From NCBI GenBank assembly GCA_033182465.1, contig CP137327.1, positions 558,001 through 622,000 of the forward strand: a stretch of DNA of 64,000 nt. The letters run 5' to 3'. Within the stretch, counting starts at the first letter, position 1, and every line of letters begins with the position of its first letter. This document shows, piece by piece, positions 1-64,000 of this stretch. Source of the DNA: Sanghuangporus weigelae (Eukaryota; Basidiomycota; Agaricomycetes; Hymenochaetales; Hymenochaetaceae). The notes below the pieces were generated by a model, which was not told where the DNA came from, made no database searches, and worked only from the letters and a program-made list of their open reading frames with translations. The translations under genes were made by a program, and so were the position numbers.

Positions 1-209
1 ATGCCCTAATGGGGCTACTACGAGTAGAGCCTAGTTCCACTGCCGCATGCATTACATAGGATAATGCCTTTATCAAACAAGATAGCGAATTTTGCAGATA
101 TTCACGCCTGATAGAGTAAGCAAAGCGAGAAATGCAAAGGTTCGGTGGGCGTATAAATTGGCGGTAAAATCTAAGATCCATTATCCGTACAAGAGCAACT
201 TGTGAAACA

Positions 210-413
210 ATGTCCAGCACCACTTCAAAGAAGCGCAGCTACGAAGAGTCTCCCAAGACTGACAGTGACATGGAAGAAGAACCGAAGAAGGTCAAGCGTA
301 CTGATTCAGAACTGGACGCAGAACGAAGCCGTTACGGGAAAAACAAGGATAAAGCTGGAAAGGCGGAACAAGAGGCCTCAGACAAGCAATCAAGGGTGAA
401 ATTCAAAGATTGA
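210..413 (+). CDS. Small hypothetical charged protein (67 aa)
   Basis: This is a single-exon frame of 67 codons. The ATG sits in a reasonable fungal context (aacaATGtcc), and a TATA-like GTATAAATT lies about 55 bp upstream, near 150-158. The protein is lysine/glutamate rich, with KKR and KKVKR basic clusters that resemble nuclear localisation signals and no hydrophobic segment. It lies tail-to-tail with METTL16, 166 bp from the METTL16 stop. I do not recognise a family. The composition would suit a small nucleic-acid-associated or disordered stress protein, but that is inference. It could also be a chance open frame. Confidence 0.4.
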   Translation: MSSTTSKKRSYEESPKTDSDMEEEPKKVKRTDSELDAERSRYGKNKDKAGKAEQEASDKQSRVKFKD

Positions 414-579
414 TCTTAGACCTACGTCCTTTAGTTTGCTGTATTCTGAAAGCAAGAAACAACGTCATAATTAAAGTTGCATTCTGACTTCCGTACCGAA
501 TTCTCAAGTACTCTGAGGCGACCCTTATAAGTAGCCTCATCATCTCCAAACCCGATGATCTAAGATGTGAGAATATATT

Positions 580-2413
580 CTATACCGCGTCAGAGGCTTT
601 TAATCGATTCCAACATTGCGACTCGACGGCAGAACAAACCTTCCCCGACACATGACTCCAAAAGCTTTCGAAAAGCCCCCGCTCCCTTCCCCGGCGCCAG
701 ATTCCAACGAGAACCCACAAGTGTCGTCCTTTCAGGTCGTTATGGATGACAGACAAGTCCACAATCATTACCGGCATATCTCTGGTTGTCAGCAACGAAA
801 CGGGATTTCTCGCTCTTCGTGCCTTTCTCGACCATGAGTTTCTTAATGCCGCGACACGAATGACTTTCACGCCTTCATCCGTGGCAGTGGTCTGCATTCT
901 ACTGCTACTGGTAAATTGGGATCTCGGTGCAATGCTTTGCTCCGTAAATCCTACGACCGAAATGTCCGCTAGTGGCGTAAGTACGTTCAGGACAATGTCA
1001 CAGACGGTACGAAGATTCAGAGCATCGCGGTCAATCAGTGGCTGCTCGAAGTTATTATGAGGAGGTATAAGTGTGTGGTGCGGAGCCGGAAGATCGCGGG
1101 CGACTTTCTAGGTGGTTCATGTTAGCAATGCAATCTGTTTTTCTTTAGAATGATACCCACATCTGGCAATCGTACATCCGAAAAGGACCATGCCACAGCC
1201 CACCTACGTGTCTGCCCTTGCACAAGTTCTGTAAGTGCATAATTGCCTATCTTGTTAGCTTGCAGTATTTCAACGATCTTCTCCAATGATGAAAGCTTTC
1301 CGATCATTGAGGTGAACCATCTAGATGGAGCCTATCAGAAATTCATTCTTGACTGAGGTGGAAGAAGCGAAAAAAAATCTCACAAGCAACGGTCCTTGAT
1401 TTCGACACTTGTGCTTTCCATAACCATTCTCGCCACAAATGCTTCCTCTCCTCCCGGAGTGATCATTTCAATCTCAGCCCCAGTACATGCAGAATTCGGT
1501 TCAAGTTCTTTGCTACTAGCACTCCTCCAGATCTCTTCCTCATCTGCGTAGAAGGGTGGATTACACATAGTAAATGTGAATCTACTGGTTGTTGATATCA
1601 AACGCTCCTCGGTTTAATAACATATGCTCACGTTCGATTTTTCTCCATCTGAAAGGGTACAAAAATGAAGCTTGGGGAAACGACTTTCATCACCGTGATT
1701 CGGTCTGCGAGGTTGTTTTGTTGCACGTTGTCGACGGCAGATTCAAACGAGATAGGATCAATCTCTGGCAATCATATCAATATCCATGAGCGGAAAGGAG
1801 TGGTGGGCACGCTACCTGTTCCGACGAACTTCCAGCATGGGTCGGTTTTGCATCCAAGAAGTGGATAGATAGCAGAAGCACCTGTTCCACTTACTATTTT
1901 TTGTACTCAATTGCAATACAGGAGGTAACACACTCTCACATATCTATTCCAATGATCTCAGATGGCGCACCAAGAACCCGGAAGCTTTCTGCTAGGATAT
2001 CTTGAATCCAAAGAAGATAGTTGAGCCTTTATCATGTCAGTTTTTCCTGGCGAATTACTAGGGGACTGGAAATCGGCAAACCTATTTGGAACTGGAGGAC
2101 ACAATCTTCCTTCGGGCAAACTGAGCTTGAGTCGAAAATCGCGCCAGAGTAGAGCTTCTGTTAGACATCTGATTATTTCGTTGAATAAGAGCATTGTTTT
2201 GGATAACAGACAGAATCGGCATGCCTTTGTGCTTCAGCGTTTTTGAAGTCAAGTGTGTACACGTTTGTTTCGCGAACTTTCGTCAAGCTTGAAGACACTT
2301 TTAGTATAGAGGCAGATCAGATAAGGTCTTGCGCACAAATTTTTGAGCTTCGGATATTGGTCAGAGAGCGAAAGAAAATCGATGGGCGTTTTGTACGGGT
2401 TCCGTTCATGCAT
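580..2413 (-). CDS. METTL16: METTL16/RlmF-family RNA N6-adenosine methyltransferase
   Basis: The protein is a SAM-dependent methyltransferase of the METTL16 (DUF890) family, whose members methylate adenosine in U6 snRNA and some hairpin RNAs. The spliced protein starts [16 protein letters not shown], matching the MHxRNPYK start typical of the family. It continues with [33 protein letters not shown], the SAM motif [17 protein letters not shown], [14 protein letters not shown], the catalytic [22 protein letters not shown] and [17 protein letters not shown]-terminal extension contains [13 protein letters not shown] and [13 protein letters not shown]. About eight short introns are needed. The second (2169-2224) uses a GC donor, which joins FKNAEAQR to CLTEALL. 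Another runs 2027-2081. The start is the first ATG giving the conserved N-terminus. It is transcribed divergently from Mn-SOD. Family assignment is firm; a few exon edges are by eye. Confidence 0.88.
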
Positions 2414-2588
2414 GTGGAAAGGAAAGTTCCGATCGATCGGATTGGGCCAATGTCATTTGATTGGATGACCAATCTTGGTCACGTGCGACGAGAACTGACG
2501 TCAAAATCTTGAATGAACGACGCTCTTCCGTTTCCGAAAAAAGCTCTAGAGGCCTAACCTAACCATCACCATTACCGCAGCGTCGACA
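2414..2588. promoter_or_regulatory. Shared divergent promoter of METTL16 and Mn-SOD
   Basis: Only 175 bp separate the two divergent start codons. The segment holds several CCAAT/ATTGG boxes near 2445-2475, a CACGTG E-box at about 2480, a TGACGTCA-like CRE/ATF site at about 2497, and a pyrimidine/CTAACC-rich leader before the SOD ATG. No clear TATA box is visible. Dual use is inferred from spacing. Confidence 0.55.
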
Positions 2589-3430
2589 ATGCTTACCACC
2601 ATCTCACGTACTTTTGCTCGTACTTCCTCATCACGTCTCTTTGCAGCAGCCGCTGCGGGCTCGTCTCGTAGTGTGCACACACTGCCTCCTTTGCCGTATG
2701 CCTACGATGCGCTGGAGCCTTATATCTCCAAGGAAATCATGAACCTCCATCACACCAAGCACCATCAGACTTATGTCAATGGTTTGAATGCCGCAGAGGA
2801 GGCGTATACCAAGTCACAATCCATTCAAGAGAAGGTTGCCCTTCAGTCTGCTCTCAAGTTCAATGGCGGTGGTAAACTTATTTCTCTTCTTCATGTCCTA
2901 GCCAAAGATGACTCTAGCTTGTACTTCTAGGACACATCAACCACTCTCTTTTCTGGAAGAACCTTGCTCCTGCATCAGGAGAAGGTGGAAAACTGAGTGA
3001 CGGTCCTCTCAAGCAGGCTCTCGAGCGCGACTTCGGTTCCGTTGAGAACTTCAAGAAGGAATTGAACACCAAAACAGCTGCGATTCAAGGTAGTGGTTGG
3101 GGTTGGTTGGGCTACAGCAAGTCCAACAACAAGTTAGAGATAGTGACGACAGCTAACCAGGATCCTCTTCTGAGTGTGTATCGTCGTCTTTTTCATTCCG
3201 CTATCATTAACTAATGATAACGAAACATTAGCTCACGTTCCTCTTATTGGCATTGACATTTGGGAGCATGCCTTTTACCTCCAATATAAGAACGTCAAGG
3301 CTGACGCACGTACTTTTCTTTGATATAGCTACACGTGACTAATTTTTATCCTCTATAGTATTTGAACGCGATCTGGAATGTTATCAACTTCAAGGAAGCA
3401 GAACAACGCTTAATCGAAGCCTCGAAGTAA
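2589..3430 (+). CDS. SOD2: Mitochondrial manganese superoxide dismutase
   Basis: The enzyme converts superoxide to hydrogen peroxide and oxygen in the mitochondrial matrix. Four exons (2589-2871, 2931-3173, 3232-3305, 3359-3430) give 223 aa. The first ~28 residues are Arg/Ser/Ala rich with no acidic residue, a typical mitochondrial presequence. The mature part starts [19 protein letters not shown]. Metal ligands are visible: His in MNLHHTKHH, His in GHINHSLFW, and Asp and His in [20 protein letters not shown] and YLNAIWNVI are also conserved. The last intron (3306-3358) begins with GC, because only GC-AG splicing yields [13 protein letters not shown]; the nearby GT shifts the frame. The length is normal for the family. 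Confidence 0.95.
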
Positions 3431-3654
3431 ATAGAAATCAGAGCATAAAAGAGTTCCAACACCTAACACGAGAGGACATGTGCCAACTTGCATTTCTATT
3501 CTAATGATCAATATATTTTCACATCTTCGATTCCTTTGTGGATGGTCCTTTCTTCTTAGCTTTGGGAACTGGATAGAGGATTCGTGGAGCCGTACGACAG
3601 TCCAGACCTCATCTTATCCGAGTCGGAGCCCGGGCAAAAACCTGTTTCGGCAGC

Positions 3655-3882
3655 CAGGGCTACAATATAGCGGTCGAAAATAGTAGAAATGAAAATAGTA
3701 ATTTCTTCAAGAGTTGCGTCAGGAATGTGATTTGTCGTGTTAGCAAGGCCGAAACTTCTTTTGGTGATCGTGAAATTTCAATTCTGATCTCGGCCTTGCT
3801 AACATGATAAATCACATTCCTGACGCAACCCTTGAAGAAATTACTAATTTCATTTCTACTTTCGACAGCTATTTCGGCCCTG
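3655..3882. repeat. Long imperfect inverted repeat (MITE-like hairpin)
   Basis: Two arms of about 100 bp face each other across a loop of roughly 30 bp. The left arm contains GTAATTTCTTCAAGAGTTGC and the right arm its complement with one mismatch. Both share the 14-mer GGAATGTGATTTRT and TTAGCAAGGCCGA. The outer ends CAGGGC...GTCGA also pair. No coding frame or obvious target duplication is seen. It could be a non-autonomous DNA element or a locus transcribed into a long hairpin. Confidence 0.75.
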
Positions 3883-3926
3883 TCTTATAGAGTTTCTCGC
3901 ACATCCACCTTACTTGACAACATCGC

Positions 3927-4050
3927 AAAATTCTGCACGGGTTACCGCATATGGCAGTTGAGTTTGCCTTATGAGCTCTCATAATCAGTCATAAGCGGTT
4001 ATAATTGCTTATAAGTCGCCATACGTGGTTATAAACCCGTGCAGAATTTT
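3927..4050. repeat. Short terminal-inverted-repeat element (MITE-like, 124 bp)
   Basis: The ends are AAAATTCTGCACGGGTT at 3927-3943 and its exact reverse complement at 4034-4050, with weaker pairing continuing inward (ATATGGC/GCCATACG). The interior has repeated CATAA/TTATAA words. It lies 45 bp right of the longer inverted repeat. No target-site duplication is convincing. Confidence 0.6.
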
Positions 4051-4345
4051 TACTGTTACTGTCTCACCGATCAATCCTGCCGATATGCCACATCATCTCT
4101 CGGCTTCGTCTCGAGAAAGCATCATAGCACGCCCAGTATGTTTGACTCTGTATCGAAGGACTACCCTGTTGGCGACTGGGGCTTACGAAGAGATATTTAC
4201 GAAGACTCAGGTTCAATATCATTCTATGCCGAAGGGATGCATCATTACTGGAGTGAGCACATGTTCTACGTACGTTTAGCACATATATGCCCGCGGGGAC
4301 GTCTGTTGGCACCATTAACTTGACTATCCGCACAAAAACGTCTCA

Positions 4346-5471
4346 ATGGTCTCTTATGTTGTCGTTGGTGCATCGCGCAATCTTGGGGTGAGGTGCGTAC
4401 TAGAGTTTTATAACGACGAAACTAATCACCTCTTTCAGTTGGGCTTTGTGCGTTACTTAAGCTCGGATCCGAAGAACAAAGTATTTGCTCTCGTTCGTAA
4501 CAAAGCAACGGCAACTCAACTTCAGGAATTCGTCGATTCGGATGCCAACAAGTACAGAAATGTGATCGTGATAGAGGCAGACCTCAACGATTACAAGTCC
4601 ATAAAAGTAGGGAATGTCATTCTCTAATGCATCTTATTTTTTACTTCAATTGCTATGATTAGTTGGGTTTCTGACGATTGGCAATAGGCAGCAGCGACAG
4701 CAGTATCGGAAGTGACAGGAGGCGAACTTGATGTCCTGATCAATAACGGTGCGCTATTACACCAAGAGCGAAACTGGGTGACAATAGACGAATTGTAAGT
4801 CTTATTTTGAGCATTTAAGTCGCGCGATGGTAATTTCTGCATCCAATCCAGTCCGGATGAAGAAACTCTTGAGGAAGATTTTCTTACCTTTGTAAGTTGT
4901 GCTTTAATCCTATGTCTTCGGACTATTGATGGTTGTGATGTATTCAGTTCAAGACCAACGCCATCGGAGCCACGTATGTGATCAATGCTTTTATCCCCCT
5001 CCTTCGCGCTGGTACAACGAAAAAAATACTGGCTGTCACGTCCTCCTTGGGCTCTCCACTCTTTGCTTTGGTAATCGGCCAGTCAGCTTGCCCGGCTTAT
5101 TCGATTTCAAAAGCCGCATTAAACATGGTCATTGCCAAGTTCGCTACAAGGTTCAAGAATGATGGATTCACGTTCCTGGCTGTCTCGCCTGGTCTCATCA
5201 AAACTATGCCCGGGCGTAAGTGACATTACTCCAATTTTGCCTGTGAGTTCCTTGTGCTGATCTTCTTGAATTGTAATTCCCCAAAGCGCCTGATGTTGTC
5301 GACAAAATTTATGAAGGAGAGATAGCCAAGTTACGTCAGATAAATCCAAACTTCGGATTCGTCTCCGTCGAGCAATCTGTCAAGGACCAGATTTCTCTTT
5401 TGGAGAAGATGACTCCTGCTGACGCCTTTGTTCATGCCAACGGTGATGACGCGAATTATCCTAGCTATTAG
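4346..5471 (+). CDS. Short-chain dehydrogenase/reductase (sniffer-like SDR), copy 1
   Basis: This is an NAD(P)H-dependent oxidoreductase of the classical SDR superfamily, probably cytosolic; the substrate is unknown. Six exons give about 260 aa. The cofactor motif is GASRNLG near residue 8, followed by LGFVRYLSSDP. Further on come ADLNDY, the NAG-like LINNGAL, and the catalytic YSISK (Tyr-x-x-x-Lys) preceded by a Ser-containing AVTSSLGS. Then comes VSPGLIKT, a C-terminal extension with SVEQSVKDQ, and the end GDDANYPSY. The start MVSYVVVGAS is shared with the next gene. It forms a tandem pair with the paralogue at 6064, same strand, 592 bp apart, with intron positions shared where compared. 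Confidence 0.85.
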
Positions 5472-6063
5472 TCTACTGATGATATTATGATAAAAAACCT
5501 CGAGAATGAATGTACGTGCTAGCCAAGCCCGGACGCACGAGCTCCCAATTAGCGGTGAATAAAAAACCCGCTTTATTAGTCCCGTTGAAGCTAACGTGTA
5601 TCTCTGAACATCCAAATTTGAATTCCGGCTCACTCAGGTCCTGTCATCTACTCCGAGTCGTTCTACTACTGCGGATGCCTTTCGAACCAGAGATTAGTTA
5701 CCGCTGTAGAAAGTATATATATACTCAGTCTGTGTAAGTAGTACGATGAAAGCTATCTGTAGATGTAGAAATATATACTAGAAATGATGAATAAGGATTT
5801 GGATATGCGGAACCGCCGTACCGGGATAGGAAATCGGAGGACACGTGATGAGTGCGATGGGGCAGAATATACATCATCTCCTAGCGCCCATGACTGATTT
5901 TGTATTATCGGAAGACATCGTGCGCATGCCGAGCCGATAGGGCCACTTCATCATCTTTCCTTTCCAGGTTTTGAACAGTCGTTCCTCATGAAACCGATTG
6001 CCAAATATATAAAGGGTCGAGGAATAGCTTGTTGCCTCCACAAACTCGGTCACATCACGAAAA
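5472..6063. other. Intergenic region between tandem SDR genes
   Basis: No gene is seen. An AT-rich TATATATAT/ATATATAC tract lies at about 5717-5780, in the likely 3' region of the first SDR. The last 60 bp are the core promoter of the second SDR. Confidence 0.6.
6005..6013 (+). promoter_or_regulatory. TATA box of the second SDR gene
   Basis: The sequence ATATATAAA lies about 55 bp upstream of the ATG at 6064. The 5' leader would be very short, as is common for TATA-driven inducible fungal genes. Confidence 0.55.
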
Positions 6064-7183
6064 ATGGTCTCTTACGTTGTCATCGGTGCATCACGAGGCA
6101 TAGGGGTGAGAGTCTTTGGGATGACAGAGATTAAAGGAAAAATAATAATTGATCGTTTATTGTAGCTGGGCTTCGTGCAATCATTGAGTTCAGATCCCGA
6201 GAATATCGTGTTCGCTTCGGTCCGAAATAAATCAACAGCAACTCAGCTCCAGGATTTTGTCAACTCGGAAGCAAACAATCATAAGAACGTCGTCGTTCTC
6301 GAGGCCGACCTCAATGACTACAAATCTTTAAAAGTATCTAGCTCTCCTATAATGGAAAATGAAAATGGTAGAATGCTGATCTTCCTTGTTAGACAGCGGC
6401 GAAGGAAGTGTCGAGTGCTACACAAGGAAAGCTGGATGTGCTCATTAGCAATGGTGCACTGCATGAACGGGGCAGGTGGACGATGGATTCATAGTGAGTT
6501 TCTCTGGTGCCACCAAATCCCTGTTGCCCAATCTGGTTCTGCGTTCCACCCAGTCCAGACGAAGAAACTCTGGAAAATGATCTGCTAAGCTTCGTGAGTA
6601 ATATAACTGGATTCATTTGCTTTGAATCGGCAATGATAAGGGTATACCCAGTTTAAGACCAACGTTGTTGGGACAACGCATGCGATCAATACTTTCATTC
6701 CTCTTCTCCGCGATGGAGAAACGAAGAAGGTCCTGGTTGTATCGTCTTCCATGGGCTCTACAAGATATGCTTTAACGGCAAATATCTCGACTGCTGGACC
6801 CTATGCGATTTCGAAAGCGGCATTGAACATGGTCGTAGCCAAGTTCGCGACAAAATTCAGGGACGAAGGTTTCACTTTTCTAGCTGTTTCTCCTGGACTA
6901 GTCAAGACTTTGCCAGGACGTAAGTAACCTTTAATTCGAATTTGACATATTACCACTCAATGCTGACGCATGCCTATTACACTTTGAAGCCCCTGATCAG
7001 GTTGACAAAATCTACGAGTCATTAGTAGCCCAAATACGTCAGACTAATCCAACGTATCCTGGTGCCATCTCCGTCGAGCAATCCGTCAAAGACCAGCTGT
7101 CGCTGTTAAAAAGAATAACTCCCGCAGATACTGGAGCCTTCGTTCATGCGAATGGTGAAGATGCTAACGATCCGACCTATTAG
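6064..7183 (+). CDS. Short-chain dehydrogenase/reductase (sniffer-like SDR), copy 2
   Basis: This is the paralogue of the preceding SDR, clearly a tandem duplicate: MVSYVVIGASRGIGLGF at the start, SVRNKSTATQLQDFVNSEAN, ADLNDYKSLK, PYAISKAALNMVVAKFATKF, VSPGLVKTLPG, and the end GEDANDPTY. It has the canonical cofactor loop GASRGIG, better preserved than GASRNLG in copy 1. The Asn of the usual NNAG motif reads Ser (LISNGAL), and the catalytic YAISK is intact. About six exons give about 255 aa. Its own TATA box suggests independent regulation. The function may be reduction of small carbonyl compounds, but the sequence does not show the substrate. Confidence 0.85.
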
Positions 7184-7854
7184 GTTCATCGGTATTAAGG
7201 AGAGTGGCTCGACAAAGGCATGAACAGTAACATCATACAATCAACTTTTAGGAAATCAGATGATATTATCCTTTCGGGATATGCCAGTGCGCGTCTCACA
7301 CCATGTGGGCAAACAACCAAAAGAGACAGATCCCCTAAAAGAATCAAGGTATACGCTGAGAAAGCGGAAAAACTTGTAGTACGAAGCTTTAGCAGATGGC
7401 ACACTTTAATACTATACACGCGGGCAGATGCATTGCATTGAGGATTGGATTTCAACTGCATGCCCTGGAACGGCTCGACTTCATCTCGATTCCCGCGTCT
7501 AAATGCCATTTATGCTTGTACGTTAGAGTTTCGTCAACTATGTGGAAATAGTTCAGTAGAAGACGAGATATTATTAGTGAACGGAAACATAGAACTCCCG
7601 CACAGGTGAGTATTTTGCGGAAGTGCCCGAGGAAGGCTTTTTCGTCCGAGGATCAGATCTGGAAACCCAGAATAAAGCATCCGAGTCCCTTATCAATACC
7701 TAATGAAAATCTTATTTCGGAATTATCGAAGTCCGCAGCAATGCCTATTCAGATCCATCGTCTCGGGCAAGACAAGGAAAAAAGTACTAGTCGGTATTAC
7801 ATATATGATATTAGACAACCCTAGTATACATAGAGATACTGAACACACTCTTAT
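7184..7854. other. Convergent intergenic region, no gene seen
   Basis: Lies between the stop of the second SDR (+) and the stop of the first P450 (-). Open frames here (for example 7195-7509 on the minus strand) show no family resemblance, and the space is consistent with two facing 3' UTRs. Confidence 0.5.
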
Positions 7855-10199
7855 TTAATACATGCTTGGAAGCTCTTGGTTAACGAGCTCGACGTGCTTC
7901 GCGCTCCGCGGGACAATGTCACACTTAAATGGAACTGGCTGGCTGGAAAGAGTTGCTTGAGAGTCAATAGATTTCACCCATAAGTAACACTCTAAACTCA
8001 CCTAGCGAAGCCAGTCATAAAATCTACGACTGGTTTCTGTTCCTTGCCTGTGACAGGGTCAACCGGTGCCCGTACATCAAAGACTGCAAGAACATTCGCT
8101 ATGGTCAGCCAGGCATTTGTATCTGCAAAGAATCGCCCAGGGCAGGCTCTGGAATATTGTTAGAAGAACTTCTCTGATTGGTCCGATAAGATTTACCTTC
8201 GACCAAAGCCGAAAACAAGTGAACTAGGGTCGTCTACACTCATGCCGGTAAGTCCATGCGAATCTCTTCCTGTCTCATTCTGCGTTTCGATACCGTGCGC
8301 AACTTTTGATAGGAATCGTTCAGGCTTGAAAGTCTCGGGATCTGGGAAATGACGTTCATCGCGCATCATATGCCTGAGTGTCGTTGAAATTCAATACCGT
8401 CTAAGACAGTGTCTAATGGACGCAGAAGCACATTCTCACCAAATGTTAGGTATGATCATCGCATTTGCTGGAATTCTGTTTCCACCGTAAACATCGTCAG
8501 TGATAGACGAATGTGCCACGCCTAAAGCATCAGCTTCAGCATACTCGTGCGGTAGGAATGTCAGAATTACTCGCCCATCGGAAGCGGCGGGTTTGTTCTG
8601 GAGGAATAGTTACAGTTCAACGATCCTGGTACAATACAAAGTTCCACAGAGACATACCTGTAGACTTCCTTCAGGATGCACTCGACATAGGGTAGATTAG
8701 GTCGGTCGTCGTGCGTGGGAAGGCGTTCTGTGCCAATGACCCGATCGATCTCAGCCTGAGCCCGCTTGACAACCTCTGGATGGCAAGCCATCAAAAGTAG
8801 GAATGTGCTTAAAACGATCTCCGACTGGAACATAACATACGTCAAGCCGCTACAGAATGCTTGGTTTCTTTCACTCACTGTTTCGACTCCGGCTAAAGAG
8901 AGATGTCTATAAATATCCTCTTTCGTGATTAACACGAGACAACTTACCGGAGTAAATTACTGAAGCGACATGTTTCATGTTGATTTCAAAATCTTCGTCT
9001 CCAAGGTATTTGTTCTCGTACACGTCCAACATCTTGCTCAGTAAAGAAGGAACTGCCTCTCCAGCTGCCTGGAAAAATGATCAATATAAATCTAAAATCA
9101 ACATGAGTATTTCTCTTACCCTACGATCTTGGACCTCTTTGTAAGGAACATCTCGAGCATCCTGCTGAGCTTTGCGAGCATAGTAGGCTCGCTTCTGAAA
9201 TGATGCACCTGGAAACCATGCCGGGAGGTAACGCACTAAATAAATAAAAGACACGCATTGGAATAGGGTTAGCTCGGGCAAGGCAATTCACTCACATATT
9301 GGGATGAAATCTACAATCGTAGCCCCAGGCGTCCCTCCTTCTATAAAACGAATGGCGGAATCGACTGCAAGCTTCGTAATAACATCGTTCTCTGAGGTGA
9401 CTTCATGTCCATACGTGGCCATCACCAGAGTACCAGCGGTAAATCTGATCAACATCAAGTTCGCCCGAGATCCGATCAGCTGCAAAGAATAAATATAGCT
9501 GAATATACCTTACGTACCTGTGCATATGCTGCCTAAACCGTTCTGGAGATTGGACGAGATTCTGAAGGAAGATTCTTAGTTGGGAAGTTTGAAGCGGGAT
9601 GAATGATGTGATCGCTTGAGAGTTGAAATATTGCTGCATGAGACGACGTTGCGCACGGAACCGGTCTCCGTATGTTATGAATGGCATCAGCTTTTCTGTT
9701 CCATAGCTGCAAACAGCATCAGACACTGTACTTGCTGAGAAGCAAAATAATAAATAAATAAAAATATGCGTACAGCTCGCCATGCAGTATAAACCGAGGC
9801 CTGTCCGAATAGTTTGCGGCACGTTTGTCAAATAAATCCCGTACAGCTTCGGCGGAATTGAGAATGATTATAGGTTTTCCGATAATGGAAACATAGATTA
9901 TATCCCCTAAGGAACATCGAATGGAGGATGATCAGTCGACAAGGCTTGCTCGGTAGAGGCCAGAAGAGATGCTCACCAAGTTTCTTTCCCCACTCAGCGA
10001 ATGTTTTCCATTGGAATTCGCTGGGCATCACACGTAGATTGCCAATAATCGGTTCAGACGGAGGACTAGGGGGCAATGGAAAGCCAACATGTTTCCGTAT
10101 CTTGTGTGCCACAAGGGCGACAGAGCAGAAGGTCAACAAGACGAAAGCCTTCGGATGGCGATCGAAGGCGGAAGTAACGAAGGTCAACGGGGCACTCAT
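7855..10199 (-). CDS. Cytochrome P450 monooxygenase, copy 1
   Basis: This is a haem-thiolate monooxygenase, presumably ER-anchored and fed by cytochrome P450 reductase. An N-terminal hydrophobic anchor ([17 protein letters not shown]) is followed by the proline hinge [14 protein letters not shown]. Later exons carry [19 protein letters not shown] (helix C region), [14 protein letters not shown], a helix-I exon, the ExxR motif [24 protein letters not shown], and the haem loop [13 protein letters not shown] (the RR/ACPG junction is split by an intron). The last exon, after a GTGAGT donor, encodes [13 protein letters not shown] and ends LPSMY. About ten introns are needed and the product is roughly 500 aa. 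The start is the only ATG before the anchor; the upstream TTG in frame was not used. It resembles fungal OrdA/CYP64-like P450s, and the copy at 25.9-28.5 kb is similar. Confidence 0.85.
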
Positions 10200-11215
10200 A
10201 GTTAGTCGATGCAACGTCTGTTCCCCCGGGAGGATTCTTATATATCAGATGCGCGGCACAAATAGAAGATCGTCCTTCCCGTATACATGCGTATTACGTA
10301 TCCGTGATTGAAAGGTTGCTGGTATGCAAGAGAAGCGAAGCGTCCATACCATTTGTTCTTCCGGGTGAGATCATTCACGTTTCAGCCGCAATTCAGCGTG
10401 CTCTCAGCCTCGCATTGGAGTCAAATATTAATGCTATTTTGTAGTCAAATCATTGCGTGAGTCATTGTACTAACAGAACAGCCACCTACATTTATATCAC
10501 GCCGGGGCAATTGCACGGGAATAAATTCTTCAGACTCAAGCAGTCAAATCCTGGGACGTTTGTGCTCGATATCGAACATGGATCTCGGAACGGAGACAGA
10601 TGAAACATATCAGGCGTACACGATAGGAAACTTGATAACGTGAATGAAGACGGCGGTGAAATCAGGACGAAGAAGAGAAGGCGTTGGGTTCTCAAAGCGA
10701 ACCTTGACGTGAGCGCGAATGAGAAACTCCCTTTTGGTATAGCATTCCTGTGTCCTCTCAGGCAGAAGAGTCAGCTGGATGGAAGCCAGGAATGAAGTTG
10801 CCCCAGAACAAAATCGACGCAGAGAAACATTACACAGAATAAAACACGTCGAAATCCATTGCCTCATACATATCCAGCCACTGGACTCTCGCCCTGGACG
10901 ATCAGATCCGAGTGTCGGACAAAAGACACGATACTGGAAAACCTTGAAGGGAGGCGTAAACAACGAACGCAAGGTGGATGAGACTAGAAGCGACGTGCAC
11001 ACGATTCCAGGATAGTGTGAAAGAGAACGTAAGCGAAGAAGACTCGCTTACGGCAAATTGAATGAATTGTGTAATAAAAAGTCGCAGTTAGCAGCAAAGA
11101 TAAGACGAATCCCAACACCAAACGAACACGGCGTCGTACTTAAAGAATAGGATACATCACGATAATAGAGAGAAGTTCTGAAAGCAACCAGTCCTTTAGG
11201 CAGAATTTGAAATTT
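10200..11215. other. Intergenic region, no supported gene
   Basis: This is the upstream region of P450 copy 1 and the downstream region of the coiled-coil hypothetical gene. A 130-codon open frame on the minus strand (10610-11002) was examined. It has no recognisable motif and Cys/Ser/Arg-rich composition typical of a shadow frame. Confidence 0.45.
10238..10245 (-). promoter_or_regulatory. TATA box of P450 copy 1
   Basis: On the minus strand the sequence reads TATATAAG about 40 bp upstream of the P450 start codon at 10199. Confidence 0.5.
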
Positions 11216-12035
11216 CTATACCTGTGGGAGTCCAATAAACGAGCGAACAGCGTTACGTTTTGCAGCAAGATCCCCCTGGATCGGGAGTCCATATGCTTTC
11301 ATCAAGCCTTCATAACGTTCCTCTGTCAGTCAGCGGAGCATTTGCCATTCGCACAATCAGAAGACGGTAAGCAAGAGTAAACAAGGGTTCACTCACTTAT
11401 GAGGTGCTCAAACTCTCCACGCGTGGCCGGGAACATAGGCGGATTTTTTCCGGAGTTATCGGCCACTGGTTTAATCGCTCCTTTCGAAACCGTTACGAGC
11501 GCGTTATGCAGACGTGCCGGAAGGCGCTGTTGTCTACGGCAAAATGTAAATATGTGATGCTTCTTGGCAATGTCCTCGGCGCTCACTCAAGCCTGAATTC
11601 CGCGATAAAGCCATCAAGTTGTTTTTGAAATTTCTCGGGCCCTTCGGTAATCGCTCGCATTTGTTGTCTCAACTCCTCCAGCTCACCCTGGAGCTTCTCC
11701 TGCGTGTCGGAAATCTCCTCCATTCGAGCCTGCAGTTGCGTGATTTGCGTGTCCGGGAGAGGCGGAATCTGGGCTATGGCTTGACTCGCAGCAGCAATTT
11801 GATCTGCCATGGCGTTGAATGAAGCAGAAACGCGGTGCGTCCAGAATGGATCACCAATGTTCATGCGACGCGGTGCGCTGGCTGATGTGCTAGATGATAC
11901 CGGAGTACTGGCTTCCTGGGAATCCTCATAGCGAGAACCTAAGGACGACGATGGCGATTCGCGATGCTCTATGTGTATAGTTTGCGGCTTGTCAGAAACA
12001 TGCTCAACTAGCTGTGAGGATGACTGCCCCTCCAT
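11216..12035 (-). CDS. Hypothetical Agaricomycete protein with coiled coil
   Basis: Three exons. Exon 1 encodes a Ser-rich acidic N-terminus (MEGQSSSQLVEHVS...), then NIGDPFWTHRVSASFNAMADQIAA and a strong heptad coiled coil (TQLQARMEEISDTQEKLQGE and on to LRQQMRAI). GT-AG splicing joins FRLE to QQRLPARLHNALVTVSKGAI, FPATRGEFEHLIK and RYEGLMKAYGLPIQGDLAAKR, ending SFIGLPQV; about 235 aa in all. The C-terminal block (phe-x-thr-lys/arg-x-glu-leu ... leu-leu-xx-tyr-gly) resembles a short SAP-like module I recall from uncharacterised mushroom proteins; no function is known to me. It lies between a P450 and a dioxygenase gene. Confidence 0.65.
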
Positions 12036-12977
12036 ATCTCAGTGCGTCTTGAAGTCAGGTACAGATGAAACGCAGAATCGGTTACAGTACACTCCAGCAT
12101 TATAAGGATAGTCAGCACCTCGCGTATTCGAGAACTCCAGCCGCTCACGGAGCCTACCATGGGACGTTTCCCTGATAGCATACGCCAGATCAGTGTAATA
12201 TCTCCTATTGGATTGCTGGGTGAGATCAGCTGAAGGTCGCTCGCCGGAGAGACATTGATCTTACGCACCGGCATGACAGTGTGGGATACATTCTCATTGG
12301 CGTGAGTATTGTTACACAGGAATCTACTCTTCACAGTTTGAGGCCCCAGCATAGTCCATGTGACTTCATAGCTTTTAGGACACCTGGAGGAAAGGTCTAC
12401 CGGACCGCCAGCATCATTTCTCGCCCACCGGCGGAAACTGAGATTCTGAACTTCATGCGACGATTCACGCCATCCATGCTGGCAAGGCAAGCCATTTGGG
12501 ACAGATGTTCGCGTTGCAACTCTTGCAAGCCATAGTTCCCGATTCCCGTCTGAACCGATGGACGACTCGTTGAACACAGTGAAGGCAGTTAGTTGGCTTG
12601 AAGATCCCACAGCAGATGTAGATGTGCAGTGTGCATGGAGTTCATGACATGAGTTTTCAGTAGTATTACATAATCATCACGAATATCTCTGCAACAACTT
12701 TGAAATGCCCGAGTTATGCTGCCGCTTTGACTTTAGGAATCCTAGTACCTCCGCATAATGGACAAAAACCTTATCAGTAAAGGTTTTTCCGAACGCAACG
12801 CCCATGTCGCTTACTATCAAGTAATCATGATAATGTGTATCCCATGACTCCTTGGACGCTGGTTCTTCAGGATTCGTGCACGATATTTGCTTCACTTAAG
12901 GAGTTTGGAGTGCTCTTGTGGGAACCCTTGCTCGAAATTGCGTGCTCACTCAGAGACATACTTGCTTCAACCCCTCT
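12036..12977. other. Divergent intergenic region with an unexplained minus-strand open frame
   Basis: A 200-codon open frame runs 12610-12008 on the minus strand, overlapping the start of the coiled-coil gene by 28 bp. A 72-codon frame runs 12895-12677. Neither begins with ATG and neither resembles a family I know. They could be exons of a missed gene or chance. The right part serves as promoter for the dioxygenase at 12978. Confidence 0.35.
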
Positions 12978-14366
12978 ATGGCGACTGCTACGATAACTGC
13001 GACTACAAACGGCGTCGTCGGAAGCCTGCGCTTATCTGCCAAGAAGTCTGTTAAGATAGGTTCGTTGACATGCAGACCTGTAAACCCGTCATTTGGGGCT
13101 GAGTAGGTTCTAAAACCACTATGTCTGACTGAGTCGTCAATGATTTGGCCTTATAGGATTGAAGGTGTTGATTTCTCCGAACCTATCGCACCTGCTCAAA
13201 TCAAGGATATCATCGAAGCCCAAAATCGGTACGTCTAATGACCGCATTTGTCGTTATTGGACTCTGAGGAAAGCATCTATCTTTGAAGCTTTGGAGTAAC
13301 GATCTATCGCAATACGGGCTTGACCGATGAGGCACAGATCGCATTCAGCAGGCAACTTGGCGAATTAGAGACGTCGCCAAAGCTTCAAGGCTTGAGTGAG
13401 GCGGATCGCTTTGGATATCCCGAATTGTTTGATATTGGCAATACGAACTCTGATGGAAGCATTATTAGTCAAGAAGACCGTCGTTGGTGGTTTAACAAAG
13501 GCAAAAATAGGCCTAGTAGCATGAGTGGACCAAGTCTTACATGCTTTATTTGCCAGGAAATTCATTATGGCATACGGATTCATCATTCAACCAACACAGA
13601 GCGAAATATTCCCTTCTGCTTGCCCATATCATTCCTAAAGAAGGAGGTGATACTGATTACGCGGATGTTCGTCGAGCATATCGTGATCTTCCCGAAGAGC
13701 GTAAGGCAAAGCTTCGTGGCCTAATCTGCAAGCATGAGTAGGTATCATTGATCAGGGAATTCTTGATAACTCGTATTGAATTCTCGTTTCGGTTCGATAT
13801 TTAGCCTTTGGCATTCCCGAAAAACAGCTGCACCAGATGCCTTCAAGAGCATCTCTGAGGAAGAGTTGAACATCAAGAAGCCCGCTTATCACAAACTCGT
13901 CCAGATCGCACCAGACGGTGAAGAGGTAGTTACAACACGTCTCTTCTAAAGGTCTTCTCTGATCGAGAATTACAGACGTTGTACATCGCCTCCCACATCT
14001 CGGAAGTCGTCGAGATGCCGAAGGAGGAAGCTTCGAAGCTCATCAAAGAACTGATAGACCACTGCACGCAGCCTCAATATACAATGACCGTGAAATGGCA
14101 TCAACCTGGAGATCTCGTTAGTGATCAACAACATTGACTAATATCTGTACTAAATCAGGTTACAATAACCAGGTCTTCTGGGGTAAGTATATTTCTATGT
14201 TCTCTAGTTCGTTTATGCTTAGAATGTATGGGTTTCAGATAACCGTTGTACGATGCACCGGGCAACACCATTCAGCGATCAGATGGAAGTCCGCGATATG
14301 CGACGAACTACGATCTCAGATGACGGTCGGTACATGTACGGCGTCCCTGATGCTGAGTCTCAGTAA
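12978..14366 (+). CDS. TauD/TfdA-family Fe(II)/2-oxoglutarate dioxygenase, copy 1
   Basis: This is a non-haem iron dioxygenase coupling 2-oxoglutarate decarboxylation to substrate hydroxylation, related to taurine and 2,4-D dioxygenases. Eight exons give about 330 aa. Key elements are FGVTIYRNTGLTDEAQIAFS, FGYPELFDIGNTNSDGS, the iron-binding His-x-Asp in LWHTDSSFNQHRAKYSLLL, IPKEGGDTDYADVRRAYRDL, and KHDLWHSRKTAAP. The distal His is in NRCTMHRATPF, and the 2-oxoglutarate Arg in EVRDMRRTTI. Intron 3 (13501-13556) has a GC donor: only this joins WWFNKG to NSLWHTDSS. The following gene on this strand, at 17506, is a close paralogue, with the MFS transporter between them. The substrate is unknown. 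Confidence 0.87.
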
Positions 14367-14544
14367 GAGAAATAGGAAGCACTTGTCATTTATCTATGAT
14401 TTCCGAGCTCTGAAACTTCGCAAATACGGCCACCATTTTATTGGAAGAGACTTCACATATGTATATATGTAGCTCATCTCAAGGTTGAAGATCACACACA
14501 TTCGACGTATCGTTATGTATGTGCATCCATATGAGCCATGCGAC

Positions 14545-16856
14545 CTACTCAACTCTTTCAACATTCTCGATGGCCACGCCGACGGATGATGACTTTCCGT
14601 CCTCCGATTCCAAAGTAATCGATCGTAGCTGTATGGCTTTTGATAAACGTGTAAGATAACCAAGAATATCACCGAAATGGGAGATAACTGACATGCGAAT
14701 TTACGAGCCGGAATGTGCTGAATGAAAAGTCTGCATTTTGTACCAATTTTAACAGGGTATCACTGGAGAACTGGTGGCACTCACTGATCGAGTTCCTCGA
14801 GACTCCTTCCTCTTGTTTCAGGTATGAAGAAGACTGGAGTGACTGATTTATTATTCCGATCGCAGAAGGAGCATGCTGGACTTACATATGAAAATAAGTG
14901 TAATTAGGTTGCAAGGTGCCCAGATCCAAGCAACTGCAAACAGAGATCAGCCGAATGGAAAGCAGATAAGGCTGATTACTCGCCTTTCGCGCCCCAATTC
15001 AGATTTTCAGGATTGATGAAATACGGTGTGGTGAAGACCGTAAGCCATGCGAAGAAGAATCCTATGGCCATGGAGACTCCAAATGCATGACTACGTAGCC
15101 TATTGGCCGTCATCTCTCCAGCCGCTACCCAGCTAAGTGGCCCAATTGTTGCACCGTAGGACCCATTGAATAAGCAAAGTAGAGCCTTTCCAACAGCTGG
15201 TGTCCGATGCGAACTTGTTGCTGTGTACACGATGGCAACACTGAGCATGGAAATGAAGGTCATTGCGAAACCTGATAGGAGTAAGGTTCGACGACCGAAG
15301 CGACGGGCCAGTGGTAGTGAGCAGAGTGACGTGAAAACATTGACGCTTTGCAGAATGACAGTATCAAGGAATGGGTCTCCGGTGCCAGCCAGTTGAAAGA
15401 AAAATGTGGCATCTACAATTTCCGGATAAGTATAGGAGAGTTCAACATATGAACCGTCGTACATCCAACAAGGACGTTTGCTCCGCATGCAGCGTGGAAG
15501 GTTGAGCATGCGATACACAACAAAGTTCGACGCTAAGGCCAGACGTCATCAACTCTCCAAACACAATATGAGAAAGAGTACCAAATCCGTTCCCTTCCAT
15601 ATGTCACTCCAGACAACATCGGACTCCATTTGCTTCTCTGCGAATATTGCATCCTCGATGTACTTTACCTCTTCTTCAATTTCTTCACGTGTAGTTTCCT
15701 TTGGTCGAAGTTTGACTAGGGAGCGCTCGGCGTCCCGTTTCTTCTCATTCACAAGCAGCCATCGAGGTGACTCTGGAACCAGCCAAATGACGAAGAATAA
15801 CCAGACAGGAACAACGTATAGTATGCACAGTTGTGCTTGGTAGGATAGCTTCGATAGATTCTCAGAAAATGCGTCTGAGACCACTGCACCAACGAAAATG
15901 CCGACGTTCACAAAAGGCTGATACAAAGAAACCATGAGACCGCGCTGCGAAGAAAGTTAATTCCGATCGCGTTGTACTAAAAATCGACCGGAGGCTCACA
16001 AGGTGGGCTGGTGCAATTTCGCTGATATACAGGACTGTTGAATTAACGTACAGACCATTTGAAGTTCCTCCACAGGCGATGTATACAATCAATTTTAACG
16101 TCCACAAGTAAGAAGGGATGATTTACCAAGCAACAGACGGCCAATATAGACAGGCCATTGGCTCGTTACTAGAATCTGAATCGTAACTCCAGCGCAACCG
16201 AGGACAGACGCTACTACAAAACTAGCACGACGTCCAAAGCGAGCGGAAAGTGGACCATTTATTAATGAACCAATAATAAGACCGACTTGGAGTAAGCTGG
16301 TGATCAGCTGCTGGAATCTTGTCTGTAAAACATCAGGATCTGACCTTCTTCCTTCAACATAAACGAATACCTGAATAGTAAATTTTCCGGAAGGCGTCTC
16401 GACTCCGAAGACTCGTAGAAATCCTTGCATAGCTTGGAAGCCATTAAGGATCTGAAAAATCAAACGCACTCGTTGGTCAGGCAGTTCACAAGCATGAGCA
16501 AAAAATAAAGCACCCCAGTATCGAAACCATACTGAAAATTCGACACAGCAACAACAAGACAAATGATGAGGCACTGCGAACACGATCAGTTATAGAAGAA
16601 TCAAGTTCTATGTCGATAATACCTTGATGTTCTCCTTCAACGAAGTCTTTCGAGTCGTTGATGACTCCGACAGCGGAGAGACGGCGTATACCATAATTGA
16701 TCGTCAGCAGCGCCAAAGCGCTTTCTCGCTAGAATAAATACCGGAGCGCTTCGCCCATGCTAACAGCCTTCTTCAAGCAGTCACCAGACTCAAGTTTGTC
16801 GGTGTCAGTATTCTATATATGACCACGGCTGTGCAATTCACATCCATTTGCACCAT
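14545..16856 (-). CDS. MFS transporter, sugar porter family
   Basis: This is a 12-TM plasma-membrane proton-coupled or facilitative transporter. Exons read CLIICLVVAVSNFQYGFDTG (TM1), INGPLSARFGRRASFVVASV, STVLYISEIAPAHL, VPESPRWLLVNEKKRDAERS, ARRFGRRTLLLSGFAMTF, WVAAGEMTANRLRSHAFGV, FINPENLNWGAK, WAPCNLITLIFI and the sugar-porter end signature PETRGRSLEELD. The tail reads HIPARKFASIQLRSITLE and ends NVERVE. The intron at 14934-14983 uses a GC donor. The start is uncertain. The homologous segment RESALALLTINYGIRRL is preceded by an acceptor TTCTAG, so I place a first exon at 16856 (MVQMDVNCTA). The ATG at 16758 meets an in-frame stop unless spliced. It sits between the two dioxygenases, suggesting uptake of their substrate. 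Confidence 0.82.
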
Positions 16857-17505
16857 TGAGCGGTGATCAGAAGTCAAATTCACCCTCCAATCAAATGAAC
16901 AAGGTTCTCTCTTGTGACTATCATGTTGGAAGGGAACGAAATACACCCCAGCGCAACAGACAAGTTGGGCTGCAAGACCTGACACAAGACATTAGTCCAT
17001 TCAACAGAGTTCCTAGTAATAATGGACACGATGAAGCAAACATAGTCCAACCCACGGTATGCACTTCTGACTTGGCTAGTTCACTAGTGGTCGAAGTAAT
17101 TAGAAAAGAAGAAGTGAAGTGTTGAAACGCAAGAATCATTATCCGATTACTCCATTCTCACGGTCACGATATCACTTTCATGTGTGCTGAATTTTCAATC
17201 GACATTTTACTGCTCACGATCAACCTCGTCCCAAAAATCTGAAGGTTTATTTATCCAAATTGCTGGGCCTTTCCGTTATGAACTTATGAGTCATGAATAC
17301 GTTACAAAATCCTATTTGCATCTTTGATTCAAACTGTTATATGGTTTACCAGTTGCTCCCATGACTCCTTCAGTTCTTCTCGGTGCAGAAGTCACAGGGA
17401 ATGCTCAGAAATTATCCGGTTCAAATAAGAAACGTTGCTCACTGGGCAGGATACCCTCCTCGACATCTACCGCTTGTCCGCGAACCGTCTAGATTCTGTT
17501 GAGCC
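16857..17505. promoter_or_regulatory. Divergent intergenic region between MFS and dioxygenase copy 2
   Basis: This 649-bp space separates two divergent starts and presumably holds both promoters. A TATA-like CATATATAG (minus strand) lies inside the proposed first MFS exon at about 16815-16823, which is one reason that exon is doubtful. No coding sequence is supported. Confidence 0.4.
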
Positions 17506-18937
17506 ATGTCGACCACGACTATCACTGAGACTGGTGCACCAGTTCTCTCTATCCGGGCAGTCAATGGTTCACCCCTTGAGCCTATAAAAATCGGCTCCCT
17601 GACTTGCAAGCCTTTACATCCCATACTCGGCGCTGAGTACGAAATCAAACGATAACTCGCCGATTGGATGCGCATTTCTCTGACAGTCCCCCACAGAATT
17701 GATGGTATTGACTTCTCTAAGCCAGTCCCGGATTGGCAAATTAAAGAGGTCATCGAAGCTCAGAACCGGTTAGTCAGAATCAGAACATCTGCGAAAGCCC
17801 TTTCTCTCACTCCTGTCTTTTGTCTGCTCTAGTTTTGGAGTAACGGTCTACAGGAACACAGGCCTCGCTGATGAGACTCACATCGCTTTCAGCAGGCAAC
17901 TCGGAGAGCTTGAGAAAGTTCCCAAGTTCAATGGACCGAAGGTGCCCGATCGGTTTGGATACCCGGAGTTGTTCGACGCTGGGAATACCAGCCTCGATGG
18001 GACTATAGTCCAGAAGAACAGCCGCCGGTGGTGGTATAACAAAGGTGAGTTCGCCTGGGGTCTCCGAGCGAACAATTGACGGGTGTACTCATCAATAAAT
18101 GCAGGCAATGCACTTTGGCACACGGACTCATCCTTCAACCAGTACCGAAGCAAGTATTCTCTCCTGCTCTCCCACCGTATCCCCAAGGAAGGCGGTAATA
18201 CCGACTTTGCCGACATCCGTCGTGCATTTCGCGACCTGCCTGAGGAACGAAAAGCGAAGTTGCGTGGCTTGGTTGTGAAGCACGAGTAAGACTTCGGCGT
18301 TTCGCACAGCCTCGGTGGAGCCATCATTCACAGACGCTTTTTCTCTGTTTAGTCTTTGGCATTCGCGGCAGCTAGCTGCGCCCGAAGAATTCAAAAATAT
18401 CACAGAGACCGAGAAAGCAGCGAAACAGCCTGCGTACCACAAGCTCGTACAGATCGCACCAGATGGAGAAGAGGTGGGCAAACATGTATGCATAGAGATT
18501 CTCAGAAACCCACTATCTGTAGACACTTTACATTGCTGCTCATGCTGCAGAGGTCGTAGGCATGCCGAAAGAAGAGGGTCTGAAGCTCATTTGGGAACTG
18601 ATTGATCATTGCACTCAACCTAAGTACACTCTTTCTGTCAAATGGCGTCAGGCAGGTGATCTTGTAAGTCGTTTCGACGAACCTTCTCTATTCTCTTGTT
18701 TAATCTCGTTCTTGTGCAGGTTTTCTGGGGTAAGAATAATCCAAAAAAAAAAACAGGTGAAGACCTCTATTCATGTCGGTTTTCTTTCCTTTCCCAGACA
18801 ATCGCTGCACAATGCATCGTGCGACTCCGTTTAGTGACCAGATGGAGGTTCGCGATATGCGGCGCACAACTGTCTTCGATGATGGCCCCGAGAAGAATGG
18901 TGTCCCTGAGGCAGCTAGCATCGCGGTAGCAGCTTGA
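17506..18937 (+). CDS. TauD/TfdA-family Fe(II)/2-oxoglutarate dioxygenase, copy 2
   Basis: This is the paralogue of the gene at 12978, with the same eight-exon plan. It starts MSTTTITETGAPVLSIRAV, followed by IKIGSLTCKPLHPILGAE. Conserved stretches are FGVTVYRNTGLADETHIAFS, RFGYPELFDAGNT, NKGNALWHTDSSFNQYRSKY (iron His-x-Asp), IPKEGGNTDFADIRRAFRDL, VFWDNRCTMHRATPFSDQME (distal His) and VRDMRRTTVFDD, ending SIAVAA. The intron matching the GC-AG intron of copy 1 is GT-AG here (18045-18104). The iron-binding and 2-oxoglutarate residues are intact, so it is probably active. About 330 aa. Confidence 0.87.
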
Positions 18938-21383
18938 GTGGAGATAATGGCGTAGAGGCCAGGACAAGTTGACAAACTTACTAGATGCAGGTACTAAACT
19001 GAACGTTTGCCGGTAAAACGGCAATCCGACTGGTGCGATCTTTACTGTCCTACGGTCAAAGCGTATGCCAAAATCCGACCTGTAAATATGCATTTCAATC
19101 ACATTTACTTGGGTCCTCGTATCCGAAGGGACAATGCCAATCTTCCTATTCGAAGAATGCAAAGGAAAACAACTCGTGACTCAGTGCAAATCTAGACATA
19201 ACTGCGATGACTTCCGAACTCTTGGCTGTCGCAGGCAAATAGAGTCAAAGCAAAAACGCGATTCCCAATGCTACGAGTTGTGAGATCCACAGCTTACATC
19301 CGTATGGCTTGGGCTTGAGGACTTTTGGGCTAGGATACTAGGATAAGTAGAATTACGCCATTCCTCCGTACAGGAACGCAATTCTTCTAGCCATCCAAGC
19401 CAAGGATTGGGAGGAATTCGCGGCATCCTCCACCGTACTGAACTGCGCTCCGTTCAAGTCCAAGTTGACAACTAGCTACCTGCTTCACCGGAAAGATCAA
19501 ACCTTTCATGACTAAATTACTGAGAAATCACTTGCGAGGCACAACAACACCAGTACACAGGGACCGATAAATTCGTGTCTGATAAGACACTTTATAAATC
19601 CATCTAAATTCATCAATTCGGTGAACGGACTTACCGCTAACCGATTCTCCCGCTTCCGTGTTTCCCATGCATTCAGTCGAAAGGCAGGAAGAAGTCGGAT
19701 ATAAGTGTCTGTAAGTATCAGGGAATGGAATCGGATCGAATGGTTAGATATTTTTGTCTCAGGTCCACCGGCACGAGAGTGGCAGCGAAAACTCGTAAAG
19801 AATCAGAATGGCTCAAACGGAAGATAAGTAGCGAACCGTATCGCCAAATCCTAAAATTCGAAATTGTTCTTTAGCTGGCTGGGTTCTTCTCCTCTTCTCA
19901 CCGATCCCTTTTTTCGTCGTGGCGTGTCTGTAGTGCCTGGACGATTGACTGGAAGACTAAATAGGGGAGATCCAGAATAAGTAAGGCGGAAAGACGCGCT
20001 GAGATGCGCCGGCCAGTGAAGAACGAAGCAGGAATAGAAGGTCTCAGAGGAACAATTGAGTGGATGATATGTCGGAACCGGAAGCTCCATAAGACACGTA
20101 TCTTGTATGTATGTAATTAGATAGTCGGCCCACTTTTGAAGGTATGCACCTCCTTTTCTTATTTACACATTCTAAATGTTCGCGGCGTCAAAGGCGTTGA
20201 GTAATTCCAGGTAAGCTCCTGCCATCATTATCCGATAGCTCCATGTAGGTACCCGCACGAGTAGATGGATGAATACGGATGGGCCTGCACCAAAGTCTTA
20301 GGTAGGAGGACGATGTACCTGATCCTTTGGAGCCTGGTGAGCTTGGCTTTCTATTGATTTGGAGAAGGCGCTGTTGAGGACACCTCATCAGTTGCATCAG
20401 TGCATATTTATCGCGCCCCAATTCAGATTCCGATCACTAGTACTCGATCGAAAACGGATCGTTTTGGTTTCCGCTGCTAGCCAGGGTCTTCGCGGACCGA
20501 TACCGATTCGCATTCTTCGCTCCTGAGTAATAAGCTCGGAGGGCGGGGACGCATCGCCGCGCACGTACCCAGGCAGAACTTTCAGCACGGATATGGTTGA
20601 GTACCGAGGTGTTCCAGCACATTCACAAATGACGAGCAGAAAGATCAAGAGCTGGATGGAACTGGATGGTCAACAATCAACGCCATCAACGTCCTGCTTG
20701 ACGGGCGGCAGTCACCGATGGACGAAACGCGGGCAAGGCATTCAAATAGTGAAAGCTAATGGATATATCGGCAGATAGGCTTCCTGATAAAGGAAGCCGC
20801 AGAATTGCAAACGCCTGAGCTAGAAGACTGGCGGATCTGGAAGGGATCCTTCATCGAGGCTGCCTCCGAGTCGACATCGGTTGTCGATTGCATAGAAAGT
20901 AAAAGAAATATATACAGCTCAAGAGCTTATTTTCTAAATGAAGATAAACATATGAATATCAGAGATTAATAGGACTGAATAGAAGCTGGAAGAGAAACAG
21001 TGAGATCGAGGAATGGAGTTGTGCATATGTATGCCGGTGAGGGAGACGCGAGTACCGTGACGCGGAGGCTTACGCAAGAATACTCATCCAGGTTGTACAG
21101 CCTTTGGTCCTTCATCTCTTCCCTTAGCACAACACACTCACCTCCCATCCAACACTTCACACTTCTCCTGCTCATCTGGTCGTCCAGCTTTCAACCAGAG
21201 CGAGAAACAGAGCAGACGTCCTTACGGACGTGACACGACCTTCCTATTCAGCGCTTGTCATCGCCATTGCCAAACGCGTTTCGTGCCGTATCGCCCTGCG
21301 CAGCATCTTCTCGCCGTTCAAGGGCATTCATCGCCCCCATTTTTTTACGTTTAACTAACGTGCTTGCTCTCTTCGTCTAAATC
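18938..21383. other. Long intergenic region upstream of the Rho GTPase
   Basis: About 2.4 kb without a supported gene. Open frames on both strands are short and unlike any family. At about 20412-20430 an 18-bp match to the NLNWGA codons of the MFS gene at ~14990 occurs, possibly chance. The right end (21240-21383) is CT-rich, as expected for a fungal leader. Confidence 0.5.
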
Positions 21384-23081
21384 ATGTCATCCCAAACACC
21401 TGTGAGTATACTTTGTATTTGCATCTAATTACTTCGGACAATGTGAGGCGGTGATCAAAATGTGGTCATCGTCAAGAAGTACTACCTCTGTCACTGTTTA
21501 CTTGCTTTAAGTCTTTTAGATTGCTGATCACCCTTTCCTTTCATCACAGATAAGGAGAAAGCTTGTCATTGTTGGTGACGGTGCGTGTTCCCAGTAAACA
21601 TTGCCACGTCCCAAACTCATCACAGCTCTGCCATGCACTTCGCTCTATTTCCGAACCATGATTAAATCGTGCACAACAAACCTATCTTGATGCTCATGGC
21701 CTCATTTACGCGAACTGACCTGCTTGAACACCGCAAACGCGTGGTGGTGCCTGGACGTTTGGTGCAATGACGTATTGCTCATATGTTTTCTGTGTCGTAA
21801 TTCAGGCGCGTGCGGCAAAACATCTCTGCTCTGCTGCTTTGCCCTCGGCGAGTTCCCGAAAGAATACGTGAGTCAGTTTGTCTCTTGCGTATCTGATCGT
21901 CTTTCTGATATCATACGTTTCCTTCTTGTGCTCCTTTGCATGTGTTGAATCTTCATTCAACATGAATCCATCCGACCTATCGCGGGAATAATGTTGCTCT
22001 TATGTTCGGCTTTTCGAACGGCTCCAAATATTTTCTCTCGGCATCTTCTTGTCTACGTAAAATTCTCATGATTTGGATGATCTGCCACCGCAGCAACCAA
22101 GTACGTTGTTCTACTCCTTGTCGCAGTATCCTCCCAGTTACCTACAAGCACAAACTCCTATTTGTCAATCTCTCCCTTTCGTTGCCAAAAGCACGAATCC
22201 CGCCTCTTCCTTTCGTTTCCTTTTTGAGCTCTCGCGGCCGCGCTTGTTTGTGCTATTTGTGTATCTTTGCTCACGCGTTTGCTATTTATAGCCATCTTCG
22301 AAAATTATGTTGCGGAGATCCGATTAGATGGGAAGCCTGTGCAGCTTGCCTTGTGGGATACTGCGTAGGTTCCTGTTTCCTTTGCCATTGCTTTTTGTGG
22401 CTCATTGTTGATTGCTCTTTTTTTGCTCCACTTCGCTATATTCGACCCCTTTTTATCATTCTTTTCCCACACCCGACTTCTCACTTCTTGGCTGGTGTTT
22501 CGGCATTTTAGAGGGCAAGAGGAATATGAGGTGCGTCATTATGATGCTTGTGGCGGAAAAAAGCGTTCACCCAATTTTGCTGCATTAGCGATTGCGACCT
22601 TTGTCGTACTCGAAATCCCATGTGATCTTGATTGCGTACGCTATTGATACTCCCGATTCGTTGGATAATGTAGTAGTGAAGGTTTGTCACCCTTTAGGTA
22701 TTTTGTTCTGTTGCCACTGACCGTATGTATGACGCGCTACAGTGGATTGAAGAAGTCCGATCCATTTGTGGGCCATCTATTCCTGTTATCCTCGTTGGAT
22801 GCAAGTCCGATCTACGTCCACCTCCCGGTTCTCCACTCGCGCATAACTACGTGCAGCCGGAGCAAGGAGCGGAAATAGCGCGTGAGATTGGTGCGAGAGC
22901 GTACAAGGAGTGCAGTGCGCTGCGTGGTGAGGGCGTAGACGACGTGTTCGAGGCTGCGACGCGTGCGAGCATGCTCATGCGTGAAGGTGTTCCCGGTCAC
23001 GCGAGCTCTCGACGACGTAGGAGTTCCGGCGCTGGTTATCACGGTGGTAGCGATTCCAAAACCTGCTGTGTCGTCTGCTAG
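21384..23081 (+). CDS. Rho-family small GTPase (Rho1/Rho2-like)
   Basis: This membrane-anchored molecular switch acts in cell-wall synthesis and polarity signalling. Eight exons (21384-21401, 21550-21580, 21806-21867, 22094-22100, 22292-22364, 22512-22530, 22589-22681, 22743-23081) total 642 nt, giving 213 aa. Motifs in order are the P-loop GDGACGKTS, switch [44 protein letters not shown] (a VGxKxDL variant of the TKxD box), CSALRGEGV (SAL box), a polybasic SSRRRRSSG and the prenylation end CCVVC (CAAX with Cys last). Exon 4 is only 7 nt and supplies Gln-Pro-Thr, including the effector threonine. The [20 protein letters not shown] stretch resembles Rho2 more than Rho3 or Cdc42. The C-terminal insert after ATRASML is longer than in Rho1. 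Confidence 0.9.
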
Positions 23082-25862
23082 GTTCTGTGTTTTCATGTTT
23101 TCTTTTGAGAGAGCGTTGTTTGTGGGTACACTTCCCTGGGTCAATCCGTTTGATATGGACTCTTGGAGGAGGATGGTTCGTTGTGTCTGTTCTGTTCTGT
23201 CTGGTTGATCGATCATTTTGCACGTTGTACGCTAAAACATCCGGATAAAAAGTGCTAACTACATAACATCCTTACATTCCATCATCCGTGCGTCGTCCAA
23301 CCATCACCACCATCATCACTACCCCTTAGCCTTTTTTATGTTGTAAAAGCAGCAATTTATTTCCAACCGTTTATTTTTTTCTTCTTTTGTCTCTTCCTTT
23401 CATATATATATCTCCCTCCTGTTTACTGCTTATACCGGGATTTCACATTCTTCGGTTCCTTCATTCTCCACACCACATATACAGCAACTCATCTTTCGTC
23501 TTGCATCTAACAGAACAAACATATTACTAACCTAACATTCACCCGACCCGTGTCACCTTCTTCATGACGTCGTCCGTCCTCCACATGACCGTATTCTGCA
23601 TACAATAATACGTACATAACCCGACCCGGCTCACCTTCCGAATTCATCTGCTTTTCGAAGAAGATAAAACCACCGACTTCCTTGCTTTCCTCTTTCCTGC
23701 TTTCTTAAGTTCCTGTTTCCCGTGAACTTTCTATCTCTTCTTGCTATCTCCATCCATACTTCTTTGGCGGCATACACGGACAGTACAGTACTAGCTAGTA
23801 TGGACATTTTCCTTTCTTGTTCGTTTATCAAGTTTTTTATTATATTATATCACTATGCTTTCTTCCATGGCCATGGACTATGTAAATAAGTAATTCGAGT
23901 TGTGACGAGATGCTTTGTTATAAAAAATTGAGCGTATATATACGTATGTAAGCTGCTTCTCCTGAGGAGGGAGGAACTAGGTCGAACTGACGTCGTTGAG
24001 TCGTTTCTTGGCGCCATACAGCCTCGCTAGGTACCGGATCCCAATGCCCAGATGCTCTATGTTAGCTCGCAATAATATAGTTATATGTTCGATCATCGAG
24101 GAACAAATAACCGTCTTTGTCATTTTCATTTTCATTTTCAACTCTCGAATTGTATATTCAGTTTGCTCGTCCCTTCGCATCCATGCCCAGTAGTACTGCT
24201 AATATATGGAAGTGAAGGCGCTATTCGGTGGTTCGCTCGGCGGTGATTCCACTTTTCATGAAAAGGTTCCTTGGCCTCTTTTTCTTTTTCATATCCGGGC
24301 CAGGGGTAAATAAGAGTAAGGTCTCTACGCAACTGAATCCGCACAAGCTCCCTCCGCCGACCGCCGCCCACTCCGCCACCGCTACTGGTCTCTATGTATT
24401 TCTCTTCTCTCTCTGAGAAAGATTCGCATTCAGTTCAGATTGAAAGAGAGCGCCTGGCCCGAATGACGATTTTCAATATCGGATTACTGAGTCGACTTCA
24501 TTCATTACAGTAACATCAATATCGAGTTTGAGCTTGTCCCGTCCCACCCTGACCCGACGCGGAACCCTCACTACGTACTACGTACTACATACTACATAGT
24601 GCTTCCCTTTCCTTTTCTCTCGCACTTGGATCTCCACACAAAATACGCGACTCCGTCGGAGGCGGGGAAGATGCACGCTTCGGAGGTCGGGAAGGAATGA
24701 TTCGCAAAAGGCTCGGAGAAGGGAGATTGTGCGTCGCTCGTCGCAGTCGCTGTTGCCCCTCGTTACGCGCACAACGCACATCCAAGCCCAAAGATCTTTC
24801 AGAACACTTACGTATGTTCGAACATCCGAAATACAGTATGCGCGATCAGTTTCAGAATACATACGGTACTTACATATGTATAACATGTATGCGCAGATGC
24901 CAATCTTAATGCGCCGCTGCGGCGCCGCAAGCGCATCTAATAAATATTGGTTGTGCGCCGGTGAGTACTCTATATGCGGCCAAACAATAACAAACAAACA
25001 CACCTTCCCCGCCAGGCGTGCTATATGTATATCAAATCACTTCTAAATAGAGATACTCCGCTCAGTAGATTCTGATCCTTGTCCGAGTAATATTTTTATT
25101 GTGTATAGCGTAGTTCACGGAATGCGCACACACAAGTAACTAAGTGAAAGAGAAAGAGAAAAATGGTTTATGAGATGATAATATACTGTACATACACGGA
25201 TTATTCGATAGGTTTCTTCATGCGAAAAAATAAAGAAAGCAAAAACGAGGTTGAGATTGAGATTGAGATTGAGAGCGAAATGGACTGAAAACCAAGTCGA
25301 GAGTCGAGAGTCGAGAAAGGAGGATGGAGAAAGGGAAAAAAAAAAACCGAAATGAAATGAAAAGAAAGTGAGTGTGTAGATGATCAAAGATGATCGAGAT
25401 CGAGTAATGATAAGGCTTGCTTATTTTCGGGGTACGCAGAAGCCCGTCGTAAAGATGGAACTGGAGATCTGGCGAAAAAGGGAGAGGGAGAAAGGGAGGG
25501 TGCGTAGCGCGCTGCCACGCACTTTGCTCAATAGTGAGCTTGGTGCAAGTACCCAGACAAGCAACTGCAATAACGAGGAAGAATAAGAAATGAGAAAAGG
25601 GGTATACTCTGAACGAAAATCCACAAAAACCAAAGGCCGAAACGAACTTGAGAGAAAAGAGAAAACTTAAGGAGCGTGATATCTGAACTAACTCAGACGT
25701 AAAAAATGAAAACAAAACAGAAAGACAGGGGATGGAGGTGATTATTCGACATCGAATAAATCGAATAGACTGATAATAAATCGGAGGAGGGTTGAATGCG
25801 CGAGGGTGGACACTGCAGAGTAGCGATAGGAGATAGGAATACGAGTAGCAGAGTGGAGAGCT
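23082..25862. other. Long intergenic region, no gene recognised
   Basis: About 2.8 kb between the Rho gene (+) and P450 copy 2 (-), whose 3' ends converge. It is rich in CT/GA tracts and short tandem words: TTTTCA three times near 24122, TACGTACTAC repeats near 24575-24597, and GAGATT repeats near 25255. No open frame shows protein-family character on either strand. Confidence 0.5.
25251..25317. repeat. Purine-rich simple repeats (GAGATT)n and (GAGTCGA)n
   Basis: Four near-perfect GAGATT units at 25251-25275 are followed by three GTCGAGA units near 25297-25317. These are simple microsatellite-like tracts in the region downstream of P450 copy 2. Confidence 0.7.
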
Positions 25863-28537
25863 CTATGCGAATACAGACGACTGCACCAATCTCGCATGTT
25901 TCTCGCTCCGCGGCTTCACAGTGCACTTGAAGGGCTCCGGGTTACTGTAGAATATCATCTCAGTCATCGTACTCCTCGGAAATGAACAGAAACACGACAG
26001 AAAATGAAATTAAGAACAAACGACATACCTCGAAGTACCCGAAGCGAATACCACAGGCGGCGGGGCATCCTGCTTGCCCGTCTCAGGGTCGACGTACGGC
26101 GAGATGTCGAACGCCGCGAGGAAGCACGCGTACGTGAGCCAGATGGTCACTTCGGCAAAGTGACGGCCGGGGCATAACCTGGGAGAGAAATGAAGAGGAA
26201 GGGATTTGGTCAGATTGGTATATGCAGGCGTGTGTGGTTTAAGCGATAAAACGAAGAGAAGGAGAGAAGGAAAGAAGGGAAGGTGGAGGGTGGAAACGTT
26301 GTGGGGTTGGAAGCAGAAATAGGCGAAGGGACATGAAAAAGAAAACATCACAAAGAACAAAAATAACAGCACATGTACATACCGTCTCCCAAAGCCGAAC
26401 ACCATCGTCGTCGGGTCGTCCTCTTTCAAGGTCATCGAACCAGCAGCCGAGCCATCTCCCTCCGAGGCGCTCAGATCCGATTCGTGGTCCCCATCGACAG
26501 ACGAGCTCTTCTTGCTCATAAACCTCTCAGGATCGAATCGCTCCGGGTCGGGGAAGTATTGCTCGTCACGCATCATCTGCCATATGTTGGGGAGGATCAT
26601 CGATCCGGAGGGGATCGTCCATCCGCGGTAGATGTCCTCTTGTGTCGACTCGTGTGGGATGCCTGCCAGCGAGAATATCCAATGCCAGATGTAAGAAACG
26701 TAAGAATCGAGCATGTGCACAAGTATGCAATGTCGTCGAAGGGGATCAGCGATCAAAGGTTAAAGAAGTAGACGTCAACGTCAACGACCCCGGCACGTCA
26801 AGTCACATGTAAACCCGCATGAGGGTAAGGCAATTCCAATACATCCAAAGAACAAACAAGAAGTGGATTAGCGTCGACCACGTCAGGAATCGCAGATCCT
26901 TCACTCACCAACAGGTACGGCCGGGTTGAAGCGGAAGATCTCCTTCACGATGCTCTCGACGTACGGCAACTTCGGGCGGTCCTCGTAGGACGGGAGCCGG
27001 TCCGAGCCGACGACGCGGTCGATCTCCTCTTGCGCGCGTCTCACGACTTCCGGGTGCCGAGCCATCATTAAGAAGAACGTCGCGATCGTCGCTTCACTCT
27101 GAGAAACAGAAAGAAGGGGGGAAAATCCTAGTTAGAGAACTGGGATTCCTTTGATGCAAACGCGTTGTCACTCACAGTTTCGACACCAGCTGTGAAATTA
27201 GAAATGAAGAATGAGAGAGAAGTCAGCGAAAATAGAACCGGCTTGTCGTAATCCTAGGCGCGAACGCACCGGAGTAGATCACAGCGCCGATACACCGGAT
27301 ATCCTCCTCGTGTTGCTTGTCTACAACTCCCCGGCTCTCATACTCGTCCAGCAGATGGTTTACGTAGCAATGCGGTGCCTGTCCATTTGCCTACACGACA
27401 CGTAGAACCCATTGGCGTTAGAAGGATGGAAGCAAGAAGCAATACGTACCCTTTTCTCCTTGAGCTCCCGAAGAGGCATTTTCATAACCTCAGCGACAAG
27501 CTGCGCCGTCGCAAGCGCATGGCGTTTCAGCCCAGATCCAGGTAGCCAAGTTGGTAGGTGGCGCACTATATGCGGAAATGATAGAAACAGCCCATCAGTT
27601 CCTTCCATATTGAACGAGCGATACTGGGCGATATTGAAAAGAATTTAAACAGGAAGATGGAATACATACAGATGGGGAAGAGATCAATTATGGTGCCACC
27701 GGGGCTCCCGGCGTCGGTAGTCATTTTTGTAGTCTTCTTCACGAGCGCGATATATTCATCTCCATCGACAGATTTCATCTCGTGCCCGAATGTTACCAGA
27801 AGGATCGTGCTTGCAATGAGTCTGTACCCAAGACTCACATTAGCAAATCGCGAATAAGAGAGTAACATTGGAATACAGAGGAACTCACGCATGGACTTGC
27901 TTCTGGATGTTATCCGGCTTGGTGAGTAAGCCTTGCAGGAATCGGTTAACCTGTCCCTGCTGGATAGGTCGGAAAGCCGCAACAGCCTTCGCATTGAAGT
28001 GCTGCTGCATCATTCGGCGATGCTTGCGGAAGCGTTCTCCGTATTTGAGGAAAGGAAGTGTGTTCGACCAACCCATCCTGAACACATTTATTAGCCCATT
28101 CTCTCCGAGAAAAGTAACCTTGGCGCATAGACTAACAGTTCACCCATAACCTCCATACGCGGTCTGCTTGAGTAGATGGCGCCTTTCTTCTCCATGAGAT
28201 CACGAGCGGCCTGCGCAGAGTTTACGATGATCATAGGACGTCCGAGGACGGATATATAGATGAGGTCGCCTTCATAGCAAGCATTAACATCAGCACCGAG
28301 CTCAATCCAGACATTATGCTAATCTCGCTCATGCTCACCGTATTTCTTCACCCAGGCGCCAAAAGTCTTGTAGGAGTACTCGAGGGGCATAACCCGGGCA
28401 TTTCCAATGATCGGGTCTGAGGGGGGACTCGGGGGGAGCTTGCGAGAAGAAGGAGCGAAGAGGATCTCCTTCGTGAATACGACCACCGCAAGGACGGCCA
28501 GGGAGAGAGTCACGAAATTGTTGTCGAGTGAAAGCAT
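25863..28537 (-). CDS. Cytochrome P450 monooxygenase, copy 2
   Basis: This is a haem-thiolate monooxygenase, ER-anchored by FVTLSLAVLAVVVFTKEIL near the N-terminus, with the hinge KLPPSPPSDPIIGNARVMPL. Later segments are RFRKHRRMMQQHFNAKAVAA (helix C), SPGGTIIDLFPI, a helix-I exon, ARHPEVVRRAQEEIDRVVG-type helix K with its ExxR, GWTIPSGSMILPNIWQMMRD, DPERFDPERF, and the haem loop FGFGRR/LCPGRHFAE split by an intron at 26180-26381. A last exon encodes NPEPFKCTVKPRSEKHARLV, ending SSVFA. About eleven exons give roughly 530 aa. An acidic/Ser insert (SSSVDGDHESDLSASEGDGS) precedes the haem loop and is absent from copy 1. All key residues are present. Confidence 0.86.
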
Positions 28538-31500
28538 TGTGGAAGAAGACGAAGACAAGATGAAGACGGAAATAGGAGCAAGAGAGAGAAGAACGATGAG
28601 AGTGAAGATAAGTACACAGAGACGGACGGACGGGGAGGACGGAGATAATATAGATATAGAGTAGGGAGGAGAGCTGGAGCTGTGATGGAATAATATATGC
28701 AAATTTAAAAAGGAAGTGATCGCTGGGTATTAATAGGTAAGCCATGAGCCAGCCATGAGCCAGCCAGCGAGCGGGGATGTGTGGTATTCCCATTTACAGC
28801 GCAGATGGATGGCGCCTGTTGTTCCGTACTTGGCAGTTAGCTTGTCTGCTCTGTGGGCTTCGATTCGCGCGAAATTAAGCTCGTGCACCAGAAGCAGTCA
28901 CATTACTAATTCCCTGTTTCCCGCACGCACTTCTTCTCTCTGTGCCGGCAGAAAGTATCTGCCCCTCGTCCTTCCCTGCTTGTATACTCCTTTCAATCCT
29001 CTCTCGGCCATGTCAAACACTTTCTTTGTCTCTCTCCAGTCCGCGCCTGTCGCCATGTAAATCATCTGCCATCTGTTTCGGCAGTGCAGGGTGCTATCAG
29101 CCTTTACGGAATCAGTCCCGTCATCCCTATGAACGAGATAAGCTCTTCGGGGTGGATACAGTGCGGGCGAACATATCCCACGAGCCATGAGCCAAGAGTT
29201 TGCCGTTACACAAACACACGGACACACACAAAGTCATCAAGACCGGCTGTGTATGGTAGAGCGCCGGATGCCTCGTGTCCCTGAAGAAGCAGCCCTCAGC
29301 AGCTTCTTGCTTCCTGAATCCTCTGATTTTTTTTTTCGTATCATGCTCACACTGTCCTGATTACCCTTCACGCTCTTCTGGTGGTGGTGTTACGTCTTCT
29401 GAGTGTTCTAGCTTCTATCCGAGCATGTCGGTGATAGGTCGACCGCTCTTCTAGGCTCGTCCGTGCGTGCGTCCCTTCTTTCAAATCGTGTGTGTTTGGT
29501 GTTTCGTCCTTCGCGTACTCGGCGGACAAGCAGCGAAGACAGGCGAGCGGGGAGAGAGCGCCTTGGCAACGACATGACGACGACCCTGCGGTGGCGACGA
29601 CGTGGGTGGTCGCGTAGTTGTTCGCTGTCGGTCGATTGTTGACTTGTGCAAGTGTCAGTGCAAAATCCCAAAGAAGCCCGGCCTTGAAGCGTCGTCGTTG
29701 TTGTATTTTTCCTCTTCCTCTTCACTTTCTCACGCGCGTGCTCATGTGGTAATCTGCTTCCGCCGCCTTCGCCTTTTCCGGCCTATCGCAGCCTATCGCT
29801 ACGCCTTCCCATGATTCCCATCATGATAGCTAATCCTCTCTCAGCAACAAGGCACGACGAAGGAGAGGGAGCAATTAACTTAACGTTCGTCTCGGCCCGT
29901 AATCTTAATCTTTTCACTCTCTCTGAAAACAATGTGCGAATTCGGATTCTTTCTCGTAAAACATCCTTTGATACAATGTATCCCTATAAAAAAGAATTGC
30001 TGTATTTACCTAGTTGCATTGACGAGAAGCGCTGACGGGCTTCAAGTTGAACCGTCTTCAGTCTCCTGGGATGAACTTGTCCGATTAGTACATACTCCCC
30101 GCTGTCGCCTGAATATTTAGCTTCCGCAAGTACTAGTCTCGTCTCTCTCCGTGCGCCCTCATCCTCAAAGCGACTCGGAACCACCCGTACAGTGCCTAGC
30201 AGGCTGCTTAGCTCGACCGCTCATGCATTTTACCTCATTGGATGGACATAATCCCCCGAAATTCCGACTTTCGACTCCCGGATTCCAAATTCCATAATCC
30301 CGTCGTCCTTACATTTGTCATGACTACATAGCACTGTCCTCTTGCTTGTCGTGTCGTACCATCCGACCTGCCATGCTCAGCCGAACATTACTCGCGCTAA
30401 CATCGGTATACGGAGGAGCCACGGACTTGGGATATTAAACGGTTTATATCCGCGGCATGGAGGGTATTTACGCTTGCGCTAGTACTGTCGATGGTCAACG
30501 TTCGCCGCCTGACGGAAGGTTAAAACATTAAGCAAGAACGGCCTCGGCTCGCTCAAGAGAATGAAGAATATCCTTCTCGAACCGACGCTTGACGCGCTGT
30601 ACGTGTATGAGACATCGAGATCGCTCCGAGAGACGTGTCGATCCCCGGAGCACTAGCGCTCTTCCCCGATTCCCCAGGTCCGGGGAAGCGAACCCGGCGG
30701 GCAAACACTGAAACACCTGCAATCACCCGTCCGTCTATCTATCCAGACAAACTATGTCTGACGTTTTGTGCTAGCTGTAGCGCAAAAAGGCATCTAAGTA
30801 TAGCGATAAAGACACGCATGTGGAGACAAGCGCAAGGACAACTCCGAGAGTCCGAGCGATAACGCGACGGCAAACAGCGGTGCGCGCGGGGACGCCGCCA
30901 CCGACGACGTCCGTCCGTCCGGTCATCTACATAGTCATCGCTCCGGCTACTTGCTTATTTATACTCACTTACTATGGACTGGGTTCTGTGGCGGCACCGT
31001 TACACATGGCATGGAACTCCGCGTTCGCATTCTTGTCTGTTCCCCGAGCTCTGCAACGTCGAGCTGGTGCGCCATACTGATTGCTCCGAGCCCCGGTGCT
31101 ATCCGAATGCTTAAGACCGTGCGCTGTTCAGCTACCTGTCCTTCCTTCCTCTTTATGACAGACGTCGGGACTATGTAGTTCTTTGGGGACGTTCATCCGT
31201 GTCCCGTACCTTCTTCTCTTTCTTCTCTGCCACCGCTGGTGGCTTCGGATCGACGGGACGTTACGTGTACTTCATATAGACGGATGACGTTCGTCTCTGA
31301 CAAGTTCATACCGGACGCCATGCCACATTGCTAGATCTAAAGCTACTAGCGTATACGGAGGTTCGGAACAAAATCCTTTCTCGATCTCGCTATAAATATT
31401 TTCAGCTGCTGTAGACTGACGGATCTCCCTGTTACACAGCGTCAGGGATTCCAGGACCAAAATATACGGATTGTCGGGTGCATCGGGTAAACTTCCCTCT

Positions 31501-33074
31501 TGATGCGCGTTCCGCGGGTTTACTTACGCTGTTCGCATTCGCAAACTCTAAGCTAAGGACTTCAAGATCGAACTGGCAGTGGACATATCTTGAAACACTA
31601 CCTAGTAAGATATCATCAGTCCGGTCGGGTGAATCAACGATTTCAATCCTAATCTAGAGGAAAGAAAAGATGGATCTGCATATCTACATATCTATACGCC
31701 CCACAGACAACTTCAATAGCTATCAACAGCGCTCGTGGAGCCGTCGGCTTGTTCTATTAATTCGGCTTCTTGTATATCCTCAAGTGAGGTGCTACCTCCT
31801 AAAACTCTCAAAGTGCTAATATACAATGTATGTATACTTTCCGATAGACCATCACCCGACCACGACTCCGACTCCAAGTCCGACTCTGACTACGACTCCG
31901 ACGCGTTCGAAGCTTCTTACATCAGACCTTCTTGATCATGAAGATTGAATTGATTCAGATTTAGACGGGGATTGAATTCAGATGTTCAATAAATTAAGGG
32001 AGAGAGAGAAGCTCGAGCTCCTCACCTTCAAGTTTGTCCCGTCCCCAGCGCGCCGATCGCATCCCCAGCGCCCAGCGAGAAGTAATACTGTATATACATA
32101 AACTCTTGCATGCGTTCCAGCCTCGTGAATGTATGTATATAGTATTATAAACGCTGTAGGGATCACTCGACTTTATCTACATACTTCTCGCCTTAACCTA
32201 ACTTACCGGAGGAAGGTCAGATCGTCGGTCCTCTTTTGCATTGCGTTACTTTAGATCTGTATGATCTGTTTCTTATTTAGCTCTATCTCAAGCCGCTTTC
32301 TCAATAGTACTTGCACTTCCATTCAACGCTATGTAGTGGCCGAGAGCTAAAATCGGAATCAGAATCAGGACGCGAGTAACTTACGGACGGAAAAGATATA
32401 TGGGAAGTTCGGCATGCGCGAAAGAGAAAAGAAAAAAATTAGACTCACGGACTCATACTTACGGTCCGAGTCGTATTTTGCCTAACGAGCAGAAGAACCA
32501 AAAGAAGAAGAAAAATCAGACCATCTTACTGATACGACCTGGCTAGAAGCGCCATGGTTCCTGAAGGCGTTCCGGAGAACTCGAGCAATAATTCCTAGTC
32601 CAAATGTCGTGAGTTGGAGGAAAGATGGCCAGTGTTCGTCGATCCACGGCTATTCTGCCATGGTGTAAATGGGTAGTATTCAAGCGTATCGTGCGGATAC
32701 ATTAATCTTATAGGCACAGGCTGTATTCTGGTCTGGAGTTCTTAGTGGACGGCCGAGAGTTCATACGTACAATATACCTCGCATGTTGAACTCGAGACCT
32801 AGTCTTCAAAAGGCTTTATGGAACGCAATAAACCGTTTTCAGTCAAATGATACGTATGAATTGAATACTGAATCTGCGTAGGCATCATAAGGACATGATA
32901 ATCTTGAATGGAGCGGTGAATCAAAGCAAAGTAATTCATTCAGACTCGAAACGAATCTACTAGTTAATACTGCGGAAGCAGCGGGAAGACGAAAGCGATT
33001 AGAATTGAAAAGAAAAAGACTTCTACTGTGTTCTGTCTATTGTAGACCAAAGTAATTCTACATTACGTTCTCAT
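28538..33074. other. 4.5-kb region without recognisable genes
   Basis: This is the longest gene-poor stretch of the window. Open frames are short (at most about 110 codons), Arg/Ser rich and unlike any family. The left end is the upstream region and CT-rich leader of P450 copy 2. I find no transposase, reverse transcriptase, tRNA or rRNA signature. A non-coding transcript or fast-evolving small proteins cannot be excluded. Confidence 0.5.
31862..31903. repeat. Degenerate (GACTCC)n hexamer repeat
   Basis: About seven imperfect copies of CGACTC/CGACTCCGA occur in tandem. If translated this would give Asp-Ser repeats, but no gene context supports coding. Confidence 0.6.
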
Positions 33075-34339
33075 CTACTCAGCAAACCCGTCCTCGACAT
33101 TAATATTACCGTTCGCATTCCCATTCGCATTAGCAAACCCATTCACAGAGAGACCACCAACGAACTTGGGTCCAACGAGTCCCTCAGGGCCCTGGGTCAC
33201 ACCCAAATCGCGCAGTCGCCCACTCTGGAGCTCGTATATCCAACCATGGACATACACCTTTTTCGCCTCCCCGTTCGTCGCCCGCGCCCACGCGTTCCGC
33301 ATAACATCGCTATTGCAGATGTTCTCCACTTGCGCGCGGATGTTGGCTTCGCTGAGTGAGTTGAGCGTGTCGCCGCGCTCCATGCCCTCGCAAGATGTAT
33401 GGAATTCCGACGACCCCGCCAGAGCGACGAGCGGACCGAGCCATCGTGCGAGTGGAGAGTCGGCTTGTAAATAATGTTTTGATTTTTTAGGGTTTACCAT
33501 GGCGGATCAGATGTTGAGAGGAGGAAGTGATGTTGACGGAGTTAGTTTTGTTATGTATGCAGATAATGAATTGCAAGAAACAAAATGGGAAGGAAAGGAT
33601 GGTGGCGTTGAAGAAGTAGTCAAGGAACACATGGAAGAAAGAAAACAAGCTCGAAGTACACGCGGTAACTCGAACTCACCTTTCGAAGGCTTCCCGTAAG
33701 AAGGCTTGTTGGCCGCATCATATGCGCCCGCAACGCCGCCACATTGCGTATGACCTACAACGACGACTGTTTGAGAACAAAGCCAGTTAGGTTTGCGGCG
33801 ATATATCAATTACGGAGGTAAATATACCATGTTCGACACCGAGATGTTCTACAGCATACGTCAGAACAGATTGTGCCGAGTCGTCATGGAGGTGGAACTG
33901 GCTATGAAGAAAAATCTTCGAGTCAAAACGACTTCTCTGTAGAAGCAAAGTAAATGCGGCGACTTACTTCGCAATGTTCCTATGAACAAAGATTTCACCA
34001 GGCTTGCAAGCCATAATCACGCTTTCGGGAACGCGCGAATCGGCACAGCCAATCCAGAGCACCTGATTCGCCCAGCGGAGTAAAAATTGAAGATAAGCCA
34101 CAAATCAGAAATGGACAGCAGCCAATGAGGGTGAACAACATCGACAGCCAATCAAATTAAGTGGGGTTAAGCCCTCGACCAATGGGAATGAAGGACGCGA
34201 GAGCTTTACGGACCTTGGGTGCTTGCCCCTTTGCGCACTCCGTGAAAAATTCGGGCTCGTGCTTGGAGACGTCGGCCGCCCATTGCGCGTTAGACGAGAG
34301 CAGACGGTTCAGTTCTGGAATGTGGGTCACAGTCGACAT
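33075..34339 (-). CDS. Beta-class carbonic anhydrase
   Basis: The zinc enzyme interconverts CO2 and bicarbonate. About five exons give roughly 260 aa. Exon 1 starts [20 protein letters not shown]. After a long intron the family signature [17 protein letters not shown] gives the first zinc Cys and the catalytic Asp-Arg pair. [23 protein letters not shown] and [12 protein letters not shown] supply the second zinc His and Cys. The last exon encodes [31 protein letters not shown] and an unusual Asn-Gly repeat tail ([18 protein letters not shown]). No clear signal or mitochondrial presequence is seen, so it is probably cytosolic. All zinc ligands are present. Confidence 0.92.
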
Positions 34340-35569
34340 CGTTAGCTTCTAACAGTCCTGATTGATGATATGAGGGGGAAAGATCAAAAGCAGGCGGGAG
34401 AGCGAATGATTAGGAGCTTATTGGGTGGAAGAAATGGGAGTTGAGGAGAGAGAAGGAAGAAGGAAGCTATAAGTACTGTGTCTGTGAGCACGGTCGGTAA
34501 CCTCAGTATGAGAGCCGATGCCGGTGGCCGTCGGACGGTGGTTTAGCAACGGCTGGGACTGGGAGAGGCCAGACCTGTTCTTATAGCTGAACAGTGCGAC
34601 CGCGGTACCAGCGGGGTTATCGTGCTGCAGGTAGTACCCGTCCGTAGATGTGCGCGCGTATATATAAAAATAAACAGGCGAGAGGCAATAAAAGGGCCGA
34701 AATGGCCGTAGAAACACGGATACGCAGGAGTAAGCGGTGGTTAGCAAAATAAGCTCTGCGAGGGTGAGTATTGCAATAAAGACGCAGGACGTACGTAGCG
34801 GCGAAATAACTCGAAGAGGGCACGAAGAACCATGCAGCATGAGCTTCTTGAACAAAATGTGGCGAGTAGAAGAGCAGCTAGTCAAGATCAAGAAACCCAA
34901 GAACTCAAGAATTTAGACTCGACAGAAAAATAATCCTTGGCCTTGGGTTTAGCGTTACGTCATATCTTTACTGCCTGCTTTCGGTGATCAACGGATCGAC
35001 GCTTATCTGAGAACTACTTCTTGAGGAAATACCTCTCTTATTATCTCTCATGACTTTCACATCCCGTGAAATCTCATCATCATCACGACAACAATTTGAT
35101 CCCGGTATCATACAACCATGAGAGCAGTTATCGGATAGAAGGGCCCCGGCGGACTCCGAACGGGCTCTCGTCACTCTCATTAATATTATAGCCAATTGCT
35201 TGTTCGTTCTCAAACCCGGTCGCCGGAAGCTTATTCCGATCGTCGCTTGTTTACTATGGTCTTCAGCAATGTCACTTCCAGCTTCATGCATGTTATCAAG
35301 CTTGTGTGGCGTATAAAGTCGTTATCTTCGGAAACGATGATCATAAGGACTATTCAAACAAATCAATTGGCTCTCAGTCATCCAGTCAGTCTCTATTCCT
35401 GCATCTTGGATTAATTAACAGCTGTAACTCTACGCTAACCATAAATCATGAAGACATTCCTAGAATGCGGGAATCTACCCCGCAATAAAACACACTACAG
35501 GAAAGCTTGGCCATCCTCTCAATCGCCCTATGAATCAGAACTAAGTACTGGAGCAAATATCATCCACTC
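34340..35569. other. Intergenic region, no gene recognised
   Basis: The left part is upstream of carbonic anhydrase. A 160-codon minus-strand frame (34418-34900) and smaller ones have no family resemblance. A TATATATA word at about 34657-34667 could be a promoter element of the anhydrase or chance. Confidence 0.45.
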
Positions 35570-37659
35570 CTATTTGACGAAAACGACAGAAATGACTGCC
35601 ATGAGGCTTTGGAATCCCAGAAGACTCCAGAAGGCGTTTTGATAACCCTTGAATAGTCTAGATGCAGGCACATCTGAAGGTAAGCGGTTGTTGATGCCGA
35701 TGGAGATTGTGGCCATGACTGCGTGTTATTCGTTGCGATAAACTTTCTTTGTACAGTACCTACCCAGAACTCGGAATATGGATAGGACTCACTGGCTAGA
35801 CCGATTGTCGCCCCCAGTTGGATGGAAGTATTTACCAGGGCACCTACCACCCCCTACACACGAAATGTCATTCTCTCAAGCTCATGGACAGATAGGAGTT
35901 GGTAAACCGGACGCGACGTACCTCTTCTCCCGCCGGTGCACTCGTCATGACAGCCACATTGACTCCAACAAATGCAATTCCGATACCTATCATTCCGACG
36001 ATCATTCCGGGGAATATATGACTCCAGTATTTATCAGGCGAATCACCCAGAGCAAATAAAACGACCGACGTGGTCATGAATATTTGTCCGACGAAGAGTA
36101 GTAACCTGCGGGGAAAGCGAGGTCCATAAATTCCGCTGAGGGTGGCAGAGATACCGCCTGCTACGCCAATTGGTATGCAATATAATGAAGAGGCAAGCGG
36201 TGACCACCCGAAGATGTCCTGTTTGATCCACGTTAAACGTGAAGGAATCTACTGATCTGGGAAGAATGAAAGAACCTGGAATATTTCGACAAGCTGGAGC
36301 TCAGATCCGCACAAGAACCAGTAGATGCTTCAAATGCGTGTCTATCAGCTGCGCCGTGAAGATAAACTCATGTAATCGGATGTGTACCTGAGTGCATAGA
36401 CGAACAGAGGCATGACGTTGGGGATTCGCCACGTCCTCGGAGGTACAGCCGGGTCCGCTACTCTAGTCTCAACGAAGAAGAATGCGACACCACAGACCAG
36501 AGAGAGGACCAGGGTGGTGATGATTTGTGGTTTGTCCCAACCTACGAACTCGCCGATTTAGCCGGCACTGCGAAATACGACGTCTAAAGGTACCAGAGTG
36601 ACTACCATCGGAGATGGCATAGACGAATAGGATGAGGCAGGCCGTCAATACACCTACACCTGGCATGTCGATCTTACGGTTCTTGTCTGCACGTCCATAC
36701 ATATTGGATCCAGGTAACGCTAGAGCCGAGAAGGCACATAACGGTAAGATCATTACGGCCATGAGGTAAAACACTGCAAACATAACATTTCGATTTAGCG
36801 AATAACATGATGCGACGCGAAGAGCGAACTACACGCACCCCATCTCCAACTTATTCTGGACGTAAGCACGCCACCCAGGACAAATCCAACGGCGTTTCCG
36901 ACTGCTCCGCTAGCACCAACTGCTGCTAGAGCCTGTGCCTGCTCAGCTGGATCGGGAACGGTCTGCACAATTAATGCTAAAGCAGAGGGAATAGTAAACG
37001 CAGCTCCTTCAGATCAAACCTAAACAACTTTGGTCAGCATCCACAGGTATTTAAAGGGGAAAAAATCGCTTACCGATCCCTTGTACAGCTCTGAACACGA
37101 TAAGCATTATCGGATGTACGCTCACTGCGCAAAGGATACTAAATGTCCCGACAATTGCGAAACCCGAGACGAATATCTGCGGGGCGCCCTCCGATGAGCT
37201 GGAAGGATGCGAACGTAGGGTGTATGCTCCGACGAGCCATTGAAGCTCGGATGGTTTGAAGTCTAGTGCGTCGCCAATCTGATGCCGGATACATTGTCAG
37301 CTGCCAATCTCAGTTACGAGGAGTTGTGGTTGACGAATGCATACCTTCAGAATTGCAATGATTGTAGATGAGGAAACAGCGATGTCGAAGAATTGTGCGG
37401 AGCATAAGAGAGGGACGAGCAGACGCCGCCGGAAGCTGCTGAGCTCCATCTTAGTCTCTACCTCTCCTACTACCTTCACTTCATCCCTCTCTTTGTCTAT
37501 CTCAGGCGCGCTGTCTTCAGCAGCATCGGTCTGCTTTGAACCGGACTTTTCAACTTCCAATATCAAATTGTCCCCAGATTCGACGCTGTTCATTGACATC
37601 GTGAAGGAGGTACTTTCGCTATTTTGGATTTTCTCTTGTCTAGAAGCGAGAGTATTCAT
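35570..37659 (-). CDS. MFS drug/H+ antiporter, DHA2-like (14-TM)
   Basis: This looks like a plasma-membrane exporter. The start is MNTLASRQEKIQNSESTSF, followed by an acidic cytosolic N-terminus of ~80 residues. Then come RRRLLVPLLCSAQFFDIAVS (TM1), DALDFKPSELQWLVGAYTL, a GAVGNAVGFVLGGVL motif-C-like stretch typical of antiporters, and DMPGVGVLTACLILFVYAIS. WDKPQIITTLVLSLVCGVAF, CIPIGVAGGISATLSGIYGP and GMIVGMIGIGIAFVGVNVA follow, and the end is AVISVVFVK. About nine introns; around 560 aa. It is read as efflux of small molecules. The nearest neighbours are carbonic anhydrase and a GH17-like gene, so no pathway is implied. Exon joins by eye are all GT-AG and in frame where checked. Confidence 0.8.
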
Positions 37660-38303
37660 GAATCCGTTCAGAGGCTCGAGGGGAGGTGGTGCTCTTTTTG
37701 GACAGAGGCAGAACGTCTTTTAGGGAGAAGGCTTAAGTGCTATCTGCGAAAGTTGCAAGGCATTACACTGACAAGAGATTTTCTGTGCTGACTCACTCAT
37801 GACCATCTGTAAGCAGATTACGGATAGCTCTATGCTGTTCTGTGTAGAGATGAAGGCAATAGAGACGAGATTGAGGATATGTATGTGATTCGCGTGAAGA
37901 TTGAAACACCGGGAGGGGTGCCTCACGAATTGGACGATAAATCGTATTCTTTATGCTCGAGTTTGCCCTCGAAAGCAGTAGTGCGATACTTCGGAATTTC
38001 TGCAGTGAGAAAACGCAGCACTAGATAACAAATTGGTCTCGAATTTCGGTCGTGCTTTTACAAGTTGAAAGATGTATCTTTGACCCTTAAGTGCGAAACT
38101 GCTCAAGTGCGACGGACCAAGCTCGTTTACCAATCTCGAATCTTACCGTCTCGAGCCTCGTCCCCGACCGTGGTCGATTTTAGGCCAATTAATATTCAAT
38201 CTGGAAACATGCAAGCTCGCCGATACTGAGTCCAAATCTTCACTTGATTCTGAGAAGCAGGCCGCTGCATGAACGGACACAATCTGATTCGCACAACTAT
38301 TTA
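37660..38303. other. Intergenic region, no gene recognised
   Basis: Lies between the MFS start (minus strand) and the GH17-like stop. Short unrelated open frames only; it presumably contains the MFS promoter. Confidence 0.5.
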
Positions 38304-39669
38304 TCAACAAAATCTGCGTGCCTTGAAATTCCACTTGGATGTTCCGTTAGAATATGTTGCACCCCAGCCAAGAACAGTATCATCCCAATTGCGCCACATC
38401 CATCCGATATTCTTCGGTTTGAAGAAGTCTTCGCAATGGCGGTCGAGTAGGTTCCAGTAGGCTTCTTCTGAGCTGACTGATGCGACCACGGCCGGACTGT
38501 TAGGTGCGTATTGTTCTTCGTTACTTGGCCAGCCTGTCTGTTTGAGAGAGACCTTGTTGTTAGTTGCGTAATACATTAAATCCATCCTGCCGTTTGAACT
38601 TGCCTGCGTCACTAATAAAGGTTTTCCTTGTGCAATACTCGCGTAGTAGTCCATATCATTCAAAAAGTCCGCCCAGGACGTATCGTTTCCACCACTCTGA
38701 GCATCAAACGCGAAGTACGGGAAGTTATTGATCATGAAAAAGTCAACCGCGTCGACCATAGCAGTTATGTTTCCGGATATCTGCCATCCGTATGCGAGCT
38801 CGGATGTCGAGACAGGTATGTCGGAGAGACCTGCGGCGGCAAAGTCGGCTTTCATTTGTCGGATGTAGCTCGCGAGGTTATCAGCCGAGCCGAAGTCGTT
38901 ATCAAACAGTGGCTAATTAAATTATTGGGTGAAATCGTTTTATACGCAGATTCTGGTATGATATACCTCGTCGCCTATGGGAGGATTTGTCAGTTTCGGG
39001 CTTTTAGTTCCGAATGATTCGGCATACCGAGAGCAACCGCCAGAACAGGTCCAGGATTTTTAATCACAGCCTAGCAATTCAAGACTGATTGTTACGGTCT
39101 GAATGCAATGTATAAATAAATATACACGAACCTGAGTAACAGCTTTTATTTTTGGAACAGCTGTGCCAGCAAGCGTCTGATTACCTATCAGAAGGGTCCA
39201 AGCGAGGGGTATAATGTTCAATCCAGCAAGACCAGCAGCTTGAATGACCTCTGAAAGAAAGACGCATTATAGACTGACATGCATGAAACTTGAATCACGA
39301 ATAATACGTACCTTCATAATAAGATACATCGGTCCCGTCACCACAGTATTCAAAGGTAATGACATTTCGTGCGCCCTTCAAACGCATACGACTAAAGTCT
39401 CTGAATAATTCGGATTTCGAAGGGCATTTCTAATAGACAATCATGAGTAAAAAAAATCAAGGTTCGCGGTGAGGCACTACTGAATACTTACGGTGATCGA
39501 ATATACAAATCCCTCGAAGCTGTACATGTTAGTGATTTTCTTCAATCGCGAAGATGATATCCGTCGTTTCTGCCATTTCTGACTGGTTTCATGAGCTGAA
39601 AGGGAAGGATACGCTACCACAAAACAGTCGAGAAGGCTGAGAAGAGCTAAACAGAGCACAAACAAGCGC
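38304..39669 (-). CDS. GH17-like secreted glucanase, dispersed paralogue
   Basis: Probably a secreted beta-1,3-glucan-active enzyme. The signal peptide is MRLFVLCLALLSLLDCFVVA. It is followed by SRLKKITNMYSFEGFVYSIT, VITFEYCGDGTDVSYYE, IIPLAWTLL, VLAVALGDEP, MKADFAAAGLSDIPVSTSEL, DAVDFFMINNFPYFAFDAQS, KPLLVTQTGWPSNEEQYAPN and NIGWMWRNWDDTVLGWG, ending KARRFC. The 8-nt exon GCGACGAG (38967-38974) encodes the Gly-Asp-Glu presumed acid/base. The TGWPS motif is typical of GH17, but the preceding residue is Gln instead of the nucleophile Glu. The intron at 38538-38603 has a GC donor. About 330 aa. Two sister genes lie at 56.2-60 kb. Confidence 0.82.
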
Positions 39670-40727
39670 ATTTTACTCGTTCCCAGACCACTACCCAACG
39701 ACTTGGCTAGCCAGAGAAACCGGAGACTTATGATCAAAAGCAACCCAGACGAACAGCTTATTATACGTGCCAGCGACGCGGTACATCACATAACGCTGCA
39801 TGCGTGCGTTCTTAGTCGCTGAAACTTCTTCAGCGATCATACCTCATACTGCGTCGGTCTCGTGATAACTATTAGAAGACGTATGTATAGCGATGCGTTC
39901 TGGAATTAGAAATCCAGGGCGACAAAATACGTTTGAGGAAATGCCAGCGAGGATAGGAGGGCGCCACGGCAAATTGAGAAGAGAGGAGGACGGTCTTCAG
40001 AATAACGGAGCTCGGTCAGAATATTGAAGGGCGCTTCTGGATTCCGTACTAGCATGTGCTCACAGAACGACCGACTCGTCGAAGTCCGTCGTAACGCCGC
40101 AGAACCAAAGACTAGACTGTTTCATCACCAAAATGCCATAACACTCATTAATATTGGTAAACCGCAGAAGTTTGGTCCGAGCAGTCTAGTGAAGATTTTT
40201 GCGCAATCATTTAAGTGAGAGTATCTGTCGGCCTAGTTCTTTGCGTTCCATCTGGGGTACGAAAGTAGGAAAAATCCACGTTCCTTGACGAAGCAATGAA
40301 GCAGTACTGCCAGCATGCAAAACTCCTAGCCCTCTAGCGATGTCTCTGGAGTGACGAAATCGTCATCCTCAGCTTATAAGGCGCGTATCATGAATACATC
40401 CGTATGAGCGACACGGTAGTGGACGGAAAGGCGTTAAAAAAATACGTCCAGCCTCAAGTTTACATGTATTTGGCGATTGATGGTCTCGTGATTAACCAGT
40501 TCGCGTTCCGCGCGCTAGTTCCGCTTCGCTTCCGAGTCGATTTCTACGTTCAACACGTCTTGGTCCCGACCACCACGGGCTTGTCAGCCCAGCCCGAAAT
40601 ATTCTCTCTTTTCTCAGCAATATCCAGCGCTCTTTCAAATTGAACTGCTCTTTCTCCAACGCTCTTTTACTAGATCTCTCAAAAGAATCGGGTGGAAACG
40701 TGAATAGAACTGCGTCGTGCCACTCCC
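39670..40727. other. Divergent intergenic region
   Basis: Separates the GH17-like start (-) from the zinc-finger gene start (+). An 80-codon frame at 40404-40643 has no known resemblance and probably falls in the 5' leader of the zinc-finger gene. A TATA-like element (minus strand CGTATAATAAG) occurs at about 39757-39767. Confidence 0.45.
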
Positions 40728-42467
40728 ATGTCTCCTGGGCCGAGCCGACGATTCGGAAGCCAGGCTAGGACAGTTAACTTCAATGCTCACAAGAAGGGGT
40801 CTACATTGAAACAGTCTTTGGAGCAGTCCTGCGTTAATTCTAGAATTCTGCTTGATCAGGAGCTAGGACACGACGGTCTTGATGATGCCACCCGTCCTCT
40901 CACTCCAATGGACTTGACTTTACCGCCTTTCAAGCTGGAGCAAGGCGAGAGCTCTCAACCAGGAAGCCATCACTCTGCAGGAAATCTTGCTACACTCGCA
41001 TGTCAAGCCATTGATGAAGACATTCTAGATGATGTCGAAGGCATGCCAACACGTGCTCAGTGGAAGTCGATTGTCGAAAGCTATCTCGCTTGCTTGCATC
41101 CCTCAAAGCGACACAAGTCTCTTATATCTCAGGAAGTTTACAAGATGATCTTTCGGACTCTCAAGGATCCTGATGCTACGCGACTCGGGACTCCTCAGTT
41201 CCGCTTTTGGGCCCGCAAGATGTTCCAGCTAGTCGAGGCTCCTAATAACATACTTGTGGTCACTAATGCCGGTCGGCCGGTTGCAATCAAGGAGCATATT
41301 TACGACATCCTTTGTATGTGTCACTCTGAATGTGGCCATGGTGGTCGCGACAAGACTTGCAAGGTTCTACGCGAGTATTATACTTGGGTCCCTAAAGAGC
41401 TCATATCCAACTTCGTCAAAGAGTGCCCAACATGTGCACCGCGGAAACTGGCGGCCTCGAGGTCAAAGGAGAAAAGAGTTGAGACGACTCCTGTTCCCTC
41501 AGAAGAAAGACTGTTGTGTGCTCCTCGCTTCTCTGTTGAACGGCTACAGGACTTTGGTCAGCTTCTGTCCCCTGTCTCGGATGGACCTCGCCAACTCAAG
41601 TTGCCCCCTCTTGATCTTGACGTATACCCATCTCCTGCGACATCTCAGGCCCTTACAGTCACTATGTCCAGTGAATGTGGCAGTCCTGGGAGCTATTTCA
41701 TACAAGCGAAGTTTCCTGCTAATAACTCTGTCGTCACTCTTCCTCCTCTAAGTGGCGGTCTAGAAGGCACCTACAATACGGCATCAGACACGAGCAAGCA
41801 GATGTCTCTCCCGCCTTTGATACAGTATCTCACTAGAAACTACGACTTCAAGGATGAGCTACAGTACCCGGCCGATGCGGACGCTGGCGAGGGATCTACC
41901 GAGCCGGAAATCCCTATTGATCCGACACTGTTTAGCACGGCCCCGACCGAGGCACCCGGAAATGCATTGCATCTGCAGCTTCACGCTCCGGCTCAACATA
42001 GTATGGCACGTCAACATGCGCAGCTAACTATTGATCCTGCTCTCACCCAGACAGAGAACGCAGAGGCAACCTCAATCGTCACATGGGAGTTCCCGAGTGT
42101 CGCTAGTGTCTATGGCGGAGACGGAGATAATAGTGCGCTGTACTCAGCCTCAACTGCATCGATTGGATTGCCAACGCCGTCTCAAAGCGGACAGATCTCT
42201 CCAGCGGGGTCCGGATATATCAGTTCGCTCGAGTATTATTCACCTATGGCCCAGTCTACGCAAGGATTTGATGGCATTCAGTATGCTTATGAGAATAAAG
42301 CACCAATGCATTCAGACTCAGAGAAAGATCCGAAGGTGAAAGTGGAAGATGGACTCGCGCGATTTGCCTCGCCTCCTTTGTTCTCTCCTCGTCCCGTTAA
42401 GATAGAGGACACTCCGGCACTACTAGAGATGGCAGCGGCAGAGTCGATGGAAGAGATCAACAACTAG
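40728..42467 (+). CDS. Intronless H2C2 (integrase-type) zinc-finger protein, 579 aa
   Basis: A single uninterrupted exon of 579 codons in an intron-rich region. Residues about 110-180 form a helical conserved block (MPTRAQWKSIVESYLACLHP, MFQLVEAPNNILVVTNAGRP). Residues 187-237 form an HHCC zinc finger of the type found in retroelement integrases and in Spt10-like histone-UAS-binding proteins: His199 and His204 (CHSECGHGGRDKTCKVLREY) with Cys233 and Cys236 (ECPTC). No integrase catalytic core follows. The remaining ~340 residues are Pro/Ser/Thr/Gln rich with acidic patches (DTSKQMSLPP, EKDPKVKVEDG), as in transcription activators. I infer a host DNA-binding regulator with a domesticated finger, probably nuclear. 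Target genes are unknown. Confidence 0.8.
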   Translation: MSPGPSRRFGSQARTVNFNAHKKGSTLKQSLEQSCVNSRILLDQELGHDGLDDATRPLTPMDLTLPPFKLEQGESSQPGSHHSAGNLATLACQAIDEDILDDVEGMPTRAQWKSIVESYLACLHPSKRHKSLISQEVYKMIFRTLKDPDATRLGTPQFRFWARKMFQLVEAPNNILVVTNAGRPVAIKEHIYDILCMCHSECGHGGRDKTCKVLREYYTWVPKELISNFVKECPTCAPRKLAASRSKEKRVETTPVPSEERLLCAPRFSVERLQDFGQLLSPVSDGPRQLKLPPLDLDVYPSPATSQALTVTMSSECGSPGSYFIQAKFPANNSVVTLPPLSGGLEGTYNTASDTSKQMSLPPLIQYLTRNYDFKDELQYPADADAGEGSTEPEIPIDPTLFSTAPTEAPGNALHLQLHAPAQHSMARQHAQLTIDPALTQTENAEATSIVTWEFPSVASVYGGDGDNSALYSASTASIGLPTPSQSGQISPAGSGYISSLEYYSPMAQSTQGFDGIQYAYENKAPMHSDSEKDPKVKVEDGLARFASPPLFSPRPVKIEDTPALLEMAAAESMEEINN

Positions 42468-43288
42468 AAGAAAAGGTCATGATTGCCAAGGTGCGTTTGA
42501 TTCCATCCGTATCCTCTGACTGTAAGCCCCGTTAATAATTGTTCATTAGATTCTAAGGCGACTCCAAAAATTGAACCAGACTCCAACATCAGAGTCAAAA
42601 TAGATACCCCCGTTTTAGATGATTGCTTTTCATTGGCATTGGAATCGGCGCAAAAGCTTGAAATTTTCGGAAGGTTGTGTATATGCACGTGTATTCTACT
42701 TAACGGATGTATAATCAGAGCCCAGAAACATGGACGGAACTCTAAACAGACAATGCGCATACCCTTCAGCTGTTCAAAAAATCACACTGCATCAAAAGCC
42801 TCACGTAAATAGATCAGGAGAAAGCCGATGGAAAAACGGAGCGTCGTTTAAGTTACAGCAAATAGGGTAATATTCAACAAGGGGCAGATGACACTGAACG
42901 CATTAGGGTATGGCAATCGGTACTACGCATTAAAACATGAGAAGGGAACCGAATGTATGTAGAAAACGATCGGTCATAGAGCGGGAAACACGGCAGTGAG
43001 AAGGAAGGGTGAGATTAAGGGCAGGACGAGATGGACGGGACTGAGAAAGCTCAGAAAGCTTGGAAAGCTTGAGAAGAAAAAACTGCAAAGTAAGAAAGGA
43101 CCCGAAGAAGAAAATGAGAAGAAAGCAACGAGATATCGGACCCTGAAAAGAAAAAAGAGGAAATTGGCATGGGATTGGCTGAATACTGTAACAATGTGCA
43201 AGAGACTTTATGAAGTGAAAAAAAAGAAAGAAAGAAATACGAGATCTCGAACTTACGAAAAATTGGTGTAGGATGTTGATTTGATCTC
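42468..43288. other. Convergent intergenic region
   Basis: Lies between the zinc-finger gene and the kinase, which face each other. It includes a strongly purine-rich (plus strand) tract at about 43000-43250. No gene is supported. The apparent frames within are low-complexity Lys/Glu or Ser/Phe strings. Confidence 0.5.
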
Positions 43289-46200
43289 TCATCGAGAGAA
43301 GTCGATCCGCCTGTACAATATTGTCGTTAGTTCAAAACGGTCTATGAGAGTAAAAGAATGAGCCAAAACGTACTCTCTCAACGTATCATATAAGAATTTA
43401 TAGCTCCTCAGGTTGCCTTTCAACCGACGAATATCAATGCTAAACGTATCCTGCAGGCCATCAATGCGCGTCAGTTCCACAGAGAAGCGGACTTCATCGC
43501 CCTGGTCTTCCGTGCGATCGCCGTATATCGGCTCGTGCGATGGCGGAGATGGCATCATAGAGAGCTTCTCACGAGAAACTGATCTCGATGTTTCGCGCGC
43601 ATCACCAGCGTCAGTATCGATGGAAGGATGTGCGGATACTTGTGAGGATTGACGGCGCATGAGGAGACCCTTAAGCATCCCGCTTGTCGAGCTGAAAGAG
43701 GATTGAGACGGTTGCGGAAGTCCGCGTTTGTCGATCTGGAGGACGTGGCATTGTTAGTATACGTCGATTTTGTACTTTCGCTTGAACACTTACCCCGTTC
43801 GATGCAGCAGTGCCGACCATAGTAAACGCAGTAACGCCACCCACTGCCGTACCAGAAACAACTTTCTTTCTCTTCGTACGGATGCACCGATACTTGTACT
43901 CGCTCTCTTGCTGCACTTCCAGACCCATGTCCAGGAGGACCTTCGTAACCTGAGCCATAACATCTGGGGGCGAACCTGTGGTCACTGTCGTTTGATCGAC
44001 AGCACCATGATGAAGACGGATCGCATTCTTGTTGTATCCTAGGCGGTTTGGCTGTGGAGAACCAACCATGTTCGACAATCGCTTCATGGTACGCGGTACA
44101 AACGAATGCTGTGGAGTCGCTGAGACGGTAGTCTCCGTGACATGCGTTGAGGCCGAACGGCCCATAAGTGAGGGTGCAAGTTTTCTCGGCGCTGGGGGCG
44201 TCTGCGGAGTATCCACGATGACCTCCGGACCAAGCGGCTCAGAAGCAGACGAAACGACTGCACTTCGCTGTTTTTCAGCGGTCGGCGTCGGCGCGCGATC
44301 TTCGTAATCTCCAGACGGCGATGCCGCACGACTCTTGCTCCTCTGTCTGAACCACTGCATGACTCTCGACGCCTTGCTGGTCGATGCTGGTATAGCAGAG
44401 GCATGTGCATGCCTATCCGCGCGTGAGAAGCGTGGCGTCTCTGGAACATCTTCCTCTGCCTTTCCACTCCTCCCTGGAACGACCAATGGTGGGATAGAGG
44501 GTTTCTCCTTCGTGCGGCCATTGACCTGAACGTGCGTCTCTTCTGCAGGAGTTGCCCGACTCTTCCCACGCTGACTGATGCGCTTGCTAAGCGGCTCGAC
44601 CATGACCGTAAGCGTATTGCGACGCGATTTCTTCTCCTCTTTCTTAACCGCGCTGACGCTGGAGTGAACCGATGCTTTCGAGTTAATCGACGACGCCGGG
44701 GTAGCTGATGCAGTTGATACATCAAGTGTAGATGGCCTCTTACTCGCATTGGACGGAGTCTGCTTGGTGCCGACAGGCGTGACGCTCGCATCAGACGGAC
44801 GTCTTGCCTTGACACCATTCATATTACTCTCAGTCTCGGACTGTGAGCCGCCCCAAAGCTTGCCGACAATCTTATCAACAGACATGCCTCTGCGATGTCC
44901 ACTCTTCGAAGATTCGGTATTAGATTTCATGGAACCCGATGCACTGCTATCCTTCGCCTCGAAGGACGAAGGTGGGAACTCGTTCCGCGGCGGGCTCGTT
45001 GGCGTCACCGAAAGTGCAGGAGGAGGAACCTTATAGCTTTCCGAGGTCGATACAGACTCTTGCCGCGAGTCAGCCGTGGTGATTGCAAACGGTCCATTCT
45101 CCAATGGCGTGGGTGGCTGAGGCAGTGGCTTACTCGCTTTCGGCGTAACGTCCGACTTCGACAAGAGTCTAGGACTCATCTGCGACTCGTCCGGAATGAC
45201 AGGGTCGCTGACGGTAACAATAGGACCCTCTTCTTCATTATCGATCTCCTTGTCTTGAGTTTCTTGTTCCTGAGGTTGAGACTGGAACTGCGTTTCCTCG
45301 CGGTGTGCCTTCTCCCTGGATTTCGATTTCTGGTGTGTCTTTGTCGGAGGGGCGGGCCAGTGCTCATCTTGTTCTCCGCCATATTCAAGTTGAATTGTAT
45401 GGCGCTGCCTATCCTTGCGCCTCTCAGAACCGCTCTTGACAGGCTGAAGAGCAGTCGATGGAGCTTGCTTCTTTGATGAGCGACTTGGTGTGCTGTCCTG
45501 TCTAACGCGACGCTGCTCGGTCATCTCGATTGTCTCCTCCACAGCACTTGTAGGCAGCGCAGGCGGAGGGCCAAACGGATCATCCTCGTACGTCTGCGAT
45601 GAGCCACCAACCGCAATAGAAACAGGGTGGCGTTTGACAGGTGGAAGTGCAGGTGAAGCAAAGAGGGATTCGTCGGGGTTCGACTCGTATAGATACTCGT
45701 CGTTCATCGCAGAAGGGGGATGCTGAGGCCGGGTACGACGACCATGTGATGGCGCCTGAGGAACTTCGACTCGGGCGCTCTGACTGCGCTGCATCTTCTG
45801 TTGCTCCGCGGCCGCTGCAGCAGCCTGCTGTTTCATCTGGCGCTGATATGCCAGGCGCTTCATCTGATGCTGCTCCATCGCTAGACGCTCCAGGTCCTGT
45901 ACACTGCGATTGAATAGATGCGCATACGGCTTAAGCCAGTGATGCGCCATAATTGTCTTCAGATCAGCGCGTTGACTCGGGTCGGGGATCAGCATGATAG
46001 AAAGCAGATCTCGCGCTTCCTGGGAAACATACTCTGGGAACGTCAACGGCGTATTGACTATGTACCTATACAGTAGGTTTATATTGTCACCGTCCGGGTT
46101 CGCAGGATCATCGTCAAATGGAAGGTAGCCAGCAAGCATGGCATAAAGAATAACGCCGCAAGACCAGATATCTACGGCCGATCCGACGTAAAGACCCTCG

Positions 46201-47092
46201 GAAATTACCAGCTCAGGAGCGGCGTAACAGGGACTTCCGCAGCTCGTCTGCATCAAATCGTCTGCGCGATGTTCGAATCGGTTGGCAAACCCAAAGTCGG
46301 TGATGATAACATTCCGGTGGCGATCCAAAAGCAGGTTCTCTAGCTTCAAATCACGATGGACGATTTTCTTTTGATGTATGTACCATACGCCTGAGATGAG
46401 CTGGGCGAAGAGCTTGCACGCATCTTTTTCTTTGAGGTAGCGATGCGCCAGAATATGATCAAAGAGTTCTCCACCTGATGCATATTCTAATATAATGCCG
46501 ATGTATTTATCTGTTTCGATTACGTCGTAGAGACGCACGATGTTCGGGTGCTTGATAGTCTAGGCGACAGATGATCATTCGATACCCCGATTTTCAAACT
46601 AAAGTCTAGAATACGCACCCTGAGGACCTCGATTTCGCGTTCCACTTTTGACATGCGAACAGCTGTGTCGATGTTTCCGCGCCGGATAAGCTTCACAGCG
46701 ACTTCTTCACCCCACTGGGAATGCAGCCCCAACTTGACCTTTCCAAATTCGCCCTCTCCTAGAGTTTGCAAAAGCAGATAAGGCCCGAACTTGGGAATCG
46801 TCCGTCGCGGGTGCGCAGCGGCATACGCGACTGCCGCAGGGTGGGAATAAACATCGCGATAACCCGCTAGCTCCTCACGTTCTGGCTGAGAGGTGGTGAC
46901 TTGGTGCGAAGCGCGCTTGCGCGACGCCTGACTGCTAGCAGGATGCGCTGGTACTGAATTCGATGTTGATGGAGGATAGACCTGAGTCGAAGCAGGACGG
47001 GCAGCACCGGAACCCGACCGCGAAGCCTGCGACGGACCCGCCGGGGATGCATCCGGGATCTGTAGCCTTGTAGAGACGTCTACCATGCTCAT
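43289..47092 (-). CDS. CAMKL-type Ser/Thr kinase with KA1 domain (Kin4-like)
   Basis: Four exons (46619-47092, 43794-46559, 43374-43735, 43289-43310) give 1207 aa. A Ser/Pro-rich N-terminus leads to [20 protein letters not shown] and the kinase domain at about residues 100-375. Motifs are the Gly loop [21 protein letters not shown] (Lys), [11 protein letters not shown] (catalytic Asp), [18 protein letters not shown] (activation loop, APE) and [21 protein letters not shown] Gln/Ala coiled stretch ([20 protein letters not shown]) and ~650 disordered residues follow. A C-terminal domain has [30 protein letters not shown] and [20 protein letters not shown], consistent with a membrane-binding KA1 fold. 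The family includes yeast Kin4/Frk1 and Hsl1-like cell-cycle kinases. Kin4 is my best guess from the kinase flanks. Confidence 0.88.
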
Positions 47093-47780
47093 CGACGGTC
47101 AAGAGGCAAGCTGTGGTAGTATGCGATAGTGAGTAAATTTGCGAGAGGTCATGCGAAAGAGTGATGGGTCTACAGAGCCGCAGAGCGCCAACGAACGTAG
47201 GTGTGCCACCCAGCACTGGCAGAGAGGAAGAGCTGTGCTTACCTACAGCGAGCGAGAGATAAGAGAGTTACTCGCTGTGATGGACGACGAGCGGGGCGGA
47301 TGATGAGGGGGAAGGAAAGAAAGAAGGTCGCGTCGGCAGAAGGAAGAGTCAAAGTCTACAATTACAAAGCACTCTATTTCCCTTTTTGGCCTCTGTAGCT
47401 CACCCGTTAGACCAGTCCTTCAACAACGCCGCCGACACCGTGTCAGCGCACAGTACAACGTAGCGTTCGAGTAAGAGACAGTTTTCAGTGACGCAGCAAA
47501 CAGTAGAAAGGAAAACTGTCGATTTCAGAATGAGTTTGCAGCTAAAGTGGACAAAAGCGACGACGGCTTAGGCCGGCTACGGCTATTCTTCTCTGTTGCT
47601 AGGTCCTCTCCGAACAACAACCACAAACTTCTCTTTCTTTCCTCTGCTTCGCCCATGAAATTATAGCAACTTTTTCTCTCATAAATTTGCAGGAACTCCT
47701 TACGATGTCCTCCGCATCAAAGAACCTATCGGATACCGTACTTCCTTTCATTTCATTTCTCTTGTAGCGGCCTCACTCGT
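47093..47780. other. Upstream region of the kinase gene
   Basis: About 690 bp between the kinase start and the ADE13 stop, both genes on the minus strand. GC-rich near the kinase start, with CT-rich tracts (minus strand) as in fungal promoters. No other gene is seen. Confidence 0.5.
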
Positions 47781-50039
47781 CTATACATGGAGCTCCGCTT
47801 TTGCTGAACTCTGGATCTGCTTCTTGAATTCCTCCTCTGCAAGCGCAGGCTCAACCCACTCCTTCAAGAACTTATCCACTTGCTCCGGTGCCCGTCCAAC
47901 GAAACTCCGCGGATCCAACAACGCATCCAGTTGGCCCTTGATCCCGCCAAAGTACGGATCCCGTTGGACGCGTTCGATCAGGTCATTCTCCCCACCCTCC
48001 TCCTTCACAACTTTTGCCGCCTGATGCGAGAGAACCTGCGAGAAGCAAGCAAGGGTAAACCCCGCCAAAAGAAGAGACGGCACGTCAGCATATGTTACGC
48101 ATGCTCCTGAAACATGTCCCATGCTTCGACAAAATTTGAAAAGAATTGGAAGGGCCGGAAGCTCTCTCCCCATTCAATACTGAGCCTCGGCGCAAGATGT
48201 CAGAAAAAGTATGTAAAAAGCGAGCACCCACCCTGATTTTCTCATGAGCCTCCTGACGATCTCCTCCGTTCTTCACCACAGCCATGATGATATTCTCGGT
48301 GGCCATGAATGGAAGTTCTTGGCCGATTCGTCGAGCAATGACTTTCGGATACACTACGAGTCCTTCCGAGACATTTTGCAAGGTCGTCAGGACAATATCC
48401 GCCGTCAGGAACGCTTCTGGTAACGTCACCCGCCGATTCGCACTGTACATACACACAAATAACCCCTTTCGTTTTAGCATTCATTCAAGCAGGCATGCAA
48501 AAGGACGTGATTGATGAGATTTGACTGACCTATCATCAAGCGTCCGCTCGAGCCACTGCACACTGGAGGTCATCAATGCATTTTGATGCAGGACCATCAA
48601 ATGTCTCGCCAGCGAACAGATTCGCTCGCTGCGCATGGGGTTACGCTTGTACGCCATCGCAGAGCTCCCGATTTGATCAGCCTCAAAGGGCTCCTCGATC
48701 TCCTGTTCTCAAGCCATCACATCAACGTCACGAAAGAGCATTCATTTCAGCTTTATTAAATCTTGGCTTGTTCTTGGGAATGGAGCAACGGACCTTTAGA
48801 TTAGCCAGTAAACGGATGTCCGTCGCGATTTTGTGCGCTGTTGCTCCGAATGACGCGAGCGGTGCTAGGACGTCGACATCGATTTTGCGGGAGTAGGTTT
48901 GGGAGGTTACAGGATATGCATAGCTGAATCCTAAAAGCTCAGTGACTCGCTCGTCGAGAGCCTCTACCTATGTACCCGATTATCATTTTCATGTATGCTC
49001 GTCGCCTCTGTTAGAAAAATACCTTTTCGTGATTCCCATCGAATAGGGCAAGGAAACTAGCCTGTGTGCCTGTCGTGCCTTTTACTCCTCTGAAACCTAC
49101 ATCGTCTCTTGCCCGTTTGACGTTGCGCAAATCCCATAGCAATTCCTACGTCAAGTCCTTGAGTTCGGCTCCCGGATGGATCATGGAAAATAGTCGAATA
49201 CCTGGATCCATAGCGTACATCTCTTCCCGACGGTCGTAAGCTGGGCAGGTTGGAAATGCGTGAAGCCGAGCGTGGGCAGATCGCGGTATTGTCTTGCAAA
49301 GTTCGATAGACGGTCAATTACGACGACAAGCTTCGCAAGCACGAGCGTGAGCGCCTCCCGTATGAAAATCAAGTCTGCGTTGCTATTTGACAGATTTGCG
49401 GATGATCACTTAAACGCTTGTCTGAATGTATGCGCATACAAGCGGCCGAACTTACTCGGTAACGTAGCATGACGTCGCTCCTAGGCTACGGGCTCGTCAG
49501 CATACCGGTTACTATGTGTAACAAATAAGCCTGCACGTACTGGATTATACCCGCTGCTGCCGGTGCAACCGTCCCAAATGTATGTACATGCGCCATAACA
49601 TCATGTCTACGCTTCTTCTCTTCCTTAGCAGCAATATCGAATTGTTCTTTATCCAGATGCTACCGGCACAAGACATAAATAGTTACTTGATGTTAGCATG
49701 ACTATATCTCAAGCAACACCACGAGAATCGCACGAGGTTCTCTTTCATCTGTTTGATGGCCTCGTCAGAAATCGGAAGGCCAAGCTCTTTCTCCGCAATC
49801 GCTAGGTTCAGCCACAGCTTCCGCCATGTATAGAAACGCATCTTGAGAATCATAATTTCAGGACTGAGCTGAGCACCGTAATTTAACAGGTTCGACGTAC
49901 AGCAGGAGAAAACAAGTGAGCCATCTCCTTGCTAGCATACCGACTGTATGCAGCTTGTCAGTGATCTTTACATTCATTCCGTCGAGAACAAGACAGCTCG
50001 CCTTGAAAGCGGAGTCTGATACGTTTCAAACGACTCCAT
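47781..50039 (-). CDS. ADE13: Adenylosuccinate lyase
   Basis: The enzyme cleaves SAICAR to AICAR and adenylosuccinate to AMP in purine synthesis; it is a cytosolic homotetramer of the fumarase/aspartase superfamily. The spliced protein starts [20 protein letters not shown], continues [70 protein letters not shown] and [20 protein letters not shown], then [12 protein letters not shown] and the superfamily signature [20 protein letters not shown]. Next are [33 protein letters not shown] and [20 protein letters not shown]. It ends KAELHV, about 480 aa. The first intron (49944-50001) has a GC donor. The other junctions checked are GT-AG. The gene is intact and a clear single-copy housekeeping orthologue. 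Confidence 0.95.
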
Positions 50040-50254
50040 GTCTGATATGCTTCACCTACAGCAAAGGTTTCTGGCTGGATAGTCGATGGTCAAGCAACTG
50101 AAACTTTTCGTGACCGGCCGCGACCGGATCATCGGCGTAGATCAAAGAGGAAATCTAATCTTATCTCTACTCGCAAAACAATTACGTAAAGTCTCGTCTT
50201 TCTTATCTTTGATCTTGAACGAGAAATTTTTAGTTCCTTCCACTACATCCCTTT

Positions 50255-52589
50255 TTACAGTCTCGTCTGCCGGATCACATTCTCCGACATCCAGAACTTA
50301 CACCGTTCAACTTCATCTGGCGGAGCGACGTCCATTATCGATGCACTCATCAGGCTTGAATTGGACGGTTGGCTGAGAACCATACGACTTCCGCTTGAGA
50401 ACGGTAGCCACTCCGGTGAAATTAATTCCCGCGAAGCCGATGGATTCCCAGTTGAGATGAAGGACGTCCAGAAGACAACTGACTCCTTGGAGAGCGCGTC
50501 TTCAGTCTAGAAGATTGGTCAGGCGGTTAATACCAGTAGCAGAGAAAAGGAATGGTCTTCTCATTACGGAGTTGAAAGGCGTGGATGTAAAGCCTGCATT
50601 AGGAGCTGAGCTAATGGGATGAAGGTGAGTCTGGTAGCGCCGATTGGCTGAGACGAGTGTCATACGTACGTTGTTCCTAGTGTATATCCGTTCGGCAAGT
50701 TCAGGGAAATCAATGAAAGAATAAGAATAATGCTCACCGTCGAAGAGATAAAATAGATCCGAAGTATGCATTACACCTTGAAACGGAAATTCGGCGAGTA
50801 AAACCGGATTTGGAGAATTGAATCTAAAGAATCACTTTTAATCTAGCAAGACATATCTATGGTGCATCATACCTGTAGGTGAATACATTCTTGGCTCCTT
50901 TCTCTCGAGACTTGTTTGCAAGGAGCCAATCACTGATCGCAAGATTCAGAGGAATATTCAACTAGCTGGGAAGTAAACGAAAGACATACAGGCATTCCAC
51001 CATCATGTCTATAGTCCCTGCTCGATCATATTGGGTCCCGTATGGACTACCAGGTGTACCCAGTGCTGGGTAAAGGGCGAGAGCTTGTTGAATTATCTCG
51101 CTGGTCTTCACAAATCATCAGCACATTCAGATGGTAAGAGGTACTTGAGTAGGTTTTAAACTATCCTACCAGATGCGGCCAGTCGCCAAACACATTCCTT
51201 AAAACATCTTCTTCGGTCACCAACTCGTCGGGAGGCGGTAGAAGAGTGCCCTTCTGTAGTACAATGTCCGGCCACAATATCAGCTGGAGTAGAGTTTCCA
51301 GACAATACGAGTGATACTGGCAGATTAGGTAGGATACCGCTAGATCCGTCGATGACTGGACCTGGAGGTATACCTGGACCAGCGTTGATGGTGGCGACGA
51401 TGACGCCTGTAATCGGTCCTCATCATCTGATCAATGTGAAACAGCTGACCAACGGAAGCTCGACGAAGACAAGGCATAGATTCTGGTCCAGAAGCGGGAC
51501 ACCCCACGACTTCTGTGACAGTTCCCGTAAAGCATATGTCAGAACGCAGGAATTAGAGAAGAGAAAGAAGAAATTCACTGAATGCTACTTCTGCTTCCTC
51601 GGCGGTAGGCGTAGAGTTATGGCCCATAGACTGTCCGATTGCACGCTTGAACGGAGTTGGCTCAGAGCCTGGTCATATGAAGAATCAGTACAGAGTTACA
51701 CAATAATCCCGCTAACCTCCGAAGGCGACCATCTGCACTATGACACTTCCACCTCCGGCGCTTTGTCCGTCTATCGTCACTTGATCTGGATCACCACCGA
51801 ATTTTGTTATGTGGCGCTGCACCCACTCAAGTGCAGCACGTTTGTGGTCAAGTAGACCCACGTTCAGATCACCATCTTGCTGCACCGCATCATCGGCAAG
51901 GAATCCAAGCAAGTTGAGGCGGAAGACTATGGTCACTCCGACAATCTTCGTCTTGGACTGATTGACCCAGTCATATAGAGGAAATCCCTGAGATGTCTAG
52001 AATGGATTGCAATAGATATGAGCTTCGGAATGGATAATATAATTAAGCAATGTGCTTTCCCCAGACTCAAACCCTCCTCCCTTGGGAATCCATTAGTTAA
52101 TTTGTGCAAGAAATCAAACGTAACATGGATATAAACAATCACGGGCAGTTTATCTCCCTCTTTCGCATCAGCCGGCTTCCACACGTTCGGAATCAAGCAA
52201 TCTTATAGTAAGTCAGGAGTATTGGAAGAGTCGAAGAGTACTGAGCACTAACCTTCAGACCCAATGCCTACTTGAGCTGGTTGTTGAATACATGGTGGGC
52301 CCCATTTCATGCATCGGTTATGGTAACAATTCCTTAATCCACAATCATTTCTTCCAGAGGCATTGGTGCTCGAAATCGCAGGTCACCAACTGGAGGTTTG
52401 GCCATAAGGAATACCACCGAAGAACGTCACTGGACCATTGACTTCGCCCGTTGGGGATGTCGAGTTTCCAGCGAAAGCGGCGCACCCAAGATTAACCACA
52501 GGGCCAAGACGTGATGAAAGTGCCGAGCCTTTGGCAGGAAATGCCGCTATACAGAAGAGATTAATCAAAAATATTGACGAGAGGTTCAT
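50255..52589 (-). pseudogene. Decayed carboxylesterase (type B) paralogue
   Basis: This is a near copy of the esterase gene immediately upstream on the same strand (53314-55670), still carrying the signal peptide, [28 protein letters not shown]-type motifs and the GxSxG elbow as GQSAGGGS. It is broken in exon 1: an extra base near 52402 shifts the frame after GGIPYG. Codons that are Gln and Arg in the intact copy read TAA (52334-52336) and TGA (52307-52309). An extra codon lies in the GLLDHKRAALEW stretch. Much of the later frame remains open, so the decay is fairly young. The homology extends about 450 bp upstream of the start and past the stop, so the whole unit was duplicated in tandem. 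A truncated product is conceivable but would lack the catalytic Ser. Confidence 0.75.
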
Positions 52590-53313
52590 CTGTAATTCTG
52601 AAGCAACAAGGTCTGCACGGTCTTCCAGACTCGGAGTCCTTCCTTTTGCACTTTATAAGCTTTGACCTTTTGACACGTCGTATTCCGCTACAGATTGAAT
52701 GCTCCTAATGAGCCCAGAGGCCATGGCGGGCCGGAAAAGGCGCTTAATATGTGTCAAGAAGATCAAGTAGCCGCAGAAATCGTTCATGTGCGAAGTTCAT
52801 GTTCGGCAAGGTTTTTATACCTTCCAAAACCTATTGAGTTTCAAAGTCTATGAGAACGCCTTACGATTCGTGCTAAGTCTGTCTCACTGGACCGAGTGTA
52901 CCGTTCAATGGCATGACGAATAAGCATTATGCGGAAGCAGCGGGACGAACGAAGACGTGCGTTAGAAAGCGACCCGATCAAACTCATCATAGCCAAGGAC
53001 CTGGGAATATGATTGGCACGATCGGCCTGATCGATCAACGTCGATTCAACGACCATAAATGATATCTGTAAACGTCCAGACCTGTAGCAAAAAGCTGCAA
53101 GCTTCGAAAAATATCCAAAATAAATTTAGGATCTCAATTAGAGCCTATCTCGACCAACGTTATTCGCGTGATATACCAGGAGATTCCGTTAGATTACCAA
53201 ACATTTCTTTGACCTTGAACGAGAAGAGATACATAAAAATCAGATCTTTGACCGTTCCTTACTATCAGAGACGTTTTTGCGTCCCTTCCTTCTCCTTCCG
53301 AGTGCATCCTTTT
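52590..53313. other. Spacer between tandem esterase copies
   Basis: It contains the promoter of the decayed copy, with a TATA-like element (minus strand TATAAAG, 52651-52657). Sequence from about 52640 to 53060 resembles the region upstream of the intact esterase (55700-56160): shared words include CTTCCAAAAC and GATCGGCACGATCG-like strings. No additional gene. Confidence 0.55.
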
Positions 53314-55670
53314 TCACAGTCTCGTCTGCCGCGTCACATTCACTGACATCCAGAATTTACATCTCTCGATTTCATCTGGTGGTGCAACCTCCATCATCGA
53401 TGCACTAGTCGCCGCGCTCGTGTTGGATGGCTGATTGAGAACCATACGACTTCCGCTTGAAAATGGCAGCCATTCTGGCGAAATCTGTTCCCGTGAAATT
53501 GAAGGACTTCCTGCTGAAATAAATGATGTCCAGAAGGCGACTGACTCCTTCGAGAGAGCATCTTCGGTCTAGATGATTGGCAGTAAGATTTATTATTACT
53601 CGAGAGCAAATAATCTCTTCTTACGGAGTTGAAAGGAGTGAATGTAAAGCCTGCATTTGGAGCCGAGCTAGCAAAACGAAGGTAAGATGGGAAGCATTGA
53701 TTGTCGGAAGCAGACGCACGTTGTTCCTGATTTCATCGCAGTTAGCCATATTCAAAACATTGAAGAAAGAACTATATATGCCCACCATCGAAAAGATAGA
53801 AAAGGTCCGACGTATGCATTACTCCTGAAAATGGAAACTGGGAGAGTAAGACCGGATTTGGTGAATTGAATCTAACGGCAGTACATCAGATTCGTCGAGA
53901 TCAGTTCGTGAGGTGCCAGTACCTGTAGGTGAACACGTTCTTTGCGCCTTTCTCTTGAGATTTGCTCGCAAGGAGGAAATCCCTAAAAAGAAATTAAAAC
54001 TGATACTCGAAATTTCGAATGGCGAAATGTTAGAAATACAGGCATCCGAGCGACATCTCTGTGGCCATAGCACCCGCTCGTTCATACTGAGTTGCGTACG
54101 GACTACCGGGTGTACTTGGTGCCGGGTAGAGGGAAAGAGCTTGCTGAATTGTCTCGTTCGTCTTTGTGATTCATCAGTCCGTGTACATTATATGAAGTGT
54201 CTGAACGGTCAGCATAGAAGCCTTACCACGTGCGGAGAGTACCCAAACACATGCGTAATAACATCTTCATCGGTCATGAATTCGTCTGGAGGCGGTAGCA
54301 ATGTACGTCCATCAGCGGTACAATGTCCAGCCAGTATATCGATCGGAGTGAAATTCCCGGATGATATGAGTGATGTCGGCAAGTCGGGAAGAAACCCACC
54401 AGGCCCTTCAGCAACTGGAACCACGGATCCAGCTGGAACAGCATTGATGGCGGCAACGATGGCACCTGTAATCGAATTACTATCTCATCATCTGATAAAC
54501 GCGAAGGGGTTGACCAATAGAAGCTCTACGAAGGCAAGGCATGGATTCTGGTCCAGAAGTGGGACATCCTACGACTTCTGTGACATTTCCTGTAAAGGAT
54601 GTATTAGAATTAAATCGTTAATATAGAAAAGAAGCAGAGCTCACTAAATACTGCTTCTGCTTCCTCGGCGGTAGGCGTTGAATTGTGGCCTATTGACTGC
54701 CCGATTCCACGCTTGAACGGAGCTGGTTTAGAGCCTGACGATATAAGGAATCAGAAGAGAGAAGCACGGAATCGTACAGTGATTTCACTAACCTCCAAAA
54801 GCGACCATCTGCATTAGGACACTTGCAGCACCAGCACTTTCACCGTCTATTGTCACTTGGTCTGGATCGCCCCCAAACCTTGCGATGTGACGCTGTATCC
54901 ACTCGAGTGCAGCACGTTGATCAAGGAGACCTGCATTCAGTTCGCCGTCTTGTCGCACCGCGTCACCAGCAAGGAATCCAAGAAGGTCAAGGCGATAGGC
55001 CATGGTCACTCCAACAATCTTTGACTTCGACTGACTGACCCAGTCATATAGAGGAAATCCCTGAGGTGTCTGGATGGACCGAATCAACTCATGAGGATTC
55101 GAGGATTAACCATATACTTCACTTACCCCATAGTAAAATCCTCCTCCCTTCAGAAGCCCATTAGTTTACTGCGCTCAAGGAAGACATCAACGTACGTGGA
55201 TGTAAACAATCACGGGTAGTTTATCACCCTCTTTCGCGTCAGTTGGCTTCCACACATTCAGAGTCAAGCAATCTTCACTTCGAGTCAATAACCCTGGAAG
55301 AGTCGATGAATACTGGCCACTAACCTTCAGACCCAATGCCTACTTGAGCTGGTTGTTGAATACATGGTGAGCCCCAATTTCGTGCATCGGTTATGGTAAC
55401 ATTTCTTTGATCCACGGCCTTTTCGTCCAGAGGAACTGGTGCTCGAAACCTCAGGTCGCCAATCGGAGGTTTGGCATAAGGGATGCCTCCGAAGAACGTT
55501 ACTGGACCATTGGCTTCACCCGTCGGGGATGTCGAGTTTCCAGCGAAAGCGGCGTACCCAAGGTTAACCACAGGCCCAAGAGGAGACGAAAGCTGCGATA
55601 GTGCAGCACCTTCAGCAAGAGTCGCTATTATACCGAGAAAGCAAATCAAAGACATTGACGGGAGGTTCAT
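53314..55670 (-). CDS. Secreted type-B carboxylesterase/lipase, left-arm copy
   Basis: This is an alpha/beta-hydrolase of the carboxylesterase type-B family. The N-terminal signal region ([20 protein letters not shown]) is followed by [64 protein letters not shown] plus a small GGGF oxyanion exon, [40 protein letters not shown] and the nucleophile elbow [11 protein letters not shown] (Ser). [19 protein letters not shown] follows, then [14 protein letters not shown] with the catalytic His, and the end [12 protein letters not shown]. About ten exons give ~540 aa. No break was noted. It lies directly downstream of a GH17-like gene on the same strand. Its substrate may be an acyl ester of cell-wall or lipid material; the sequence does not decide this. 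Confidence 0.83.
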
Positions 55671-56216
55671 AAGGCGTCCAGAGTTTCATGGTTTTTTTTT
55701 CGTTAGTTGCGCTTTATAAGTTTTGTACCCATCATACGTCATGTCCCATCACACGCCGAATGGTTTTCAAAGTCTTCGGTGCTTACGACGGTCCGGCGGA
55801 GGCGCTCTAGATGAGTCAAAGAAGAACATGCTATCGCAGAAAACATTCCTGCTCATTACGCAATTCATATTCGGAAAAGTTTGTAAGCCCTTCCAAAACA
55901 TATTGGGCTTAAGAATGTGCGAGAATGAATTGCGCTTCACGTAGACTTTGTACTAAATTTATCTCGTTGTTTTTAAAGATGCATTTCGGCCGCGTGACAG
56001 ATCAGTACAATGTGATGCAAGAAGTGGGAAGAACGGAGGCTTCAAGTAAGTACTAGTCGCGGTAGGGAACAAAGTGACGATCGGATCATCAACCTGTATG
56101 TTATGGAATTGGAACATGATCGGCACGATCGTCATGATCGACAACAACTATCTACAAACGGCCTTCTATTAAAAGTTTCATGAAAAATCCCCGAAATAAA
56201 TTATGAGTTAGAACCT
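55671..56216. promoter_or_regulatory. Upstream region of the left-arm esterase
   Basis: A TATA box (minus strand TTATAAAG, about 55712-55719) lies ~45 bp upstream of the esterase start. The same element and spacing occur upstream of the decayed copy. The rest lies downstream of the GH17-like stop at 56217 and carries no gene. Confidence 0.5.
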
Positions 56217-57588
56217 TCAACAGGTCTGTCTAGCCATCAAGTTCTTCCACTTGGGATTCCCGCTGGAATCATATGCCCCCCAACCGTTCATATCGTCGTT
56301 GAAGCTACGCCACATCCAGCCGATACTCTTTGGCTTGAAGTAGTCCTCACAGTGACTGTCAAGTAATCCCCAATATGCATGTTCTGATTCAACAGTGACG
56401 TTAATACTCTTGCTATTGGGCGCGAAAAGTTCTTTGTTACTGGGCCATCCAGTCTATCGGCGAAAGATGCGAAGAGCATACAATCAACTTATCGATCATG
56501 GTCGAAAGCGAGAAGACCTTCACCTGTGTCACTAATAAAGGTCTTCCCTTTGCTATCTTTTCAAAGTAGTTGATCCCATCGACAAAATTGTCCCACGTGC
56601 TCTTACTGTCCCCGTTCTGCGCGTTCTGAGCGAAGTAAGGGAAGTTATTGATCATGAAAAAGTCAACTGCGTCGGCGACTGCAGTGATGTCTCCGGCAAC
56701 TTGCCAGCCATACGGCATGTCGGAGATTGATATAGGGATGTCAGACAATCCGGCGCTCTTGAAGTCAGACTTCATCTGAAGAATGTATTTAGCCAGATTG
56801 TCTGGTGAGCCTGCATCATTATCATATAGAGGCTGGGCATAACGTCAGCGATGGTTTTCAAAATTGCTAGGCGAAACATACCTCATCACCTACGGGTAAT
56901 TCAATAGTCAGTTGATCAAGGATTTATCGAGAACCGCGGAAGGAAACATACCAAGAGCGACTGCGATGACAAAGTTCGGCTTTGATATAATGGCCTAACA
57001 ATCAGGTTAGCTGGCGTCTGTCCGATTAATTTTGTCCAAAGCATATACCTGTGTCACAGCCTTCATAATTGGCACAGTAGTTCCCTCGAATGTTTGACCA
57101 CTATCCGCCAGGAGAGTCCAAACAAGAGGCATGATGTAAATCTGCGCTGTTTCTGCAGCACCCAACAAATCTATTAAGCAAATGAGACGTTCTGACGGAT
57201 GATCTTGCATGTAATCGATTCAATACCTTCATAGAAAGATACGTCTTTTCCGGAGTTACATATACCGAATGTGATTACGTTTCGAGCTCCGACTGATTTC
57301 ATGATCTTGAAGTCCTTAATTGCTTGTTCCTTTGAGGGGCAAGGCTATCATACGGAAAAATGGACTTGAAGTTCCGTATTAACAAAAAGAAGCATGTCGA
57401 CCACTTACATCGATATCATAAACGAAACCTTCGAAGGCATACATGCTCTTGAGGGCGTCAAGACGAGACGTGGCAGCGCGAGGTAGAATGTGTACCAGCG
57501 AATCGTCTTTATGGCCAATGGTCCTTACAGACATGGTTAGCAAGATAAAGGCGAAAAATGACGATGCAAGGAATGTCCGGTGCAACAT
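56217..57588 (-). CDS. GH17-like secreted glucanase, left-arm copy
   Basis: A secreted glycosidase-like protein of ~325 aa. The signal peptide region is MLHRTFLASSFFAFILLTMS, followed by SRLDALKSMYAFEGFVYDID, VITFGICNSGKDVSFYE, IMPLVWTLLADSGQTFEGTT and the 8-nt exon GTGATGAG at 56882-56889 giving Gly-Asp-Glu. Then come MKSDFKSAGLSDIPISISDM, DAVDFFMINNFPYFAQNAQN, GRPLLVTQ/TGWPSNKELFAP and SIGWMWRSFNDDMNGWGAYD, ending NLMARQTC. As in its sisters, Gln precedes TGWPS. The TGWPS intron is GT-AG here. It is head-to-head with the copy at 58634 and upstream of the esterase on its strand. Beta-1,3-glucan is the likely substrate by family, not shown by sequence. Confidence 0.82.
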
Positions 57589-58633
57589 ATTTACAAAACG
57601 GCATTAGTTCCTTCGTTCTCGATGAAACGACACGGGTCCTTTTATGCGCGCTAAGCATGCAATTCTAGGAATGATTGAATGACGTCGATTTTAAAATTTA
57701 AAATTCGAGTAACCAGGATAGCAAAACTGCGGCGTACGTCAAGATCGTATCCAAGAGCAGGATCCACGGAGTTTTGTACTACTACTATGGCTAGAAGTAG
57801 CACACAACTAGCTGGCTAATGTCTGCTTAGAGATGCCACTGAAATAGATCACATAGATATATCCCCAAGCAAGAATCCACCGGCATGAAATGTTATCCTG
57901 CTCCGGTACACCATTAGACGACGGATCAGAGTGCACAGCATGGTTGTGGCGAGATGTCAGAAATTGAAACCTTTGCGGGCCCATCTACCTCCGGACGTTG
58001 CAATACAAACGCGAGAAAGAAGGACATCAACATCAACTGAGACATGTGAGACAGATGGCTGCAAACAAACTTGATCACGCCTTCAGCAATTAGCAAAGCC
58101 CAAGATGGGACTATCGTCCTGACCAGCTCAAAGCCGATGGGGTTCGGCAAGGGAGAATTCGAACTCAGCTCGGGGTGTCCCGTATTTGTCATCCACTCTG
58201 AGACTCAAATGTATGACAATACTCGTTTTCTCAACAATAGGACACGTCAAGGTCTGAGACAGAAACTTGTCTCGAATAAAATCTGTCAAACAAACGGCAA
58301 TGGTCCTTTGTCTTCTGACTGACGTGCACACAATGGGAAGAGGGGCTCTCGATCAAAAACAATGCAACCCACGAAGTTCCGGTTCTGCTTGAACTGACTT
58401 CGACTATTCACGCCAGTTTTCTTAGCATCCGAGGACATGGTCTCCGAGCCGAGGTAAATCCATGCGGACACCCCAGTCTACCATGTGCTAACTGACATCC
58501 CCTAACTTTTCGAACGCATAGTGTCTTGTTTTCTGGACAAAAGTCTGTTCTCAACGCGTAGGTATAAAAAGATGATACTTGCCAGAAGGGTTGAGCAGTT
58601 TCGTCGGTCTACTTCAAGTCATCTTCACTCATT
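57589..58633. promoter_or_regulatory. Central divergent region of the mirrored GH17/esterase block
   Basis: This 1,045-bp region contains the axis of the inverted arrangement. Both GH17-like genes start at its edges. TATA-like elements occur near each: TATAAAAA at 58563-58570 (plus) and CATAAAAGG at about 57640 (minus). I do not see a long palindrome in the middle, so the two promoters have diverged. A ~60-codon frame or two are present without meaning. Confidence 0.5.
58563..58570 (+). promoter_or_regulatory. TATA box of the right-arm GH17-like gene
   Basis: TATAAAAA lies 71 bp upstream of the ATG at 58634, a strong TATA box of the kind seen at inducible fungal genes. Confidence 0.6.
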
Positions 58634-59962
58634 ATGAATACCTCTGCTCTCTTTCTTCTGGCATTTACTTTCTTTGGGCGGCTGGTACTCGCCTTGCCCG
58701 GGCCTGGCGATAGTCCACCAGCGAACGTGATGTCGCGAATGGACAAGATCAAGAATATGTACGCCTTCGAAGGCTTTGTTTACGCGCTTGATGTAAGTTT
58801 CGGTTACGGAGAATGGCATAATTTATATTGACGTTCGATGAATAGAATTGTCCCTCGTACGACAATATGGTATCTGACTTCACACGCATGCATTCGAAAG
58901 GCGCTAGAAACGTCATAACTTTTGATCTCTGCGGAGATGGTACGGACGCGACCTATTATGGAGGTATCTGGCTTATTTATTTTATTTTGTAACAAAAGAA
59001 GCTTATGCATTCTGCTTTTGTAGATGCCATCCGCGCAGCTGGTACTGCAGGAATTAATATGATTCCACTTGTATGGACATTACTCGACAATGGTCAATCA
59101 TTTGACGATCTCGGTGTACGGAGGATCAATGCGGTTACCCAGGTGAATTTCCTTCATTCAGACAAAGCCGATAGCCTGCTTACTTCTGTAAAGGCCGTTA
59201 TCAGTAATCCCAACCCAGTATTGGCCGTGGCAATGGGTACGTTCAACAACTGCGATTACAAGCATACTTTGACTCAAATTGACTTTATCCAGGTGACGAG
59301 GTAGGCATCTGTCGCAATCTGACTCCAGGCATCCTGGAAACTAAATTATACTTATATTTCTAGCCTTTATACGACTGGGACTTCGGCTCACCAGAGAATC
59401 TCGCGAATTATATCCGAAAGATGAAGAGCGACTTTGCAAACGCGGGTCATCCCGACATCCCAGTTTCCATTTCAGACATGGCGTACGGCTGGCAAAGTGC
59501 GGGAGATACTTCTAGCGTCGCTGATGCAGTTGACTTTTTCATGATCAACAACTTCCCATACTTCGCTTGGGATGCACAGGGTGGTGGAAGCACCACGTCT
59601 TGGAAGGACTTCATTGGTGACATCAGCTATTTTGACAGCATTGCGAACGGCAAGCCTCTCCTCGTCACGCAGGTCGGTGCTTCTGAAATTTACGAGCTAT
59701 TCTTTTGTTGATCATATTCCCGCTCAATAAGACTGGCTGGCCGAGCAACGAGGATGAATTCACGCCTAACAGCAAAACCATTGTTGTCAATCTAGAGGCA
59801 GAAAAAGGCTACTGGAACCTACTCGACAGTCATTGCGAGGACTTCTTTAAAGCTAAGAACATCGGCTGGATGTGGCGTAGCTGGGATGAGTCAGTAGCTG
59901 GTTGGGGTGTTACGTCCGATGGTAACGACAAGTGGGATTTCCATGCGCGTCAGGCGTGCTAA
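58634..59962 (+). CDS. GH17-like secreted glucanase, right-arm copy
   Basis: Seven exons (58634-58792, 58846-58963, 59024-59142, 59194-59236, 59293-59300, 59364-59672, 59732-59962) total 987 nt, 328 aa. The signal peptide MNTSALFLLAFTFFGRLVLA is followed by MDKIKNMYAFEGFVYALD, NVITFDLCGDGTDATYYG, INMIPLVWTLLDNGQSFDDL, VLAVAMGDEPLYDWDFGSPE, KSDFANAGHPDIPVSISDMA, VADAVDFFMINNFPYFAWDA, GKPLLVTQTGWPSNEDEF and NIGWMWRSWDESVAGWGV, ending ARQAC. Exon 5 is 8 nt (GTGACGAG) and encodes the putative acid/base Glu. Gln replaces the expected nucleophile Glu before TGWPS. The esterase at 60344 follows 381 bp downstream on the same strand. Confidence 0.87.
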
Positions 59963-60343
59963 TTGCCTTGTCCTTATCCTATCGAGTCGAGGTCTTGTTC
60001 GATCATTTCCTTTCGGGCTTCGTGTTGTATCTTGAACGAGTCGCTGGCTCGACAATTAAATACATTACCTTGATAATGCTGTCGATTCAGGATTGGATGG
60101 AATTCGTGACGCGACGCGACAAGTCACAGCTTCGTGAGAAGTGTCGACGTTTTCTCTGCCTTCTCTTCTTTTACGCGCCGTCTCCGCTGCTCCGGACCGG
60201 CAAAGAGAAGATGTAGCAGTTCTGAAGTTCTAAAACACTTTACGGATGACTCGACTTGAATGATCACGCGCGCATCCTCAGGACTTTAAAAGACTTGCTA
60301 ACAAATTAGAGATGAGAAACAAGGATATAGTTGAACGATTTCA
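59963..60343. other. Short spacer between right-arm GH17-like gene and esterase
   Basis: 381 bp with the terminator region of the GH17-like gene and the promoter of the esterase. A TTTAAAAG word at about 60285 may act as a weak TATA box. No gene. Confidence 0.5.
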
Positions 60344-62712
60344 ATGTCTCTCCGGATTTCTTTCTTGCTGTGTGTACTCAATCTCCTGATATTGTCGTCT
60401 CCGGGACTCTCGCTTCCCCAGCTTTCGTCTCCGCTAGGTCCTGTAGTTAATCTTGGTTACGCTGCGTTTGCTGGAAATTCAACTTCTCCGGCTGGCGAGG
60501 CCAACGGGCCAGTAACGTTCTTTGGAGGTATCCCTTATGCACAACCTCCGCTTGGGAACTTGCGTTTTCGCGCTCCAGCGCCCTTAGTTGAGACAGTTAC
60601 AGATAAAGGAAACGTTCCCATCACAGACGCGCGGGATTGGGGTCCATTTTGCATTCAGCAACCTGCTCAAGTTGGCATTGGATCGGAAGGTCTGAATCCG
60701 ACCATGCTATATGACCCGATGGCTAATGGACATTATAGATTGCCTCAAACTTAATGTCTGGAAGCCTACCGGTGCAAGGGCAGGCGATAAACTCCCAGTT
60801 ATTGTCTATATTCATGTATTTGTCTATTCGTTTTGCCAATATACTGGGGCTAATGACATTTTCAGGGAGGCGGATTTTTCACTGGAGTAAGTAGCCACTT
60901 TTATTGATCATTTTCTAGTATCTGAATGCTGTCTGTCATGACGCAGAACCCCCAGGGCTTCCCGTTGTATGACTGGGTCAACCAGTCAAATCTGAAGATC
61001 GTAGGCGTGTCCATAGCCTATCGTCTCAACTTACTTGGTTTCCTTGCTGGAACCTCAGTTCGGAGAGATGGCGATCTGAATGCGGGTCTGCTTGATCAAC
61101 GAGCTGCACTAGAGTGGATTCAACGTCACATTGCAAGTTTCGGTGGGGACCCGGACCAAGTAACGATAGACGGTGAAAGTGCTGGTGGAGCAAGCATTGC
61201 GATGCAAATTGTTGCATTCGGAGGTCTGCGTCGGCTCTACACTGAAGTTCAATTACTAAGTGATATTGCACTCAGGTTCCAAGCCTGTTCCGTTCAAGCG
61301 TGGAATAGCGCAATCTATTGGTTATGGTCCCACCCCTACAGCAGATCAGGCAGAGACTGTGCTCCGTAAGCTGTAAGCCCTCGTGCACTTCTTCAATTTA
61401 CTCTTTCTTCAGAAAATGTCACAGAAGTCGCTGGATGTCCCTCATCCGGCCCGCAGGCTATGGCTTGCCTTCGTGATGCTTCTCTTGGTCAGCTGCCCAG
61501 TCAAAGCATGTGCGTGTAAAATAGTGAACAACATCTATTTCAGGAGCAATCGTTGCCGCCATTAACAATATTCCTGCTGGAATGCTAGCGCCGGTCGTCG
61601 ATGGATCTGGCGGCATTCTTCCAGAATTGCCTAATACTCTCATCAGTGCTGGAAAGTTCTCGTCAGTTGACTTTATGGGTGGGCATTGTACGACTGAGGG
61701 GCGCACTTTCGTCGGTGGTCCTCCCCAGGACTTTGTCACAGACGTAGATGTTTCACGGCTTGTGTTTGAGCGCTGGGGAACGCATATAGTACGCTTGACA
61801 AACTGTTGTTGATTCAAGATTGTTCATGTCGACTACGCATGAAACAAGTCGGACGATTTGATCCAAAGGGCCCTTGCTCTTTATCCTGTTCCTGGAACGC
61901 CTGCCAGTCCATTTGCAACTCAGTACGATCGAGCATGGACTATGGCTCAAGAAATCATCTTTGGGTGCATGTATGATTACCTTCTTAATGCCAAGCTTCC
62001 ATGTCATTTGCATACCTTATCACTGTCAGGGATTGGTTCCTTGCGGACAGGCTTCAGCAGAAGGGAGTTAAAAATGTCTTCACATTCAGGTAAACGTTCC
62101 CGCCTTTTGCTGAAATCTTTGCTTTTGACCGGTGCCGTTACTCTTTAGATTCAACTCTCCAAATCCGGTTCTACTCGCAGAAACACCCTACCAGGGAGTA
62201 ATGCATACTTCCGATCTATTCTATCTCTTTGATGGTTCGCTCCGTCTCCCATATTTATAGTCGCCACTTATTCATATTAGATTATGTTGACAGGAACGAC
62301 GTGAGTTAGATTATCAATAAAATGCTTAACACAATGCTAACCTCTTGGTCTTGGACAGCTCGGCTCCTAATGGCGGATTCACATTCACCGCTTTCAACAG
62401 CGTAAGCCCCGGGTACCACTTGTCCTGTCGGAAAGAGGCTTACAATTCTCCGAACAGACAGAAGACGCTCTCTCAAGAGAGTCAATTGCATTCTGGACAT
62501 CGTTTGTCTCATCTGGTGATCCGTCGACTTCAAGAGAACTTATATCGCCGGAGTGGCAACGGTTCGCAAGCGGTGGACGTATGGTCCTCAGCCAGCCGGC
62601 AGGCACTGATTCTATGGCCAGCGCATCGTCAATGGAGGTCACGCCTCGAGACGAGATTGAGCGGTGCAGATTCTGGATGTCGCTAAATGCGACAGCACAG
62701 ACGGAAATATGA
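60344..62712 (+). CDS. Secreted type-B carboxylesterase/lipase, right-arm copy
   Basis: This is the paralogue of the left-arm esterase. A signal peptide (MSLRISFLLCVLNLLILSSP) is followed by [72 protein letters not shown] and a small exon giving GGGFFTG (oxyanion hole). Then come [40 protein letters not shown] and the nucleophile elbow [54 protein letters not shown] (catalytic His), DLFYLFDG and APNGGFTFTAFNS follow. The end is ERCRFWMSLNATAQTEI. About ten exons give ~540 aa. I noticed no disruption. The elbow GESAGG is canonical, whereas the left copy has GESAGA. Confidence 0.84.
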
Positions 62713-62931
62713 GGCTCTAGATACTTCACCTAGTGGCTTAGCAGAATGGTTTAAGGGCAGCCGAGGGTTTCAACAATTCAACAATATCACCAAAAAATAT
62801 GTAGTCTTTCAATCCCGACAGCTACTACGTTCTCTTCGTTACAGAAATTGCTTTGTGGAACTTATGAATCTCACTGATGGTAACCGGCATATACCGCCTC
62901 CTCTTGTATTGGAAACCAGAATTCCCAGGAT

Positions 62932-64000
62932 CTACGCATCGACAGTAGCTACAGCTCCTGTCTTTGTGGCGAGCTACAGGGAGATCCATATCAACGCGCG
63001 TTGGTTCGGTGGAGCAATAAGGATCACGAACCTTTCTCTTTTGGATAGACGCCTTTACCGGATTTGATGACGAAAAGATCTCATCCAGTTCCTCCAAGGT
63101 AAAACCAACGGTCTCAATGCAGAAGAAGTACCAAATCACCGCCTCGAATGCGTCCCATAGCACGAAGATGATGATGTACTTCCAACCGATCCTGCCAAGT
63201 GCGATGGGGATGCAGAATAAGTTGATGAATGATGTGCACGAGAAGACGAATATCTGCAGCGCGACACCCTTAGCGCGAGTTGTCGTTTCAAGGCATTCTA
63301 TTGGATACAAGGCTTGAAGGGGTACATACTAGACAGAACACGAGCATGTGAGTTGATTTTCAAGGTACCTATTGTATTGTAGGTACTCACGGTGAATCCG
63401 TACACAGCATTAAACAAGACTGAGAACAACTTAGCATGGTAACTAGGTATTTGGACAGAAGCTACTTACAAAAGAATGCGGCTCCTGCACGACCGACATT
63501 GAGGTTCTCGTGTCCTGGTTGGTAGCTCGCCCACGCAGCGGAGAACGCAGCGTTTCCTGCAAGCATGACGGAACACGCTAATGTTCCCCATATGAGCACT
63601 CGACGACGTGGCAGACGATCTTGAAGCGAGACAGCGATCCAAGCAACAAGAGCGATACAGCACCCCTCAATGAGATTCATGTTGAATTGCATTTTCTTGT
63701 CAAAGCCCAGGGCCTGGTAGATCGAGAGCTAACAGGGAAAAGACGTCAGAATGATATGTAAACCTTTCGAAGTTGGAAATGCACATTGAAATATCCCAAT
63801 CCATTTCCTGACATCTGGCTAAAAAGTCCCATAAGAAAGACCATAAGTATCCGCCACCTGGCATTATGATTGTTGACAAGAGCCCTGAGAAAAGAAACAC
63901 TTCAGGTCGGGAAATGAAATAAATCAAACTCATACTCACTTGAAGTCCCACCATCGTTTGTCGGATCCGTTTAGTGAGATATTAGCCTTAAACTCGCGTA
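62932..64000 (-). CDS. MFS transporter, sugar porter type (partial, 5' end beyond window)
   Basis: The 3' half of a 12-TM transporter. From the right edge it reads WWDFKALVNNHNARWRILMV, FLMGLFSQMSGNGLGYFNVH (TM7 region), QFNMNLIEGCCIALVAWIAV, RLPRRRVLIWGTLACSVMLA, YVPLQALYPIECLETTTRAK, GVALQIFVFSCTSFINLFCI and IGWKYIIIFVLWDAFEAVIW. The sugar-porter end signature ETVGFTLEELDEIF follows. A last GT-AG intron joins QKRK to TGAVATVDA and the stop. It resembles fungal lactose/hexose permease-like proteins. The N-terminal half and start lie outside. It is convergent with the right-arm esterase. Confidence 0.82.

Follow-up and report, generated by a model that had tools for sequence, protein, structure and literature searches.

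We asked whether the mirror-image arrangement of GH17-like and carboxylesterase genes in Sanghuangporus weigelae arose when a two-gene unit was duplicated once in inverted orientation, and whether the encoded proteins could act together as enzymes. The window, i.e. the whole stretch of DNA that was analysed, comprises 64,000 nucleotides (contig CP137327.1, positions 558,001 to 622,000 of the forward strand). Spliced models with open frames confirmed the four genes that a sequence-only reading had reported, together with their strands and their order, E2(−), G2(−), G3(+), E3(+). The spacing between the GH17-like stop and the esterase start, given there as 0.4–0.5 kb, was 546 nt for G2/E2 and 381 nt for G3/E3. 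The four genes were not the complete picture, as a third esterase (E1) and a third GH17-like gene (G1) had been overlooked. The features are listed below by their positions in the window.

38304..39671, minus strand: G1, GH17-like gene, 7 exons, 336 aa, Gln259 at the nucleophile column, Glu156 as acid/base (homology, sequence, spliced model)
38967-38974: equivalent in G1 of the G2 microexon
50255..52589, minus strand: E1, esterase pseudogene in tandem to E2 (self-blastn, exon-by-exon comparison with E2)
53314..55670, minus strand: E2, type-B carboxylesterase, 13 exons, 565 aa, Ser226/Asp347/His455 (spliced model)
56217..57588, minus strand: G2, GH17-like gene, 7 exons, 338 aa, Gln260 at the nucleophile column, Glu157 as acid/base (sequence, spliced model)
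56882..56889, minus strand: microexon of G2 (8 nt) with the acid/base Glu
57589..58633, no strand: divergent region between the start codons of G2 and G3, 1045 nt
58634..59962, plus strand: G3, GH17-like gene, 7 exons, 328 aa, Gln252 at the nucleophile column, Glu149 as acid/base (spliced model, PDB alignment)
59293-59300: equivalent in G3 of the G2 microexon
59664..59672, plus strand: end of exon 6 in G3, three codons for V-T-Q, of which CAG (Gln) joins T-G-W-P-S of exon 7 at phase 0
60344..62712, plus strand: E3, type-B carboxylesterase, 13 exons, 567 aa, Ser226/Glu347/His457 (spliced model)

The neighbourhood thus consists of three GH17-like and three carboxylesterase genes (one of the esterases is dead) and is the product of repeated local duplication. 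When the five intact proteins were used as tblastn queries, all 63 pieces obtained (E ≤ 0.5) fell within these six genes, and no further copies were found in the window. A tRNA search found no tRNA. E1 sits behind E2 alone, so the gene sets of the two arms are unequal.

Judged from their sequences, E2 and E3 appear to be active type-B carboxylesterases of the ordinary kind. Both matched the PF00135 profile (E2, E=1.5e-88, 298.4 bits; E3, E=5.1e-85, 286.8 bits; curated cut-off 27 bits), and they share their intron positions. Each carries a Ser-acid-His triad and a GGG oxyanion hole (HGGGF in both), the motifs of type-B carboxylesterases. The best PDB match of E2 was the fungal type-B carboxylesterase EstA of Aspergillus niger (1ukc, E=2.1e-65); the match spanned residues 26-560 of 565 and the Ser, acid and His motifs were aligned, with the acid column holding Asp in E2 but Glu in EstA and E3. 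A tblastn search of plasmids with the first exon of E3 gave two Rhizobium records at 47% identity. E1 lies on the same strand as E2 and is 75% identical to it across 2356 aligned nt (self-blastn); it contains frameshifts, an in-frame stop and damaged splice sites.

Do G1, G2 and G3 belong to GH17? G3 matched two solved members of this family, 4wtp (E=1.9e-12) and 8akp (E=4.3e-8), and a three-sequence profile of G1–G3 matched both as well (E=8.9e-12 and E=4.8e-11, respectively). No GH17 match was obtained for the three proteins in Pfam (PF00332) at E ≤ 1 or in NCBIfam, negatives that have to be read with the fact that HMMER filters discard most weak matches; the sole NCBIfam match (E=0.037, in one of the three proteins) was taken as chance. 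This suggests that the GH17-like family is very divergent and may have a rearranged active site. Relatives of the GH17-like alignment were confirmed in none of 106 candidate stretches in prokaryote genomes and none of 180 in viral contigs, and scanning genomes with an alignment headed by a Rhizomucor fragment yielded one locus from 127 candidates. The three genes have their intron positions in common, and in the spliced models their 18 introns are GT-AG, except for a GC donor in G1 intron 6. Their products have hydrophobic N-termini (by eye only) and are probably secreted.

Where GH17 enzymes have their nucleophile, a Glu that precedes [ST]GWP or a similar motif, all three genes encode Gln (VTQ/TGWPS, with the slash at the exon junction). 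This Gln aligns with a Glu in both 4wtp and 8akp; the chain of 4wtr has Ala in place of the 4wtp Glu. The acid/base Glu is kept: the GDE motif is present in all three proteins and aligns with the acid/base Glu of both 4wtp and 8akp. Glu occupied the nucleophile column in every one of the 26 distinct genes of a bacterial GH17 control (28 loci, one phylum). A PF00332 search, intended as a broader control, gave no match in the Rhizobium plasmid record or in 14 control genomes and was not usable as a control. A splice choice giving Glu before TGWPS was considered and rejected, as reading through upstream of exon 7 places Lys, a stop or Gln before the Thr (by eye, not exhaustive).

The best sequence match, to residues 42-300 of G3, was RmBgt17A (Rhizomucor miehei GH17 beta-1,3-glucanosyltransferase; PDB 4wtp, 4wtr, 4wts), whose nucleophile is Glu189 and whose residue roles we took from excerpts of PMC11005184 and PMC9745967. 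With residue numbers counted by hand, G1–G3 keep Trp65, the acid/base Glu99, Tyr102 (Phe in G1) and Tyr136, whereas Glu189 is changed to Gln, Arg103 to Asp, Trp157 to Phe and Glu158 to Ala; Tyr135 is replaced by Ala in G1 and G3 and by Pro in G2. In G7048 (Penicillium sumatraense GH17 1,3-beta-transglucanase, PDB 8akp) the catalytic pair is E111 and E222, according to excerpts of PMC9745967, and it is E222 that corresponds to the Gln of the window proteins.

The 12 residues around this Gln are invariant among G1–G3, paralogues that are 55–60% identical. The invariant block PLLVTQTGWPSN (12 residues) ranks second in length to DAVDFFMINNFPYFA (15 residues), and the longest invariant blocks coincide with substrate-site motifs. 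A run of at least 12 at the Gln arose in 2 of 20,000 shuffles of the invariant columns, a procedure that ignores the joint conservation of adjacent columns. For the three GH17-like pairs, the bootstrap ranges of pN/pS lay inside 0.27–0.44. Such a low ratio is no proof of a living copy, since the comparison of dead E1 with E2 gave equally low values (0.21–0.31).

Did the two arms arise together? Aligned as inverted repeats, they matched beyond chance (252 nt, 79%, E=1e-42; 274 nt, 76%, 2e-31; 187 nt, 77%, 2e-21). The sequence-only reading had inferred an inverted duplication of the gene pair as a unit; that duplication took place is clear, whereas one event for the pair was not demonstrated. 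A single event would fit the head-to-head layout with equal gene order in both arms and the inverted homology in both families, and the E2/E3 split is older than that of E1/E2, which is the order to be expected had the arms formed first. However, the in-register inverted matches coincide with exons, within a few bases, and no arm-to-arm homology was found outside them; a search for promoter homology in the 1045-nt region, read in both directions, gave 9-nt words and overlapping self-palindromes only. (This region also holds an AT-rich 24-nt palindrome at 57685-57708.) Moreover, G3 is as near to G1 (59.8% amino acid identity) as to G2 (58.9%), and in a tree with the Rhizomucor enzyme as outgroup the arm pairing G2+G3 was the least favoured topology (AU 0.28, compared to 0.62 for G1+G2 and 0.49 for G1+G3), though none of the three was rejected. 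Synonymous sites of the GH17-like genes are saturated and dS gives no date. The synonymous difference was slightly lower in E2-E3 than in G2-G3 (the reverse occurred in about 1% of bootstrap pairs), which argues weakly against a common date; the proportions of differing four-fold sites (133/229 versus 52/78) were not clearly separated. The mirror layout by itself is therefore no proof of a paired inverted duplication, and one inverted duplication of the GH17-like/esterase unit is possible. We consider it unlikely that a single such event about 58.1 kb also left both enzymes active and acting jointly on acylated glucan, as the nucleophile is absent from all three GH17-like copies; the layout half of this explanation may hold without the enzymatic half. 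More probably, several duplications built the two-family neighbourhood: one or more brought G2/E2 and G3/E3 into their head-to-head position, another left G1 16.5 kb away from G2, and the tandem duplication E1/E2 is the youngest measurable.

As the GH17-like proteins lack the nucleophile, we asked what they could do. On balance we favour a locally expanded two-family neighbourhood in which GH17-derived Gln proteins would bind glucan without cleaving it by the GH17 route, and ordinary esterases adjoin them. These proteins derive from GH17 beta-1,3-glucanases or glucanosyltransferases and have Gln for the nucleophile Glu; they retain the acid/base Glu, together with some of the aromatic residues that contact the substrate. 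Loss of hydrolysis, i.e. no cleavage of beta-1,3-glucan by double displacement, is the most likely outcome, and so is binding of beta-1,3-glucan, which may serve to protect or mask the wall, as a scaffold or in the sensing of oligosaccharides. Any cooperation between the two families is something that we infer, and the earlier proposal of a joint opening of acylated glucan is weakened, because it requires an active glucanase and the nucleophile Glu is missing from all three GH17-like proteins. There is a small chance that they are still enzymes and use the retained acid/base Glu in another way, for instance in substrate-assisted catalysis, where Gln would orient the acetamido group of an N-acetylated sugar, or in an inverting or phosphorolytic reaction. 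In GH85, GH20 and other families, substrate-assisted catalysis relies on side chains that are amides or acids, and G1–G3 do not differ in the GDEPL motif or the Gln block; however, the sequence gives no pointer to an N-acetyl substrate, and the closest relatives of solved structure act on beta-1,3-glucan. That the genes are functionless, decaying leftovers is very improbable. The lost nucleophile and the adjacent pseudogene E1, whose low pN/pS indicates that a recent death leaves no mark in the ratio, would agree with decay, but the three 7-exon frames are intact at saturated synonymous divergence and their longest invariant blocks lie at substrate-site motifs, so the death of all three long-separated copies would have to be very recent.

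Pseudoenzymes of family GH28 are also found in herbivorous beetles. There, a duplicated plant-wall-degrading family has retained inactive members (PMC6549527); the beetle case concerns a different family in a different kind of organism, and in the window no GH17 copy bearing the nucleophile was found. Extending our preferred reading of glucan-binding Gln proteins, we tentatively suggest, at somewhat less than even confidence, that G1–G3 represent a conserved fungal clade of GH17 origin in which Glu changed to Gln before the copies diverged, and whose members would now be beta-1,3-glucan lectins or wall shields, or would use a substrate-assisted route. In the literature we found neither a mention of the TQTGWPS motif nor a GH17 protein described as a pseudoenzyme. 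CAZyme inventories commonly count fungal GH17 proteins as glucanases. A duplicated and constrained GH17 sub-family that lacks the nucleophile would wrongly be listed in them among the degradative enzymes, and it would offer a natural glucan-binding scaffold.

The sequence-only reading had described two GH17-like/esterase pairs head to head, and the models that we built from the sequence via splice sites bear out all four genes: each of the GH17-like genes G2 and G3 is split into seven exons at identical intron positions, and each of the esterase genes E2 and E3 into thirteen. Many short introns per gene are usual for basidiomycetes, and in the final models of the window genes they measure 47-70 nt. 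Comparison of the whole window with itself added two members that had been overlooked, G1 and E1, and the order is G1(-) ... E1(-, dead) E2(-) G2(-) | G3(+) E3(+):

38304-39671, minus strand: G1, third intact GH17-like gene, same seven exons
50255-52589, minus strand: E1, third esterase copy, in tandem behind E2
53314-55670, minus strand: E2, esterase
56217-57588, minus strand: G2, GH17-like
58634-59962, plus strand: G3, GH17-like
60344-62712, plus strand: E3, esterase

When the five intact proteins were searched against the window (tblastn, E<=0.5), none of the 63 pieces lay beyond these six genes. E1 matches E2 at 75% across 2356 aligned bases in the self-comparison; compared exon by exon, it carries frameshifts, an in-frame stop and damaged splice sites and is therefore a pseudogene. 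Intron 6 of the G1 model has a GC rather than GT donor (38602-38603, minus strand). Open frames in the G1-E1 interval carry domains of the integrase zinc-binding and protein kinase types and an adenylosuccinate lyase C-terminus; the frame with the integrase domain (40704-42464, plus strand, 587 codons), which separates G1 from the rest of the group, is possibly a retroelement remnant. In the divergent region shared by G2 and G3, an AT-rich palindrome of 24 nt (57685-57708) precedes the G2 start codon by ~100 nt.

G3 matched the GH17 enzymes RmBgt17A of Rhizomucor miehei (4wtp; E=1.9e-12, residues 42-300) and G7048 of Penicillium sumatraense (8akp; E=4.3e-8), and the G1-G3 profile matched them at 8.9e-12 and 4.8e-11, respectively; Pfam and NCBIfam gave no GH17 family match for G1-G3. 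In alignments with 4wtp and 8akp the acid/base Glu is retained (GDE), encoded in all three genes on an 8-nt microexon. The nucleophile, Glu189 in RmBgt17A according to PMC11005184, is Gln in 3/3 copies (VTQTGWPS), with CAG as the last codon of exon 6; PMC9745967 gives E222 of G7048 as one of two catalytic Glu. The 4wtr chain, among the ligand complexes that these papers name, has Ala in this column. None of the nearby splice choices that were inspected by eye in G1-G3 puts Glu at the Gln position. Among RmBgt17A residues whose roles come from the same papers, and whose numbers were mapped by hand count, Trp65 and Tyr136 are kept, as is Tyr102 except for Phe in G1, whereas Arg103, Trp157, Glu158 and Tyr135 are replaced.

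The Gln lies in PLLVTQTGWPSN, the second-longest block invariant across G1-G3 after DAVDFFMINNFPYFA; a run of at least 12 at the Gln arose in 2/20000 shuffles of invariant columns, a shuffle that ignores the clustering of conserved sites. Bootstrap ranges of pN/pS for the three GH17-like pairs lie inside 0.27-0.44. The dead E1 gives 0.21-0.31 against E2, and pN/pS is therefore a sign of past constraint, not of present life. We instead argue for function from the persistence, in all three synonymously saturated copies, of an open frame and of the same blocks at the active site; the Gln is therefore either older than the copies or fixed in each.

As a control, we scanned with an alignment headed by the 4wtp fragment and obtained one bacterial locus, L002; in its phylum 14/200 genomes matched, at 27 places, each made a locus. 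The set including L002 comprised 28 loci (20 plus 8 others), or 26 distinct genes (L002=L003, L004=L029), with near-identical genes from related genomes counted separately, and Glu preceded TGWPS or FGWPS in 26/26. The control is narrow because it was drawn from one phylum; a PF00332 search, meant as a wider one, matched nowhere.

Can one inverted duplication of a two-gene unit, as first proposed, account for the arms G2/E2 and G3/E3? It is possible, and in-register inverted matches between the arms coincide with exons to within a few bases. Stepwise duplication fits equally well and covers G1 and E1 too. G1 and G3 share 59.8% amino-acid identity, G2 and G3 58.9%, and G1 and G2 54.5%; residues common to two copies against the third number 46, 43 and 31, and the pairs are saturated (0.78-0.81 synonymous differences per site). 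Rooted on the 4wtp fragment, no topology was rejected (AU 0.62, 0.49, 0.28), the arm pairing G2+G3 being lowest at 0.28. Among the esterases, E1-E2 is the youngest pair (dS 0.66) and E3 the outlier (E2-E3 dS 2.1, near saturation). In independent bootstraps the E2-E3 synonymous difference reached the G2-G3 value in ~1% of pairs, which speaks weakly against one common date; differing four-fold sites (133/229 versus 52/78) do not clearly separate the esterase and GH17-like dates.

Other repeats in the window are a tandemly duplicated short-chain dehydrogenase-type gene (4319-5468 and 6028-7180, plus strand; PF13561/PF00106 on 4939-5220), duplicate TauD-type dioxygenase genes (12900-14363 and 17503-18934, plus strand; PF02668 on 13520-13738) flanking sugar-transporter frames on the opposite strand (14979-15956), and dispersed homologous cytochrome P450-type frames (7858-10244 and 25866-28729, minus strand; PF00067 on 26013-26759). 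AT skew is strong at 22001-24000 (-0.244), the remaining 2-kb steps ranging from -0.141 to 0.154.

PF00135 assigns E2 and E3 to the type-B carboxylesterases, and both have the triad motif residues; the nearest PDB match of E2, the one searched, is EstA (1ukc). A 7-nt microexon occurs in the E3 (62294-62300) and E2 (53720-53726) models and in the pseudogene E1. A functional pairing with the GH17-like proteins may be read from adjacency, its sole basis; E2 and E3 would act independently, with small esters or acyl groups of the wall as their targets. In the open-access literature searched no paper was found for TQTGWPS or for GH17 with pseudoenzyme, which does not imply absence from print, and no title among the matches listed concerned a GH17 variant with Gln for the nucleophile. 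Most likely, G1-G3 are GH17-derived, probably secreted glucan binders that, lacking the nucleophile, would retain beta-1,3-glucan in the inherited cleft, and the outcome may be glucan binding, masking or sensing.
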